Shown here: positions 1 to 33,285 of the stretch, one piece after another
Layout: every line of letters starts with the position of its first letter
Position numbering within the stretch: the first letter of the stretch is position 1
Source of the DNA: a virus
Reading direction: 5' to 3' (one strand)
DNA: 33,285 nucleotides
IMG/VR virus record: IMGVR_UViG_3300043137_000396
Location: 1 to 33,285 of that record
Notes under the pieces: generated by a model
Seen by the model: only the letters and a program-made list of their open reading frames with translations
Database searches by the model: none
Told to the model about the DNA's origin: nothing
Translations under genes and position numbers: made by a program

Positions 1-152
1 CCTGTACCAATGTATAAGCGATCACCGCCATTGGCAACAACAAGACCTTCGATCGCATCTTGTGATAGGTATGAATACGCTAACTCGCCTGTTGCAAGCG
101 TACTTGGTGAGCCGCTTGTGCCCGAGTTTTTGATTTTAATAATCGTTGCCAT
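1..152 (-). CDS. Partial virion structural protein (N-terminus only)
   Basis: The first 50 codons are present; the gene runs off the left edge. It starts MATIIKIKNSG and contains GELAYSYL and ends at GGDRLYIG. This N-terminus (short beta-strand, then 'GELAYSY...GGDRLYIGTG') resembles small fibre/structural proteins of T4-like marine phages. That is a family impression only, since most of the protein is missing. It is the last leftward gene of the fibre module in the window and starts 3 nt after the stop codon of the upstream gene, so it is probably co-translated with it. Role: probably virion surface or fibre; the exact function is unknown. Confidence 0.6.
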   Translation of the reverse strand, partial: MATIIKIKNSGTSGSPSTLATGELAYSYLSQDAIEGLVVANGGDRLYIGT

Positions 153-155
153 GGT

Positions 156-380
156 TTAGTACTTTCCTCCGATGATTTTTACTTTTGATCGAGGATGATC
201 GATCGTAGCTGTTAGTTTGAATTTTGAAGTATCAGCATCATATATCATCATCGCACCGTCTTCTAATTCAGTGGAATCAACATCATTTAAATCTAATAAA
301 TTTAAAGATGTAATACCAAGAGCAAAAGTACGAACTGTGACTGGTGTGTCAAGTTTAATTCTTGATCTTAATGTTGTCAT
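156..380 (-). CDS. Small hypothetical virion-module protein, 74 aa
   Basis: A 74-residue protein starting MTTLRSRIKL. It has no signal peptide, membrane segment or recognised motif. Alternating hydrophobic residues near both ends (TPVTVRTFAL, KFKLTATI) suggest a small beta-rich domain. It lies between two small fibre-module genes on the same strand, 9 nt downstream of the 112-aa gene and 3 nt before the partial gene, in an evident operon. I do not recognise the family; the context suggests a virion or fibre-associated role. Confidence 0.6.
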   Translation of the reverse strand: MTTLRSRIKLDTPVTVRTFALGITSLNLLDLNDVDSTELEDGAMMIYDADTSKFKLTATIDHPRSKVKIIGGKY

Positions 381-389
381 TTATACCTC

Positions 390-728
390 TTATGCTGGTC
401 GAGTTGCTCTAGGCGTTACTGTTACTTGTCCTTCAACAACACGAATTACCGTGCCTAAAATTGTGTGGACAATCTCAATATCATAAACATAACGACCATC
501 ACGCATAGCTGATGTTTGTGTGTTTGTCAATGTTAGCTTTACTTCGCCTCTATTGTCAGTCTTATCGCAACCGATTGCAGTTGCTGTAAGAGAAGTATAT
601 GTCTTTCTAATTTGCCCACGAACTGTATATGGAGCTAAATCCAACGCAGTACCAATGGAGTCTTCGATGTCCAACGTGGCCACGAAGTCTGATCCTTGGT
701 CGATAACTAAGTTAACTAACTGAGACAT
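390..728 (-). CDS. Virion protein with BppU-like/Ig-like N-terminal-domain pattern, 112 aa
   Basis: The 112-aa protein has the pattern 'QG-D---L---D--G-ALDL--Y---GQIR' followed by 'RYVYDIEIV...V-R-VEGQVTVTP'. This layout is typical of small beta-sandwich proteins found in cyanophage and other tailed-phage fibre regions, similar to the N-terminal domain of the lactococcal phage BppU baseplate protein. It is the first gene after a consensus late promoter (762-769) and heads the leftward run 728 to 1. Inferred role: a structural adaptor or small fibre component. The similarity is judged by eye. Confidence 0.65.
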   Translation of the reverse strand: MSQLVNLVIDQGSDFVATLDIEDSIGTALDLAPYTVRGQIRKTYTSLTATAIGCDKTDNRGEVKLTLTNTQTSAMRDGRYVYDIEIVHTILGTVIRVVEGQVTVTPRATRPA

Positions 729-761
729 TAATTCAAATCCAAAATATTGTTATTCTGGCTT

Positions 762-769
762 TATTTATA
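762..769 (-). promoter_or_regulatory. T4-type late promoter octamer TATAAATA
   Basis: The minus strand reads TATAAATA, the canonical T4 late promoter -10 element recognised by gp55-RNA polymerase. It lies in the 52-nt gap between the 122-aa gene and the 112-aa gene, about 33 nt upstream of the start codon at 728. It should drive the last fibre genes of the leftward run. Confidence 0.7.
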
Positions 770-780
770 TGATTTACTGC

Positions 781-1149
781 TTACGCCGATTCGTCTGGAG
801 GAATTAATTCTTCAATCCATGAAACCGTATTTTCATCCCATTTATACATGTAACCATCTTTATTTGGACATGGAATAGGAGGATCCCACTGACAAGTTTG
901 TTCATTAAACACAAACGAATCAAAAATCTTTGGAGGAATAAATGCATCTCTATTTCTATCATAAAGATAGCCAATGGCTGCATAATTTTTTCTAAGAGGA
1001 GTTTTACCTAATATGTGTACTCCTCCGTATGTATTTCTAGAAGTCTGTATAAACATAGAAGCATCTGGCAAAGAATTAATAAACTCTTCTTCAGCCACTA
1101 TAACATTTATTACAATATCATTTTCGTTTATTTGAGCGTATGTTGCCAT
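781..1149 (-). CDS. Conserved T4-like phage fibre-module protein, 122 aa
   Basis: The sequence starts MATYAQINENDIVINVIVAE and contains RKNYAAIGYLYDRNRDAFIPPK, then 'WDPPIPCPN' and 'KWDENTVSWIEE'. This order ('FAQI-----V--VIV', 'KN-A-IGY-YD--RDAFI-PKP', 'C-WE-P---P', 'Y-W-E-T-SW') is that of a small conserved protein repeatedly found beside tail fibres in marine T4-like phages. Its function is not established; a fibre assembly or capping role is a guess from position. It follows the glycine-rich adhesin by 1 nt, so translation is probably coupled. Confidence 0.75.
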   Translation of the reverse strand: MATYAQINENDIVINVIVAEEEFINSLPDASMFIQTSRNTYGGVHILGKTPLRKNYAAIGYLYDRNRDAFIPPKIFDSFVFNEQTCQWDPPIPCPNKDGYMYKWDENTVSWIEELIPPDESA

Positions 1150-1150
1150 A

Positions 1151-2344
1151 TTAACTACTCGGAATTAAATAACGCACTACACAATATCCAGTATCTCCTG
1201 CTTGAGCTGCAAATGAAGTCGCTCCTCCAGATCCACCTTTACCTCCGCCACCGCGATTTGCTCCTTGACCTTGACCATTAGCACCTGTTGTACCAAATAC
1301 TGTTCTACCTCCGCCTCCTCCGCCAGAATAATATTCTGCAGCACCATCGGCAGTTGGATCAAATGCACCGCCAGGTCCACCATTACCAGCATCTTTAGCT
1401 ACACCGCTTTGACCACCGCCGCCATATCCACCGCCGCCTCCACCAGTAGATTGAACTTCGCCATTACCAGCAATAATACCATTACCTCCACCATTGCCTT
1501 GACCAGGAGTTCCTCCACCTCCGCCGCCGTTGCTTGAACCACCTCCACCTGATCCGCCAAAATAACCATTACGATCCGTGTCGCGAGAACCACCGCCACC
1601 GCCACCGTTAGCAGTTATAAATCCTTGGAATGTAGTATTACCACCACTTCCGCCGTGAACGCTTCCATTTGGTGCAGCGCTACCACCTCCACCAATTCCA
1701 ATAAAATATGTTCCAGCTCCGACACTAATGTTGGTATATACGATACCGCCACCTCCACCTCCACCACCGCCATTACCTCCGCCACCGCCACCTCCTCCAA
1801 CTGCAAATACAGTTAAACCAAGAGAACGATTACAAAGGAAATTTCCGGAAGAAGTAAATTTATGATAACGATAACCGCCTCTATCAAAAATAGCATTACC
1901 ACCACGAGCGACGTCATCTAAAGATAATACAGGTGTTGTTGCAATAACTGGGCCTTCAACTGATTCAGTTCTAACAGCGATAGTAAATGATCTATTGCCA
2001 TCGCCTTGTTTGCTAGTTTCTAATTTACGACTGGTTGTATCTTTGCCATTGATGATAGAAAGCGGACCATTCAAAATACGATTATCAAAGTCATCTGTAC
2101 GAATAGTACCTGAAACAGTATTAATAGTCCAATACAATTTGGTTCCATCTGGCAAAGTTGGAGCATTAATCGTAACAGTAATTGTATCGCCTTCTAAGAA
2201 AGAAGTTGCATTAACAGTAGCATTTCTTCCGAAATACCATTCTCCACGCTCGATAAAACTACCAACTTGTTTTAAATGCCATATTCCATTAGCACTAAAA
2301 ACGTTTGGATAATTTTTTTTTCCGAATATTCCACCGTTATACAT
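1151..2344 (-). CDS. Glycine-rich tail-fibre adhesin, 397 aa
   Basis: The N-terminal ~160 residues are an ordinary beta-type region (GIWHLKQ near residue 20, then an Ig-like stretch). From about residue 165 comes 'YRYHKFTSSGNF', the typical entry to phage glycine-rich domains, then some 200 residues dominated by GGGGG runs separated by short hydrophilic linkers. The protein ends 'GYCVVRYLIPSS', a hydrophobic closing strand common in this fold. Phage S16 gp38 shows that such glycine repeats can pack as polyglycine-II helices and present receptor-binding loops; by analogy this is a host-recognition tip protein. Its start codon overlaps the stop of the upstream 210-aa gene. Confidence 0.75.
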   Translation of the reverse strand: MYNGGIFGKKNYPNVFSANGIWHLKQVGSFIERGEWYFGRNATVNATSFLEGDTITVTINAPTLPDGTKLYWTINTVSGTIRTDDFDNRILNGPLSIINGKDTTSRKLETSKQGDGNRSFTIAVRTESVEGPVIATTPVLSLDDVARGGNAIFDRGGYRYHKFTSSGNFLCNRSLGLTVFAVGGGGGGGGNGGGGGGGGGIVYTNISVGAGTYFIGIGGGGSAAPNGSVHGGSGGNTTFQGFITANGGGGGGSRDTDRNGYFGGSGGGGSSNGGGGGGTPGQGNGGGNGIIAGNGEVQSTGGGGGGYGGGGQSGVAKDAGNGGPGGAFDPTADGAAEYYSGGGGGGRTVFGTTGANGQGQGANRGGGGKGGSGGATSFAAQAGDTGYCVVRYLIPSS

Positions 2345-2976
2345 TATGAAACACCATTATAAACTCTAATATTTCTAAAATATCCAGCACCGCCTAATCC
2401 AAAAAATGTAATAAATGCACCAGATAAAAGAATTGGTTGACGATCATACTTATTATTAGCAGACCAATCAATACGCATAGCGTTATTAACTTCTAGCCGA
2501 ACAGGTACCCAAGAATTTGCCGGTAATTGTACACCAGTAATTGGAGGGTCACCCCTAACAGTCCACGAAGTTTGGAACATCATACCACTGTAATTACTAC
2601 CACCACGAGCATCTAATTTTAATAAAGGCCCTCGACCATCACCAGTACTTCCGATTAATACACCACACACTCCGCCACTAATATAAACTTCAAATGTCAT
2701 AGTTTTAAATAATACACTTGTAAATGGAGATACCATATTTCTATATGCATAGCTATTACCTGGAACATATATTGCGCTACTACTTGTCGTAGCACCGCTA
2801 ACAGTAAATCCATTCAAATTTCCATCATAATTCGTGTATAGTGATTGAGTAGCCCAACTATAATCAGTGACTTCAGTGTGATGTTGATTTAAATTCCAAA
2901 TGCCACTTCCAACATCTGGACTATTCACCCTATCATAGCCTATATAACCAGCTTTATGTTTACTACGTAAAGGCAT
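2344..2976 (-). CDS. LamG/concanavalin-like tail-fibre protein, 210 aa
   Basis: The protein contains SGIWNLNQ near residue 25, a motif shared with the next gene (GIWHLKQ). Its C-terminal 130 residues have the strand pattern of a concanavalin/LamG lectin fold: 'TMTFEVYIS', 'LLKLDARG', 'WVPVRLEVNN', then a closing 'YFRNIRVYNGVS', which matches the usual LamG end 'DdlRiYN'. The role is probably glycan binding or fibre structure. It overlaps both neighbours by one base (TAATG type), so it belongs to the same translational unit as the 119-aa protein and the glycine-rich adhesin. The fold assignment is by pattern only. Confidence 0.65.
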   Translation of the reverse strand: MPLRSKHKAGYIGYDRVNSPDVGSGIWNLNQHHTEVTDYSWATQSLYTNYDGNLNGFTVSGATTSSSAIYVPGNSYAYRNMVSPFTSVLFKTMTFEVYISGGVCGVLIGSTGDGRGPLLKLDARGGSNYSGMMFQTSWTVRGDPPITGVQLPANSWVPVRLEVNNAMRIDWSANNKYDRQPILLSGAFITFFGLGGAGYFRNIRVYNGVS

Positions 2977-3335
2977 TAACTAATGCTCTCGTATCCACAT
3001 ACAGCATGTAAATAACTATTAGTTGATCCAACAACACGTAAACTATCGCCTTCTTCTAAATAAATTCCACTATCCTTTGATACTACAACAAGCGTGGAAT
3101 TTGCTGGAACGAATACAGTATGCGCAAGTTTATATTCTGAAGAGCTTCTAAAAATACTAACAGTGACAGATGCAGCAGCCGTTCCATTAACGTTAGCAAT
3201 AGTTAAACTGTTTATTTTTAACACTTTATTACTAGCTGCAGCATTTGTAATAAGATCTTGTGCTGATGTAGTAACAAACATTACCGCTGTTTTACCAGTA
3301 ATGTTTGTTACGTTAACGATATTTGGCGCTGCCAT
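2976..3335 (-). CDS. Conserved small virion structural protein, 119 aa
   Basis: It starts MAAPNIVNVTNITGKTAVMF and has 'SSNKVLKINSLTIANVNG', a Ser/Thr/Ala-rich beta region and 'DSGIYLEEGDSLRV', ending 'AVCGYESIS'. The pattern is that of a small beta-sandwich virion protein widely conserved in T4-like cyanophages and pelagiphages ('KVFKVNSLyIAN', 'iYLeEGDSLrl', 'C-YE-IS'). It probably decorates the fibre or capsid; the exact location is not known to me. It is 11 nt downstream of the cupin gene and overlaps the next gene by one base. Confidence 0.75.
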   Translation of the reverse strand: MAAPNIVNVTNITGKTAVMFVTTSAQDLITNAAASNKVLKINSLTIANVNGTAAASVTVSIFRSSSEYKLAHTVFVPANSTLVVVSKDSGIYLEEGDSLRVVGSTNSYLHAVCGYESIS

Positions 3336-3346
3336 ATTTTCTCCGA

Positions 3347-3991
3347 TTATTTCGTGATATATGTTCTATTTAACATTGTGTGATTATGATCAGTTGGACC
3401 CCAATCACCATCTGGGTGAAATGCAATAACAGTCATTTCATCTTGTGTTGTCATAAAACGATGTTGTTCTCTTTCTTCAATACAAAACATAATACCTGGT
3501 TTTAATTCAATTAGTTCTTCTTCATATGCTCTTTTAATACAAGCATAACCTTTGCCTTTTACCACTACACCAAGTCTAATACTTGGATGAATATGATAAG
3601 TCTGTTTAATGGCAACTGGAAATTGTAATAAGTTTAATGAAGGATCTCCCATTCGAGGAGGATACACCAATAAACTGTCCGAACAAGAGTCAATATAAAC
3701 TAAGCGGCCACTTTTTTCAATTGGTCCACCAATAGTATTTTGCCCTTTGAACCCAAGACGTGCGAATATGTAAACTTCTCCAGTAGTTCTAATAGAATCA
3801 CCTTGTCCAGTCCAATAACAGAAATATTGTCCTTCTACAGCTACGCTTCCATTTGGAAATGTTACTTCGCCAGACATGATATAACCATATAAAGTAGAAT
3901 ATGGTTTAGAATGATATAATGCGTTTACTATTTTTTCAGCAAAACAAGGGTACATTGTATCTAACGCATCGATCTTATTTTCAATAATCAT
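3347..3991 (-). CDS. Cupin-domain protein, 214 aa
   Basis: The C-terminal half has a cupin signature: 'YHIHPSIRLGVVVKGKGYA' (His133 and His135 as metal-ligand candidates), 'IELKPGIMFCIEEREQHRF' (His177), then 'VIAFHPDGDWGPTDHNH' (His192). The N-terminal half (about 30-100) also looks beta-rich and may be a second, degenerate cupin barrel. Cupins bind a metal and can be isomerases, oxygenases or sugar/ligand binders, so the reaction cannot be named. Its start codon overlaps the stop of the ATP-PPase gene by one base, making it the last gene of the enzyme cassette 7895-3347 before virion genes resume. An accessory modification enzyme is an inference. Confidence 0.75.
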   Translation of the reverse strand: MIIENKIDALDTMYPCFAEKIVNALYHSKPYSTLYGYIMSGEVTFPNGSVAVEGQYFCYWTGQGDSIRTTGEVYIFARLGFKGQNTIGGPIEKSGRLVYIDSCSDSLLVYPPRMGDPSLNLLQFPVAIKQTYHIHPSIRLGVVVKGKGYACIKRAYEEELIELKPGIMFCIEEREQHRFMTTQDEMTVIAFHPDGDWGPTDHNHTMLNRTYITK

Positions 3992-5112
3992 TACATCATC
4001 TCCGAAAAAGTATTTGTTTCATTCCAGTATTGGCTATCGGGATAACCATTCGTAAATGTCATATCATCATTTAATAACATAACAATTTCTTTTTGTTTAA
4101 CTATATTTGTTAAACTACCAATCTTAGGTTTTTTATAATAAGATTGATCGCCATTAAAATCTAAAATATAATCTTTTGCAATATATTTTACATTGTCTAA
4201 AGATTCTCTTACTAAATTATCTGGATTATTTAATGACCACAGTTGGAAATCTTCTGGACAGAAAAACGTAGTATAGTTATCTTCTAATTTAATGTTGCTT
4301 CGATTTTTTGCATATGGCAATATGCGCACATAAACTGACTGCCATTTATTTGTAAAATTAATCCACCAAAAAAACTTATATACATTATCAATAGGAATAG
4401 GAGCAGCATTACAAAGATGCTTAAACATTTGCCAATAATACGGCGCATATTTTTTATATTCATCTTGCAATTTCATAGTCATCCAATCAATGATATCTCC
4501 AGAAGCTTGTTCTAATGGAGTAAACAAATAATCAAATGAACGATATGCAATAAATTTAGCTACTACTTGAGAACCAAATAACTGATCTGCATTTTCACCA
4601 GAAATTACAATATAGTCATCGTTTCCTAAAAAATATGGAAATCTATAACTTGAAATGCATTCAAACTTTTTAATAATATAATCGTTATAAAAATTAGGAT
4701 TTTCTAATATGCTATGATCAGTTAATAAAACAACAACGTGATTTCTTAAATCTTGCTCAGAGCAATTTTTTAATAATGCACATATAATAACAGTGGAATC
4801 AATCCCTCCGCTATACATTACAGCAATCTTACGATTATCTCGTTTAGCTTTATCCATCAATTCAATGGCTCTATCATCACAAATATCACTAAATGATTTA
4901 GTGAATGTTCTCATTTCAGGCATTTGAAGATGTGGTAATAAAGTGGTTTTTAGTGGAATACTAAATGTGTTAGTTCTATCAATAGAGGTAATGTTGCTAG
5001 AAAACAATTGGAAATAACCACCAAACGCATGACCGCCTGGAATTTGATTGCGCTTATCGTGATATGCTTCGTTTACGAAGATATCGTAACTATTATAAAA
5101 TATAGTGCTCAT
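3991..5112 (-). CDS. Asparagine-synthetase-like ATP-PPase lacking the glutaminase domain, 373 aa
   Basis: The ATP-pyrophosphatase (PP-loop) motif SGGIDST is at residues 101-107, preceded by a hydrophobic strand (IAVMY). 'ISGENADQLFG' (about 170-180) matches the asparagine synthetase C-terminal motif 'SGEGADELFGG'. There is no N-terminal Cys2 glutaminase domain; the first 95 residues are short and unrecognised. Such stand-alone enzymes adenylate a carboxylate and form an amide or related bond (asparagine synthetase, beta-lactam synthetase, lasso-peptide cyclase). Substrate unknown. It overlaps the upstream gene by 4 nt and the cupin gene by 1 nt. A modification role within the Cys-rich/radical SAM cassette is inferred. 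Confidence 0.8.
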   Translation of the reverse strand: MSTIFYNSYDIFVNEAYHDKRNQIPGGHAFGGYFQLFSSNITSIDRTNTFSIPLKTTLLPHLQMPEMRTFTKSFSDICDDRAIELMDKAKRDNRKIAVMYSGGIDSTVIICALLKNCSEQDLRNHVVVLLTDHSILENPNFYNDYIIKKFECISSYRFPYFLGNDDYIVISGENADQLFGSQVVAKFIAYRSFDYLFTPLEQASGDIIDWMTMKLQDEYKKYAPYYWQMFKHLCNAAPIPIDNVYKFFWWINFTNKWQSVYVRILPYAKNRSNIKLEDNYTTFFCPEDFQLWSLNNPDNLVRESLDNVKYIAKDYILDFNGDQSYYKKPKIGSLTNIVKQKEIVMLLNDDMTFTNGYPDSQYWNETNTFSEMM

Positions 5113-5843
5113 AGTGAATCGCCGTACTTTGTGCTTTCAGCTTTAAATTGTTCTAAAATAATACCTAAATCTTCAAGAGTAGTTTGTTGTTTAACAAATG
5201 AAGTATATTTTAATCTAAGTGTTTCATTTTCTGCTAAAAACGATGCACGCGTTTCATATTTGAATTTAATACGTTTAGAAGCTTCTACAATATCCATACC
5301 AACTAAGTCAGCATAACCAGTTACAAATGGATATTTACAAATAGGATCTTCAGTAATTCCTTTTTCAAGGATTTCTTTTGCTTCTAAATATTTTGCAAAA
5401 TAAATGTGGTTTTGACCTTGAGCAGCTTTAATTTCTCTACGTCTATTCATATCTAAACGACGATGAATAACATCTAATACTGCAGCTTTTTGAGAGATCA
5501 GAATAAAATCATATAGTTGCTCTAATGATTCGATATTAGGAGAATCTTGCCAAGCTTTACCATCTTCTGTAACACGAATTCTCCAACACTTATTCTTTTG
5601 GAAATATAAGTTTGGACGTTCTTCCATTCCCACTAACTGAAATGTAAAAATATTAGATTTATCAAATTCAGCTAAAGCTTTTACACTTGCAGAATAGTTT
5701 GCAACAGCCAATAATCTACCAGCTGATATCAAAATATTAGTATTAGTGTTTTTGAATGACATGTCTACTACACGATCTTCTGGTCTTGGCATAATTGGCA
5801 CAAGACTATCGTAGTAGTCATTAATTTCTTGATCTGTTAGCAT
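5109..5843 (-). CDS. Phage tail-module protein with helical tail-assembly-like C-terminus, 244 aa
   Basis: The N-terminal half is unrecognised. The C-terminal ~90 residues read 'KYLEAKEIL', 'KYPFVTGYADLVGMDIVEA', then 'ASFLAENETLRLKYTSF'. This follows a pattern common in small phage tail-fibre assembly and tail proteins: 'K--EA--------YPfl-aeA---G----eaA--I--------a-IE--R'. The role may be fibre assembly or coupling of the neighbouring enzymes to a virion substrate; this is not demonstrated. The start overlaps the stop of the 98-aa gene by one base and the end overlaps the ATP-PPase start by 4 nt. Confidence 0.6.
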   Translation of the reverse strand: MLTDQEINDYYDSLVPIMPRPEDRVVDMSFKNTNTNILISAGRLLAVANYSASVKALAEFDKSNIFTFQLVGMEERPNLYFQKNKCWRIRVTEDGKAWQDSPNIESLEQLYDFILISQKAAVLDVIHRRLDMNRRREIKAAQGQNHIYFAKYLEAKEILEKGITEDPICKYPFVTGYADLVGMDIVEASKRIKFKYETRASFLAENETLRLKYTSFVKQQTTLEDLGIILEQFKAESTKYGDSL

Positions 5844-6139
5844 TAGAATATCGGAGGCCTTATATCTCTGATGATATAATCATCAATTCTGGTTTTAATA
5901 TCTTCTATGATTGCATCATGACGATCTAAATTCTCAATCACTGAAGCTTCTAATATAGTTACAATTTTAACAAACTTTTCAGAATTAGCTTTATTAGTAA
6001 GTAAACATACAATTGAAACTCCATCTACACCAACTAAATCTCTAAATCTTTGTTTTAAGACTTGATGATATCTAACTTGAGCAACGTGCTCAGTTTGTCT
6101 AAGACGATTTACTAACGTTAATAAATTAGATGTTTCCAT
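5843..6139 (-). CDS. Small cassette protein, paralogue B, 98 aa
   Basis: I do not recognise the family. It is clearly a paralogue of the next gene upstream: 'HVAQVRYHQVLKQRFRDLVG' aligns with 'YVAQVRCNKILRQHYKNIVG', followed in both by 'V/E-DGv-I-CL', and both end in an acidic/hydrophobic helix ('IDDYI' against 'IDEYI'). It is predicted mostly helical with one beta pair, with no signal or membrane segment. It starts 2 nt after the paralogue stops and overlaps the 244-aa gene. The position between a radical SAM enzyme and an ATP-PPase suggests an accessory or substrate-recognition subunit; this is an inference. Confidence 0.7.
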   Translation of the reverse strand: METSNLLTLVNRLRQTEHVAQVRYHQVLKQRFRDLVGVDGVSIVCLLTNKANSEKFVKIVTILEASVIENLDRHDAIIEDIKTRIDDYIIRDIRPPIF

Positions 6140-6141
6140 AA

Positions 6142-6462
6142 TTATTCGCTATCTGGTAGTTTTGGAAGAACATCGTTTTCAATATATTCGTCGATCTTTA
6201 ATTTCATGCTTTGCAGACAATTCTGATATTGCATAGGATCATCCCACACTTCTTTAGATAAGATATCTTCAAACTTCAAATACTTGTCTTCGCCTGACTT
6301 CACCTGGACTAAACATGCAATGTATAATCCATCTTCCCCTACAATATTTTTATAATGTTGTCTTAAAATTTTATTGCAGCGCACTTGTGCTACATAAGGA
6401 ATAGTTTTATATAAGCGAATTAGTTCTGGTAAATTTTGACTTTCTATATCAATTAATATCAT
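6142..6462 (-). CDS. Small cassette protein, paralogue A, 106 aa
   Basis: It starts MILIDIESQNLPEL and contains the block 'YVAQVRCNKILRQHYKNIVG' and 'GEDGLYIACLVQ' shared with the 98-aa downstream protein, so the pair arose by tandem duplication and diverged. Its start codon overlaps the last base of the radical SAM stop codon (TAATG), implying translational coupling to that enzyme. Small partner proteins of radical SAM enzymes often bind leader peptides (RRE-type winged helices), but the pattern here does not let me assign that fold. Function unknown. Confidence 0.7.
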   Translation of the reverse strand: MILIDIESQNLPELIRLYKTIPYVAQVRCNKILRQHYKNIVGEDGLYIACLVQVKSGEDKYLKFEDILSKEVWDDPMQYQNCLQSMKLKIDEYIENDVLPKLPDSE

Positions 6463-7895
6463 TACTCTTGTACCCTTGCTTGTGTATAAACTTCTACATT
6501 ATCTAGTACTGTTTTTTCACTTACTGCAACAATAGGGATAATTCTTTTAGAAGTTTCTTCTTTATGACTTAATATTGTGCCCCAAATATCTTTTCTCTCT
6601 GAAGGCAATTCATTACTATTTATGTACAATGGAATATAGCCTGATGTCATCTTTTCAAATGCTAATGCAAAAAGTGCAATATTATCGGAGTATGCATTAT
6701 CACACGTTGTTTTCCAAAATTTGCCATCTAAAAACATACATGAACCTTTACACATATGTAAAACAGGACATTTTGAACATTCTTCTCTATTAGCCCAATG
6801 AGTAGCAGATTTTAATTCGACATTATCATAATCATCTAAGTTACCACCCAAATGAGATTCACCATTCATGGCAGTTTCAACAGCAGATACATTTTGGCAT
6901 GTTAAAACATTACCTTTCATATCAATCGCTAAAACATGTTGATCGTCCATACCACACTTTTGACCAAGACCAGAAGCAGGTTGTTGATTCATAACAGAAT
7001 TAGTAAATCCATCTATTTTTTGAAGAATAGTTCCAAATCCAATATAACCATTATTTGATCTAATATCATTAAATGAATTTCTTCTAAACTCAAAATGTTC
7101 TTGTTTAGTAGATAAAGAATTATTCATGCCATCTAAATCATATGCATCAACTAAAGCTCCTTCTCCTAATGGAACTTGAGGATCTCCAGTAAAATTAATA
7201 AACCAATCGTGGATAGCTTTACGATCTTTATTTTTAGAATTTAACATAGAATTAAAACTAATTCTACCTTGTGGTTTCATTATCTTATAAAATTCTAATA
7301 CGATCTTCTTTGCTTCTTCGTCTTCGAATGGATCAGGTCCTCTAACACTTTGTCCAGGTCCATCATGACTAATAGAAACGTAAAATCCCATATAATACAA
7401 CCACGCACAAATATCGCGCGTTAAAATAGAACCGTTTGTGATTACAGAAAATTTAGGTCTATTTTTCCAATGAGAAAACTTTTCCATAATAGCTTCTGCA
7501 AGAGGCTTCATAGTTTTCCAATAAACGAAAGGTTCTCCTCCCCAAAATTCTACTGATAATCCTTGTTGCTCAGTAAACTCTAACACTTCCAACTTTTTCA
7601 TAAAGTCTTCAATGTCTTTTTTATTTGTTTCTGGTGGACGACCTACAAATTTTTGAGAACAATAGTCGCATGAATAATTACACGAAAGACCCATTTGGAT
7701 CTTTAGCTTTGTAATATTTTTGGATTTCTTTAATGGGGATTTTTTAGAAAATGGTGTAGATATATGATCGTGTGTTTTTTTATTTTCTACACTAAATATA
7801 AAACCATCTTCAGAAGATAAAACATTTTTTACATTATCATAAAAAAATGTTTTTCTGTCTTTTTCACTGCGCTCTGCTAAAATTTCAAATATCAT
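6462..7895 (-). CDS. Radical SAM enzyme with SPASM-type C-terminal cluster domain, 477 aa
   Basis: The radical SAM motif CxxxCxxC is at residues 72-79 (GLSCNYSCDYCSQ) and would bind the [4Fe-4S] cluster that cleaves S-adenosylmethionine. 'VEFWGGEPFVYW' is the usual SAM-binding GGEP motif. The C-terminal part has SPASM-like cysteines: 'GQKCGMDD', 'VLTCQN', 'EECSKCPVLHMCKGSCMF' and 'TTCDN'. This architecture is that of peptide/protein-modifying enzymes (anSME, sactipeptide and ranthipeptide/SCIFF maturases). The Cys-rich gene lies immediately upstream, 21 nt away, and is the obvious candidate substrate. A TATAAATA-like element (GATAAATA) lies in that gap. Reaction and substrate are inferred; the family is secure. 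Confidence 0.92.
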   Translation of the reverse strand: MIFEILAERSEKDRKTFFYDNVKNVLSSEDGFIFSVENKKTHDHISTPFSKKSPLKKSKNITKLKIQMGLSCNYSCDYCSQKFVGRPPETNKKDIEDFMKKLEVLEFTEQQGLSVEFWGGEPFVYWKTMKPLAEAIMEKFSHWKNRPKFSVITNGSILTRDICAWLYYMGFYVSISHDGPGQSVRGPDPFEDEEAKKIVLEFYKIMKPQGRISFNSMLNSKNKDRKAIHDWFINFTGDPQVPLGEGALVDAYDLDGMNNSLSTKQEHFEFRRNSFNDIRSNNGYIGFGTILQKIDGFTNSVMNQQPASGLGQKCGMDDQHVLAIDMKGNVLTCQNVSAVETAMNGESHLGGNLDDYDNVELKSATHWANREECSKCPVLHMCKGSCMFLDGKFWKTTCDNAYSDNIALFALAFEKMTSGYIPLYINSNELPSERKDIWGTILSHKEETSKRIIPIVAVSEKTVLDNVEVYTQARVQE

Positions 7896-7911
7896 AATAT
7901 CGCCTTAAATA

Positions 7912-7919
7912 ACTATTTA
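7912..7919 (-). promoter_or_regulatory. Late-promoter-like element GATAAATA
   Basis: The minus strand reads GATAAATA, one mismatch from the T4 late consensus TATAAATA. It overlaps the stop codon of the Cys-rich gene and lies about 17 nt before the radical SAM start at 7895. It could give the modification cassette its own late transcription. With a mismatch and a short leader, the assignment is tentative. Confidence 0.4.
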
Positions 7920-8327
7920 TCCACCACCACCATCAGCACATGCACACGCACATGCACAAGCACATGCACAATTATAGCTGATTTCAGTTTGATTACAATT
8001 ATATGTACAAGCACAATTACAATTTGGTTGTAACCAAGCTTGTGTATCACAATTCGTACAATTCACTGCACTAGTAATAGCACAATTCGTGCATTGAATA
8101 TTTCCGCAATTACAGTTTGCAATACAATTGCCGTTAGCGCAATTGCCTTCTGAATTTTTTTGGAAATACGCAAATCCATAGACGTCATCAATTTCGTTCG
8201 TTGGAAGTCTATTTGCAGGTTTTACGATTGATTTAACCCACGATAGGGAAGGTGAAAATGAGGTTGGTTGCCCAGCCTCATTTGCGATATCTCTAAGAGT
8301 AATTAATCCAGTTGTTTGTAAAGTCAT
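7917..8327 (-). CDS. Cys-rich virion/RiPP-precursor-like protein, 136 aa, 18 Cys
   Basis: Residues 1-60 contain 'LITLRDIANEAGQ' and 'DDVYGFAYFQ', resembling the N-terminal peptide of small phage virion proteins ('i-l-DI--EfG---p-slS'). Residues 63-130 hold 18 cysteines, mostly as NC and AC: positions 63, 68, 72, 74, 79, 82, 90, 93, 103, 105, 107, 111 and 120-130 at every second residue. The protein ends in ADGGGG. The six-fold Cys-Ala run uses GCA, GCT and GCG codons, so it is maintained at protein level and is not a DNA microsatellite. It overlaps the S74 fibre stop by 4 nt and precedes a radical SAM/SPASM gene. A modified Cys-rich fibre-tip peptide or a metal-binding protein are the main options. 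Confidence 0.85.
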   Translation of the reverse strand: MTLQTTGLITLRDIANEAGQPTSFSPSLSWVKSIVKPANRLPTNEIDDVYGFAYFQKNSEGNCANGNCIANCNCGNIQCTNCAITSAVNCTNCDTQAWLQPNCNCACTYNCNQTEISYNCACACACACACADGGGG

Positions 8328-9415
8328 AATTTAGCTTCAATAGCTTTTACTCTATCTGTCAATTCATTAATAGCTTGTAGAAGAAGACCTCCCATATTTC
8401 CATATGAAACTGAGAGCATTCCATTTTCGCCAACGCGAATTAATTCTGGAATTTTATTTTGCACTTCTTGTGCTACAACACCAACACTACGTTCATTAGT
8501 ATCTATAGATGTGTAATAGATGCCTCTTAATTGATTAACAATATCTAAAGCACCTTTGATAGTTTCAATGTCTTTCTTAAGACGTATATCTGAATAACCA
8601 CCAACGTTACCAACCATAACCAAATTACCACCGGGTTGAATCTCTCCACTTTTTACACCGTTATTTGTAAAAAATATAGAACCATCCCCACCCCAATAAA
8701 TTCCAGTATCTTGTGCTCCATCAGATGAAAATCCAAGACTTGGGGCAGTAGCAGAACCATTACCGAGATATACTCTACTTCCAACTGTTAGATTGGCAAT
8801 AGTAATATCTGTTGAGCTATTAATCTTATTACCATTAATAGATGTAAGCCAACTTGGATTATCATATCCTGCTTCTTCACTTACTGGTGTAAAACCTAAT
8901 GCTGTAGTAACGTCTGTATCTTCTAAATCAAAACCTTCATAAATTCTACCATCACCATCTACTGTAACCTTTGTATAAGTTCCAGGTTCTACTCCGGTAG
9001 GATTAAGTTGTAATTGTCCCGTTGCATTTGAAGATCCATCAAATACTACATCCCATGTTGCATCTCCAGTGATAGAAATAATACGACCATTACGAAGTTT
9101 TGTAGCTGTATTTGCATTACCATTTAAGTTTCCAGTAACGTCAGCAATTAAATCACCAGCTAATGTTAAATTTCCATCTAAATCTAAGATTAACTCAGCT
9201 GAATCGCCTTGATCGACGTTAATTTGAAATGTATTACCAAAAGTCGTGATAGTACCATCAACTAGCGCGTTACTACGCACTTCGTTAATTGCTGCAACTA
9301 AATTTGTTGAAGTTGTTTGAAGAGAATCTGCATCACCAATGGTAGAACCAAGTTGATTAGTCTTAACTCTCCATTGTTCGAATGTATCTTCTAAACTTAC
9401 GTTTATGACAGACAT
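8324..9415 (-). CDS. Tail fibre with C-terminal S74 intramolecular chaperone, 363 aa
   Basis: The C-terminal ~92 residues are a peptidase S74 (endosialidase-type) chaperone: 'YSDIRLKKDIETI' (Ser275 with Lys279/280 as the self-cleavage dyad), 'RSVGVVAQEVQ', 'VSYGNMGGLLLQAINEL' and a terminal coiled coil. Such domains trimerise a beta-helical fibre and then cleave themselves off, probably before Ser275. Residues 1-270 are beta-rich repeats of the phage-fibre type ('LDGNLTLAGDL', 'GRIISITGDATW'). A trimeric tail spike or fibre is inferred. Its last codons overlap the start of the Cys-rich gene (ATGA), tying the two together in translation. Confidence 0.88.
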   Translation of the reverse strand: MSVINVSLEDTFEQWRVKTNQLGSTIGDADSLQTTSTNLVAAINEVRSNALVDGTITTFGNTFQINVDQGDSAELILDLDGNLTLAGDLIADVTGNLNGNANTATKLRNGRIISITGDATWDVVFDGSSNATGQLQLNPTGVEPGTYTKVTVDGDGRIYEGFDLEDTDVTTALGFTPVSEEAGYDNPSWLTSINGNKINSSTDITIANLTVGSRVYLGNGSATAPSLGFSSDGAQDTGIYWGGDGSIFFTNNGVKSGEIQPGGNLVMVGNVGGYSDIRLKKDIETIKGALDIVNQLRGIYYTSIDTNERSVGVVAQEVQNKIPELIRVGENGMLSVSYGNMGGLLLQAINELTDRVKAIEAKL

Positions 9416-9426
9416 TTACTTCTCTC

Positions 9427-9666
9427 TTATTTTTGGACATGTGCTAATATCTGACTTAGCATTTGCTTAATGTCTTGAACTTCCTCTTTAAGCTCTTTAA
9501 TGTCCTGTGTGTTTTGTTCAGTTTCTTCTCTGGATTTAAGCAATGCCTTACGATGCTTTAAATATGCATTTCTAGAGCTATCATCTGTATTTACAATGGC
9601 ACCAGAATGTAGGTCTCGGTAGAGACCTACTTCATTTTCAACTTTAACAGCTTTATGCACAAGCAA
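9427..9666 (-). CDS. Small coiled-coil virion-module protein, 79 aa
   Basis: A 79-aa protein starting MLVHKAVKVENEVGLYRD. The second half ('RKALLKSREETEQNTQDIKE' onward to 'ILAHVQK') has strong heptad character and should form a coiled coil. The first half ('VGLYRDLHSGAIVNTDDSSR') resembles small conserved proteins of T4-like marine phages located beside the large structural protein. The start overlaps the end of the 2118-aa gene by 14 nt, indicating coupled translation. Probable baseplate-fibre connector or assembly factor; the function is inferred from position only. Confidence 0.65.
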   Translation of the reverse strand: MLVHKAVKVENEVGLYRDLHSGAIVNTDDSSRNAYLKHRKALLKSREETEQNTQDIKELKEEVQDIKQMLSQILAHVQK

Positions 9667-12600
9667 TTACTCGTAATTCTTTTACGCGTGGTACTTGTGC
9701 GCTATTACCAGATTTGAACACTAATTTAACAACAACACCATCAAATTCTGCAAGATCTGTCAAATCGTATTGTACATCTACAAATTCATCTGGATTAGAA
9801 GTTTTCTTAACATTTTTTGTAGGCGTTGTAGCACGAACAAATGAATGTTGAGAGATATCTCCGTTTGTACCAGTTGGAATTAGTTTATACCAAACTTCAA
9901 CATCTGAATCAGTTACTGCAGGAATATTAGCTGAGAACATAACTTTCAAGAATGTTGAAGGTTGTTCTAAGTTAATTAAACGAGTTAAGTACTTAGATGT
10001 TGCAGTGCCGCCAATTGGTACACTTTCATCAATGAAATTATCTTTCAATGTGATAGTAGTATTAGCTGGAGATTCAGTTTCAAATGCATCGTAATTTGTC
10101 GTGATAGATGAACCATCAGCAGCAACAGCAGTTACTAATACTGGAAGTGTTGTATTGTTATTTGTTGTGCCGCTAACAGATACATACTTGCCAACTGTGA
10201 TAGAACGAACAGCAGCTCTTGCAGTACTTGGAACATAAATTGTTCCTGGATTATTTTCATCAAATGTGAAACCTGAAATAGCATCTGCGATAATTATATC
10301 GTCTAAGCCATCAACGTTTTTAGTAACATACGTAAAGTTATCAACTCTATTTTTAATCGTTGCAACAGATAAGCGTGAAGTATCAATGATTGGAGATAAT
10401 GCAGAATTATCTGTATTCAATCTTGCAACAACCTTTAACGATTTTGAACCATCTAAAGAAGTAGCAGTTGCTTCGTTAATTGCAGAAACTACTTGTTGTG
10501 ATGAAGTAAAATATACGGTTTCATTAGGAATTACACTAACCGGTTCTGTTGCAAAATTATATGCTGTATCAGTAGTCAACATTTCATATGACAATGTTGT
10601 GTCAGAGAATGTTTGTGATTGAGTAATTAGTTGAGCTGCGTCCATTGGAACGTTTTCAGAAACAACGATATCAGTACCACCAACAAATCCTGTAGCATCA
10701 GCATCTGTACCAGTATCGATAACATATGAATCTGATTCTGGATTACTAATGATAAATTCACCATTTAAACCAGAAGAAGAAGTTGTAATAATACCGTTAT
10801 AGTCTCCATCAGCAACGTTAGAAATAATTACAGTTGAACCAGATGGCATACCATGATTACGATGTGATACACGTACTTTAGATGAATCTAGCGTTGTCTT
10901 AAATGGATTTGCATCTAAAACAGCAGGAGGAAGAATATCATTAGTAAATGTTGCAATACCTTCTGTGTTTGTATTAAACTCGGCACGATATACTGTGAAC
11001 TTCAAATCTTGTTCTTGATTAGCAGTCCATGTAGAAGCGTTTTGTGATTTAAACAATACACCTGCATATGGTTGCTCAGAAATGAAACGTTCTGTTCCAA
11101 TATTCTTTTCGCCAAGTTGTGAAATCCAAACACGATAATTATTTGAATCAGATAAAAGAACGATACAGTATTCAGTCTCGTCTTGAACATAAACTGGAGA
11201 TTCAAATGTGAATGTAGTTGGTACAGTAGCATCGTTAGATGTTTGAATTTGATCTGGGTTTAATGTAATCTTAGAGAAAGGTAAAATACCTGGACCTGGA
11301 TAACCGTTTACAGACTCACGAATTTGTAAGTTAACAGGAATGTTTGCATCTTTAGTAGAGAAGAAAATATCAACTTTAGTTAAGAATGCACCGCCCTTAG
11401 AACCAATCATAATAGTTTGGGCAAGTGGGTCGTACCAACCAGTATCACGAACAATACGTTCTGGAGAGAAGATCTCTTGTGTACGTTGTTCTGATGCAGG
11501 ACGTGTAACAATTTCAGCATTACGTACAGCATTAACTGAACGTTGTTTAGTTTCTAGTGTACCTTGTGCACGATATGTGCCACGACCTTGTGTTGTAAAG
11601 TCTTGACCACCAGTTGTACTATCACTCAATTTAAATTCACGAATACCTGTGCGGAAACGCATGCTGTCAGTATTTGGAATTGAGAAAATACCAGCTAAGT
11701 TACCGTTAAAGTTAGTTACTAAATTTGCGCCTTGTATAGCAGTAGCAATAGCTCCTGAACCTTGGATAATATATTCTGCTCCTGAAATAGAACCCTTAAT
11801 AATATCTCCGCCTTGGAATGTGCCAGTTACGTTTAGAACATAAACACCTTCTGCACCAGTATCAGTAGTTTTTTCTTTTAATACTGCAACGCCACGAGCT
11901 GGAGATGTTACTTGTGAATTGTACGTTGTACCTCCACGTGTTTTAACGTAAATTACATCACCCTTATTGAATGATACTTCTGGTTTACCGCCAACTTGAC
12001 GACCAATATCATTAGCAGCTGCACCAGCATTAGTTTCTGTGTCAAACTCTAAAGAACCATTTTGTGTAATTGGAAGACGAGTTGCAGGAGTTACATATGC
12101 TTGAATTGATGCATCATCAAAGAATGGATTTAATTTTGTATTTGGTTTTAAACCTCGACATACAAATAATAATTCACGAGCACGAATATATGGAATAACA
12201 GCAGTTTGAAGTACTTTGTCATCGATTACTTCATAATCAACTTTAGGTACAACAGATGTTGTAATACCTGAACGAGATTGACCAACAGTAGTAGCTTGTG
12301 TTTGGAATGTCAATACACGAGCACCTGCTGCACCATTACCAAATGATGTTGCGTCACCACCAATTGCACGAAGTTCAGCAGCAGTAAATGTACGACGATC
12401 CATCCAACGACCAGCGCCAAGACCAAAGTTTGTGCTATCAAATCCACGTGTAACAACTAAACGATCAATGTTACGTGTTTGACCTGTCCAAGTTGTTTGC
12501 CATGCATTCCATACTGTACCAAGAACGCCTTGGTTTTCAAGTTGTGTTTGTACAGCTGAGAAGTTACCTTCTACGTTTGTGATAATATCTGGACGACGAT

Positions 12601-15600
12601 CTGTTTCAAACCAATCATCAGATGGTGGATTTAATGACATTTGACCCAAGAATGTAAACACAGCAAATGGGTTAACGTTCTCAGTACGCGAAGCAAATGG
12701 TTGAGAAATAAACTTAAGATGGCTATATGGTAATGAAATAATATCACCAGTTAATTGATAACCGTCTGCTACTCTATCTCCAGGAATTTGATTTTCTTCT
12801 ACAAGATTTACGTTATCCATTGTATAAAATGGACGTAATTCTTGTGCAGTCATATCAATAGAACAACGATAATCAGTAGATGCTACGTCACCTAAGTCTT
12901 GACCTTTAAAGTTATCAACAATAAATCCATTTTTGAAACGCTCTAAGCCAACTTCATCTTTGATTGTAAGAGATTTTGTTTCGTTTTCTAACAATGAAAG
13001 AGCAGTGTAATATTCTAAGTTTTCAATACGCTTGTCTAACTTACCAATATCACGCATTGTGTAACGCTTAGTGTCAATAGTTTCAATCGTAACAGAACCA
13101 TCGCTTGGAAACGCTGTGTATGGAGATACGTTTAATTTAGCAAGCATCATTCCAAGCACAGGATCTTTTGGTTCTTGCGGTGCAGTGCTTGCTACGCCTG
13201 AAACAGTAAAGAATCTACCTTCGATATCAAGCGCCAACTTATCGCGACGAGCTAGATAATGTGAATAACTTGCAATTGTTTCGAATCCAAGTTTTGGCAA
13301 TTCTGAAGGAGATGCACCTGTGCTGCTATAACCTGTACCAGCATCATTGATACGTGGACGGAAATCCATTACGTCGGCAAGAGCAATCATGCCACCAGGA
13401 GGTGTGAAATATGGAATATTTTCAAATGGAATATCTGAGTATGAGTCTACTGTGAAGTAGTCACCAGCAGTACCAGTTGTGTGGTCAAAATAATCAAAGA
13501 TTACACGAACAGCACCTTTTGGAACTGGATATCCAGGTTTACGTGTGATTGTAGCCACATCATAGTGTGTTTCACGTTGACCATTGTCAAATGTATACCA
13601 ATCTGTGATATCAGTTGTTTCAGCTGGATCAGAAGACGCAGTGAATCCGCTATTTTTCATACGAATAGCAATGATGCGATATCCGTCAGCTTTAGCAAGA
13701 GATAATGTTAATGGTTGAACTGCACCAATAGATGTAAAATCTTTAACTGCATTGCTAATAAGTGTTTTCTTCTTTTCTTGAGCAATTGTACCAGCCTTAC
13801 GAACTGGAGCAAATACTGTATATGAAGATGATTGTGCTAATCCTGTAATTTGTGCATCAGCACCATTATTGATTAAATTAATAGCAGTAGGATTAACTGG
13901 TCTGCCAGTAGAACGATTGATTACAACGAATTCATTCTTATTAGCAGCTGGATTAAATTCAGTACCAAGAGTCGTTGAACCTGATGCTGCTCCAACAGAG
14001 ATAGTCAATGATGTTTGACCTGAAGAAGTAGAACCAGTAAACTTTTGTGTGGTTGTATATGACGTTGCAAATGTTGCATCATTATCACCGCCACGAACTT
14101 TACGAATAAATGATTGCGCAAGCGGGAAAATCAATCCAGTAAAACTTGGATCTTGGATTTGTGTCATTACACGCTGGAATGTTTTACCAGTAACAGTGCC
14201 ACTAAATGCAGTTGCAATAGCAAGAGTTGTATTATTAGTAATAGAAGTAATTCTGCGAGTTTCTAATGCTCCAGCAGAATCTTCTACACGAATATAATCA
14301 CCAACTTTTAATTCTGTTGTAAATTTTGAACCAACACCAGTTACTGTTGTAGATGAAGCGCCAATTGTACCGCTTAATGTAACATAAATTTGAGAAACAT
14401 CAGCAACAAAATTGCTTAGTGTTGTACCTGAATCATAATATAGTTGTTTAACATCACGCTCAAATGTATATCCTTCTTCTATTTGAAGATCGAACAAATA
14501 CGCTCTATAAACAGCAGAAGCTCCTGGAGTACCTGAATCATATTCAAATGCACGTAAACGTGCTGTACCGATAGCATTACCAGCACCAGAAGCTTGAGAA
14601 TTTGTAGATGGAGTTAATTGATCATATAATGTAACAGTTGGATATGTTGTACAATCTGGTACACCATATACGTTTGAAACATAAATGAAATTGCCGTATT
14701 TAATATCAATAGAGTCACCATCAATACGTACATATTCGCGCGACTTAGGAACTTCTAAAAATTCAGTTGCAATTTTTTCAATTTCATAACCTTGAACATA
14801 GCCTTTACCAGGTTCAACAGCAACTGCGAATGAAGATTCTGAACCACCATTTTCTGGTGCTTTATATCCACGATTAAACGAAGGACGAGGAGTATAGTTC
14901 CAATCCATATTACTATCTGAATAGATTTGATATGGATTAGTTTCAGAAAATGTAGTATCTGGTTCAATTGTACCAGATGTAGCTGTTTCCATAGCAGTGA
15001 AATAATTATCACCACTCTTTACAACATCGCCTAAACGATATTCTGTAAATGCTTGCCATGGACCACGATCATTATTACGATGCTCGCGAATAGCTAATTT
15101 AAAAGGACGAACTGTATAATTACCAGATTCATCATATGTACGACGCGCTAGTGTTTTAGCTAGTTCAGAATATGTAGATGTTTCTACTTTACTCTTTAGT
15201 TCTCCATCTTCAATGCGTAGTAATTCAATAAAGTTTTCGTCTAATTCAGATTCTAAAGTTAATTTAGCGAAAGTTAACAATAATTGATAACGATGTGCAC
15301 CTGGAGCATTTTCATTTGGTGAACCATTGGCATTATCATTTAATGTAGCATCAGAATTAGATGTTACAATGTTTTCTGTTGCCAATAGACCAACACGATA
15401 TGTCGGCGTATTGCTATATTTTGCAAGAATGATTGTTGCAGATTCAACTTGAACAAATTGGCTTTTAATAAAGTAAATGCCAGATTGTATAGAAGCAATA
15501 GAACCTAAACCAACAGGAGTATTAGCTACAGGGAGAATTTGAAGAGTATATTCTTCACCATCGATAACCGTTGTTAATAATTCTTCTGCAGAAAATGTTT

Positions 15601-16009
15601 TTGTTTCTTCGTCATCAGAAGAGGAAACATATCTAACAAATAATGTAATTGGATCTGTATCTTCTTCAGTTGCATATGTAAGAACTTGAGCTTGTACACC
15701 ACTAGCTCCAGTAATAGTTTTTCCTACTAAATCAGAAAGAATAGTGTCAATTTCTACACCATTCGTTTCAGATTCAATTTTTAAATATACAATTTTTGTG
15801 TCAATCGCAGTTTGACCTGGAATGACCATCGAACCTTCTTTAAATAGGTGTAAACCTAAACGTTCGATTTGCGTTTGTAGATAAGTTTGTAATTGATTTA
15901 ACTCTCGTACTTGCAACGAAACTCCTGGACGAAACAACATACGAAGATACTTCTTCGTTTCATCGTAATCGTCATGATAAGGAGCTTGGGAAAAAATCTT
16001 CAGTGACAT
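9653..16009 (-). CDS. Giant baseplate/tail structural protein, DUF4815 type, 2118 aa
   Basis: The N-terminal ~60 residues carry 'YLRMLFRPGVSLQVRELNQL' and 'LQTQIERLG', the hallmark of DUF4815 phage structural proteins. Near the middle 'CRGLKPNTKLNPFFDD' and further on 'DTGWYDPLAQTIMI' with 'GGAFLTKVDIFFSTKD' are typical of the very large structural proteins of T4-like aquatic phages. Several stretches ('GDIIKGSISGAEYIIQG', 'ITGASGVQAQVL') repeat a small module also present in gp8 and gp53 here. At this place in T4 lie gp9/gp10/gp11/gp12, so it probably replaces peripheral baseplate/fibre-attachment proteins; that is an inference from gene order. Single uninterrupted frame. Confidence 0.85.
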   Translation of the reverse strand: MSLKIFSQAPYHDDYDETKKYLRMLFRPGVSLQVRELNQLQTYLQTQIERLGLHLFKEGSMVIPGQTAIDTKIVYLKIESETNGVEIDTILSDLVGKTITGASGVQAQVLTYATEEDTDPITLFVRYVSSSDDEETKTFSAEELLTTVIDGEEYTLQILPVANTPVGLGSIASIQSGIYFIKSQFVQVESATIILAKYSNTPTYRVGLLATENIVTSNSDATLNDNANGSPNENAPGAHRYQLLLTFAKLTLESELDENFIELLRIEDGELKSKVETSTYSELAKTLARRTYDESGNYTVRPFKLAIREHRNNDRGPWQAFTEYRLGDVVKSGDNYFTAMETATSGTIEPDTTFSETNPYQIYSDSNMDWNYTPRPSFNRGYKAPENGGSESSFAVAVEPGKGYVQGYEIEKIATEFLEVPKSREYVRIDGDSIDIKYGNFIYVSNVYGVPDCTTYPTVTLYDQLTPSTNSQASGAGNAIGTARLRAFEYDSGTPGASAVYRAYLFDLQIEEGYTFERDVKQLYYDSGTTLSNFVADVSQIYVTLSGTIGASSTTVTGVGSKFTTELKVGDYIRVEDSAGALETRRITSITNNTTLAIATAFSGTVTGKTFQRVMTQIQDPSFTGLIFPLAQSFIRKVRGGDNDATFATSYTTTQKFTGSTSSGQTSLTISVGAASGSTTLGTEFNPAANKNEFVVINRSTGRPVNPTAINLINNGADAQITGLAQSSSYTVFAPVRKAGTIAQEKKKTLISNAVKDFTSIGAVQPLTLSLAKADGYRIIAIRMKNSGFTASSDPAETTDITDWYTFDNGQRETHYDVATITRKPGYPVPKGAVRVIFDYFDHTTGTAGDYFTVDSYSDIPFENIPYFTPPGGMIALADVMDFRPRINDAGTGYSSTGASPSELPKLGFETIASYSHYLARRDKLALDIEGRFFTVSGVASTAPQEPKDPVLGMMLAKLNVSPYTAFPSDGSVTIETIDTKRYTMRDIGKLDKRIENLEYYTALSLLENETKSLTIKDEVGLERFKNGFIVDNFKGQDLGDVASTDYRCSIDMTAQELRPFYTMDNVNLVEENQIPGDRVADGYQLTGDIISLPYSHLKFISQPFASRTENVNPFAVFTFLGQMSLNPPSDDWFETDRRPDIITNVEGNFSAVQTQLENQGVLGTVWNAWQTTWTGQTRNIDRLVVTRGFDSTNFGLGAGRWMDRRTFTAAELRAIGGDATSFGNGAAGARVLTFQTQATTVGQSRSGITTSVVPKVDYEVIDDKVLQTAVIPYIRARELLFVCRGLKPNTKLNPFFDDASIQAYVTPATRLPITQNGSLEFDTETNAGAAANDIGRQVGGKPEVSFNKGDVIYVKTRGGTTYNSQVTSPARGVAVLKEKTTDTGAEGVYVLNVTGTFQGGDIIKGSISGAEYIIQGSGAIATAIQGANLVTNFNGNLAGIFSIPNTDSMRFRTGIREFKLSDSTTGGQDFTTQGRGTYRAQGTLETKQRSVNAVRNAEIVTRPASEQRTQEIFSPERIVRDTGWYDPLAQTIMIGSKGGAFLTKVDIFFSTKDANIPVNLQIRESVNGYPGPGILPFSKITLNPDQIQTSNDATVPTTFTFESPVYVQDETEYCIVLLSDSNNYRVWISQLGEKNIGTERFISEQPYAGVLFKSQNASTWTANQEQDLKFTVYRAEFNTNTEGIATFTNDILPPAVLDANPFKTTLDSSKVRVSHRNHGMPSGSTVIISNVADGDYNGIITTSSSGLNGEFIISNPESDSYVIDTGTDADATGFVGGTDIVVSENVPMDAAQLITQSQTFSDTTLSYEMLTTDTAYNFATEPVSVIPNETVYFTSSQQVVSAINEATATSLDGSKSLKVVARLNTDNSALSPIIDTSRLSVATIKNRVDNFTYVTKNVDGLDDIIIADAISGFTFDENNPGTIYVPSTARAAVRSITVGKYVSVSGTTNNNTTLPVLVTAVAADGSSITTNYDAFETESPANTTITLKDNFIDESVPIGGTATSKYLTRLINLEQPSTFLKVMFSANIPAVTDSDVEVWYKLIPTGTNGDISQHSFVRATTPTKNVKKTSNPDEFVDVQYDLTDLAEFDGVVVKLVFKSGNSAQVPRVKELRVIACA

Positions 16010-16024
16010 GTTTTTGCCTTTGTG

Positions 16025-17353
16025 TTATAGCTCTAAAACTAATTTAATATCTTCTGTTTGGTTTTCATTACGAGTAACAGGAGAAATGTTTTCAATATAC
16101 AATACTTGACCACTATTTAAATCAATCTCTGGTTCTGTAATAGTATCTAATGTTGCGCTTACTGAATCAACTTCAATTGATTCTGCAACATCAAATGTCG
16201 TAAATCCTGTGCCAATATTTTGGTGTACTAAAAGAAATCCAGTACCAACTGAATCGATAATAGCTTCTGCACCAGAAGTTGCACCTATTACTGTATCGCC
16301 TACCGCAAATTCTCCACCAATAAGATCTGAGAATTCTAATTTAGTGCATGCCAAATATGTAGTGGATTCACCAATTTCATCAGTAATAGTATCTATAGGG
16401 TTACGTAAAATACCAATTTGACGGAATCCATTGTCAACAATAAAGTCACCGGTACCTTCATCACCAGAAAGTGTTGAAGTAATCATTGAGTAATATCCGC
16501 CAAGTTCTTGAATTGGATCTGAACCATGACCACCATTTGGTGTAATGATTGGACGAGCAACAGCAGCAGATGTTGGACCACCGCCAGTGAATACAACTTT
16601 TGCTTGTGAATAATCTTGGCCAACGTTTGCAGCTTTTACTAAAATCTGTGTAATAACTCCGCCGCTTAATGTAATATCGTCTGCTTGTACAATACAACCT
16701 GTACCATTACCTTCAATAGTTACTGTAGGTTTTGATTGATATCCTGTACCACCATTAGTAACTTTGATTCTCCAAATAGCTCCAGAAATAGCAGCTTGTT
16801 GTACATCCCATTGATACGTTAAATCGTCAGTAGCTAAAGTTTTTACTGGAATAAATTGAGAAGTTGTAAATGTACCAATCGCTGAACCTGTCAATGTGAA
16901 CATATATTTCCATTGATATCCGTCAGATAAAACTTCACCGATTGTCAAATCAGTACCTGTAGGTTTAACAACAGATGCACCAGAACCTGCTTTAATGCAT
17001 TTATATACGCTTAGATCATCTTCTGTGTAAACATAAAAACGCTTAGTAGTTAATGCATCATCTTGATCATCGAATTCGGAATATGTTTGACCTGAAGTCC
17101 AATTATAACGTGGAATCACGTGACTAATTTTTGGTGCAGTAATAAGCTTAAGAGAAAGCATATTATAGCGAGCGTCAATTTCTTGTTGAACGCTATCTTC
17201 TGGTAATGGAGGATTATCATCGTCAGACCAAGCTTCAGTGCGACCAATGAAAAGATAATACTTGTCATCCGTTTGTGAACCATTTCCGCCCATAGCGTTA
17301 ATTAAATTCACAGCAGTTTGATAACGAAATTTTGTAGTGATGATTGCTGACAT
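16025..17353 (-). CDS. 8: Baseplate wedge protein gp8
   Basis: It aligns by eye with T4 gp8: 'ITTKFRYQTAVNLINAMG' (T4 'VTSKFRTEKMLNFYNSIG'), 'YYLFIGRTEAWSDDDNPP' (T4 'FITFGRSEPWSSN'), 'HVIPRYNWTSG' (T4 'AVIPRRDWG'), 'GYQWKYMFTL', 'GFRQIGILRNPI' (T4 'GFRQISIITNPL') and C-terminal 'GQVLYIENISPVTRNENQTE' (T4 'GEMIYMENRPPIIMAMDQTE'). At 442 aa it is longer than T4 gp8 (334 aa); extra segments lie at about 180-260 and 345-395, the latter an 'IGATSGAEAII' module seen in other baseplate proteins here. A late promoter precedes it. It forms the wedge with gp6, gp25, gp53 and gp7-like partners. Confidence 0.92.
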   Translation of the reverse strand: MSAIITTKFRYQTAVNLINAMGGNGSQTDDKYYLFIGRTEAWSDDDNPPLPEDSVQQEIDARYNMLSLKLITAPKISHVIPRYNWTSGQTYSEFDDQDDALTTKRFYVYTEDDLSVYKCIKAGSGASVVKPTGTDLTIGEVLSDGYQWKYMFTLTGSAIGTFTTSQFIPVKTLATDDLTYQWDVQQAAISGAIWRIKVTNGGTGYQSKPTVTIEGNGTGCIVQADDITLSGGVITQILVKAANVGQDYSQAKVVFTGGGPTSAAVARPIITPNGGHGSDPIQELGGYYSMITSTLSGDEGTGDFIVDNGFRQIGILRNPIDTITDEIGESTTYLACTKLEFSDLIGGEFAVGDTVIGATSGAEAIIDSVGTGFLLVHQNIGTGFTTFDVAESIEVDSVSATLDTITEPEIDLNSGQVLYIENISPVTRNENQTEDIKLVLEL

Positions 17354-17379
17354 TCTATGTCCTTATTATGTACTTTAAC

Positions 17380-17387
17380 TATTTATA
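17380..17387 (-). promoter_or_regulatory. T4-type late promoter octamer TATAAATA
   Basis: The minus strand reads TATAAATA in the 37-nt gap between the 307-aa gene and gp8, ending 27 nt before the gp8 start at 17353. An AAGGACAT ribosome-binding region follows. It matches the T4 late consensus exactly and probably starts a unit covering gp8, the giant structural protein and fibre genes downstream. Confidence 0.75.
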
Positions 17388-17390
17388 TGC

Positions 17391-18314
17391 TCAGGATACT
17401 GTTATTTCAGAACCTGGTAATACGTTGAATCCATTACCATCTTTAGCATCTCTCAATGTGAATTGCATATATGCATTGATTGGCTGATCGATGATAAACT
17501 TAATTTTATCTAATAAACTAAAAGCTGGACCAAATTTTGCTCCAATTGAAAAATAAGTTGTTTCTAAAAACGAATCTATTTCTACAACAGTCGTGGTTGC
17601 TTTAACAACCGCTAATCTAATTGGAATAACATTGTCATATGATGTAAATGAACTTCCAGGTTGAAGTTTAGGAGATTTTAATCTTTTAACTTCTGCTTCG
17701 CTTACAACAGCTACTCTACCAAATAATGCAAATCCTGAAGGATGTAACATCTTTCTAACAGCAGCTTGCCATTGTTCATATGGTTTTCTTGTTTTAATTA
17801 CATATGAATAATCTTGATAGTAATAGCTATCTTGAATATAGTTATAATCAGATAAAAAACTACCTTTGTTCAAATAACGATTTTCATTTTCATTCCAATT
17901 ACCATCTGAAAGCTTCATCAAATCTACACGTGGATAATATAATTCAATATCATCTCCGTATAACAAATTAAATAAAGCTTCAAAGGAAGGAATAGAACCT
18001 TTTGCACGATAAACGTCGTTTATTTGTTTGTAAAGTTTGCGTTTGTCTATATTTGGTAAATTACCGGGGATAGACGTTGCTAATTCTCGTTCTAAATACT
18101 TTAAAAAACTTTCATTGATTAAATCAGCATCACGATATTTGTCCAAATTATTGATAACTGAAACTGGAGAACTTTCATCAAGCTGCATCCAATTAAAATA
18201 CTCTTTTAAAAATTCAGTGAATTTAGTATTTTCTTTTAAATGCTCAGGCAAGATAGAATCCAAAGAGTAAAACTTTGGATTCGAAGGATTTATTCTCTTA
18301 GTAACATCAGACAT
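17391..18314 (-). CDS. Baseplate/virion structural protein of T4-like aquatic phages, 307 aa
   Basis: It is recognisable from conserved blocks 'FLKEYFNWMQ', 'YRAKGSIPSFEALFNLLYGD', 'IELYYPRVDLMKLSDG' and 'VRKMLHPSGFALFG'. Proteins with these blocks occur between gp6 and gp8 in T4-like cyanophages, where T4 itself has the much larger gp7. The 'KG---S-eaLFnLLyG' block also resembles tail proteins of the P2 gpI / T4 gp7 type that bridge wedge and hub. A gp7-equivalent wedge component is therefore plausible but not proven. It lies 14 nt downstream of gp6 with the late promoter for gp8 just after its stop. Confidence 0.75.
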   Translation of the reverse strand: MSDVTKRINPSNPKFYSLDSILPEHLKENTKFTEFLKEYFNWMQLDESSPVSVINNLDKYRDADLINESFLKYLERELATSIPGNLPNIDKRKLYKQINDVYRAKGSIPSFEALFNLLYGDDIELYYPRVDLMKLSDGNWNENENRYLNKGSFLSDYNYIQDSYYYQDYSYVIKTRKPYEQWQAAVRKMLHPSGFALFGRVAVVSEAEVKRLKSPKLQPGSSFTSYDNVIPIRLAVVKATTTVVEIDSFLETTYFSIGAKFGPAFSLLDKIKFIIDQPINAYMQFTLRDAKDGNGFNVLPGSEITVS

Positions 18315-18328
18315 ACTCTTACCTTTTA

Positions 18329-20257
18329 TTAATTACGCTTAGTAGTTGTATAGCCAATACCAGCATTTGAACTACCTACCGCAATAGTATCAATTGCAGG
18401 AGTAACAGTACAAAGGCCAATGTCGATTTCTAACAACTGTTCGCGCTTTGGAGCAATATCATCTGAAGATGGAATAGCTGTAAAATTAATATATGTGTTT
18501 GGTACAGCTGAAATTTGCAAACTGGTAATTACTACTAAACCAGTATCAGCATTAACATAACCAATATCAGCGTTTGTAATCACTTTTTGATTGTTTACAA
18601 TACGATACATCTGTAAAACATGAGTTGCATTCTCATCAACGTGAGCATTTACTTCGCCAGTAGCTAAAACTCTGTCTTCGATGTATTGTGTTACTCCATT
18701 ATGTGTAAATCCACTAGATTTTATAATAGGTTCATTTGGATTGCTTCTAGTACCAACAATTGGAGCTGAAAATTGCATTTCATAGCGTTTTTTTACATCC
18801 AAAGTAGGTTCCAAGCGTTTTTGCATAAAAACACGCACCGAAGAACTTAAAATTCCAGCGTCAGAAGCATCAATTAGTCTAGTCATCTTAGATTGACGAT
18901 AAACTCCATCAAATTTTTTCAAATCTGTTGAATTATATGTAGAAATTACGTTATTTACAATTGTTTTCAATTGACCTGATGACGAATCAGTTAAATTTGG
19001 ATTATATTTAAAGTTTACATCGAAAAATAAGTATGTGTATTGAGGATCAACTAATACTGGTGTGATAGATACTACGTTTTTTGTTCTTAAAATATTATCG
19101 ACAATGAATTTTTTTTCAATATCATTTAATGCAGCTGCTGTTTTAGGCTTAATACAAATATATGCTTTGCCATATTGCGGTGGATCATTCTCTTCACCTC
19201 CCCAAACTGTAACAGTTTCAACATCACCATAATTATTAGCAACCATTGACTTATAGTCTTCAGCCGTAACAACTCTATTTTGTGCTAGATAAGATAAAGG
19301 AGCATTGAATTTAATAGAAGCAACGTCTTCACGCTCAGCACCGCCTGTTGCTTTATTAATAGTAGCGATATCTACATCAGAATTTCCACCGATAGTATCA
19401 GCTAATACAAATGTAGAAGCTCCATTTGCTGAAATACCATTAGTACTTAACCATTCCAATATGACTACGTTTCCGCCTTGAAGCGCTTTACCAGTAACTC
19501 CATCACCAAAATATACTTCAAATTTTCCGTCAAGACCTTCTTGTAAAAAGTACGCTGCTGTATCTTCACGAATAGCTGTAAAATCTGTTGCTAGGGTGAA
19601 TACTTCTTGTCTTGTAGAAGAAGTATTTGGTTTTACTTTAACAACTAGTGTAGTAATATCAGCTTTTTCATCTGGAATTTGGAAATAAAATCCTTCATCA
19701 AATGAATCAACTGTATATTCAATATTTGTCAATGTACCTTCATATAATTTTACTTCAGGGAAACGATAAACATTATAATTTGTAGTTGTTAGTGTTTGTC
19801 CACCACTAATAGTAGTAATAACTTCATCTTGTGGTGTAATTGTTATACCTTCTAAATTAACAAATGTGTATTGTTGATCATCGATGGTAGTATTAAATAC
19901 TGTGCCGCGGTCTAATGTTAAAGATACAGGTGCACCAGTAGGAGAATTAACAACTATATTAGTAGTTGCAAATGGTGCTGCAATAGAACGTGGAACATAA
20001 CTAATCATCTTAGCTAGAGAAACAACGTTATTACGACGTTCTGCTGTATCTAAGAACACTTCGTTAAGTGCCATATTTGCATTCACTGCATTATAGTGAG
20101 TGTTATATGCTAAAATATCTAAAAGCACAGACATACCTGACCCATCGAAGTCATAGTCAGTGAATTTACCTTTATCTTGTTGAGCTTTTAGATAAGTTTT
20201 GAAGTTTTCTCTAATTTGGAAAAAATCTAACTCAGTAACTCTTAGGTTAGATGCCAT
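18329..20257 (-). CDS. 6: Baseplate wedge protein gp6 (Baseplate J-like)
   Basis: The N-terminus 'ELDFFQIRENFKTYLKAQ' and 'DYDFDGSGMSVLLDILAYNT' followed by 'NMALNEVFLDTAERRNNVVS' and 'ISYVPRSIAAP' matches T4 gp6 ('FDQIRENLKDYLKGQ...DYDFEGSAISTIIDLLAYNTHYN...'). The middle region ('REDVASIKFNAPLSYLAQNR', 'DYKSMVANNYGDVE') is the Baseplate_J core. Its length, 642 aa, is close to T4 gp6 (660 aa). In T4, gp6 dimers knit the wedges into the inner baseplate ring and bind gp25 and gp53. The start overlaps the gp25 stop by one base. Confidence 0.96.
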   Translation of the reverse strand: MASNLRVTELDFFQIRENFKTYLKAQQDKGKFTDYDFDGSGMSVLLDILAYNTHYNAVNANMALNEVFLDTAERRNNVVSLAKMISYVPRSIAAPFATTNIVVNSPTGAPVSLTLDRGTVFNTTIDDQQYTFVNLEGITITPQDEVITTISGGQTLTTTNYNVYRFPEVKLYEGTLTNIEYTVDSFDEGFYFQIPDEKADITTLVVKVKPNTSSTRQEVFTLATDFTAIREDTAAYFLQEGLDGKFEVYFGDGVTGKALQGGNVVILEWLSTNGISANGASTFVLADTIGGNSDVDIATINKATGGAEREDVASIKFNAPLSYLAQNRVVTAEDYKSMVANNYGDVETVTVWGGEENDPPQYGKAYICIKPKTAAALNDIEKKFIVDNILRTKNVVSITPVLVDPQYTYLFFDVNFKYNPNLTDSSSGQLKTIVNNVISTYNSTDLKKFDGVYRQSKMTRLIDASDAGILSSSVRVFMQKRLEPTLDVKKRYEMQFSAPIVGTRSNPNEPIIKSSGFTHNGVTQYIEDRVLATGEVNAHVDENATHVLQMYRIVNNQKVITNADIGYVNADTGLVVITSLQISAVPNTYINFTAIPSSDDIAPKREQLLEIDIGLCTVTPAIDTIAVGSSNAGIGYTTTKRN

Positions 20258-20694
20258 TATCGTAATCTCTCTAGTATGATTGTTGCATTGCCAACTAATT
20301 CATTAGCAATAATTTGAAATGTTATGTCGACATTATATGCATTATTATCAAAATCATCATTTACAGATACATCAAGCAAATTAACTCTTGGTTCAAAGTT
20401 TTTAATAGTACGAGCAATTGCTTGCTTAATATCATGCATTGTGATTGGATCTGCTAATTCAAATAGCAATCCGCGTACTCCAGAACCTATTTCAGGTTGA
20501 AACGGACGCTCTTGGAAGTTAGTTAAGATAAGATTCTTAACAGAACGCTTAATAGCTTCGATATCTTTAATTGCATTGATGTCACCAGTGACCGGATTTG
20601 CAATAAACGTCAAATCTAAATCAGTATGAACATAACTTTTAGCTGTTATCGAAGCTTTTGGGACTTGTAAGTCGCTGGATTGTTGTGTACGCAT
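20257..20694 (-). CDS. 25: Baseplate wedge protein gp25 (gpW/gp25 family)
   Basis: 145 aa, similar in length to T4 gp25 (132 aa). It has the family blocks 'DLDLTFIANPVTGDINAIKD', 'AIKRSVKNLILTNFQERPFQ', 'PEIGSGVRGLLFEL' and 'RTIKNFEPRVNL'. gp25 is part of the wedge core with gp6 and gp53 and helps nucleate sheath polymerisation. It sits in the conserved gp25-gp6 order, overlapping gp6 by one base. Upstream, TAATAAATAGGATC resembles a late promoter, but its spacing to the ATG is too short to count on. Confidence 0.96.
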   Translation of the reverse strand: MRTQQSSDLQVPKASITAKSYVHTDLDLTFIANPVTGDINAIKDIEAIKRSVKNLILTNFQERPFQPEIGSGVRGLLFELADPITMHDIKQAIARTIKNFEPRVNLLDVSVNDDFDNNAYNVDITFQIIANELVGNATIILERLR

Positions 20695-20705
20695 GATCCT
20701 ATTTA

Positions 20706-21995
20706 TTAACCTTTCAGAACGTTATACGCAGTTTCTTGATGTTTTACTGCAACTGCATAACCGTGAATCTTAGAAGGATCTTTGCCGGGAGAACCTGCGT
20801 TAGTGATGCTTCTACAATTTCCCCAATCTTGTTTATCTGCCCAAGCATTTACATTAGTGCGCTTAAAATAATAACATGCTGTTTCAATAGCCATAGCTTT
20901 ATCATTAGCAACTTGATCGGGATTTTTAACTAAACGATCATCGCCAAAAATAGCTTTAGATGCTCTTAGATAATTTTCTTTAAATGTCAATTGAATTAAA
21001 CCACGACCACGATATTTCCAACCATCACCTGGTTCTGGGTCTAATAACTTGCGACCAACCATATAGATGATATTTGCAATTTTTTCAGCTTGTTTTTCTA
21101 CTCGTACCGCATCTTCATAAGTGGGAAAACGAATACGGCCTGGATTTAAGTGTTCGAACAAATACTTAGCACCATAATTTAAGTTTTCAGATAACGTTGT
21201 CCAATTAGTTTCAGTTCTACAATTACCTAAAAACGCAGCAACACGTTCTGGTGTTGTGATATTATACTTAGGAAGTACTTCAACCATAGCATCATACCAT
21301 ATTGCAGACTCTTTTCCGGCTGCTTTAATTAATTTATCCTTTGTAAAATCAAATGTAAACCCTTTGGCAGGAGGTTCTGCGGGTTTAGTTTCTTTTACTG
21401 GATTTTCTTTTGGTGTTGTAGGTGGTTTTGCTTTTTCAACTGGAGGTGAAGTTACTGGAACTTCTACTTTAGTTTCTTTACCAGTTTTTGGGTCTGCGAT
21501 TTTAATAATTTCAGTTGTAGTAACTACTTCAACGTTTGGTACATCTTTGCAAACATCTGCAACAACTGAATCAATACTTAATGTCGCCAGTTGTTCTTGT
21601 GCTTTTCTAACAGCAGCACCAACATCACCAGCTAAAGCCTTTAAATCTGCAAAGATATCTTTTTCTCCAACTCCGCCAACGCCTGCTGGTTTTGGAATTT
21701 TGTCAATAATATTATCTAGATTAGGAACTGCACTACCAAAAGCTTTTTTCAACTGCGCAACTTTAGTTGCATATTCTTCAGGAGTTAGATTTGGAAGATT
21801 TGCTAATTCTGCTTGAAGATTTGTTGTTGGAAGTTGAGGTACGTTTACCTCAGACAATTTATTTTTAATAGTAGTTGCTAAGCCACCTAAATCACCAATC
21901 GAATCTAATCCTCCGGAAATTTTTTCTTTTAAAGAATCTATTCCGGCCTTTGCTTCATCTAACGCAGCGTTTACGCCACAAACTTTATTTGCCAT
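20706..21995 (-). CDS. Tail-associated GH19-type lysozyme with helical N-terminal domain, 429 aa
   Basis: The C-terminal domain (about 213-429) is a glycoside hydrolase 19 (chitinase/lysozyme) domain: 'VAAFLGNCRTETNWTTLSEN' gives the catalytic Glu262 and second acid Glu270, followed by 'LNYGAKYLF' and 'KYRGRGLIQLTFKENY'. The N-terminal ~150 residues ('KVCGVNAALDEAKAGIDSLK') are helical and baseplate-like, joined by a Pro/Lys/Thr linker (180-210). It would cut peptidoglycan during tail penetration. The position directly after gp5, which here lacks the lysozyme domain found inside T4 gp5, supports this. The gene ends 12 nt before the gp25 start. Confidence 0.9.
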   Translation of the reverse strand: MANKVCGVNAALDEAKAGIDSLKEKISGGLDSIGDLGGLATTIKNKLSEVNVPQLPTTNLQAELANLPNLTPEEYATKVAQLKKAFGSAVPNLDNIIDKIPKPAGVGGVGEKDIFADLKALAGDVGAAVRKAQEQLATLSIDSVVADVCKDVPNVEVVTTTEIIKIADPKTGKETKVEVPVTSPPVEKAKPPTTPKENPVKETKPAEPPAKGFTFDFTKDKLIKAAGKESAIWYDAMVEVLPKYNITTPERVAAFLGNCRTETNWTTLSENLNYGAKYLFEHLNPGRIRFPTYEDAVRVEKQAEKIANIIYMVGRKLLDPEPGDGWKYRGRGLIQLTFKENYLRASKAIFGDDRLVKNPDQVANDKAMAIETACYYFKRTNVNAWADKQDWGNCRSITNAGSPGKDPSKIHGYAVAVKHQETAYNVLKG

Positions 21996-21996
21996 A

Positions 21997-23238
21997 TTAG
22001 TTCAACTCTACCTTATCTGCTAAAACTTTAAATGTTGGACCAGCATTAATATTAAATGTACCTGAAACATTAATTGTCATATTAGAATTACAATTCAATA
22101 TCCAATCTGCTTGAGAACCAAAATCTAAACCATCTTTTGATAAAAACTGTTGTGTAGAATTTGTTGATACTTGTTGTGCTCCATTGGAGAACATACTGTA
22201 TGTGTCTAAAAATACTAAATCAGCTGCACCAGTTACGGTCAATGTTGATTTACCACCAATACTTTCAGTTTTATCCACATCAATCAATAAAGTTTGGTTT
22301 TTACCAACGCGTGTTAAGAAATCTTCAGCAACGTTTAAGTTATAGTTGCCAACAACTTCCATATTATCGTTTTTAGTAACTTTAGTATTTCTATTACCGT
22401 GAACTTTTAAGTTATAGTCACCCATAACTTCAACGATATAATTACCTTTAACAAGATGACGACAATCACCTTCAATAGTAGTTGTTCTAGTACCGCGAAC
22501 TAAAATATTATCTGATGCAATAATGATTTCATAATTATCACCAGAAACTTTTGTTACTTTATCACCATCAGGTAATATTTCATAAAATGTGCCAGCAGGA
22601 TGATATTCAGTAATACGAGGATTAGCGTTAGTGTCATCTATCTCTCTAACAATTCCTGATTCAGATTCAAATGTATGAACGAATGGATATGCACCTGGTA
22701 CACCACGTCTTGGTTCTGGTTCATCCCATGTTTGACGCGTCTCATCTGTTGCATCAGCATCAACCGTTTTTAGTGTAGGTTTTGTTGATTGCTCAATGCC
22801 TTTAACCATTTCACCATATCTTGAGAAATACGATTGATGTTCCTTCCATTTTCCTCGCGCTGTGTACGATACGTCTGTATCATTTAACCAACGAGGATAA
22901 TTACCTATGTAATCTTTAAATGCTTTCTTCTCATCACCACTTTGTGTTGGATATCCATGAATAGAACCTAATACGATAGGATCTTGACAGTTTTCACCGT
23001 CAGCAAAAAAGCCAACAACCCATGAACCTTCAACTAATCCTGTTGGTGACCAACCTAAACCTGAGATAGATGCAGATGTAGTAGGCATCATTACATGAGC
23101 CCATGGTAAATCACCCAATTTAATCTTGTCGATATCGTCTGTATGATGTCCGAAAATACGAACACGAACACGGCCTAATTCTTGTGGATCTGAACGATCT
23201 TCGACTACGCCAGTCCACCAATTCATGTAGTTTTTCAT
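21997..23238 (-). CDS. 5: Baseplate central spike protein gp5, without lysozyme domain
   Basis: The N-terminal OB-fold is clear: 'NWWTGVVEDRSDPQELGRVR' (T4 'NWFVGVVEDRMDPLKLGRVR'), 'LPWAHVMMPTTSASISGLGW' and 'VEGSWVVGFFADGENCQDPI'. The C-terminal half is a beta-helix of short repeats ('DYNLKVHGNRNTKV', 'NYNLNVAEDFLTRVGKNQ'), the trimeric membrane-piercing needle. The lysozyme domain that T4 gp5 carries between these parts is absent: at 413 aa it is much shorter than the 575-aa T4 protein, and the enzyme is instead the adjacent GH19 gene. The start overlaps the gp27-like gene by one base, consistent with hub assembly. Confidence 0.95.
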   Translation of the reverse strand: MKNYMNWWTGVVEDRSDPQELGRVRVRIFGHHTDDIDKIKLGDLPWAHVMMPTTSASISGLGWSPTGLVEGSWVVGFFADGENCQDPIVLGSIHGYPTQSGDEKKAFKDYIGNYPRWLNDTDVSYTARGKWKEHQSYFSRYGEMVKGIEQSTKPTLKTVDADATDETRQTWDEPEPRRGVPGAYPFVHTFESESGIVREIDDTNANPRITEYHPAGTFYEILPDGDKVTKVSGDNYEIIIASDNILVRGTRTTTIEGDCRHLVKGNYIVEVMGDYNLKVHGNRNTKVTKNDNMEVVGNYNLNVAEDFLTRVGKNQTLLIDVDKTESIGGKSTLTVTGAADLVFLDTYSMFSNGAQQVSTNSTQQFLSKDGLDFGSQADWILNCNSNMTINVSGTFNINAGPTFKVLADKVELN

Positions 23239-24497
23239 TATCTTTGTTTCACTTTCTTACCAAGAGAATCACGAACAGCATCAAAAATAGTTACAAATTT
23301 ACCAGATGCTAATTTATGGTGTGTATTTAATACAAGATACTTACCAGAAATGTATTCGTTCTCATCTTTAGTATTACCATATACCGAAGGTTTTGCTCTA
23401 TCTACAGCAAAATCAATAATTTTACCTGGAGTTAAATCCGATCTTCCACGAACTGCTAAGTTCATTTTATTCAATGTCAATTGATAGATGAATGGATCAC
23501 CCTCAAGTTTTGCATATTCTGCTTCATTATTATAATTATTCGTAGTTTTTTCACCAAAGGCTTTTGTATTCTTATTGATTACATGATGAATAGAATCATA
23601 TTCAGAAATTTTCTTACCGGCTACTTTAAAATCTGGATTAACGAAAGATTTTTTATCCAAGTGTTCTTTCTTGCTAAAATCTTTTTCATAATTATATTGA
23701 ACAAACTTATAGGACTTAGTTGCGATATCAATTACCCACATACCAGAACCAAATGTTCCACGCAATGTATTTTTATGTGTATTTGCATAATCTGTTAAAT
23801 CATATTCAAATGCAACATTATATGAAGCTTCTTGGTTTTCGGCATCACTCTCTGCAGTTGTACCGCCTTTATGAACAAATTTATTATACACTTTCTTTTT
23901 AAACATAGATTCATAAGATTCAAATTGAAAACCATCTTTCCATGTTTCATAAAAAGCAAATGGCATTTTTTTAGATGTCATAGCTCTACGAGCTAACCAA
24001 TCAATTGCTTGAAATGGATTCCAATTTGGAACTACTACACTATAATTTCCTGCAGCTTGTTCTTTAGTCGTAATCTTGCTTTTTAAATAGTCTTTTACGA
24101 TTTGTTCAATCGATTGATCTATAGTGCCGCTAAATGATTGTGACACTAATAATAAACTATTCATCATTTGTTCAGGTGTAATCAATTTCAACACATACAT
24201 TGTAGCTTGATTATTACCTTTAATAAAGTTCGACATACCAGCAACATAGAAAGTTCTAGTAATTTTATGCGGACCTTCAGTAATAACTAATTCAATTTTT
24301 TCTTGGCCAATAATAGGAGCAACTTCAAATAAGTTTGCAGCATCAACAATTGTCAAATCTACTTTAATATACGGAGATAATAATGATTCATATATGTCGA
24401 TGCCGCTAATCAAATCTTTAAATTTGAACACTTCACCAGTAGACGAAGTCAAAGTTGCTTCGTCTATCGAATAGTCTAATTTACCTAATGCTGCCAT
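23238..24497 (-). CDS. 27: Baseplate hub protein, gp27-like, 419 aa
   Basis: The N-terminal ~100 residues ('VFKFKDLISGIDIYESLLSP', 'YIKVDLTIVDAANLFEVAPI') form a tail-tube-like barrel, and the C-terminal part ('VRGRSDLTPGKIIDFAV', then 'YLVLNTHHKLASGKFVTIFD') is the typical hub-protein closing domain. Size (419 against 391 aa in T4) and position immediately before gp5 fit gp27, the trimeric hub ring that holds the gp5 needle and starts the tube. Direct identity with T4 gp27 is low by eye, so the name rests on architecture and synteny. It overlaps gp53 and gp5 genes by single bases. Confidence 0.8.
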   Translation of the reverse strand: MAALGKLDYSIDEATLTSSTGEVFKFKDLISGIDIYESLLSPYIKVDLTIVDAANLFEVAPIIGQEKIELVITEGPHKITRTFYVAGMSNFIKGNNQATMYVLKLITPEQMMNSLLLVSQSFSGTIDQSIEQIVKDYLKSKITTKEQAAGNYSVVVPNWNPFQAIDWLARRAMTSKKMPFAFYETWKDGFQFESYESMFKKKVYNKFVHKGGTTAESDAENQEASYNVAFEYDLTDYANTHKNTLRGTFGSGMWVIDIATKSYKFVQYNYEKDFSKKEHLDKKSFVNPDFKVAGKKISEYDSIHHVINKNTKAFGEKTTNNYNNEAEYAKLEGDPFIYQLTLNKMNLAVRGRSDLTPGKIIDFAVDRAKPSVYGNTKDENEYISGKYLVLNTHHKLASGKFVTIFDAVRDSLGKKVKQR

Positions 24498-25213
24498 TAT
24501 TCTGCTGTCGGGTTAATTTGTTGGAAGAATTGTTCTGATACACGCATTATGTATTGTGGTCTAATGACTTTAAGTTCAGCTTTTTCTTCATTTAAATTGA
24601 ATTCATGTTCTGCATAAGTCACAGGAATTCCGCGTGCTTTATCTGTAATTGTTGAATTAGGTCCTTCGTAATGATGTGTTGCATCATAAAATGGAATTTG
24701 ACCAGTAATTTGAACAGTATCGTTACTTGTCAATCCTCTAATTAACTCATTAGATCTAAACTCACCAATTAGGTTAGTGATTCTAATGGTATCTGTATTA
24801 CAATCTTTTTGTGTAATAGTTGCGGTTGCACCAGATACTAAACCTTGAATTGTTTCGTTTTTAGTAAACAATGTAGATATATCACTATCAACAGTTAGCG
24901 CATATCCATCATACTTCAATAAAATATGATCTTCTAATTCTTGGCGAGAACGTGGCCAATCATTATGATAGTTAACTAATTTTTCGTTAACCATAAAGAA
25001 TGTCCAATAATAATCAATAGAACCATAAAGCTTTTGCGAAACATGATCTGGACGTTCACCATCTTTAATTGTATATTTGCTATACAATAACAAATCATCT
25101 TTTAACGATTGTTTTGGTCTAACTGTTCTAAAGATATCAGTGACTTCAATAAAATGTCTATCATCATCGATATCATACTGAATTGTAGGAAAACCTTGGA
25201 AATACACTGACAT
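24497..25213 (-). CDS. 53: Baseplate wedge protein gp53, 238 aa
   Basis: The N-terminal 100 residues are gp53-like: 'SVYFQGFPTIQYDI', 'KYTIKDGERPDHVSQKLYGS', 'DYYWTFFMVNEKLVNYHNDW' and 'SRQELEDHI'. I chose the ATG at 25213, where this conserved N-terminus begins and which lies 1 nt after the upstream stop; the frame stays open to 25300, but those 29 extra codons overlap gp48 and look unlike the family. Residues about 118-172 carry an inserted 'IQGLVSGATATITQ' module also found in gp8 and the giant structural protein. gp53 bridges neighbouring wedges into the hexagonal baseplate. Confidence 0.92.
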   Translation of the reverse strand: MSVYFQGFPTIQYDIDDDRHFIEVTDIFRTVRPKQSLKDDLLLYSKYTIKDGERPDHVSQKLYGSIDYYWTFFMVNEKLVNYHNDWPRSRQELEDHILLKYDGYALTVDSDISTLFTKNETIQGLVSGATATITQKDCNTDTIRITNLIGEFRSNELIRGLTSNDTVQITGQIPFYDATHHYEGPNSTITDKARGIPVTYAEHEFNLNEEKAELKVIRPQYIMRVSEQFFQQINPTAE

Positions 25214-25214
25214 C

Positions 25215-26114
25215 TTAATAACCTTTTTTAATAAGCGCTCTATTGAGTGCTTTAGATTCTTGGAATGTAAGCTGTAAATCAACTTCAGCTGGCATACCAT
25301 CTTTATGGAATGTTGGACTATTTGTATTGTATGTTACAGTCACTGAAGTTAAATATGAATTCATTACAGCAATCATGTTTTCGTTTTCAACACCTCTATT
25401 AAGGTATGTAATCTCAAAAATATCAGGGAACTTAAATGTTGCCATTTCAAGTGTACCTTCTCCACTAGTGTCACCGCCGCCACCGCCAAGTTCTGGATAT
25501 GCAGCAATACGGAAAAATTGTACGATCTTAATAATCTCACGAGCTTCTGCCTGTGAACGAGGGATCATTTTAAAACTATATGTAAATTGTCTAAGCGCAG
25601 GTGTCTTAAACAACATTTGTGTATGAGGGTTAGCAACCACACCAAGATTAATCTGTGCTTGTTGAGATGCACCACCTAAACCCTTTTCTTGAGAAAGAGT
25701 AGCTAGTCCTTGAGACACAGCGCTTTGTGCTAGTGGCTTGGCATTCTTTTTAACTTTATCGATGAATTCACCAGTATTTGCTGATGAGCCTGCTGCGTTA
25801 ACAGCCATACCGCCTAGACCAGTATCAGCATTATCGTATGATAAGTTATCATTAACTGAAACTCCTGCAGGCATGTATAGCGTTACGCTACCTAATGGTT
25901 TTTCTGCTAGCTTAGGAACTCTAAAATCAAGTACTCCGCTCTTTTTTACACGAGCCAAAGCAGAAAACTTAATAACGTTCTCATACTTTTGCACATCTCC
26001 CAATGGATATCGGTAACTTACCTGAGCTCCAAACGGATTAGTGAATAGGTCGACACCTAATATTTTAGTAATGGTTGACTTTACACTGCCAACTAGATCT
26101 GTAAGAATTGCCAT
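25215..26114 (-). CDS. 48: Baseplate tail-tube cap protein gp48 (gp48/gp54 family)
   Basis: 299 aa. The C-terminal half carries the family blocks 'NPHTQMLFKTPALRQFTYSF', 'MIPRSQAEAREIIKIVQFFR' and 'MNSYLTSVTVTYNTNSP', typical of the T4 gp48/gp54 tube-initiation proteins, which share the tail-tube fold. The N-terminal part has 'YRYPLGDVQKYENVIKFSA'. gp48 caps the hub and starts tube polymerisation. Here it heads the whole leftward baseplate unit, directly downstream of a perfect late promoter. gp48 and gp54 are paralogues in T4; I favour gp48 because another tube-fold gene at 27206 could take the gp54 role. Confidence 0.85.
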   Translation of the reverse strand: MAILTDLVGSVKSTITKILGVDLFTNPFGAQVSYRYPLGDVQKYENVIKFSALARVKKSGVLDFRVPKLAEKPLGSVTLYMPAGVSVNDNLSYDNADTGLGGMAVNAAGSSANTGEFIDKVKKNAKPLAQSAVSQGLATLSQEKGLGGASQQAQINLGVVANPHTQMLFKTPALRQFTYSFKMIPRSQAEAREIIKIVQFFRIAAYPELGGGGGDTSGEGTLEMATFKFPDIFEITYLNRGVENENMIAVMNSYLTSVTVTYNTNSPTFHKDGMPAEVDLQLTFQESKALNRALIKKGY

Positions 26115-26147
26115 AGATACCCTATAAGGTGAAATTTCTCTTTCTAG

Positions 26148-26155
26148 TATTTATA
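26148..26155 (-). promoter_or_regulatory. T4-type late promoter octamer TATAAATA in the divergent gap
   Basis: The minus strand reads TATAAATA in the 40-nt gap between divergent gp48 and gp4. It ends 33 nt upstream of the gp48 start and should drive the leftward baseplate operon; an AAGG-free leader with CCTATAGGGTATCT precedes the ATG. Its last base overlaps the gp4 ATG. On the plus strand the only candidate for rightward late initiation is the weak TATAAGGT at 26123-26130. Confidence 0.8.
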
Positions 26156-26598
26156 TGGCAACTTACAAAGGTTTTTATAGGGTGAAGAACCCTGCGAAAT
26201 ATGATGGCGATTTTAAGAACGTCGTCTATAGATCTCATTGGGAGATGCAAGTATTTCGATGGTGCGACTCAAATGATCAGGTCCTTAAATGGAGTTCTGA
26301 GGAGATAGTCGTGCCTTACTATCTCCCATTGGATAGAAAATGGCATCGATATTTTGTCGATGTCAAGTACACTACTGCTCAAGGTACATTCTTAGTAGAG
26401 ATTAAACCAAAGTCTCAAACACTACCTCCAAAGAAACCCTCAAGACAAACACAAAAGTACTTAGAAGAAGCTAGGACTTTTGTAAAAAATCAATGCAAAT
26501 GGAAAGCTGCTACAGACTATGCAAATGACCGTAATTGGCAATTTGTAATTTGGACTGAAGACACAATTAAATCCATGGGCATCCGGTTATTGACATAA
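26155..26598 (+). CDS. 4: Head completion protein gp4 (TnsA-like nuclease fold)
   Basis: 147 aa, close to T4 gp4 (150 aa), and collinear with it: 'YKGFYRVKNPAKYDGDFKNV', 'VYRSHWEMQVFRWCD', 'VLKWSSEEIVVPYYLPLDRK', 'HRYFVDVKY' and 'FLVEIKPKSQTLPPKK'. Glu in 'HWE', Asp in 'FVDVK' and 'VEIKPK' form the E-D-ExK layout of a PD-(D/E)xK/TnsA-like nuclease. In T4, gp4 is needed for DNA-filled heads to become competent for tail joining. The ATG has no evident Shine-Dalgarno sequence, but the frame offers no better start. First gene of the rightward unit. Confidence 0.93.
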   Translation: MATYKGFYRVKNPAKYDGDFKNVVYRSHWEMQVFRWCDSNDQVLKWSSEEIVVPYYLPLDRKWHRYFVDVKYTTAQGTFLVEIKPKSQTLPPKKPSRQTQKYLEEARTFVKNQCKWKAATDYANDRNWQFVIWTEDTIKSMGIRLLT

Positions 26599-26606
26599 AT
26601 AGAAGT

Positions 26607-27206
26607 ATGGCTACAACAAGTTTATTTGACAAAATGCGCAAAGGCATGACTGCCGAGGCGAATACTAATGCGTCTAGAAAATGGTTTGCTGATAAAGTAA
26701 GAGGTCTTAAAGGTAACATCAATTCAATGCAGATGTTAAAAGATCCTCATTTTATTAGAAAGACTACTTTTAGACCTGGATTTATGTATCACTTCATCTA
26801 TGATGCGCTACATAAAGAAACACTACCTTATTTTGACCGTTTTCCGTTAATCGTTGCCGTAGCACCTGCAGAAGGTGGATTCTATGGAATGAACTTACAT
26901 TACGTTGCTCCAGTACCACGAGCTCGCTTATTGGATAGTTTATTATTAACGACAAACAATGAGAATTATGATGAGACAACAAAATTTAGAATCAATTACA
27001 ATATTCTAAATTCTGCTGCTAAGTTTAGGTGGTTTAGACCATGCTTTAAACGATACTTGTTTTCTCAGGTTGAATCGAAGATTATGTTAGTACCTTCTTC
27101 AGAATGGGAAATTGCCATCTTTTTACCAACAGAAAAGTTTGTTGGTGCAAATAAGACCAAAGTTTGGAGAGAATCCAAGAAAATGGTTACAGGATACAGA
27201 GCATAA
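26607..27206 (+). CDS. Conserved T4-like phage protein, probable DNA end protector gp2-like, 199 aa
   Basis: The sequence has a family pattern I associate with T4-like 'DNA end protector' proteins: 'NASRKWFADKVRGLKG' at the start, 'RPGFMYHFIYDALHKETLPY', 'FDRFPLIVAVAPAEGGFYGM', 'NLHYVAPVPRARLLDSLLLT', then 'AAKFRWFRPCFKRYLFSQVE' and 'WEIAIFLPTEKFVGANKTKV'. gp2 and gp4 are neighbours in T4 as well. At 199 aa it is shorter than T4 gp2 (274 aa), and I cannot align it to T4 directly, so the name is provisional. Gene starts 8 nt after gp4 and its stop overlaps the next ATG (TAATG). Confidence 0.65.
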   Translation: MATTSLFDKMRKGMTAEANTNASRKWFADKVRGLKGNINSMQMLKDPHFIRKTTFRPGFMYHFIYDALHKETLPYFDRFPLIVAVAPAEGGFYGMNLHYVAPVPRARLLDSLLLTTNNENYDETTKFRINYNILNSAAKFRWFRPCFKRYLFSQVESKIMLVPSSEWEIAIFLPTEKFVGANKTKVWRESKKMVTGYRA

Positions 27207-27856
27207 TGCAAATCGACAAGTTTAAATCAGTAATTGGCAAACGTGGAGGATTAGCTCCGCAAAATCGTTTTGCCGTGTATATGGCATTGCCATTGATTAG
27301 TTTTGATCCACAAGATCTAATAGCTAAAGTATTTGATCAAGGTGCAAATACTAGCGGAGGTTTATTTGGTATCAATGATCCACGAGATGTATCAATCTTG
27401 TGTGATTCAGTTACCATGCCTGGACGTCAGATTGCAACCAACGACTTGCAAAACAATTTGCTTGCTGTAAAAATGCCATACACGTATATGAATGATGATG
27501 TTACATTCTCATTCCATATTACAAACGATCACTTCATGAAAAAATATTTTGAGAAGTGGTTCAATCAGATCGTTGATCGTCGTTCAATGACAATTAAATA
27601 TAAGGCTCAATATGCAACGGATGTTATCATTCAGCAATTGGACCAGCGCGATGTTCCTGTTTACACATGCACATTACGTAACGCATTCCCTACTACTATT
27701 GCTGGTTATGAAGTAAGCAATGCAGGGGAAAATCAAACACAACGTATGCAAATTACCCTAGCATACGATGATTGGTATGAAGAGGGTTTTGTAGAATCTA
27801 TTCTGTCCAAAGGCAAAGTGCTTCTTGGATCAGTTGGAAAAACATTTGGTTTTTAA
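27206..27856 (+). CDS. Tail-tube-fold protein (gp54/gp19-like), 216 aa
   Basis: The order 'GGLAPQNRFAVYMALP', 'ILCDSVTMPGRQIA', 'MPYTYMNDDVTFSFHI', 'MKKYFEKWFNQIVD', 'YATDVIIQQLDQRDVPVYTC', 'NAFPTTIAGYEVS' and 'MQITLAYDDWYEE' is characteristic of myovirus tail-tube-like proteins (T4 gp19/gp54 and relatives). The start at 27206 is chosen because it overlaps the previous stop codon; an upstream in-frame ATG at 27164 would add 14 unlikely residues inside the previous gene. A tube initiator (gp54-equivalent) next to gp26 is my preferred role; the major tube protein is the alternative. Confidence 0.75.
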   Translation: MQIDKFKSVIGKRGGLAPQNRFAVYMALPLISFDPQDLIAKVFDQGANTSGGLFGINDPRDVSILCDSVTMPGRQIATNDLQNNLLAVKMPYTYMNDDVTFSFHITNDHFMKKYFEKWFNQIVDRRSMTIKYKAQYATDVIIQQLDQRDVPVYTCTLRNAFPTTIAGYEVSNAGENQTQRMQITLAYDDWYEEGFVESILSKGKVLLGSVGKTFGF

Positions 27857-27874
27857 TTTTTATTGGAGTATATT

Positions 27875-28588
27875 ATGTCTTTACCTATTGTTTTAAACAC
27901 GCCGAAATATGAAGTTGAATTACCAATTTCAAAGAAAACGGTTACATATCGTCCTTACTTAGTTAAGGAAGAAAAACAATTGATGGTTGCTATGGAATCA
28001 CAAGATCCAAGCATGATCATTAAAACTGTACAAGATATCATTGATGCTTGTACATTTGGAGAAATTAAGTCCAAGACTTTGCCAACGGCAGAATTAGAAT
28101 TATTATTCTTAAAACTCCGTTCTAAGTCTATTGGAGAAACATCTACTATAGGTTATGCATGTACATCATGTGAACACACTAATCCTGTAACCATCAATTT
28201 AGATACTATTGAGATTGATTTTGGTGACAAACAACTTGAAAATAAGATTATGCTTACAGATCAAGTTGGTGTACGTTTAAAATATCCAACAGCAGACGAA
28301 TTAACTAAGGTCTTGCAGTCTAAAAACGGCCAGATCGAAAACACATTTGCTTTAATTACTTCATGTATCGATATGATTTTCGATACAGAGAATATATACG
28401 AGGCAAAAAACTTAGAACGTAAAGAGATTGACGCTTTCGTTGAATCCTTGAACTCTAAGCAATTTGAGAAGATCAAAGAATTTTTTGAATCAACTCCGAA
28501 ACTAAGAAAAGAAGTAAACTTCAAGTGCGAGAAGTGTGGTACACACAATGACATCATGGTTGAAGGTTTGCAGAATTTTTTCGGATAG
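27875..28588 (+). CDS. 26: Baseplate hub assembly protein gp26 (tail-assembly-chaperone-like), 237 aa
   Basis: It is recognised as the T4 gp26-type family by 'LPIVLNTPKYEVELPISKK', 'YRPYLVKEEKQLMVAMES', 'IDACTFGE' and 'ELELLFLKLRSKSIGE'. Two CxxC pairs, C96/C99 (YACTSCEHTN) and C218/C221 (KCEKCGTHND), should bind one zinc ion. The start at 27875 follows GGAG with 6-nt spacing; the in-frame ATG at 27863 has no ribosome-binding site. The last codons (AAT TTT TTC GGA TAG) contain a -1 slippery heptamer, so a fraction of ribosomes may continue into the gene 51 frame. Acts in hub/tail assembly. Confidence 0.9.
   Translation: MSLPIVLNTPKYEVELPISKKTVTYRPYLVKEEKQLMVAMESQDPSMIIKTVQDIIDACTFGEIKSKTLPTAELELLFLKLRSKSIGETSTIGYACTSCEHTNPVTINLDTIEIDFGDKQLENKIMLTDQVGVRLKYPTADELTKVLQSKNGQIENTFALITSCIDMIFDTENIYEAKNLERKEIDAFVESLNSKQFEKIKEFFESTPKLRKEVNFKCEKCGTHNDIMVEGLQNFFG
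28576..28582 (+). promoter_or_regulatory. -1 ribosomal frameshift site, T TTT TTC
   Basis: In the gp26 reading frame the codons are AAT TTT TTC GGA TAG, giving the X XXY YYZ heptamer T TTT TTC two codons before the stop. Slipping back by one base keeps both tRNAs paired and enters the open frame that ends at 28776. A 10-bp stem-loop follows 19 nt downstream. The result would be a 300-aa fusion (236 residues of gp26 plus 64). Confidence 0.75.
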
Positions 28589-28776
28589 CTCTCTCACACG
28601 ATAGTCTTGAAAACCACTTCAAGACTAACTTCATTATGATGCAACATCATAAGTACAGTTTAACCGAATTGGAACATATGATACCGTGGGAGAGAGAAAT
28701 TTATATTGCAATGTTGATCGAGTATATTAAAGAAGAAAACCAAAGGGTCAAAGAACTCAACAACAAATATAAATGA
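28582..28776 (+). CDS. 51: gp51-like baseplate hub assembly protein, -1-frame extension of gp26
   Basis: The frame encodes 'RIALSHDSLENHFKTNF' followed by 'IMMQHHKYSLTELEHMIPWE' and 'REIYIAMLIEYIKEENQRVK', ending NNKYK. It matches the conserved 'hhkysl-elE-miPWErEiYi-lL' pattern of T4-like gp51 proteins, and genes 26 and 51 are adjacent in T4 too. The frame is open only from 28564, and no ATG, GTG or TTG occurs before the tandem ATGs at 28636/28639; neither has a good ribosome-binding site. The first 18 codons are coding in character, so the most economical reading is expression by frameshifting from gp26. Internal initiation (45-46 aa) remains possible. Confidence 0.75.
   Translation, partial: RIALSHDSLENHFKTNFIMMQHHKYSLTELEHMIPWEREIYIAMLIEYIKEENQRVKELNNKYK
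28602..28627 (+). promoter_or_regulatory. 10-bp perfect stem-loop downstream of the slippery site
   Basis: TAGTCTTGAA (28602-28611) pairs perfectly with TTCAAGACTA (28618-28627) around the 6-nt loop AACCAC. It lies inside the gene 51 frame, 19 nt after the slippery heptamer. This is further than the 5-9 nt usual for -1 frameshift stimulators, so it may act through a pseudoknot, may contribute weakly, or may instead hide the ATG at 28636. Confidence 0.6.
28768..28775 (+). promoter_or_regulatory. Late-promoter-like element TATAAATG
   Basis: The plus strand reads TATAAATG (one mismatch from TATAAATA) at the end of gene 51, overlapping its stop codon. It lies 12 nt before the holin ATG, and GAAGGA (28775-28780) is the holin ribosome-binding site. 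The leader would be very short, so this is tentative. Confidence 0.3.
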
Positions 28777-28786
28777 AGGAACTAAT

Positions 28787-29221
28787 ATGACCGAAGAAGT
28801 CAAGCCAGCTATGAGCGAGAGCGAAAAGAAAAAAGAAGATTGGATGAACAGCAAATGGCGTCCAATGATGGGTTGGATGTACATGGTAGTTTGTACAGCC
28901 GACTTCGTTCTATTCCCAATTCTTTGGTCTTTAGTTCAGGTTATCGGTGGTGGAAAAGTAGAAACACAATGGTCGCCTATTACTTTACAAGGCGCAGGAC
29001 TTTTCCATATGGCAATGGGTGCAATCCTTGGTATCGCTGCTTATGGTCGCACACAAGAAAAATTGGGTGGTGCTAATAATGGTGGTGCAGTAATTCCTGC
29101 TCCAGCAGCTGCTTCTCCAACTCCAGCAGTAGTAACACCAACAGTACCAACTCCAACTGTTGCTGCACCTGCTGTGGCTAAACCACCACCAGTTATTGCA
29201 GTACCACCAAAGGTAAGTTAA
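28787..29221 (+). CDS. Probable holin, two membrane segments, 144 aa
   Basis: After a charged N-terminus (SESEKKKEDWMNSKWRP) come two hydrophobic segments, about residues 27-52 (MMGWMYMVVCTADFVLFPIL...) and 66-86 (ITLQGAGLFHMAMGAILGIA), then 'YGRTQEKLGG'. The pattern 'KWRPm-gW------DF--fPi---l' with 'GRT-EK--G' after the last segment is typical of phage holins of this group. Residues 98-144 are a Pro/Ala/Thr/Val-rich low-complexity tail of unknown role. GAAGGA precedes the ATG by 6 nt. It would permeabilise the inner membrane at lysis. Its position between the tail chaperone and tape measure is unusual, so another membrane role is possible. Confidence 0.7.
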   Translation: MTEEVKPAMSESEKKKEDWMNSKWRPMMGWMYMVVCTADFVLFPILWSLVQVIGGGKVETQWSPITLQGAGLFHMAMGAILGIAAYGRTQEKLGGANNGGAVIPAPAAASPTPAVVTPTVPTPTVAAPAVAKPPPVIAVPPKVS

Positions 29222-29222
29222 T

Positions 29223-30908
29223 ATGGCAAAGAAGAAAAAATCCGGGGCGCATAACCCAACTACTCCAGGCGGAGCAGATAGCGTACGCGGTAATTTAGGT
29301 TCGTTAATAGACAAAGTCAAAGAGACCAATGGTCTATTAGAAGCGTCAGCCGACATGACGTTTACCCAAACCTATGCTCTACAAACTGTTAACAATGTTA
29401 TCTTAGACATCTACGCTGATGTACACAATATTGCCACTTTAATGACTGGCAATAGTTTGAAAGAAAAAGAACGTACATTAGAAGAACAAAAGAACTGGGA
29501 AGAAATGCTCAAGGCCATCAAAGATGGTAAGAAGCCTGCAGTATCTCAAGAAAAGAAAGGCGATTTTTCTTGGCTTGGTTTAGCTGCATCTTTGGTTGCT
29601 GGTTTAGTTTTAGGTGGTATCGCATTCATTAAGAACTATATCAAAGGTCTACAAGTATTTTGGGCTGCTATGGCTAAAGCACTTAAAGTAGATGGTCTTA
29701 TTGCTAGTATCTTTTCAAAGATTTCTAAAGGATTTACCTACATAACGGAGTTATTGGGCGGAGGTTTCGCCAAAGCCTGGAATTTCGTTAAAGGTTTATT
29801 AGGCGAGATGAAGTGGATACAAAGCATCAAGAACTTTTTTGGTGGTATCGCTGGTTGGGTAGTAAAAACATTTAATCTTGGTGGTCTAATGGATGACTTT
29901 GCCAGTTTAGGCAAGAATCTAAAAGGCATCTGGGAAATGATGGGTAAACCATTACAAGGATTAGCAAAGATCTTCGGTGGTGGAGGTGGTGGCTTATTAA
30001 GTTACTTCGATGATTTACTAAAGTTCTTTGCCCCACTAACATCTTTCTTCAAAGGTTTAGGTGCAATCCTTGGTAAGTTAGCATTACCACTTCAAGTTAT
30101 CATTGGCATTTGGGACACAGTAACAGGTGCATTAGAAGGATGGAATAAAACTGAGGGAGATTTCCTAGCCAAATTTATGGGCGGTCTTGCTGGTGGTTTA
30201 ACAGGTCTATTGAATGGTTTGATTGGTGGATTATTAGATCTACTTAAAGATGGTCTATCATGGATCCTCAGTGCATTAGGATTTGACAAAGCTGCTTCTA
30301 TCCTTGATAGCTTCTCGTTCTCAGATCTTATCACAAAGATAGTCGGCGGTTTGTTTAGTATGGTCGAGAGTATGGTACGATTTGTGATCGACATATTCCA
30401 GAAGGGACCAGGACAAGTCATCGAAGGACTAGGTAACTTCATGTCTAATATGGCTGAGAAAGCCAAAGACGTATTGAAGTCTCTATTAAGAATGGTACTA
30501 CCAAATCCTGCTGGTAGTTTCATGGAGAAGTTAGCTGCTAAGGCTATCCCAGATTCTGTGTATACATTTGCTGGTATGGATCCTAAGACAGGTAAATCTG
30601 CAGAGGCAAGTCCAGAGGCCAAGGCAACTGAAGCTGCTGTACCTCAAATACAAGCTAAACAAGCTATTGTACCAGTCCAATCACAAGAGACTCTACAGCA
30701 AGCCCAAGACCGATTGAATAAATCAGTCGAGGAAGGCAATATGAGTAAGGCAGATGCAAACGTAGAGAAGATGAAGTTAGGTCTACGTCCAAGCTTTGGT
30801 CGTGCAAACCAAAACGCTAATACAAATATGCAAGCACAAGCAATTCCAATCACAGCAAGTACAACTAAATGGGATCCAGAAGATGCAATGGCTCGTGGCG
30901 CACGTTAA
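29223..30908 (+). CDS. Probable tail tape-measure protein (gp29-like), 561 aa
   Basis: It begins with a basic leader (MAKKKKSG) and a helical region (to ~110). Long Gly/Leu-rich hydrophobic segments follow: 'FSWLGLAASLVAGLVLGGIA' near 120, 'LPLQVIIGIWDTVTGALEGW' near 295 and 'FMGGLAGGLTGLLNGLIGGL' near 320. The C-terminus is Ala/Gln/Lys-rich with helices. This is the usual composition of tape measures, and the length is close to T4 gp29 (590 aa), predicting a T4-like tail length. The place just after gp26/gp51 mirrors the chaperone-then-tape-measure order of tailed phages. No recognisable enzymatic domain. Direct similarity to gp29 could not be verified. Confidence 0.65.
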   Translation: MAKKKKSGAHNPTTPGGADSVRGNLGSLIDKVKETNGLLEASADMTFTQTYALQTVNNVILDIYADVHNIATLMTGNSLKEKERTLEEQKNWEEMLKAIKDGKKPAVSQEKKGDFSWLGLAASLVAGLVLGGIAFIKNYIKGLQVFWAAMAKALKVDGLIASIFSKISKGFTYITELLGGGFAKAWNFVKGLLGEMKWIQSIKNFFGGIAGWVVKTFNLGGLMDDFASLGKNLKGIWEMMGKPLQGLAKIFGGGGGGLLSYFDDLLKFFAPLTSFFKGLGAILGKLALPLQVIIGIWDTVTGALEGWNKTEGDFLAKFMGGLAGGLTGLLNGLIGGLLDLLKDGLSWILSALGFDKAASILDSFSFSDLITKIVGGLFSMVESMVRFVIDIFQKGPGQVIEGLGNFMSNMAEKAKDVLKSLLRMVLPNPAGSFMEKLAAKAIPDSVYTFAGMDPKTGKSAEASPEAKATEAAVPQIQAKQAIVPVQSQETLQQAQDRLNKSVEEGNMSKADANVEKMKLGLRPSFGRANQNANTNMQAQAIPITASTTKWDPEDAMARGAR

Positions 30909-30972
30909 GAAGATTAGGAAGTTTTTAAACGACCTACCTAAATCAGACCCGAAGGATTTTCCTTCATACTAA
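30883..30972 (+). CDS. Possible overlapping small ORF, 29 aa
   Basis: In the +1 frame relative to the tape-measure gene, an ATG at 30883 opens MQWLVAHVKKIRKFLNDLPK followed by SDPKDFPSY and a stop that abuts the terminator stem. The sequence is amphipathic and basic, then ends in an acidic/Pro segment. Upstream only a weak AGAAG is visible. It could be a real micro-gene, a shifted C-terminal extension of the tape measure, or chance; the evidence is slight. Confidence 0.3.
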   Translation: MQWLVAHVKKIRKFLNDLPKSDPKDFPSY

Positions 30973-30995
30973 AAAGGGACCTCACGGTCCCTTTT
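30972..30995. terminator. Symmetrical rho-independent terminator
   Basis: AAAAGGGACC, loop TCAC, GGTCCCTTTT form a perfect 10-bp hairpin with T-runs on both strands (the T-run continues to 30997 on the plus side). It lies between the rightward tape-measure unit and the leftward small genes, and should stop transcription from both directions. Confidence 0.9.
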
Positions 30996-31086
30996 TTATT
31001 GCGTCTCTTAATATCCAGTAGGCATAGTTTCCCACGACACCAAAACCCCATGCTAATTGCCACCATGGTAAATCGAATACTTCCAT
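30982..31086 (-). CDS. Small membrane peptide, 34 aa
   Basis: The protein reads MEVFDLPWWQLAWGFGVVGN followed by YAYWILRDAIKKGP. It has a single Trp-rich hydrophobic segment (residues 8-26) and a basic C-terminus, as in a one-pass inner-membrane peptide. The ATG overlaps the stop of the upstream gene (TAATG) and has an excellent ribosome-binding site (GGGAGG at about 31095-31100, 8-nt spacing). The stop codon lies in the loop of the terminator hairpin, so the gene uses all the DNA up to it. Function unknown; lysis control or superinfection exclusion are guesses. Confidence 0.7.
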   Translation of the reverse strand: MEVFDLPWWQLAWGFGVVGNYAYWILRDAIKKGP

Positions 31087-31316
31087 TATAGAATCCTCCC
31101 AAGTACTCTAAAGATTAAGAGATCCAGTTCTCGTTCATATTCTTTCCCCAATCTCTTTGCTTCATAGATGATATTGAGTAGGTTCTTATTATCATCGCCG
31201 TCCCAATCACAATCAGACGGAAGGGCCCCACGACGTTCTAATTCTTCCTTTAGTTCATCTGTATCGATGTCATATAGATCTACATCCACATCTACGTTTA
31301 CTGTTACATATCCCAC
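31086..31316 (-). CDS. Small acidic phage protein, 76 aa, GTG start
   Basis: The 76-aa protein has alternating 'VNVDVDVDLYDIDTDELKEE' then 'LERRG', a pattern seen in small hypothetical proteins of many tailed phages ('vdVdLddidtdeLieELerRg'). An acidic helix-rich C-terminus follows. The start is GTG at 31316: AAGGAG at 31325-31330 lies 8 nt upstream, and no ATG is in frame nearby. Four phased TATAAT boxes upstream (31366-31401) suggest host-type early promotion. Function unknown. Confidence 0.75.
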   Translation of the reverse strand: MGYVTVNVDVDVDLYDIDTDELKEELERRGALPSDCDWDGDDNKNLLNIIYEAKRLGKEYERELDLLIFRVLGRIL

Positions 31317-31365
31317 TTCGCGCGCTCCTTAAATATTAGGCAGAGGACCCCCACGAGCCCCAAAG

Positions 31366-31405
31366 ATTATACTGAATTATACTGAATTATACCTAATTAT
31401 ACCAC
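31366..31405 (-). repeat. Four 10-bp tandem repeats, each with a TATAAT box on the minus strand
   Basis: The plus strand reads ATTATACTGA twice, then ATTATACCTA and ATTATACCAC. On the minus strand this gives TATAAT four times at exactly 10-bp spacing (plus-strand positions 31366, 31376, 31386, 31396). These are consensus sigma70 -10 hexamers, one per helical turn, about 50 nt upstream of the GTG start at 31316. No clear -35 box was seen. A multi-start early promoter or a polymerase/regulator-binding array is plausible. Confidence 0.6.
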
Positions 31406-31614
31406 AAAAATAGTCTGTAGTACACTGGTACGTAATACTGTTTCTTATAGTATACAAACTGTAGTATTCTGTATACAATGAGAAACAAACAACCTATAGG
31501 CCCGTGCCCAAGGGCCCGTGCGGGGAACAATGTGAAGGTTGTAAGGTATTAATCTCAGTGAAGCAGTATGGGATACAGTATTACCCTAGGGGGATTTTTC
31601 TACCTATCAACTAA

Positions 31615-31629
31615 GATAGCAAAGCTATC
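31615..31629. repeat. Small perfect hairpin GATAGC-AAA-GCTATC
   Basis: A perfect 6-bp inverted repeat with a 3-nt loop, flanked by TATCAACT on both sides (31605-31612 and 31626-31633). It is possibly a protein-binding site; it is too short to be a terminator and has no T-run. Confidence 0.4.
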
Positions 31630-31670
31630 AACTGGCGAATATAATAACCAAATCTGTAAATTAACTGCTC

Positions 31671-31706
31671 ATCCCTGGGGATATTCTGCCCCACCCCGGG
31701 ATTTTT
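31671..31706 (+). terminator. Possible plus-strand terminator hairpin
   Basis: ATCCC pairs with GGGAT (31671-31675 with 31698-31702), and GGGG pairs with CCCC inside (31677-31680 with 31689-31692), followed by TTTT. A second GGGATTTTT lies at 31591-31599. If functional, they would end rightward transcripts starting inside the non-coding region, where no ORF exists. Confidence 0.35.
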
Positions 31707-31845
31707 AAAAACAACGTTTGTGACGGACGACAACGGTTTAACCGAGTATGTAACTTATAGATGGTCTCCTATTAATATGGAACCTTAGTATAAGGATCCT
31801 TACCAAAGGGTACCTTAGTTTCCTATCTGTACCCTGCCTGTAGTA

Positions 31846-32043
31846 CTATTGTTTCTGCATAATATAGTCTATGACCATTTTTGCATCTGCTAGGTCTGAT
31901 GTGTCTACTGCGGCATCAATGAAGTCTAGCTGCTGTCCATGTAGATCATTCATCATGGCATCTATGATCTGGCGTTTGCGATTGATTGATCCGACCCTAT
32001 ATGTGTATGTACCATGTATCTGGTTATTGTATGATTTGTCCAT
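31846..32043 (-). CDS. Small hypothetical protein, 65 aa
   Basis: The chosen start is MDKSYNNQIHGTYTYRVGSI at 32043: it overlaps the stop of the upstream 45-aa gene (TAATG) and has AGGAG about 10 nt before it. The open frame extends further upstream to 32130, but those codons lie over the 45-aa gene. The protein has a basic middle (RKRQIIDAMM) and an acidic helical C-terminus (DTSDLADAKMVIDYIM). No family recognised. It is the last gene of the leftward small-gene run before the non-coding region. Confidence 0.65.
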   Translation of the reverse strand: MDKSYNNQIHGTYTYRVGSINRKRQIIDAMMNDLHGQQLDFIDAAVDTSDLADAKMVIDYIMQKQ

Positions 32044-32180
32044 TATCTGTTCACTCCTGTCTGTACACACTTCATTGCCAACTGTGGTGATACCATGCCT
32101 ACTAGGACAATGATTACTCCTAACAGACACATGTACATCCGTGCCTGGATCATGTCCGTTACTGCATTGAATAGCTTCAT
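32043..32180 (-). CDS. Small single-pass membrane protein, 45 aa
   Basis: The protein starts MKLFNAVTDMIQARMYMCLL and continues with GVIIVLVGMVSPQLAMKC, one membrane helix at about residues 15-36, then a short tail ending GVNR. The start overlaps the previous stop by 4 nt (ATGA) and its stop overlaps the next start (TAATG), so it is embedded in a coupled operon. Its first four residues and 14 nt at the start are identical to those of the 64-aa gene before it. Function unknown; membrane-acting early phage peptide is a guess. Confidence 0.65.
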   Translation of the reverse strand: MKLFNAVTDMIQARMYMCLLGVIIVLVGMVSPQLAMKCVQTGVNR

Positions 32181-32371
32181 ATCTGTCCCTTCTTTAGTTC
32201 AACAAATGTCCGGTACCGAGTACTGAATTTGATCCGGTTCTTCAATGTAATCAGGTCTCTGGTCCCTGACTTGACATACCCATACATCCACTGCTTGTCA
32301 TCTGATAGGACATAGGCATGATTGGGGGTAGGCTGCTGCCAGTCCTTAGTCGTTTCTTTGAATAGCTTCAT
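32177..32371 (-). CDS. Small hypothetical protein, 64 aa
   Basis: It starts MKLFKETTKDWQQPTPNHAY and continues with 'MYGYVKSGTRDLITLKNRIK', a compact, probably beta-rich basic protein. I chose the ATG at 32371 because AAAGGA lies 6 nt before it; a TTG at 32377 would add two residues with no spacing. It overlaps the end of the 54-aa gene by 26 nt in another frame and overlaps the next gene by 4 nt. No family recognised. Confidence 0.65.
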   Translation of the reverse strand: MKLFKETTKDWQQPTPNHAYVLSDDKQWMYGYVKSGTRDLITLKNRIKFSTRYRTFVELKKGQI

Positions 32372-32510
32372 TGGCAATCCTTTCTTTTAGCAATTGGTCA
32401 AACCTATCCAGGATACGGTACACTACAAGGCGATCATAGTCTGACCATTTGCCAGGAAGAGCGTTATATTGGATAGCCTTTTCGGCAAGTACTCTGCTAA
32501 TCGCGTCCAT
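32346..32510 (-). CDS. Small helical protein, 54 aa
   Basis: The protein reads MDAISRVLAEKAIQYNALPG, then KWSDYDRLVVYRILDRFDQL and LKERIANEAIQRND: two amphipathic helices with balanced charge. The ATG is 1 nt after the stop of the AAA+ ATPase gene, so it is probably translated by reinitiation; no Shine-Dalgarno sequence is visible. Its 3' end overlaps the 64-aa gene by 26 nt. No family recognised. A partner of the upstream ATPase is conceivable from position alone. Confidence 0.6.
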   Translation of the reverse strand: MDAISRVLAEKAIQYNALPGKWSDYDRLVVYRILDRFDQLLKERIANEAIQRND

Positions 32511-32511
32511 A

Positions 32512-33276
32512 TTAGTTAGTCAAGATGTAAGTTGCGAGGTCTTTGTAGTCCACAGGGTTAGCTGCGCGGATCTTACAAACACTGATCAATGTACGAAGAG
32601 AGATTTCCTTAGCATCGTCCTTAACTTCGCGGATGAGAGCAAGTGAATCGGACTTGACTTTAGCGTCGTATTCTGGCATGAATTCTTCGCTGTCTGCAAT
32701 GTGAGCCATACGGTCAATTTTCTGATCGTCTGTCATGGACAAGTCAATCATCATAGAACGACTACGGATGGCTTGGTCAATCTTGTCTTGGTCCATGTTA
32801 GAGATGAACACTACACGACCTTTGAACTCGAAGCTACGTGGCAATTCGTCGTCTTTGCCAAAGGATTCTGCATTCCAAGAAATGATACGCTTGCCATAGG
32901 AGTCCAAAGCACCTTTGAGCAAGTTCAAGGCAACAGGATCTTTGAGGATTGAGTCACAGTCGTCGAACACGATCGTGGCATTCTGATTCTCGAACAAGGT
33001 ACGGTACAAACCTTTAGGAGTAGAGTAACCTTTAACAGTAACATACACCTTAGACATTTGGATCGTAGAGCCAGAAGGCAGACGTTGGATCAATTCATTG
33101 TAATCTTGGAGACCAGAGGCCTTCAAGGTTTTCATTACAGTGTATGTCTTGCCCAAACCACCTTGACCGGTGATCACTGTAGATGGCTGAATGCCAGTGG
33201 CTACCATGCCTACGATCTTCTCCACGAAACCAAATCGCTCGTTAATGCCGAACTTCTCAACAGTGGCTTTTTGCAT
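32512..33276 (-). CDS. AAA+ family ATPase, at least 254 aa
   Basis: Walker A is ITGQGGLGKTYT (about 35-46), Walker B is TIVFDDCDSI (101-110), a sensor-1-like 'VVFISNMDQ' ends near 163, and 'AIRSRSMMIDL' supplies arginines (171, 173). This is a complete single AAA+ core followed by a helical C-terminal part (180-254). Similar small AAA+ proteins occur in early regions of T4-like phages; the exact role (replication, recombination or regulation) is not known to me. The frame stays open to the window edge (upstream codons ATC GAG GCA), so the true start may be outside. GC content is higher than in the late genes. Confidence 0.85.
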   Translation of the reverse strand: MQKATVEKFGINERFGFVEKIVGMVATGIQPSTVITGQGGLGKTYTVMKTLKASGLQDYNELIQRLPSGSTIQMSKVYVTVKGYSTPKGLYRTLFENQNATIVFDDCDSILKDPVALNLLKGALDSYGKRIISWNAESFGKDDELPRSFEFKGRVVFISNMDQDKIDQAIRSRSMMIDLSMTDDQKIDRMAHIADSEEFMPEYDAKVKSDSLALIREVKDDAKEISLRTLISVCKIRAANPVDYKDLATYILTN

Positions 33277-33285
33277 TGCCTCGAT

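Follow-up and report, generated by a model that had tools for sequence, protein, structure and literature searches.

A radical SAM/SPASM enzyme encoded beside cysteine-tipped fibre-type proteins suggests a fibre-tip maturation system in phages

We find that a viral radical SAM/SPASM enzyme and a fibre-type protein carrying a Cys tip are almost inseparable, and we consider it likely, from comparison of sequences, that they form a two-part fibre-tip maturation system in which a RiPP-type enzyme modifies the Cys tip of a fibre protein. The window, by which we mean the whole analysed stretch of 33,285 nucleotides (positions 1 to 33,285 of IMG/VR virus record IMGVR_UViG_3300043137_000396), is a T4-like tail/baseplate region according to Pfam (gp53, gp19-type and T4 baseplate matches) and PHROGs (baseplate wedge). 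As gene neighbourhoods indicate, the core of the system is the predicted radical SAM/SPASM maturase (477 amino acids, 6462-7895) with the Cys-rich protein encoded upstream of it (136 amino acids, 18 Cys, 7917-8327), and not six genes; the initial annotation had named a six-gene cassette, whose ORFs are real, but had left the key partner, the Cys-rich gene, outside it.

The six ORFs all lie on the minus strand between 3347 and 7895, as confirmed from the sequence: the radical SAM gene, the small paralogues p106 (6142-6462) and p98 (5843-6139), a TAC-like protein (244 amino acids, 5109-5843), an ATP-PPase (373 amino acids, 3991-5112) and a cupin-like protein (214 amino acids, 3347-3991). The measured junctions agree with the earlier statement that these genes overlap or abut, with overlaps of 1 nt between the radical SAM gene and p106, 1 nt between p98 and the TAC-like gene, 4 nt between the latter and the ATP-PPase gene and 1 nt between ATP-PPase and cupin, and a 2 nt gap between p106 and p98. 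The Cys-rich gene, also on the minus strand, shares 4 nt with the gene of a tail fibre with a C-terminal S74 chaperone domain (8324-9415, minus strand; Peptidase_S74 1.5e-11, long-tail-fibre PHROGs), and 21 nt separate its end from the radical SAM gene. At the other side, 11 nt downstream of the cassette, a small virion-like protein is followed by a Gly-rich fibre-like protein, both assigned by eye only. Since a Polynucleobacter contig (L139) repeats the order S74 fibre, Cys-rich, radical SAM, small protein, TAC-like, ATP-PPase and cupin, the gene order is more than chance. A T4-type late-promoter-like element of the ATAAATA type, GATAAATA (7914-7920, minus strand), stands 25 nt before the radical SAM start, and of the seven ATAAATA sites in the window six are found no more than 40 nt ahead of a start on the same strand; the cassette is therefore probably made late with the virion, as had been suggested. 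G+C content is lower in the radical SAM, small-paralogue, TAC-like and ATP-PPase genes (0.29-0.315) than in the fibre and baseplate genes (0.35-0.38). Megablast of window positions 1-20000 against phage records gave no match, tRNA and Rfam scans were empty, and a promoter/terminator scan returned 68 promoter-like sites against 75.6 expected.

The enzyme matches Pfam Radical_SAM (3.4e-9; 37.5 bits, cut-off 29.5) and the SPASM model TIGR04085 (34.9 bits, above the cut-off of 27). The CxxxCxxC motif of the radical SAM superfamily, formed by C72, C76 and C79, is invariant in 24 of 24 representatives, and the same holds for the SPASM positions C314, G328, C333, C373, C376, C382, C386 and C398, the seven-Cys SPASM pattern being CX9-15GX4C...CX2CX5CX3C...C. 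It also matches phrog_1802 (3.7e-63), a 'radical SAM domain-containing protein' of category other, with which a gene of phage 2-1 is annotated and of which a JWF gene is the named member; the entry gives no function, substrate or fibre-tip link. The best NCBIfam scores of the enzyme were with peptide or protein maturases, namely PapB, QhpD, geopeptide and CcpM, but it stayed below every equivalog cut-off (75.3 against 340 bits for PapB, 67.9 against 453 for QhpD, 65.7 against 500 for CcpM and 44.8 against 425 for SCIFF), and therefore its reaction is not readable from family membership. A plasmid search gave distant partial matches, such as PeaB. Pfam and NCBIfam detected no recognition domain (RRE/PqqD) among the window proteins; a PqqD gene adjoins the non-phage relative at locus L211.

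The proposed substrate, which has homologues beside the radical SAM gene in relatives, ends NCACACACACACADGGGG, with its C-terminus given as YNCACACACACACADGGGG, and its Cys residues are preceded by Asn 11 times, Ala six times and Gln once. Across loci, the residue before a tip Cys is Asn in 321, Ala in 85 and Asp in 34 of 467 cases. Tips form either the protein end or the segment just ahead of a self-cleaving domain, which is a Hint domain in the cultured phages JWF and 2-1, in Burkholderia paludis and at locus L018, and an S74 domain at locus L013. In these fused proteins the C-terminal part would be removed, judging from the known chemistry of such domains. An NCBIfam search of the tip proteins returned only a weak intein-type match, in the JWF fibre.

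The association between enzyme and tip was followed in both directions. Among 47 viral loci located by the radical SAM gene alone, and not by the tip, 43 have on the same strand a gene for a protein with Asn/Ala-Cys repeats, which are usually C-terminal; most of these proteins are fibre-like. In 42 of them a strict tip or Cys-rich test was passed on the same strand, whereas the opposite strand passed it in 4 of 47, the 43rd locus being that of the S74-fused protein of L013, added by eye; the remaining four loci are truncated, with less than 2 kb upstream. The strict rule replaced a looser one that caught matches due to chance, for example SCTC in L032, and four loci (L014-L016 and L045) were counted by name as Cys-rich homologues. 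The background of 249 strict matches (8 antisense) among 13,530 ORFs was counted on loci chosen for the system and cannot serve as an unbiased rate. In genomes the tip was present by the strict rule in 59 of 80 loci and by looser matching, added by eye, in three more (L199, L204, L207), and 11 of the 80, with at least 5 kb upstream, showed no tip by the tests used. Of these tipless loci L184 and L211, at least, were judged by eye to be non-phage (ABC export, PqqD), L214 has transposase-like ORFs upstream, and L208 and L215 are incomplete; L201 lacks a tip although the usual companion is there.

Searching from the tip, we found a C-terminal NCNC[x]CNC-stop DNA pattern in 51 viral contigs, 45 of which encode the radical SAM enzyme. 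Eleven of the 51 had already been found through the enzyme, and 34 of the other 40 carry it; the six contigs lacking it break off 72-2,441 bp downstream. The base rate of the enzyme is 4 matches in 50,697 phage records, and a control pattern with Gly for Cys matched three contigs, with no radical SAM gene in the three loci examined. Altogether 205 loci fell into 88 clusters at 80% identity, many metagenomic contigs being near-copies. A tree of 84 of the clusters (four representatives without the anchoring motif were omitted) has a main clade of 63 rows, 59 with a tip and four truncated or flank-limited, and a distant clade with 15 tipped, five tipless and one truncated; since shuffled labels equalled its separation of tip from non-tip in 152 of 500 trials, the tree alone gives the pairing no support. 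The association is found in tail regions of both T4-like and siphovirus-like type and on contigs that were binned to several bacterial phyla. The forward and reverse searches both point to a dedicated Cys-rich precursor beside its maturase, as expected of a RiPP, and they favour the suggestion of the initial annotation that the genes modify a peptide or protein in connection with the virion and do not serve host metabolism.

The small paralogues, about 32% identical and fused into one protein in L005, belong to a family seen only with the radical SAM gene in the loci examined, and p106 is related to the C-terminal half of a 220-236 amino acid protein that follows the radical SAM gene in other phages (hhalign 95%, 4e-8). 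We therefore regard p106 as the proposed partner of the enzyme, and both paralogues probably help to present the substrate. The AlphaFold model of p106 (pLDDT 81) matched nothing in the PDB at E<=0.001; a winged-helix recognition element was considered for the pair and rejected, the best matches being gelsolin-domain complexes at a meaningless E of 0.06.

We propose that a fibre or fibre-like virion protein with an alternating (Asn/Ala/Asp)-Cys tip, usually C-terminal, would be modified by the radical SAM/SPASM enzyme of the same late operon, to which p106 and p98 would present it. The enzyme would draw a substrate Cys toward an auxiliary [4Fe-4S] cluster, a 5'-deoxyadenosyl radical would take hydrogen from the residue beside the Cys, and carbon-sulfur bonds would form; the tip chemistry is probably thioether links. 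Disulfides would not last in the reducing cytoplasm, and the tip would be locked rigid and redox-proof before the virion exits it. As an accessory to this two-part system, the module of TAC-like, ATP-PPase and cupin genes may add an amide-type modification. PapB-type ranthipeptide maturases and QhpD/PeaB share the radical SAM core and SPASM domain, and the target of QhpD is a structural protein subunit, not a small peptide. The window enzyme differs in scoring far below their cut-offs, in lacking a detected recognition domain among its neighbours, in sitting in tail operons and in having a phage fibre-type NCNC protein as its partner. SCIFF/CcpM and other Cys-rich RiPPs likewise have a Cys-rich substrate gene beside a SPASM maturase, but here the putative substrate is of tail-fibre type with a usually C-terminal repeat, not a short exported peptide, and the neighbouring genes examined include no transporter. 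S74/endosialidase maturation also processes fibres during assembly, with S74 and Hint domains lying downstream of fused tips, whereas the proposed system adds a separate radical enzyme. In the accessible part of the open-licence PMC literature we came upon no description of a radical SAM maturase for fibre tips.

The strongest alternative, though an unlikely one, is that the enzyme acts on the tip by another reaction, be it epimerisation of every other residue (YydG-type or proteusin), C-C cyclophane formation or activation for a subsequent step, with the Cys residues serving as metal or Fe-S ligands or as free thiols. YydG (8ai1-8ai6) is among the PDB relatives of the enzyme profile (1e-5), the DynA and YhhB cyclophane maturase models also score in NCBIfam, the strict alternation would suit an every-second-residue epimerase or a column of Cys ligands, and other chemistry lies near the enzyme, because in 19 of 27 viral clusters a 2OG oxygenase is encoded no more than 6 kb away. 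However, the full seven-Cys SPASM set and the best scores with PapB, QhpD and CcpM fit thioether makers better, and cyclophane formation needs aromatic residues, which by eye are not conserved in the tips.

Less probable still is that radical SAM enzyme, small paralogues, TAC-like protein, ATP-PPase and cupin jointly build one modification, as the initial annotation had supposed. Their genes overlap in the window, the order is the same in L001, L002, L004 (partial), L005 and the Polynucleobacter contig, and an ATP-PPase gene is near the radical SAM gene in 16 of 88 clusters, L036 and L188 included. Against this, in 70 of the 88 clusters all four accessory families are absent from the 6 kb around the enzyme gene, as judged in the loci examined, and among 80 viral loci collected with an ATP-PPase profile the radical SAM gene was present in only 11, so that the one-pathway claim is only partly supported: enzyme and paralogues co-occur, while 69 loci have the ATP-PPase and no radical SAM gene in the stretch examined, eight of them with TAC-like and cupin genes. 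Homologues in separate contexts, which the initial annotation had named as evidence against its reading, were thus seen for the ATP-PPase module and, in the loci examined, not for the small paralogues. TAC-like profile matches stand beside the ATP-PPase in 25 of the 80 loci, 14 of them without the radical SAM gene, and by these neighbourhoods TAC-like, ATP-PPase and cupin genes are a module separable from the radical SAM gene. The window TAC-like protein matches no family at all in Pfam or PHROGs, assembly proteins included, and we rejected the tail-assembly identity first given to it. The ATP-PPase is, as described, of the asparagine-synthetase type without a glutaminase domain: like asparagine synthetase B, beta-lactam synthetase and TsnB9 it has SGGxDS and SGExxDxxFG motifs (SGGIDS at 101, SGENADQLFG at 171), and these enzymes are its best Foldseek matches (human ASNS first at 6e-4, then TsnB9 and beta-lactam synthetase, from a weak model of pLDDT 61). 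It is not asparagine synthetase B proper, for Asn_synthase scores 16.7 bits, below the cut-off of 21, and matches residues 91-123 only. The cupin assignment is also below cut-off (Cupin_2, 24.7 against 27.2 bits), its Polynucleobacter homologue reaching 45.6 bits.

It is very improbable that another neighbour is the substrate, for example the Ig-like protein (families F8/F21) often encoded between tip and radical SAM genes: its profiles match in 53 of 88 clusters, but 26 clusters, the window's included, have tip and enzyme without it and three have it without a strict tip, and the tip is more constant and has the Cys content expected of a radical SAM/SPASM substrate. The least probable reading, that the enzyme serves auxiliary metabolism, with a small molecule of the host as its substrate, and is placed in a fibre operon by chance, accords with the low G+C content, as in recent acquisition, and with a Campylobacter phage study that reads its many radical SAM genes as metabolic (PMC2853527), but is opposed by the two-way tip association across T4-like and siphovirus-like regions and contigs binned to several bacterial phyla.

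Returning to fibre-tip maturation by a radical enzyme, tryptophan halogenases and second radical SAM genes are found among the neighbours along with the 2OG oxygenases, which suggests a wider hotspot of protein modification in fibre-tip operons. More tentatively, and with somewhat less than even confidence, we suggest that one radical-enzyme system is common to phages with several types of tail and that in it the tip of the adhesion fibre would be a covalently cross-linked Asn-Cys needle, a RiPP on the virion; 2OG oxygenases, a halogenase, a second radical SAM enzyme or the module of ATP-PPase and cupin could optionally tailor it further. Maturation of phage receptor-binding proteins is thought to consist of folding, chaperones and proteolysis, and radical chemistry of this kind is known mainly from antibiotic-like peptides. 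If the proposal is true, radical modification of fibre tips would be a new layer of receptor-binding protein maturation and would help to explain the radical SAM, oxygenase and halogenase genes beside phage fibre genes; many tail-operon genes that are now called auxiliary metabolic would encode virion-tailoring enzymes, and the system would be a source of covalently stabilised binding tips.

The genes concerned are all encoded on the minus strand, in a T4-like tail and baseplate fragment, where an S74 tail fibre gene (8324-9415) comes first in reading order, followed by a gene for a Cys-rich protein (7917-8327), the radical SAM/SPASM gene (rSAM, 6462-7895), two small paralogues (p106, 6142-6462, and p98, 5843-6139), a TAC-like gene with no function assigned (5109-5843), a glutaminase-less asparagine-synthetase-type ATP-PPase (3991-5112) and a cupin-like gene (3347-3991), downstream of which small virion- and fibre-like genes continue. 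The initial annotation had delimited the six genes from rSAM to cupin as one cassette, and our remeasured junctions reproduced its overlaps and gaps. Inspection of the neighbours showed that the constant companion of rSAM is the Cys-rich gene directly upstream, outside the six. The G+C content of the rSAM, small paralogue, TAC-like and ATP-PPase genes is 29-31.5% and that of the cupin gene 34%, below the 35-38% of the fibre, Cys-rich and baseplate genes. Elsewhere in the window, about 1.6 kb (30908-32512) contains no ORF longer than 94 aa on either strand, and tRNA and Rfam scans of it gave no match.

The pairing of rSAM with a tip, meaning a run of alternating (Asn/Ala/Asp)-Cys in a fibre-like protein, was followed in both directions. 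Among 47 viral loci found through rSAM alone, 42 carried a same-strand tip or Cys-rich homologue by a strict rule, as against 4/47 in the opposite-strand control; a 43rd (L013) has an S74-fused tip, and the remaining four (L032, L034, L040 and L041) have less than 2 kb of upstream sequence. For genome loci (best 80 of 107), 59 passed strictly and 3 loosely, 7 were truncated and 11 failed, and after clustering at 80% identity 25/27 viral and 32/41 genome clusters passed strictly. In the reverse search, a DNA pattern encoding NCNC[x]CNC-stop matched 51 viral contigs, 11 of them already in the rSAM set; rSAM was present in 34 of the other 40, searched over their whole length, giving 45/51 contigs and about 24 rSAM clusters, and in the six contigs without it 72 to 2,441 bp follow the tip gene before the contig ends. 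The base rate by single-sequence tblastn was 4 rSAM matches in 50,697 phage records, three of which cover 80% or more of the enzyme. A Gly-for-Cys control pattern matched three contigs, with no rSAM in the stretches examined.

Of the 136 residues of the window's Cys-rich protein, 18 are Cys, and the residue before them is N in 11 cases and A in 6. In distant relatives, small or long fibre-like proteins terminate in NCNCACNC, NCNCNCNC, VCACACACNC and similar runs, and BLAST detected no similarity between these fibre proteins and the window protein. With the distinct tip runs of each cluster counted, N stands before the tip Cys in 321/467 cases, A in 85/467 and D in 34/467. The tip stands at the protein end or immediately before a self-processing domain: Hint in gp028 of cultured phage JWF, in cultured phage 2-1, in Burkholderia paludis, in locus L018 and in several Rhodospirillaceae contigs, and S74 in L013, the assignments being Pfam-tested in JWF, L018 and L013 and made by motif in the others. 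As Hint and S74 domains are self-cleaving, their removal would leave a mature protein that ends in the Cys repeat. Hint forms fall at separate places in the tree, which suggests that the arrangement was gained repeatedly. In four loci (L014-L016 and L045), the Cys-rich protein is encoded downstream of rSAM and has about 150 further residues after the repeat.

From its motifs, curated scores and PDB relatives, the window rSAM is best read as a RiPP-type maturase. All 24 diverse aligned representatives (40-74% identity to the window enzyme) keep the CxxxCxxC motif and the complete seven-Cys SPASM pattern unchanged. Its top curated scores were to the peptide or protein maturases PapB, QhpD, geopeptide and CcpM, although it falls far below their equivalog cut-offs; among the matches listed, none of five enzymes (window, L049, L190, L202 and L211) passed an NCBIfam equivalog cut-off. 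PDB relatives include 8vpo, 5wgg (CteB), anaerobic sulfatase maturase and YydG. The p106/p98 family was seen only in rSAM loci. Its profile resembles the C-terminal half of a 220-236 aa protein (hhalign 95%, 4e-8) encoded directly 3' of rSAM in seven loci (L006, L007, L009, L011, L012, L013 and L019), and in L005 p106 and p98 form one fused protein; both are best read as probable partners of rSAM.

The proposed coupling of all six genes stood for p106/p98, but the ATP-PPase, TAC-like and cupin genes proved separable. In the viral ATP-PPase loci of the profile set (best 80 of 255), rSAM was found in 11/80, a TAC-like match in 25/80, a cupin match in 46/80, and TAC-like plus cupin without rSAM in 8/80, all counted within the stretches examined, which have limited flanks and are in part truncated. 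Conversely, ATP-PPase is a recurrent optional partner of rSAM, because it lies near rSAM in 16/88 clusters, distant ones included. The module occurs in phages without rSAM at L240:7205-9709, L238:1926-8241 (two ATP-PPase and three TAC-like genes) and L247:7268-8876 (upstream gene TAC-like by position only); by eye, some rSAM-less TAC-like plus cupin loci have replication-type or PhoH-like ORFs close by. Solute-binding-type (periplasmic) genes adjoin rSAM or ATP-PPase in phage or prophage loci at L036:7628-8572 (DctP, 3.1e-51), L188:10375-11277 and L262:9548-10462, the latter two assigned by eye.

Late production of the cassette, as claimed initially, remains likely from the placement of ATAAATA words, which resemble the T4 late-promoter consensus. 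One such element, GATAAATA at 7914-7920, lies 25 nt upstream of the rSAM start; others are at 762-768, 17380-17386, 20700-20706, 26148-26154 (-) and 26595-26601 (+). The word is rarer than expected (7 vs 18 by chance), but at 6/7 sites a same-strand gene starts no more than 40 nt further on. Directly before rSAM, the element is missing from most of the relatives checked.

Among loci without a tip, L184, L211, L216 and L217 look like non-phage peptide-modification loci, and such loci hint at the enzyme's origin. In L211 (7845-11068, a Bacteriovorax contig), a PqqD gene (3.5e-8) adjoins the enzyme relative, as does an ABC transporter; L216 and L217 belong to the same bacterial group, and ABC-export-type genes adjoin the relative in L184 (by eye). 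Possibly the L211 system is ancestor-like and peptide-directed. Transposase-like ORFs stand upstream in L214, the L208 and L215 loci are incomplete, and no tip was found in L147, L189, L206 or L201, the last with the usual companion.

In 19/27 viral and 15/41 genome clusters, a same-strand gene of a 2OG-Fe(II) oxygenase-type family lies no more than 6 kb away, counting one family (F42) labelled by eye whose only Pfam match is DUF6445; oxygenase profiles from the same sequences matched in 2/67 rSAM-less ATP-PPase loci. Of the 27 viral clusters, 5 have a tryptophan halogenase and 6 another radical SAM enzyme. From these counts, oxidative tailoring enzymes seem to gather in fibre-tip operons. Tip operons with tryptophan halogenase (1.2e-97), second radical SAM and 2OG-Fe(II) oxygenase genes were seen at L009:7711-9240, L009:9233-10777, L012, L019 and L006, and the encoded proteins may be further virion-tailoring enzymes. 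An earlier report notes tryptophan halogenase in cyanophages with speculative function only (PMC2984593), and another gives 11-12 radical SAM genes each for Campylobacter phages CP220, CPt10 and relatives (PMC2853527), which gave only partial tblastn matches to the tip-clade enzymes. The sequences themselves show the rSAM-tip pairing, the repeat and where it sits, the intact catalytic motifs and the separability of the accessory module. Beyond this, the tip is very probably the substrate of rSAM, and thioether bonds are the somewhat favoured product; tentatively, the modification might stabilise the tip mechanically or make it redox-proof.

Follow-up and report, generated by a model that had tools for sequence, protein, structure and literature searches.

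A Phage-Encoded Radical SAM/SPASM Enzyme Paired with Cysteine-Rich Tails of Fibre Proteins: A Probable Thioether Maturase

Introduction

The formation of thioethers by radical SAM enzymes of the SPASM type is known chemistry, and it extends to a protein that is not a RiPP, the substrate of QhpD. In RumC1, thioethers join Cys3 to Asn16 and Cys5 to Ala12 (PMC8172795), and PapB tolerates CX0-6D spacings (PMC9413430). The auxiliary cluster Aux I of the sulfatase-maturating enzyme anSME is held by Cys255, Cys261, Cys276, and Cys330, and an Aux I site open to the substrate has been proposed for sactisynthases with seven SPASM cysteines and shown for CteB (PMC6231123).

In a study of pelagimyophages, the region that follows VrlC is named the host recognition cluster, and the part of that paper on which we draw notes radical SAM cassettes there without linking them to fibres (PMC7029224). 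Our searches of the literature, which covered open-licence papers, returned no description of virion proteins modified by a radical SAM enzyme, and it appears to be new that a phage should use such an enzyme on the tip of its own fibre. The locus described here, together with its relatives, points to a SPASM maturase that is encoded by the phage, is dedicated to its own fibre tips, and probably crosslinks their Cys-rich C termini by thioethers.

Results and Discussion

Organization of the Locus

In the window (the whole stretch of 33,285 nucleotides analysed here, taken from an IMG/VR record), T4-type families of the baseplate wedge and hub are represented among the genes, as is a gp2-like DNA end protector. 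These genes are followed by the 2118-aa phrog_358 protein, the short S74 fibre, the Cys-rich gene, and the radical SAM gene (Table 1). This order agrees with that of the region after VrlC, as far as it is described in the part of PMC7029224 referred to above, and the gene order in the same part suggests the name VrlC for the 2118-aa protein.

The S74 fibre protein also matches the PHROG family of the long tail fibre distal subunit (3e-31), and its stop codon is joined to the start of the Cys-rich gene by an ATGA overlap. The sequence-only reading of this DNA had placed the Cys-rich gene 21 nt before the enzyme and had coupled it to the fibre gene, and both points are confirmed; the gap holds an AAGG-type site. 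A further overlap, TAATG, connects the stop of the enzyme with the next start. The small adjoining genes at 5843-6139 (98 aa) and 6142-6462 resemble each other and are without profile matches; further along, a cupin-like gene (3347-3991) adjoins the asparagine-synthase-like one.

Table 1. Positions in the window of the genes and elements discussed in the text.
Feature	Position	Strand	Evidence or remark
VrlC-like structural protein, 2118 aa, phrog_358	9653..16009	-	PHROG match; heads the fibre module
Tail-fibre protein, 363 aa, C-terminal S74 intramolecular chaperone	8324..9415	-	Pfam PF13884, 1.5e-11
Putative fibre-tip protein rich in Cys (18 in 136 aa), the proposed substrate	7917..8327	-	Sequence; alignment of the 19-member family
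Cys-rich C-terminal region, residues 63-136	7917..8141	-	xNCxNGNC...NCNCGNIxCxNC...NCNCACTYNC...NCACACACACAC
Intergenic gap, 21 nt, AAGG-type ribosome-binding site before the ATG of the radical SAM gene	7896..7916	-	
Radical SAM/SPASM enzyme, 477 aa	6462..7895	-	CxxxCxxC and SPASM Cys; profiles
106-aa protein, overlaps the stop of the radical SAM gene	6142..6462	-	Groups with the 98-aa gene 5843-6139
Asparagine-synthase-like PP-loop protein	3991..5112	-	Recurs near the radical SAM gene in 16 of 64 clusters

The Cys-Rich Protein

All 18 cysteines of the 136-aa protein lie within its last 75 residues, the first of them being residue 63. The chain ends in NC-AC-AC-AC-AC-AC (codons TGT GCA TGT GCT TGT GCA TGT GCG TGT GCA TGT GCT), the six strict Cys-Ala steps being encoded with three different Ala codons, so that the run is not a pure DNA microsatellite. 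The length, the clustering of the cysteines, their alternation with Ala, and the varied codons had all been described from the letters, and the open reading frame 8327-7917 on the minus strand confirms them. Cys accounts for 0.55% of the residues in ten other proteins of the window, taken as the reference set, and the binomial chance of at least 18 Cys in 75 residues is about 1.6e-24. Both genes are under purifying selection, with dN/dS of 0.023 for the Cys-rich gene and 0.044 for the enzyme in the comparison of the window with locus L004, and the most conserved columns in the alignment of the 19-member family (A2) are those of Cys, Asn, and Gly. A low-complexity artefact is ruled out by the varied Ala codons, by dN/dS values of 0.02-0.15, and by the retention of the Cys columns in relatives whose DNA differs.

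AlphaFold2 finds no fold in the Cys-rich region (pLDDT 41), and the 136-aa protein gave no match to Pfam or PHROG profiles. We assign it as a fibre protein, on the strength of its coupling to the fibre gene and of a homologue, L015, in which the corresponding protein is fused to S74. A tblastn search with this protein against cultured phages gave no match, probably due to divergence, short length, and low-complexity masking.

Proteins that Carry the Tails

The Cys-rich tails occur in two forms. Form A, to which the window belongs, is in most cases encoded by a gene of its own; it has at least 14 Cys and follows the pattern GNCNNGNCxxNCNCGNIxCxNC...NCxNCDxQxWLQPNCNCACTYNC...NCxCxCxC. In Form B, a fibre-like protein ends in NCNC or ACNC, the exact ending xCNC-stop being present in 51 of 55 non-redundant short-tail sequences. 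The residue between two cysteines in CxC is Asn in 85% of cases in the short tails, and Asn (52%) or Ala (38%) in the window type.

In the relatives, the Cys protein itself bears fibre-type sequence or a fibre-maturation domain. One carrier (L163) matches the tail-fibre family phrog_9851 at 1e-223, three others (L079, L158, and L001) likewise match tail-fibre families, and some lineages have three short Cys-tailed fibres in tandem. Tails that are not terminal usually precede an auto-cleaving domain, which is Hint in JWF and 2-1 (both Achromobacter phages), L020, and L056, and S74 in L015; in L016-L018 and L047, the C-terminal domain that comes after the tail matches neither Pfam nor PHROG. Hint and S74 domains cut themselves in their established families; if they do the same here, cleavage would once more leave the Cys tail as the C terminus. 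Since the tails are found either at the C terminus or just before auto-cleaving domains, their likely location is the distal tip of the fibre, and we expect the tail to be part of the virion.

Fibres of this kind are also present in cultured phages (L001:5799-7250, which is gp28 of Achromobacter phage JWF, and L002:5808-7250). In JWF gp28, identified by reading the gene neighbouring the radical SAM gene, NCNCDCNCNCS directly precedes the Hint domain, and the enzyme is encoded 0.7 kb downstream. Two queries with short-tail fibres against cultured phages gave no full-length match. In several other carriers (L041, L110, L177, L064, and relatives), a His-rich stretch lies just before the Cys tail, for example HLDTNHHFDPHHHHNNCTNCNCNC, which suggests a metal-binding fibre tip.

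Pairing of the Enzyme with Cys-Rich Tails

The association was followed from both sides. The enzyme-first set comprised 47 IMG/VR loci and the two cultured Achromobacter phages, which form 32 clusters at 90% identity; 30 of them have an xCxCxC open reading frame no more than 5.5 kb away on the same strand, as do 28 of the 28 clusters whose upstream sequence reaches 4 kb or more. The tail-first set came from a DNA scan, blind to the enzyme, for the patterns NCNCNC-stop and NCNCACNC-stop. The motif truly ends an open reading frame in 97 of the resulting 132 loci, the 35 out-of-frame ones serving as controls, and the enzyme family is encoded on the same strand in 64 of the former and in none of the latter. 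Most of the 33 true loci that lack the enzyme break off about 1 kb or less beyond the tail gene. Where the sequence extends at least 3.6 kb downstream, the enzyme is found in 47 of 51 motif loci, an unfiltered rate in which the remaining four belong to two unrelated non-fibre families (184 and 202 aa) set apart after inspection. The proteins of these families, of 202 aa (L073, L103, L122, L138, L156) and 184-190 aa (L070, L111, L117, L130), end in NCNCNC and are not fibre-like, and there is no radical SAM gene in the nearby sequence available for them.

Because many loci are fragments and several derive from the same phage lineages, they were clustered. A nearby gene with an alternating-Cys tail accompanies 61 of the 64 pooled IMG/VR enzyme clusters at 90% identity and 35 of 37 at 70%, and the three 90% clusters without it have at most 1.1 kb of upstream sequence. 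Over the 64 clusters, the pairing is seen in phages of different types, in either gene order, and with each of the two kinds of substrate. The short Cys-rich gene adjoins the maturase, as expected of a RiPP precursor, in the window and in most of the 22 clusters with a window-type substrate, while in short-tail loci the enzyme is mostly 0.8-4 kb away from the tail gene rather than adjacent. On a quick enzyme tree with some long branches, Forms A and B switch only twice, compared with 18.2 times for shuffled labels, and none of 500 shuffles was as low, which argues that enzyme and substrate type evolved together.

Chance pairing is ruled out by the blind motif scan and by the enzyme-first counts. 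The sequence-only reading would have been refuted by a lack of conservation of the pair in related phages; the pair passed this test strongly in both directions, and the pairing of enzyme and substrate is well supported by the sequences. The tip could instead be unmodified and rich in disulfides or metal, with the radical SAM gene being an unrelated auxiliary metabolic gene that happens to reside in the fibre locus. Fibre loci of marine myophages do carry many cargo genes, radical SAM cassettes among them, as noted in the part of PMC7029224 cited above. However, the association described here is nearly complete in both directions over 64 enzyme clusters, whereas DctP, halogenase, and similar cargo genes occur in just 10-16 of the 64, and we therefore consider such a coincidental arrangement very improbable. 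Direct action of the enzyme on the tail is strongly favoured.

The Radical SAM/SPASM Enzyme

The enzyme matches Pfam Radical_SAM (3.4e-9, 37.5 bits with a cutoff of 29.5) and the NCBIfam SPASM model TIGR04085 (34.9 bits with a cutoff of 27). The site of the radical SAM cluster, CxxxCxxC, is formed by C72, C76, and C79, and the SPASM cysteines are C314, C333, C373, C376, C382, C386, and C398, spaced as CX13GX4C, CX2CX5CX3C, and C. The profiles above cutoff and the Cys pattern thus show that the enzyme had been correctly recognized from its letters as a radical SAM protein with CxxxCxxC and SPASM-type cysteines. Each of the 73 distinct full-length homologues retains the AdoMet motif together with seven SPASM cysteines, no more and no fewer, in the pattern CX9-15GX4C, CX2CX5CX3C, and C, and apart from these ten no cysteine is invariant among the aligned enzymes.

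In an alignment with anSME, Cys255, Cys276, and Cys330 have counterparts in the phage enzyme, but Cys261 of Aux I has none, and no Cys is present between the equivalents of C314 and C333 in any of the 73 enzymes. Aux II has its four ligands, the final one, C398, being assigned by the SPASM pattern. Judged by Cys count, Aux I would possess a site open to a substrate Cys, as in the thioether-forming sacti- and ranthisynthases, and a non-Cys ligand could fill it in the phage enzyme.

The AlphaFold2 model of the enzyme is confident (pLDDT 90), and Foldseek places anSME (anSMEcpe) first (E 1e-13, TM about 0.5), followed by CteB (E 5e-12, TM 0.55). The N terminus of the model (residues 1-60) consists of β strands only, and no RRE-like domain is visible in its predicted secondary structure. 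Such a domain is common, though not universal, in RiPP maturases; with none visible, the model does not account for recognition of the substrate, which counts against the reading of the phage enzyme as a maturase.

Among NCBIfam models, the best match of the window enzyme is PapB (NF047865, 5e-21, 75.3 bits with a cutoff of 340) and the second is QhpD (TIGR03906, 6.6e-19, 67.9 bits with a cutoff of 453), and both models match all 36 aligned enzyme members. No RiPP maturase equivalog of NCBIfam (PapB, SCIFF, RumMC, CcpM, and others) reached its curated cutoff. As the matches to PapB and QhpD are far below theirs, the phage enzyme appears by its sequence to form a new subfamily with thioether-type features, outside the named families. 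In a word search of 85,000 prokaryote genomes, which reaches close relatives only, one relative was found, on a 7-kb MAG contig. The two closest curated families are thioether maturases and, together with the seven SPASM cysteines, they suggest that the product on a modified tail is probably a thioether.

The structural match to anSME raises another reading, in which the enzyme would oxidize tail cysteines to formylglycine and thereby place reactive aldehydes at the fibre tip. The SPASM architecture is common to both enzymes, and the enzyme of JWF is annotated as an anaerobic sulfatase-maturating enzyme. This reading is nonetheless quite improbable, since the Cys261 equivalent of Aux I is missing in 73 of 73 enzymes, the anSME model TIGR03942 gives 45.6 bits with a cutoff of 349, and the signature CxPxR of anSME substrates is not seen in the tails shown.

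Other Enzymes near the Pair

Several other enzymes recur next to the pair, and the modification may accordingly be more complex. Genes resembling 2OG-Fe(II) oxygenases form five groups, present in 17, 11, 7, 6, and 4 of 64 clusters; four of the five were checked in Pfam, where some members match weakly. These genes (L049:6154-7992, L033:7292-7936, L096:10214-10738) often end 0-16 nt before the start of the radical SAM gene, and their products are candidates for the hydroxylation of fibre residues. A gene of the tryptophan-halogenase family (L155:8486-9697, PF04820, 6.5e-29; also in L008, L010, L011, L014, L019, L021, L085, L123, and L191) lies 0.7-1.9 kb downstream of the enzyme in 10 of 64 clusters, and a fibre residue may be the substrate of these phage halogenases. 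In 8 of 64 clusters, the pair is accompanied by another radical SAM gene, which is larger and weakly matches a B12-binding family (L008:5996-7522, with relatives in L010, L011, L015, L017, L019, L021, and L066), a possible further modification enzyme. The fibre may bear additional modifications. A DctP-type (TRAP) solute-binding gene just downstream of the radical SAM gene in 12 of 64 clusters (L078:5655-6602) is odd for a fibre locus.

The oxygenase, halogenase, and B12-type radical SAM neighbours, the weaker matches of the enzyme to the cyclophane maturases YhhB, AmcB, and FxsB, and the His-rich sequence of some tails, which suggests metal binding, would also suit a different product on the tail, namely C-C or cyclophane links, epimerization, or modification of Asn, with the cysteines left at the fibre tip as ligands of metal or Fe-S clusters. 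The usual partners in cyclophanes are aromatic residues, which are rare in the tails, where Cys is preceded in the great majority of cases by Asn or Ala, and seven SPASM cysteines are a better fit to ligation of a Cys substrate. A product of this other kind is therefore unlikely, if less so than formylglycine.

Proposed Mechanism and Its Significance

The sequence-only reading had suggested that the phage may crosslink a Cys-rich fibre-tip protein, and this is supported by the conservation of the pair, by the fibre nature of the carriers, and by the thioether-type features of the enzyme. Crosslinking by thioethers, the reading that we prefer, could proceed as follows. The enzyme would bind the flexible tail during synthesis of the fibre, with a Cys of the tail probably attached to Aux I; a 5'-deoxyadenosyl radical would then take a hydrogen from a neighbouring tip residue, Asn and Ala being the likeliest, and the Cys sulfur would couple to the carbon bearing the radical. 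Repeated along NCNC or ACAC, these steps would yield at the host-facing end of the fibre a compact, thioether-crosslinked knob, resistant to reduction and to proteases, and the modified product is expected to stay in the virion. By analogy with the Cys-Asn and Cys-Ala links of RumC1 (PMC8172795), the likely acceptors are Asn and, in the tail of the window, also Ala. In loci of the L015 and JWF type, the auto-cleaving domain would trim the C-terminal side and not a leader, and no transporter, exporter, or peptidase family was found among the recurrent neighbours examined near the pair. As to function, we can only guess at a role in host contact or in stability of the tip.

With somewhat less assurance, we lean towards a broader picture, in which dedicated radical chemistry matures the fibre tips that face the receptor into thioether-crosslinked knobs, in T4-like myophages, in siphophages of the JWF type, and in many metagenomic lineages; in some lineages, 2OG oxygenases, a flavin halogenase-like enzyme, and a B12-type radical SAM enzyme would act alongside. 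If true, RiPP-type radical chemistry would enter virion assembly as a virion-decoration system without a described counterpart, and would reveal a way in which certain phages strengthen the structure that touches the host. It would also account for an extensive family of radical SAM genes in phages, most often labelled as sulfatase maturases or kept among the auxiliary genes, and would provide a new set of enzymes working on the simple, repetitive substrates NCNC and ACAC. For the cultured Achromobacter phages JWF and 2-1, shifts of -2 Da are predicted on the fibre-tip peptide.

Comparison with Known Systems

The described systems each share some features with the phage pair and differ in others. 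The enzyme anSME oxidizes Cys to formylglycine with no crosslinking, and it has eight SPASM cysteines and a fully ligated Aux I. CteB, the SCIFF maturase (PDB 5wgg, 5why), has a similar fold and a similar CX..GX4C spacing, but carries an N-terminal RRE where the phage enzyme has only short β strands, and its open Aux I site is seen in the structure, whereas the phage enzyme is likened to it by Cys count. AlbA, like the phage enzyme, is of the seven-Cys SPASM type. In sactipeptides (RumC, thuricin, subtilosin), the Cys sulfur is joined to an alpha carbon, with Asn and Ala among the acceptors; these, however, are secreted antimicrobial peptides, and the RumMC and GggB models match the phage enzyme weakly. 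With PapB and its substrate PapA (freyrasin, a ranthipeptide), a repetitive precursor receives several Cys thioethers of short range, while the phage tails are mostly NCNC or ACAC with few Asp, and no exporter or peptidase is seen nearby.

Maturation by S74 or Hint domains concerns the same fibre proteins, and these domains directly follow the Cys block in L015, JWF, 2-1, L020, and L056, but the steps involved are proteolytic or those of a chaperone. To our knowledge, no phage fibre maturation of either type involves radical modification. QhpD (with QhpC, of quinohemoprotein amine dehydrogenase) is a SPASM radical SAM enzyme that forms intramolecular Cys thioethers in a structural, non-antibiotic protein. 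Its substrate is a subunit of a bacterial enzyme with Asp or Glu as acceptors, whereas that of the phage enzyme would be a fibre tip with Cys alternating with Asn or Ala. Compared with a RiPP precursor in the narrow meaning, whose leader is cleaved and whose peptide is secreted, a structural protein modified in the manner of QhpD would be the better analogy for the phage pair.
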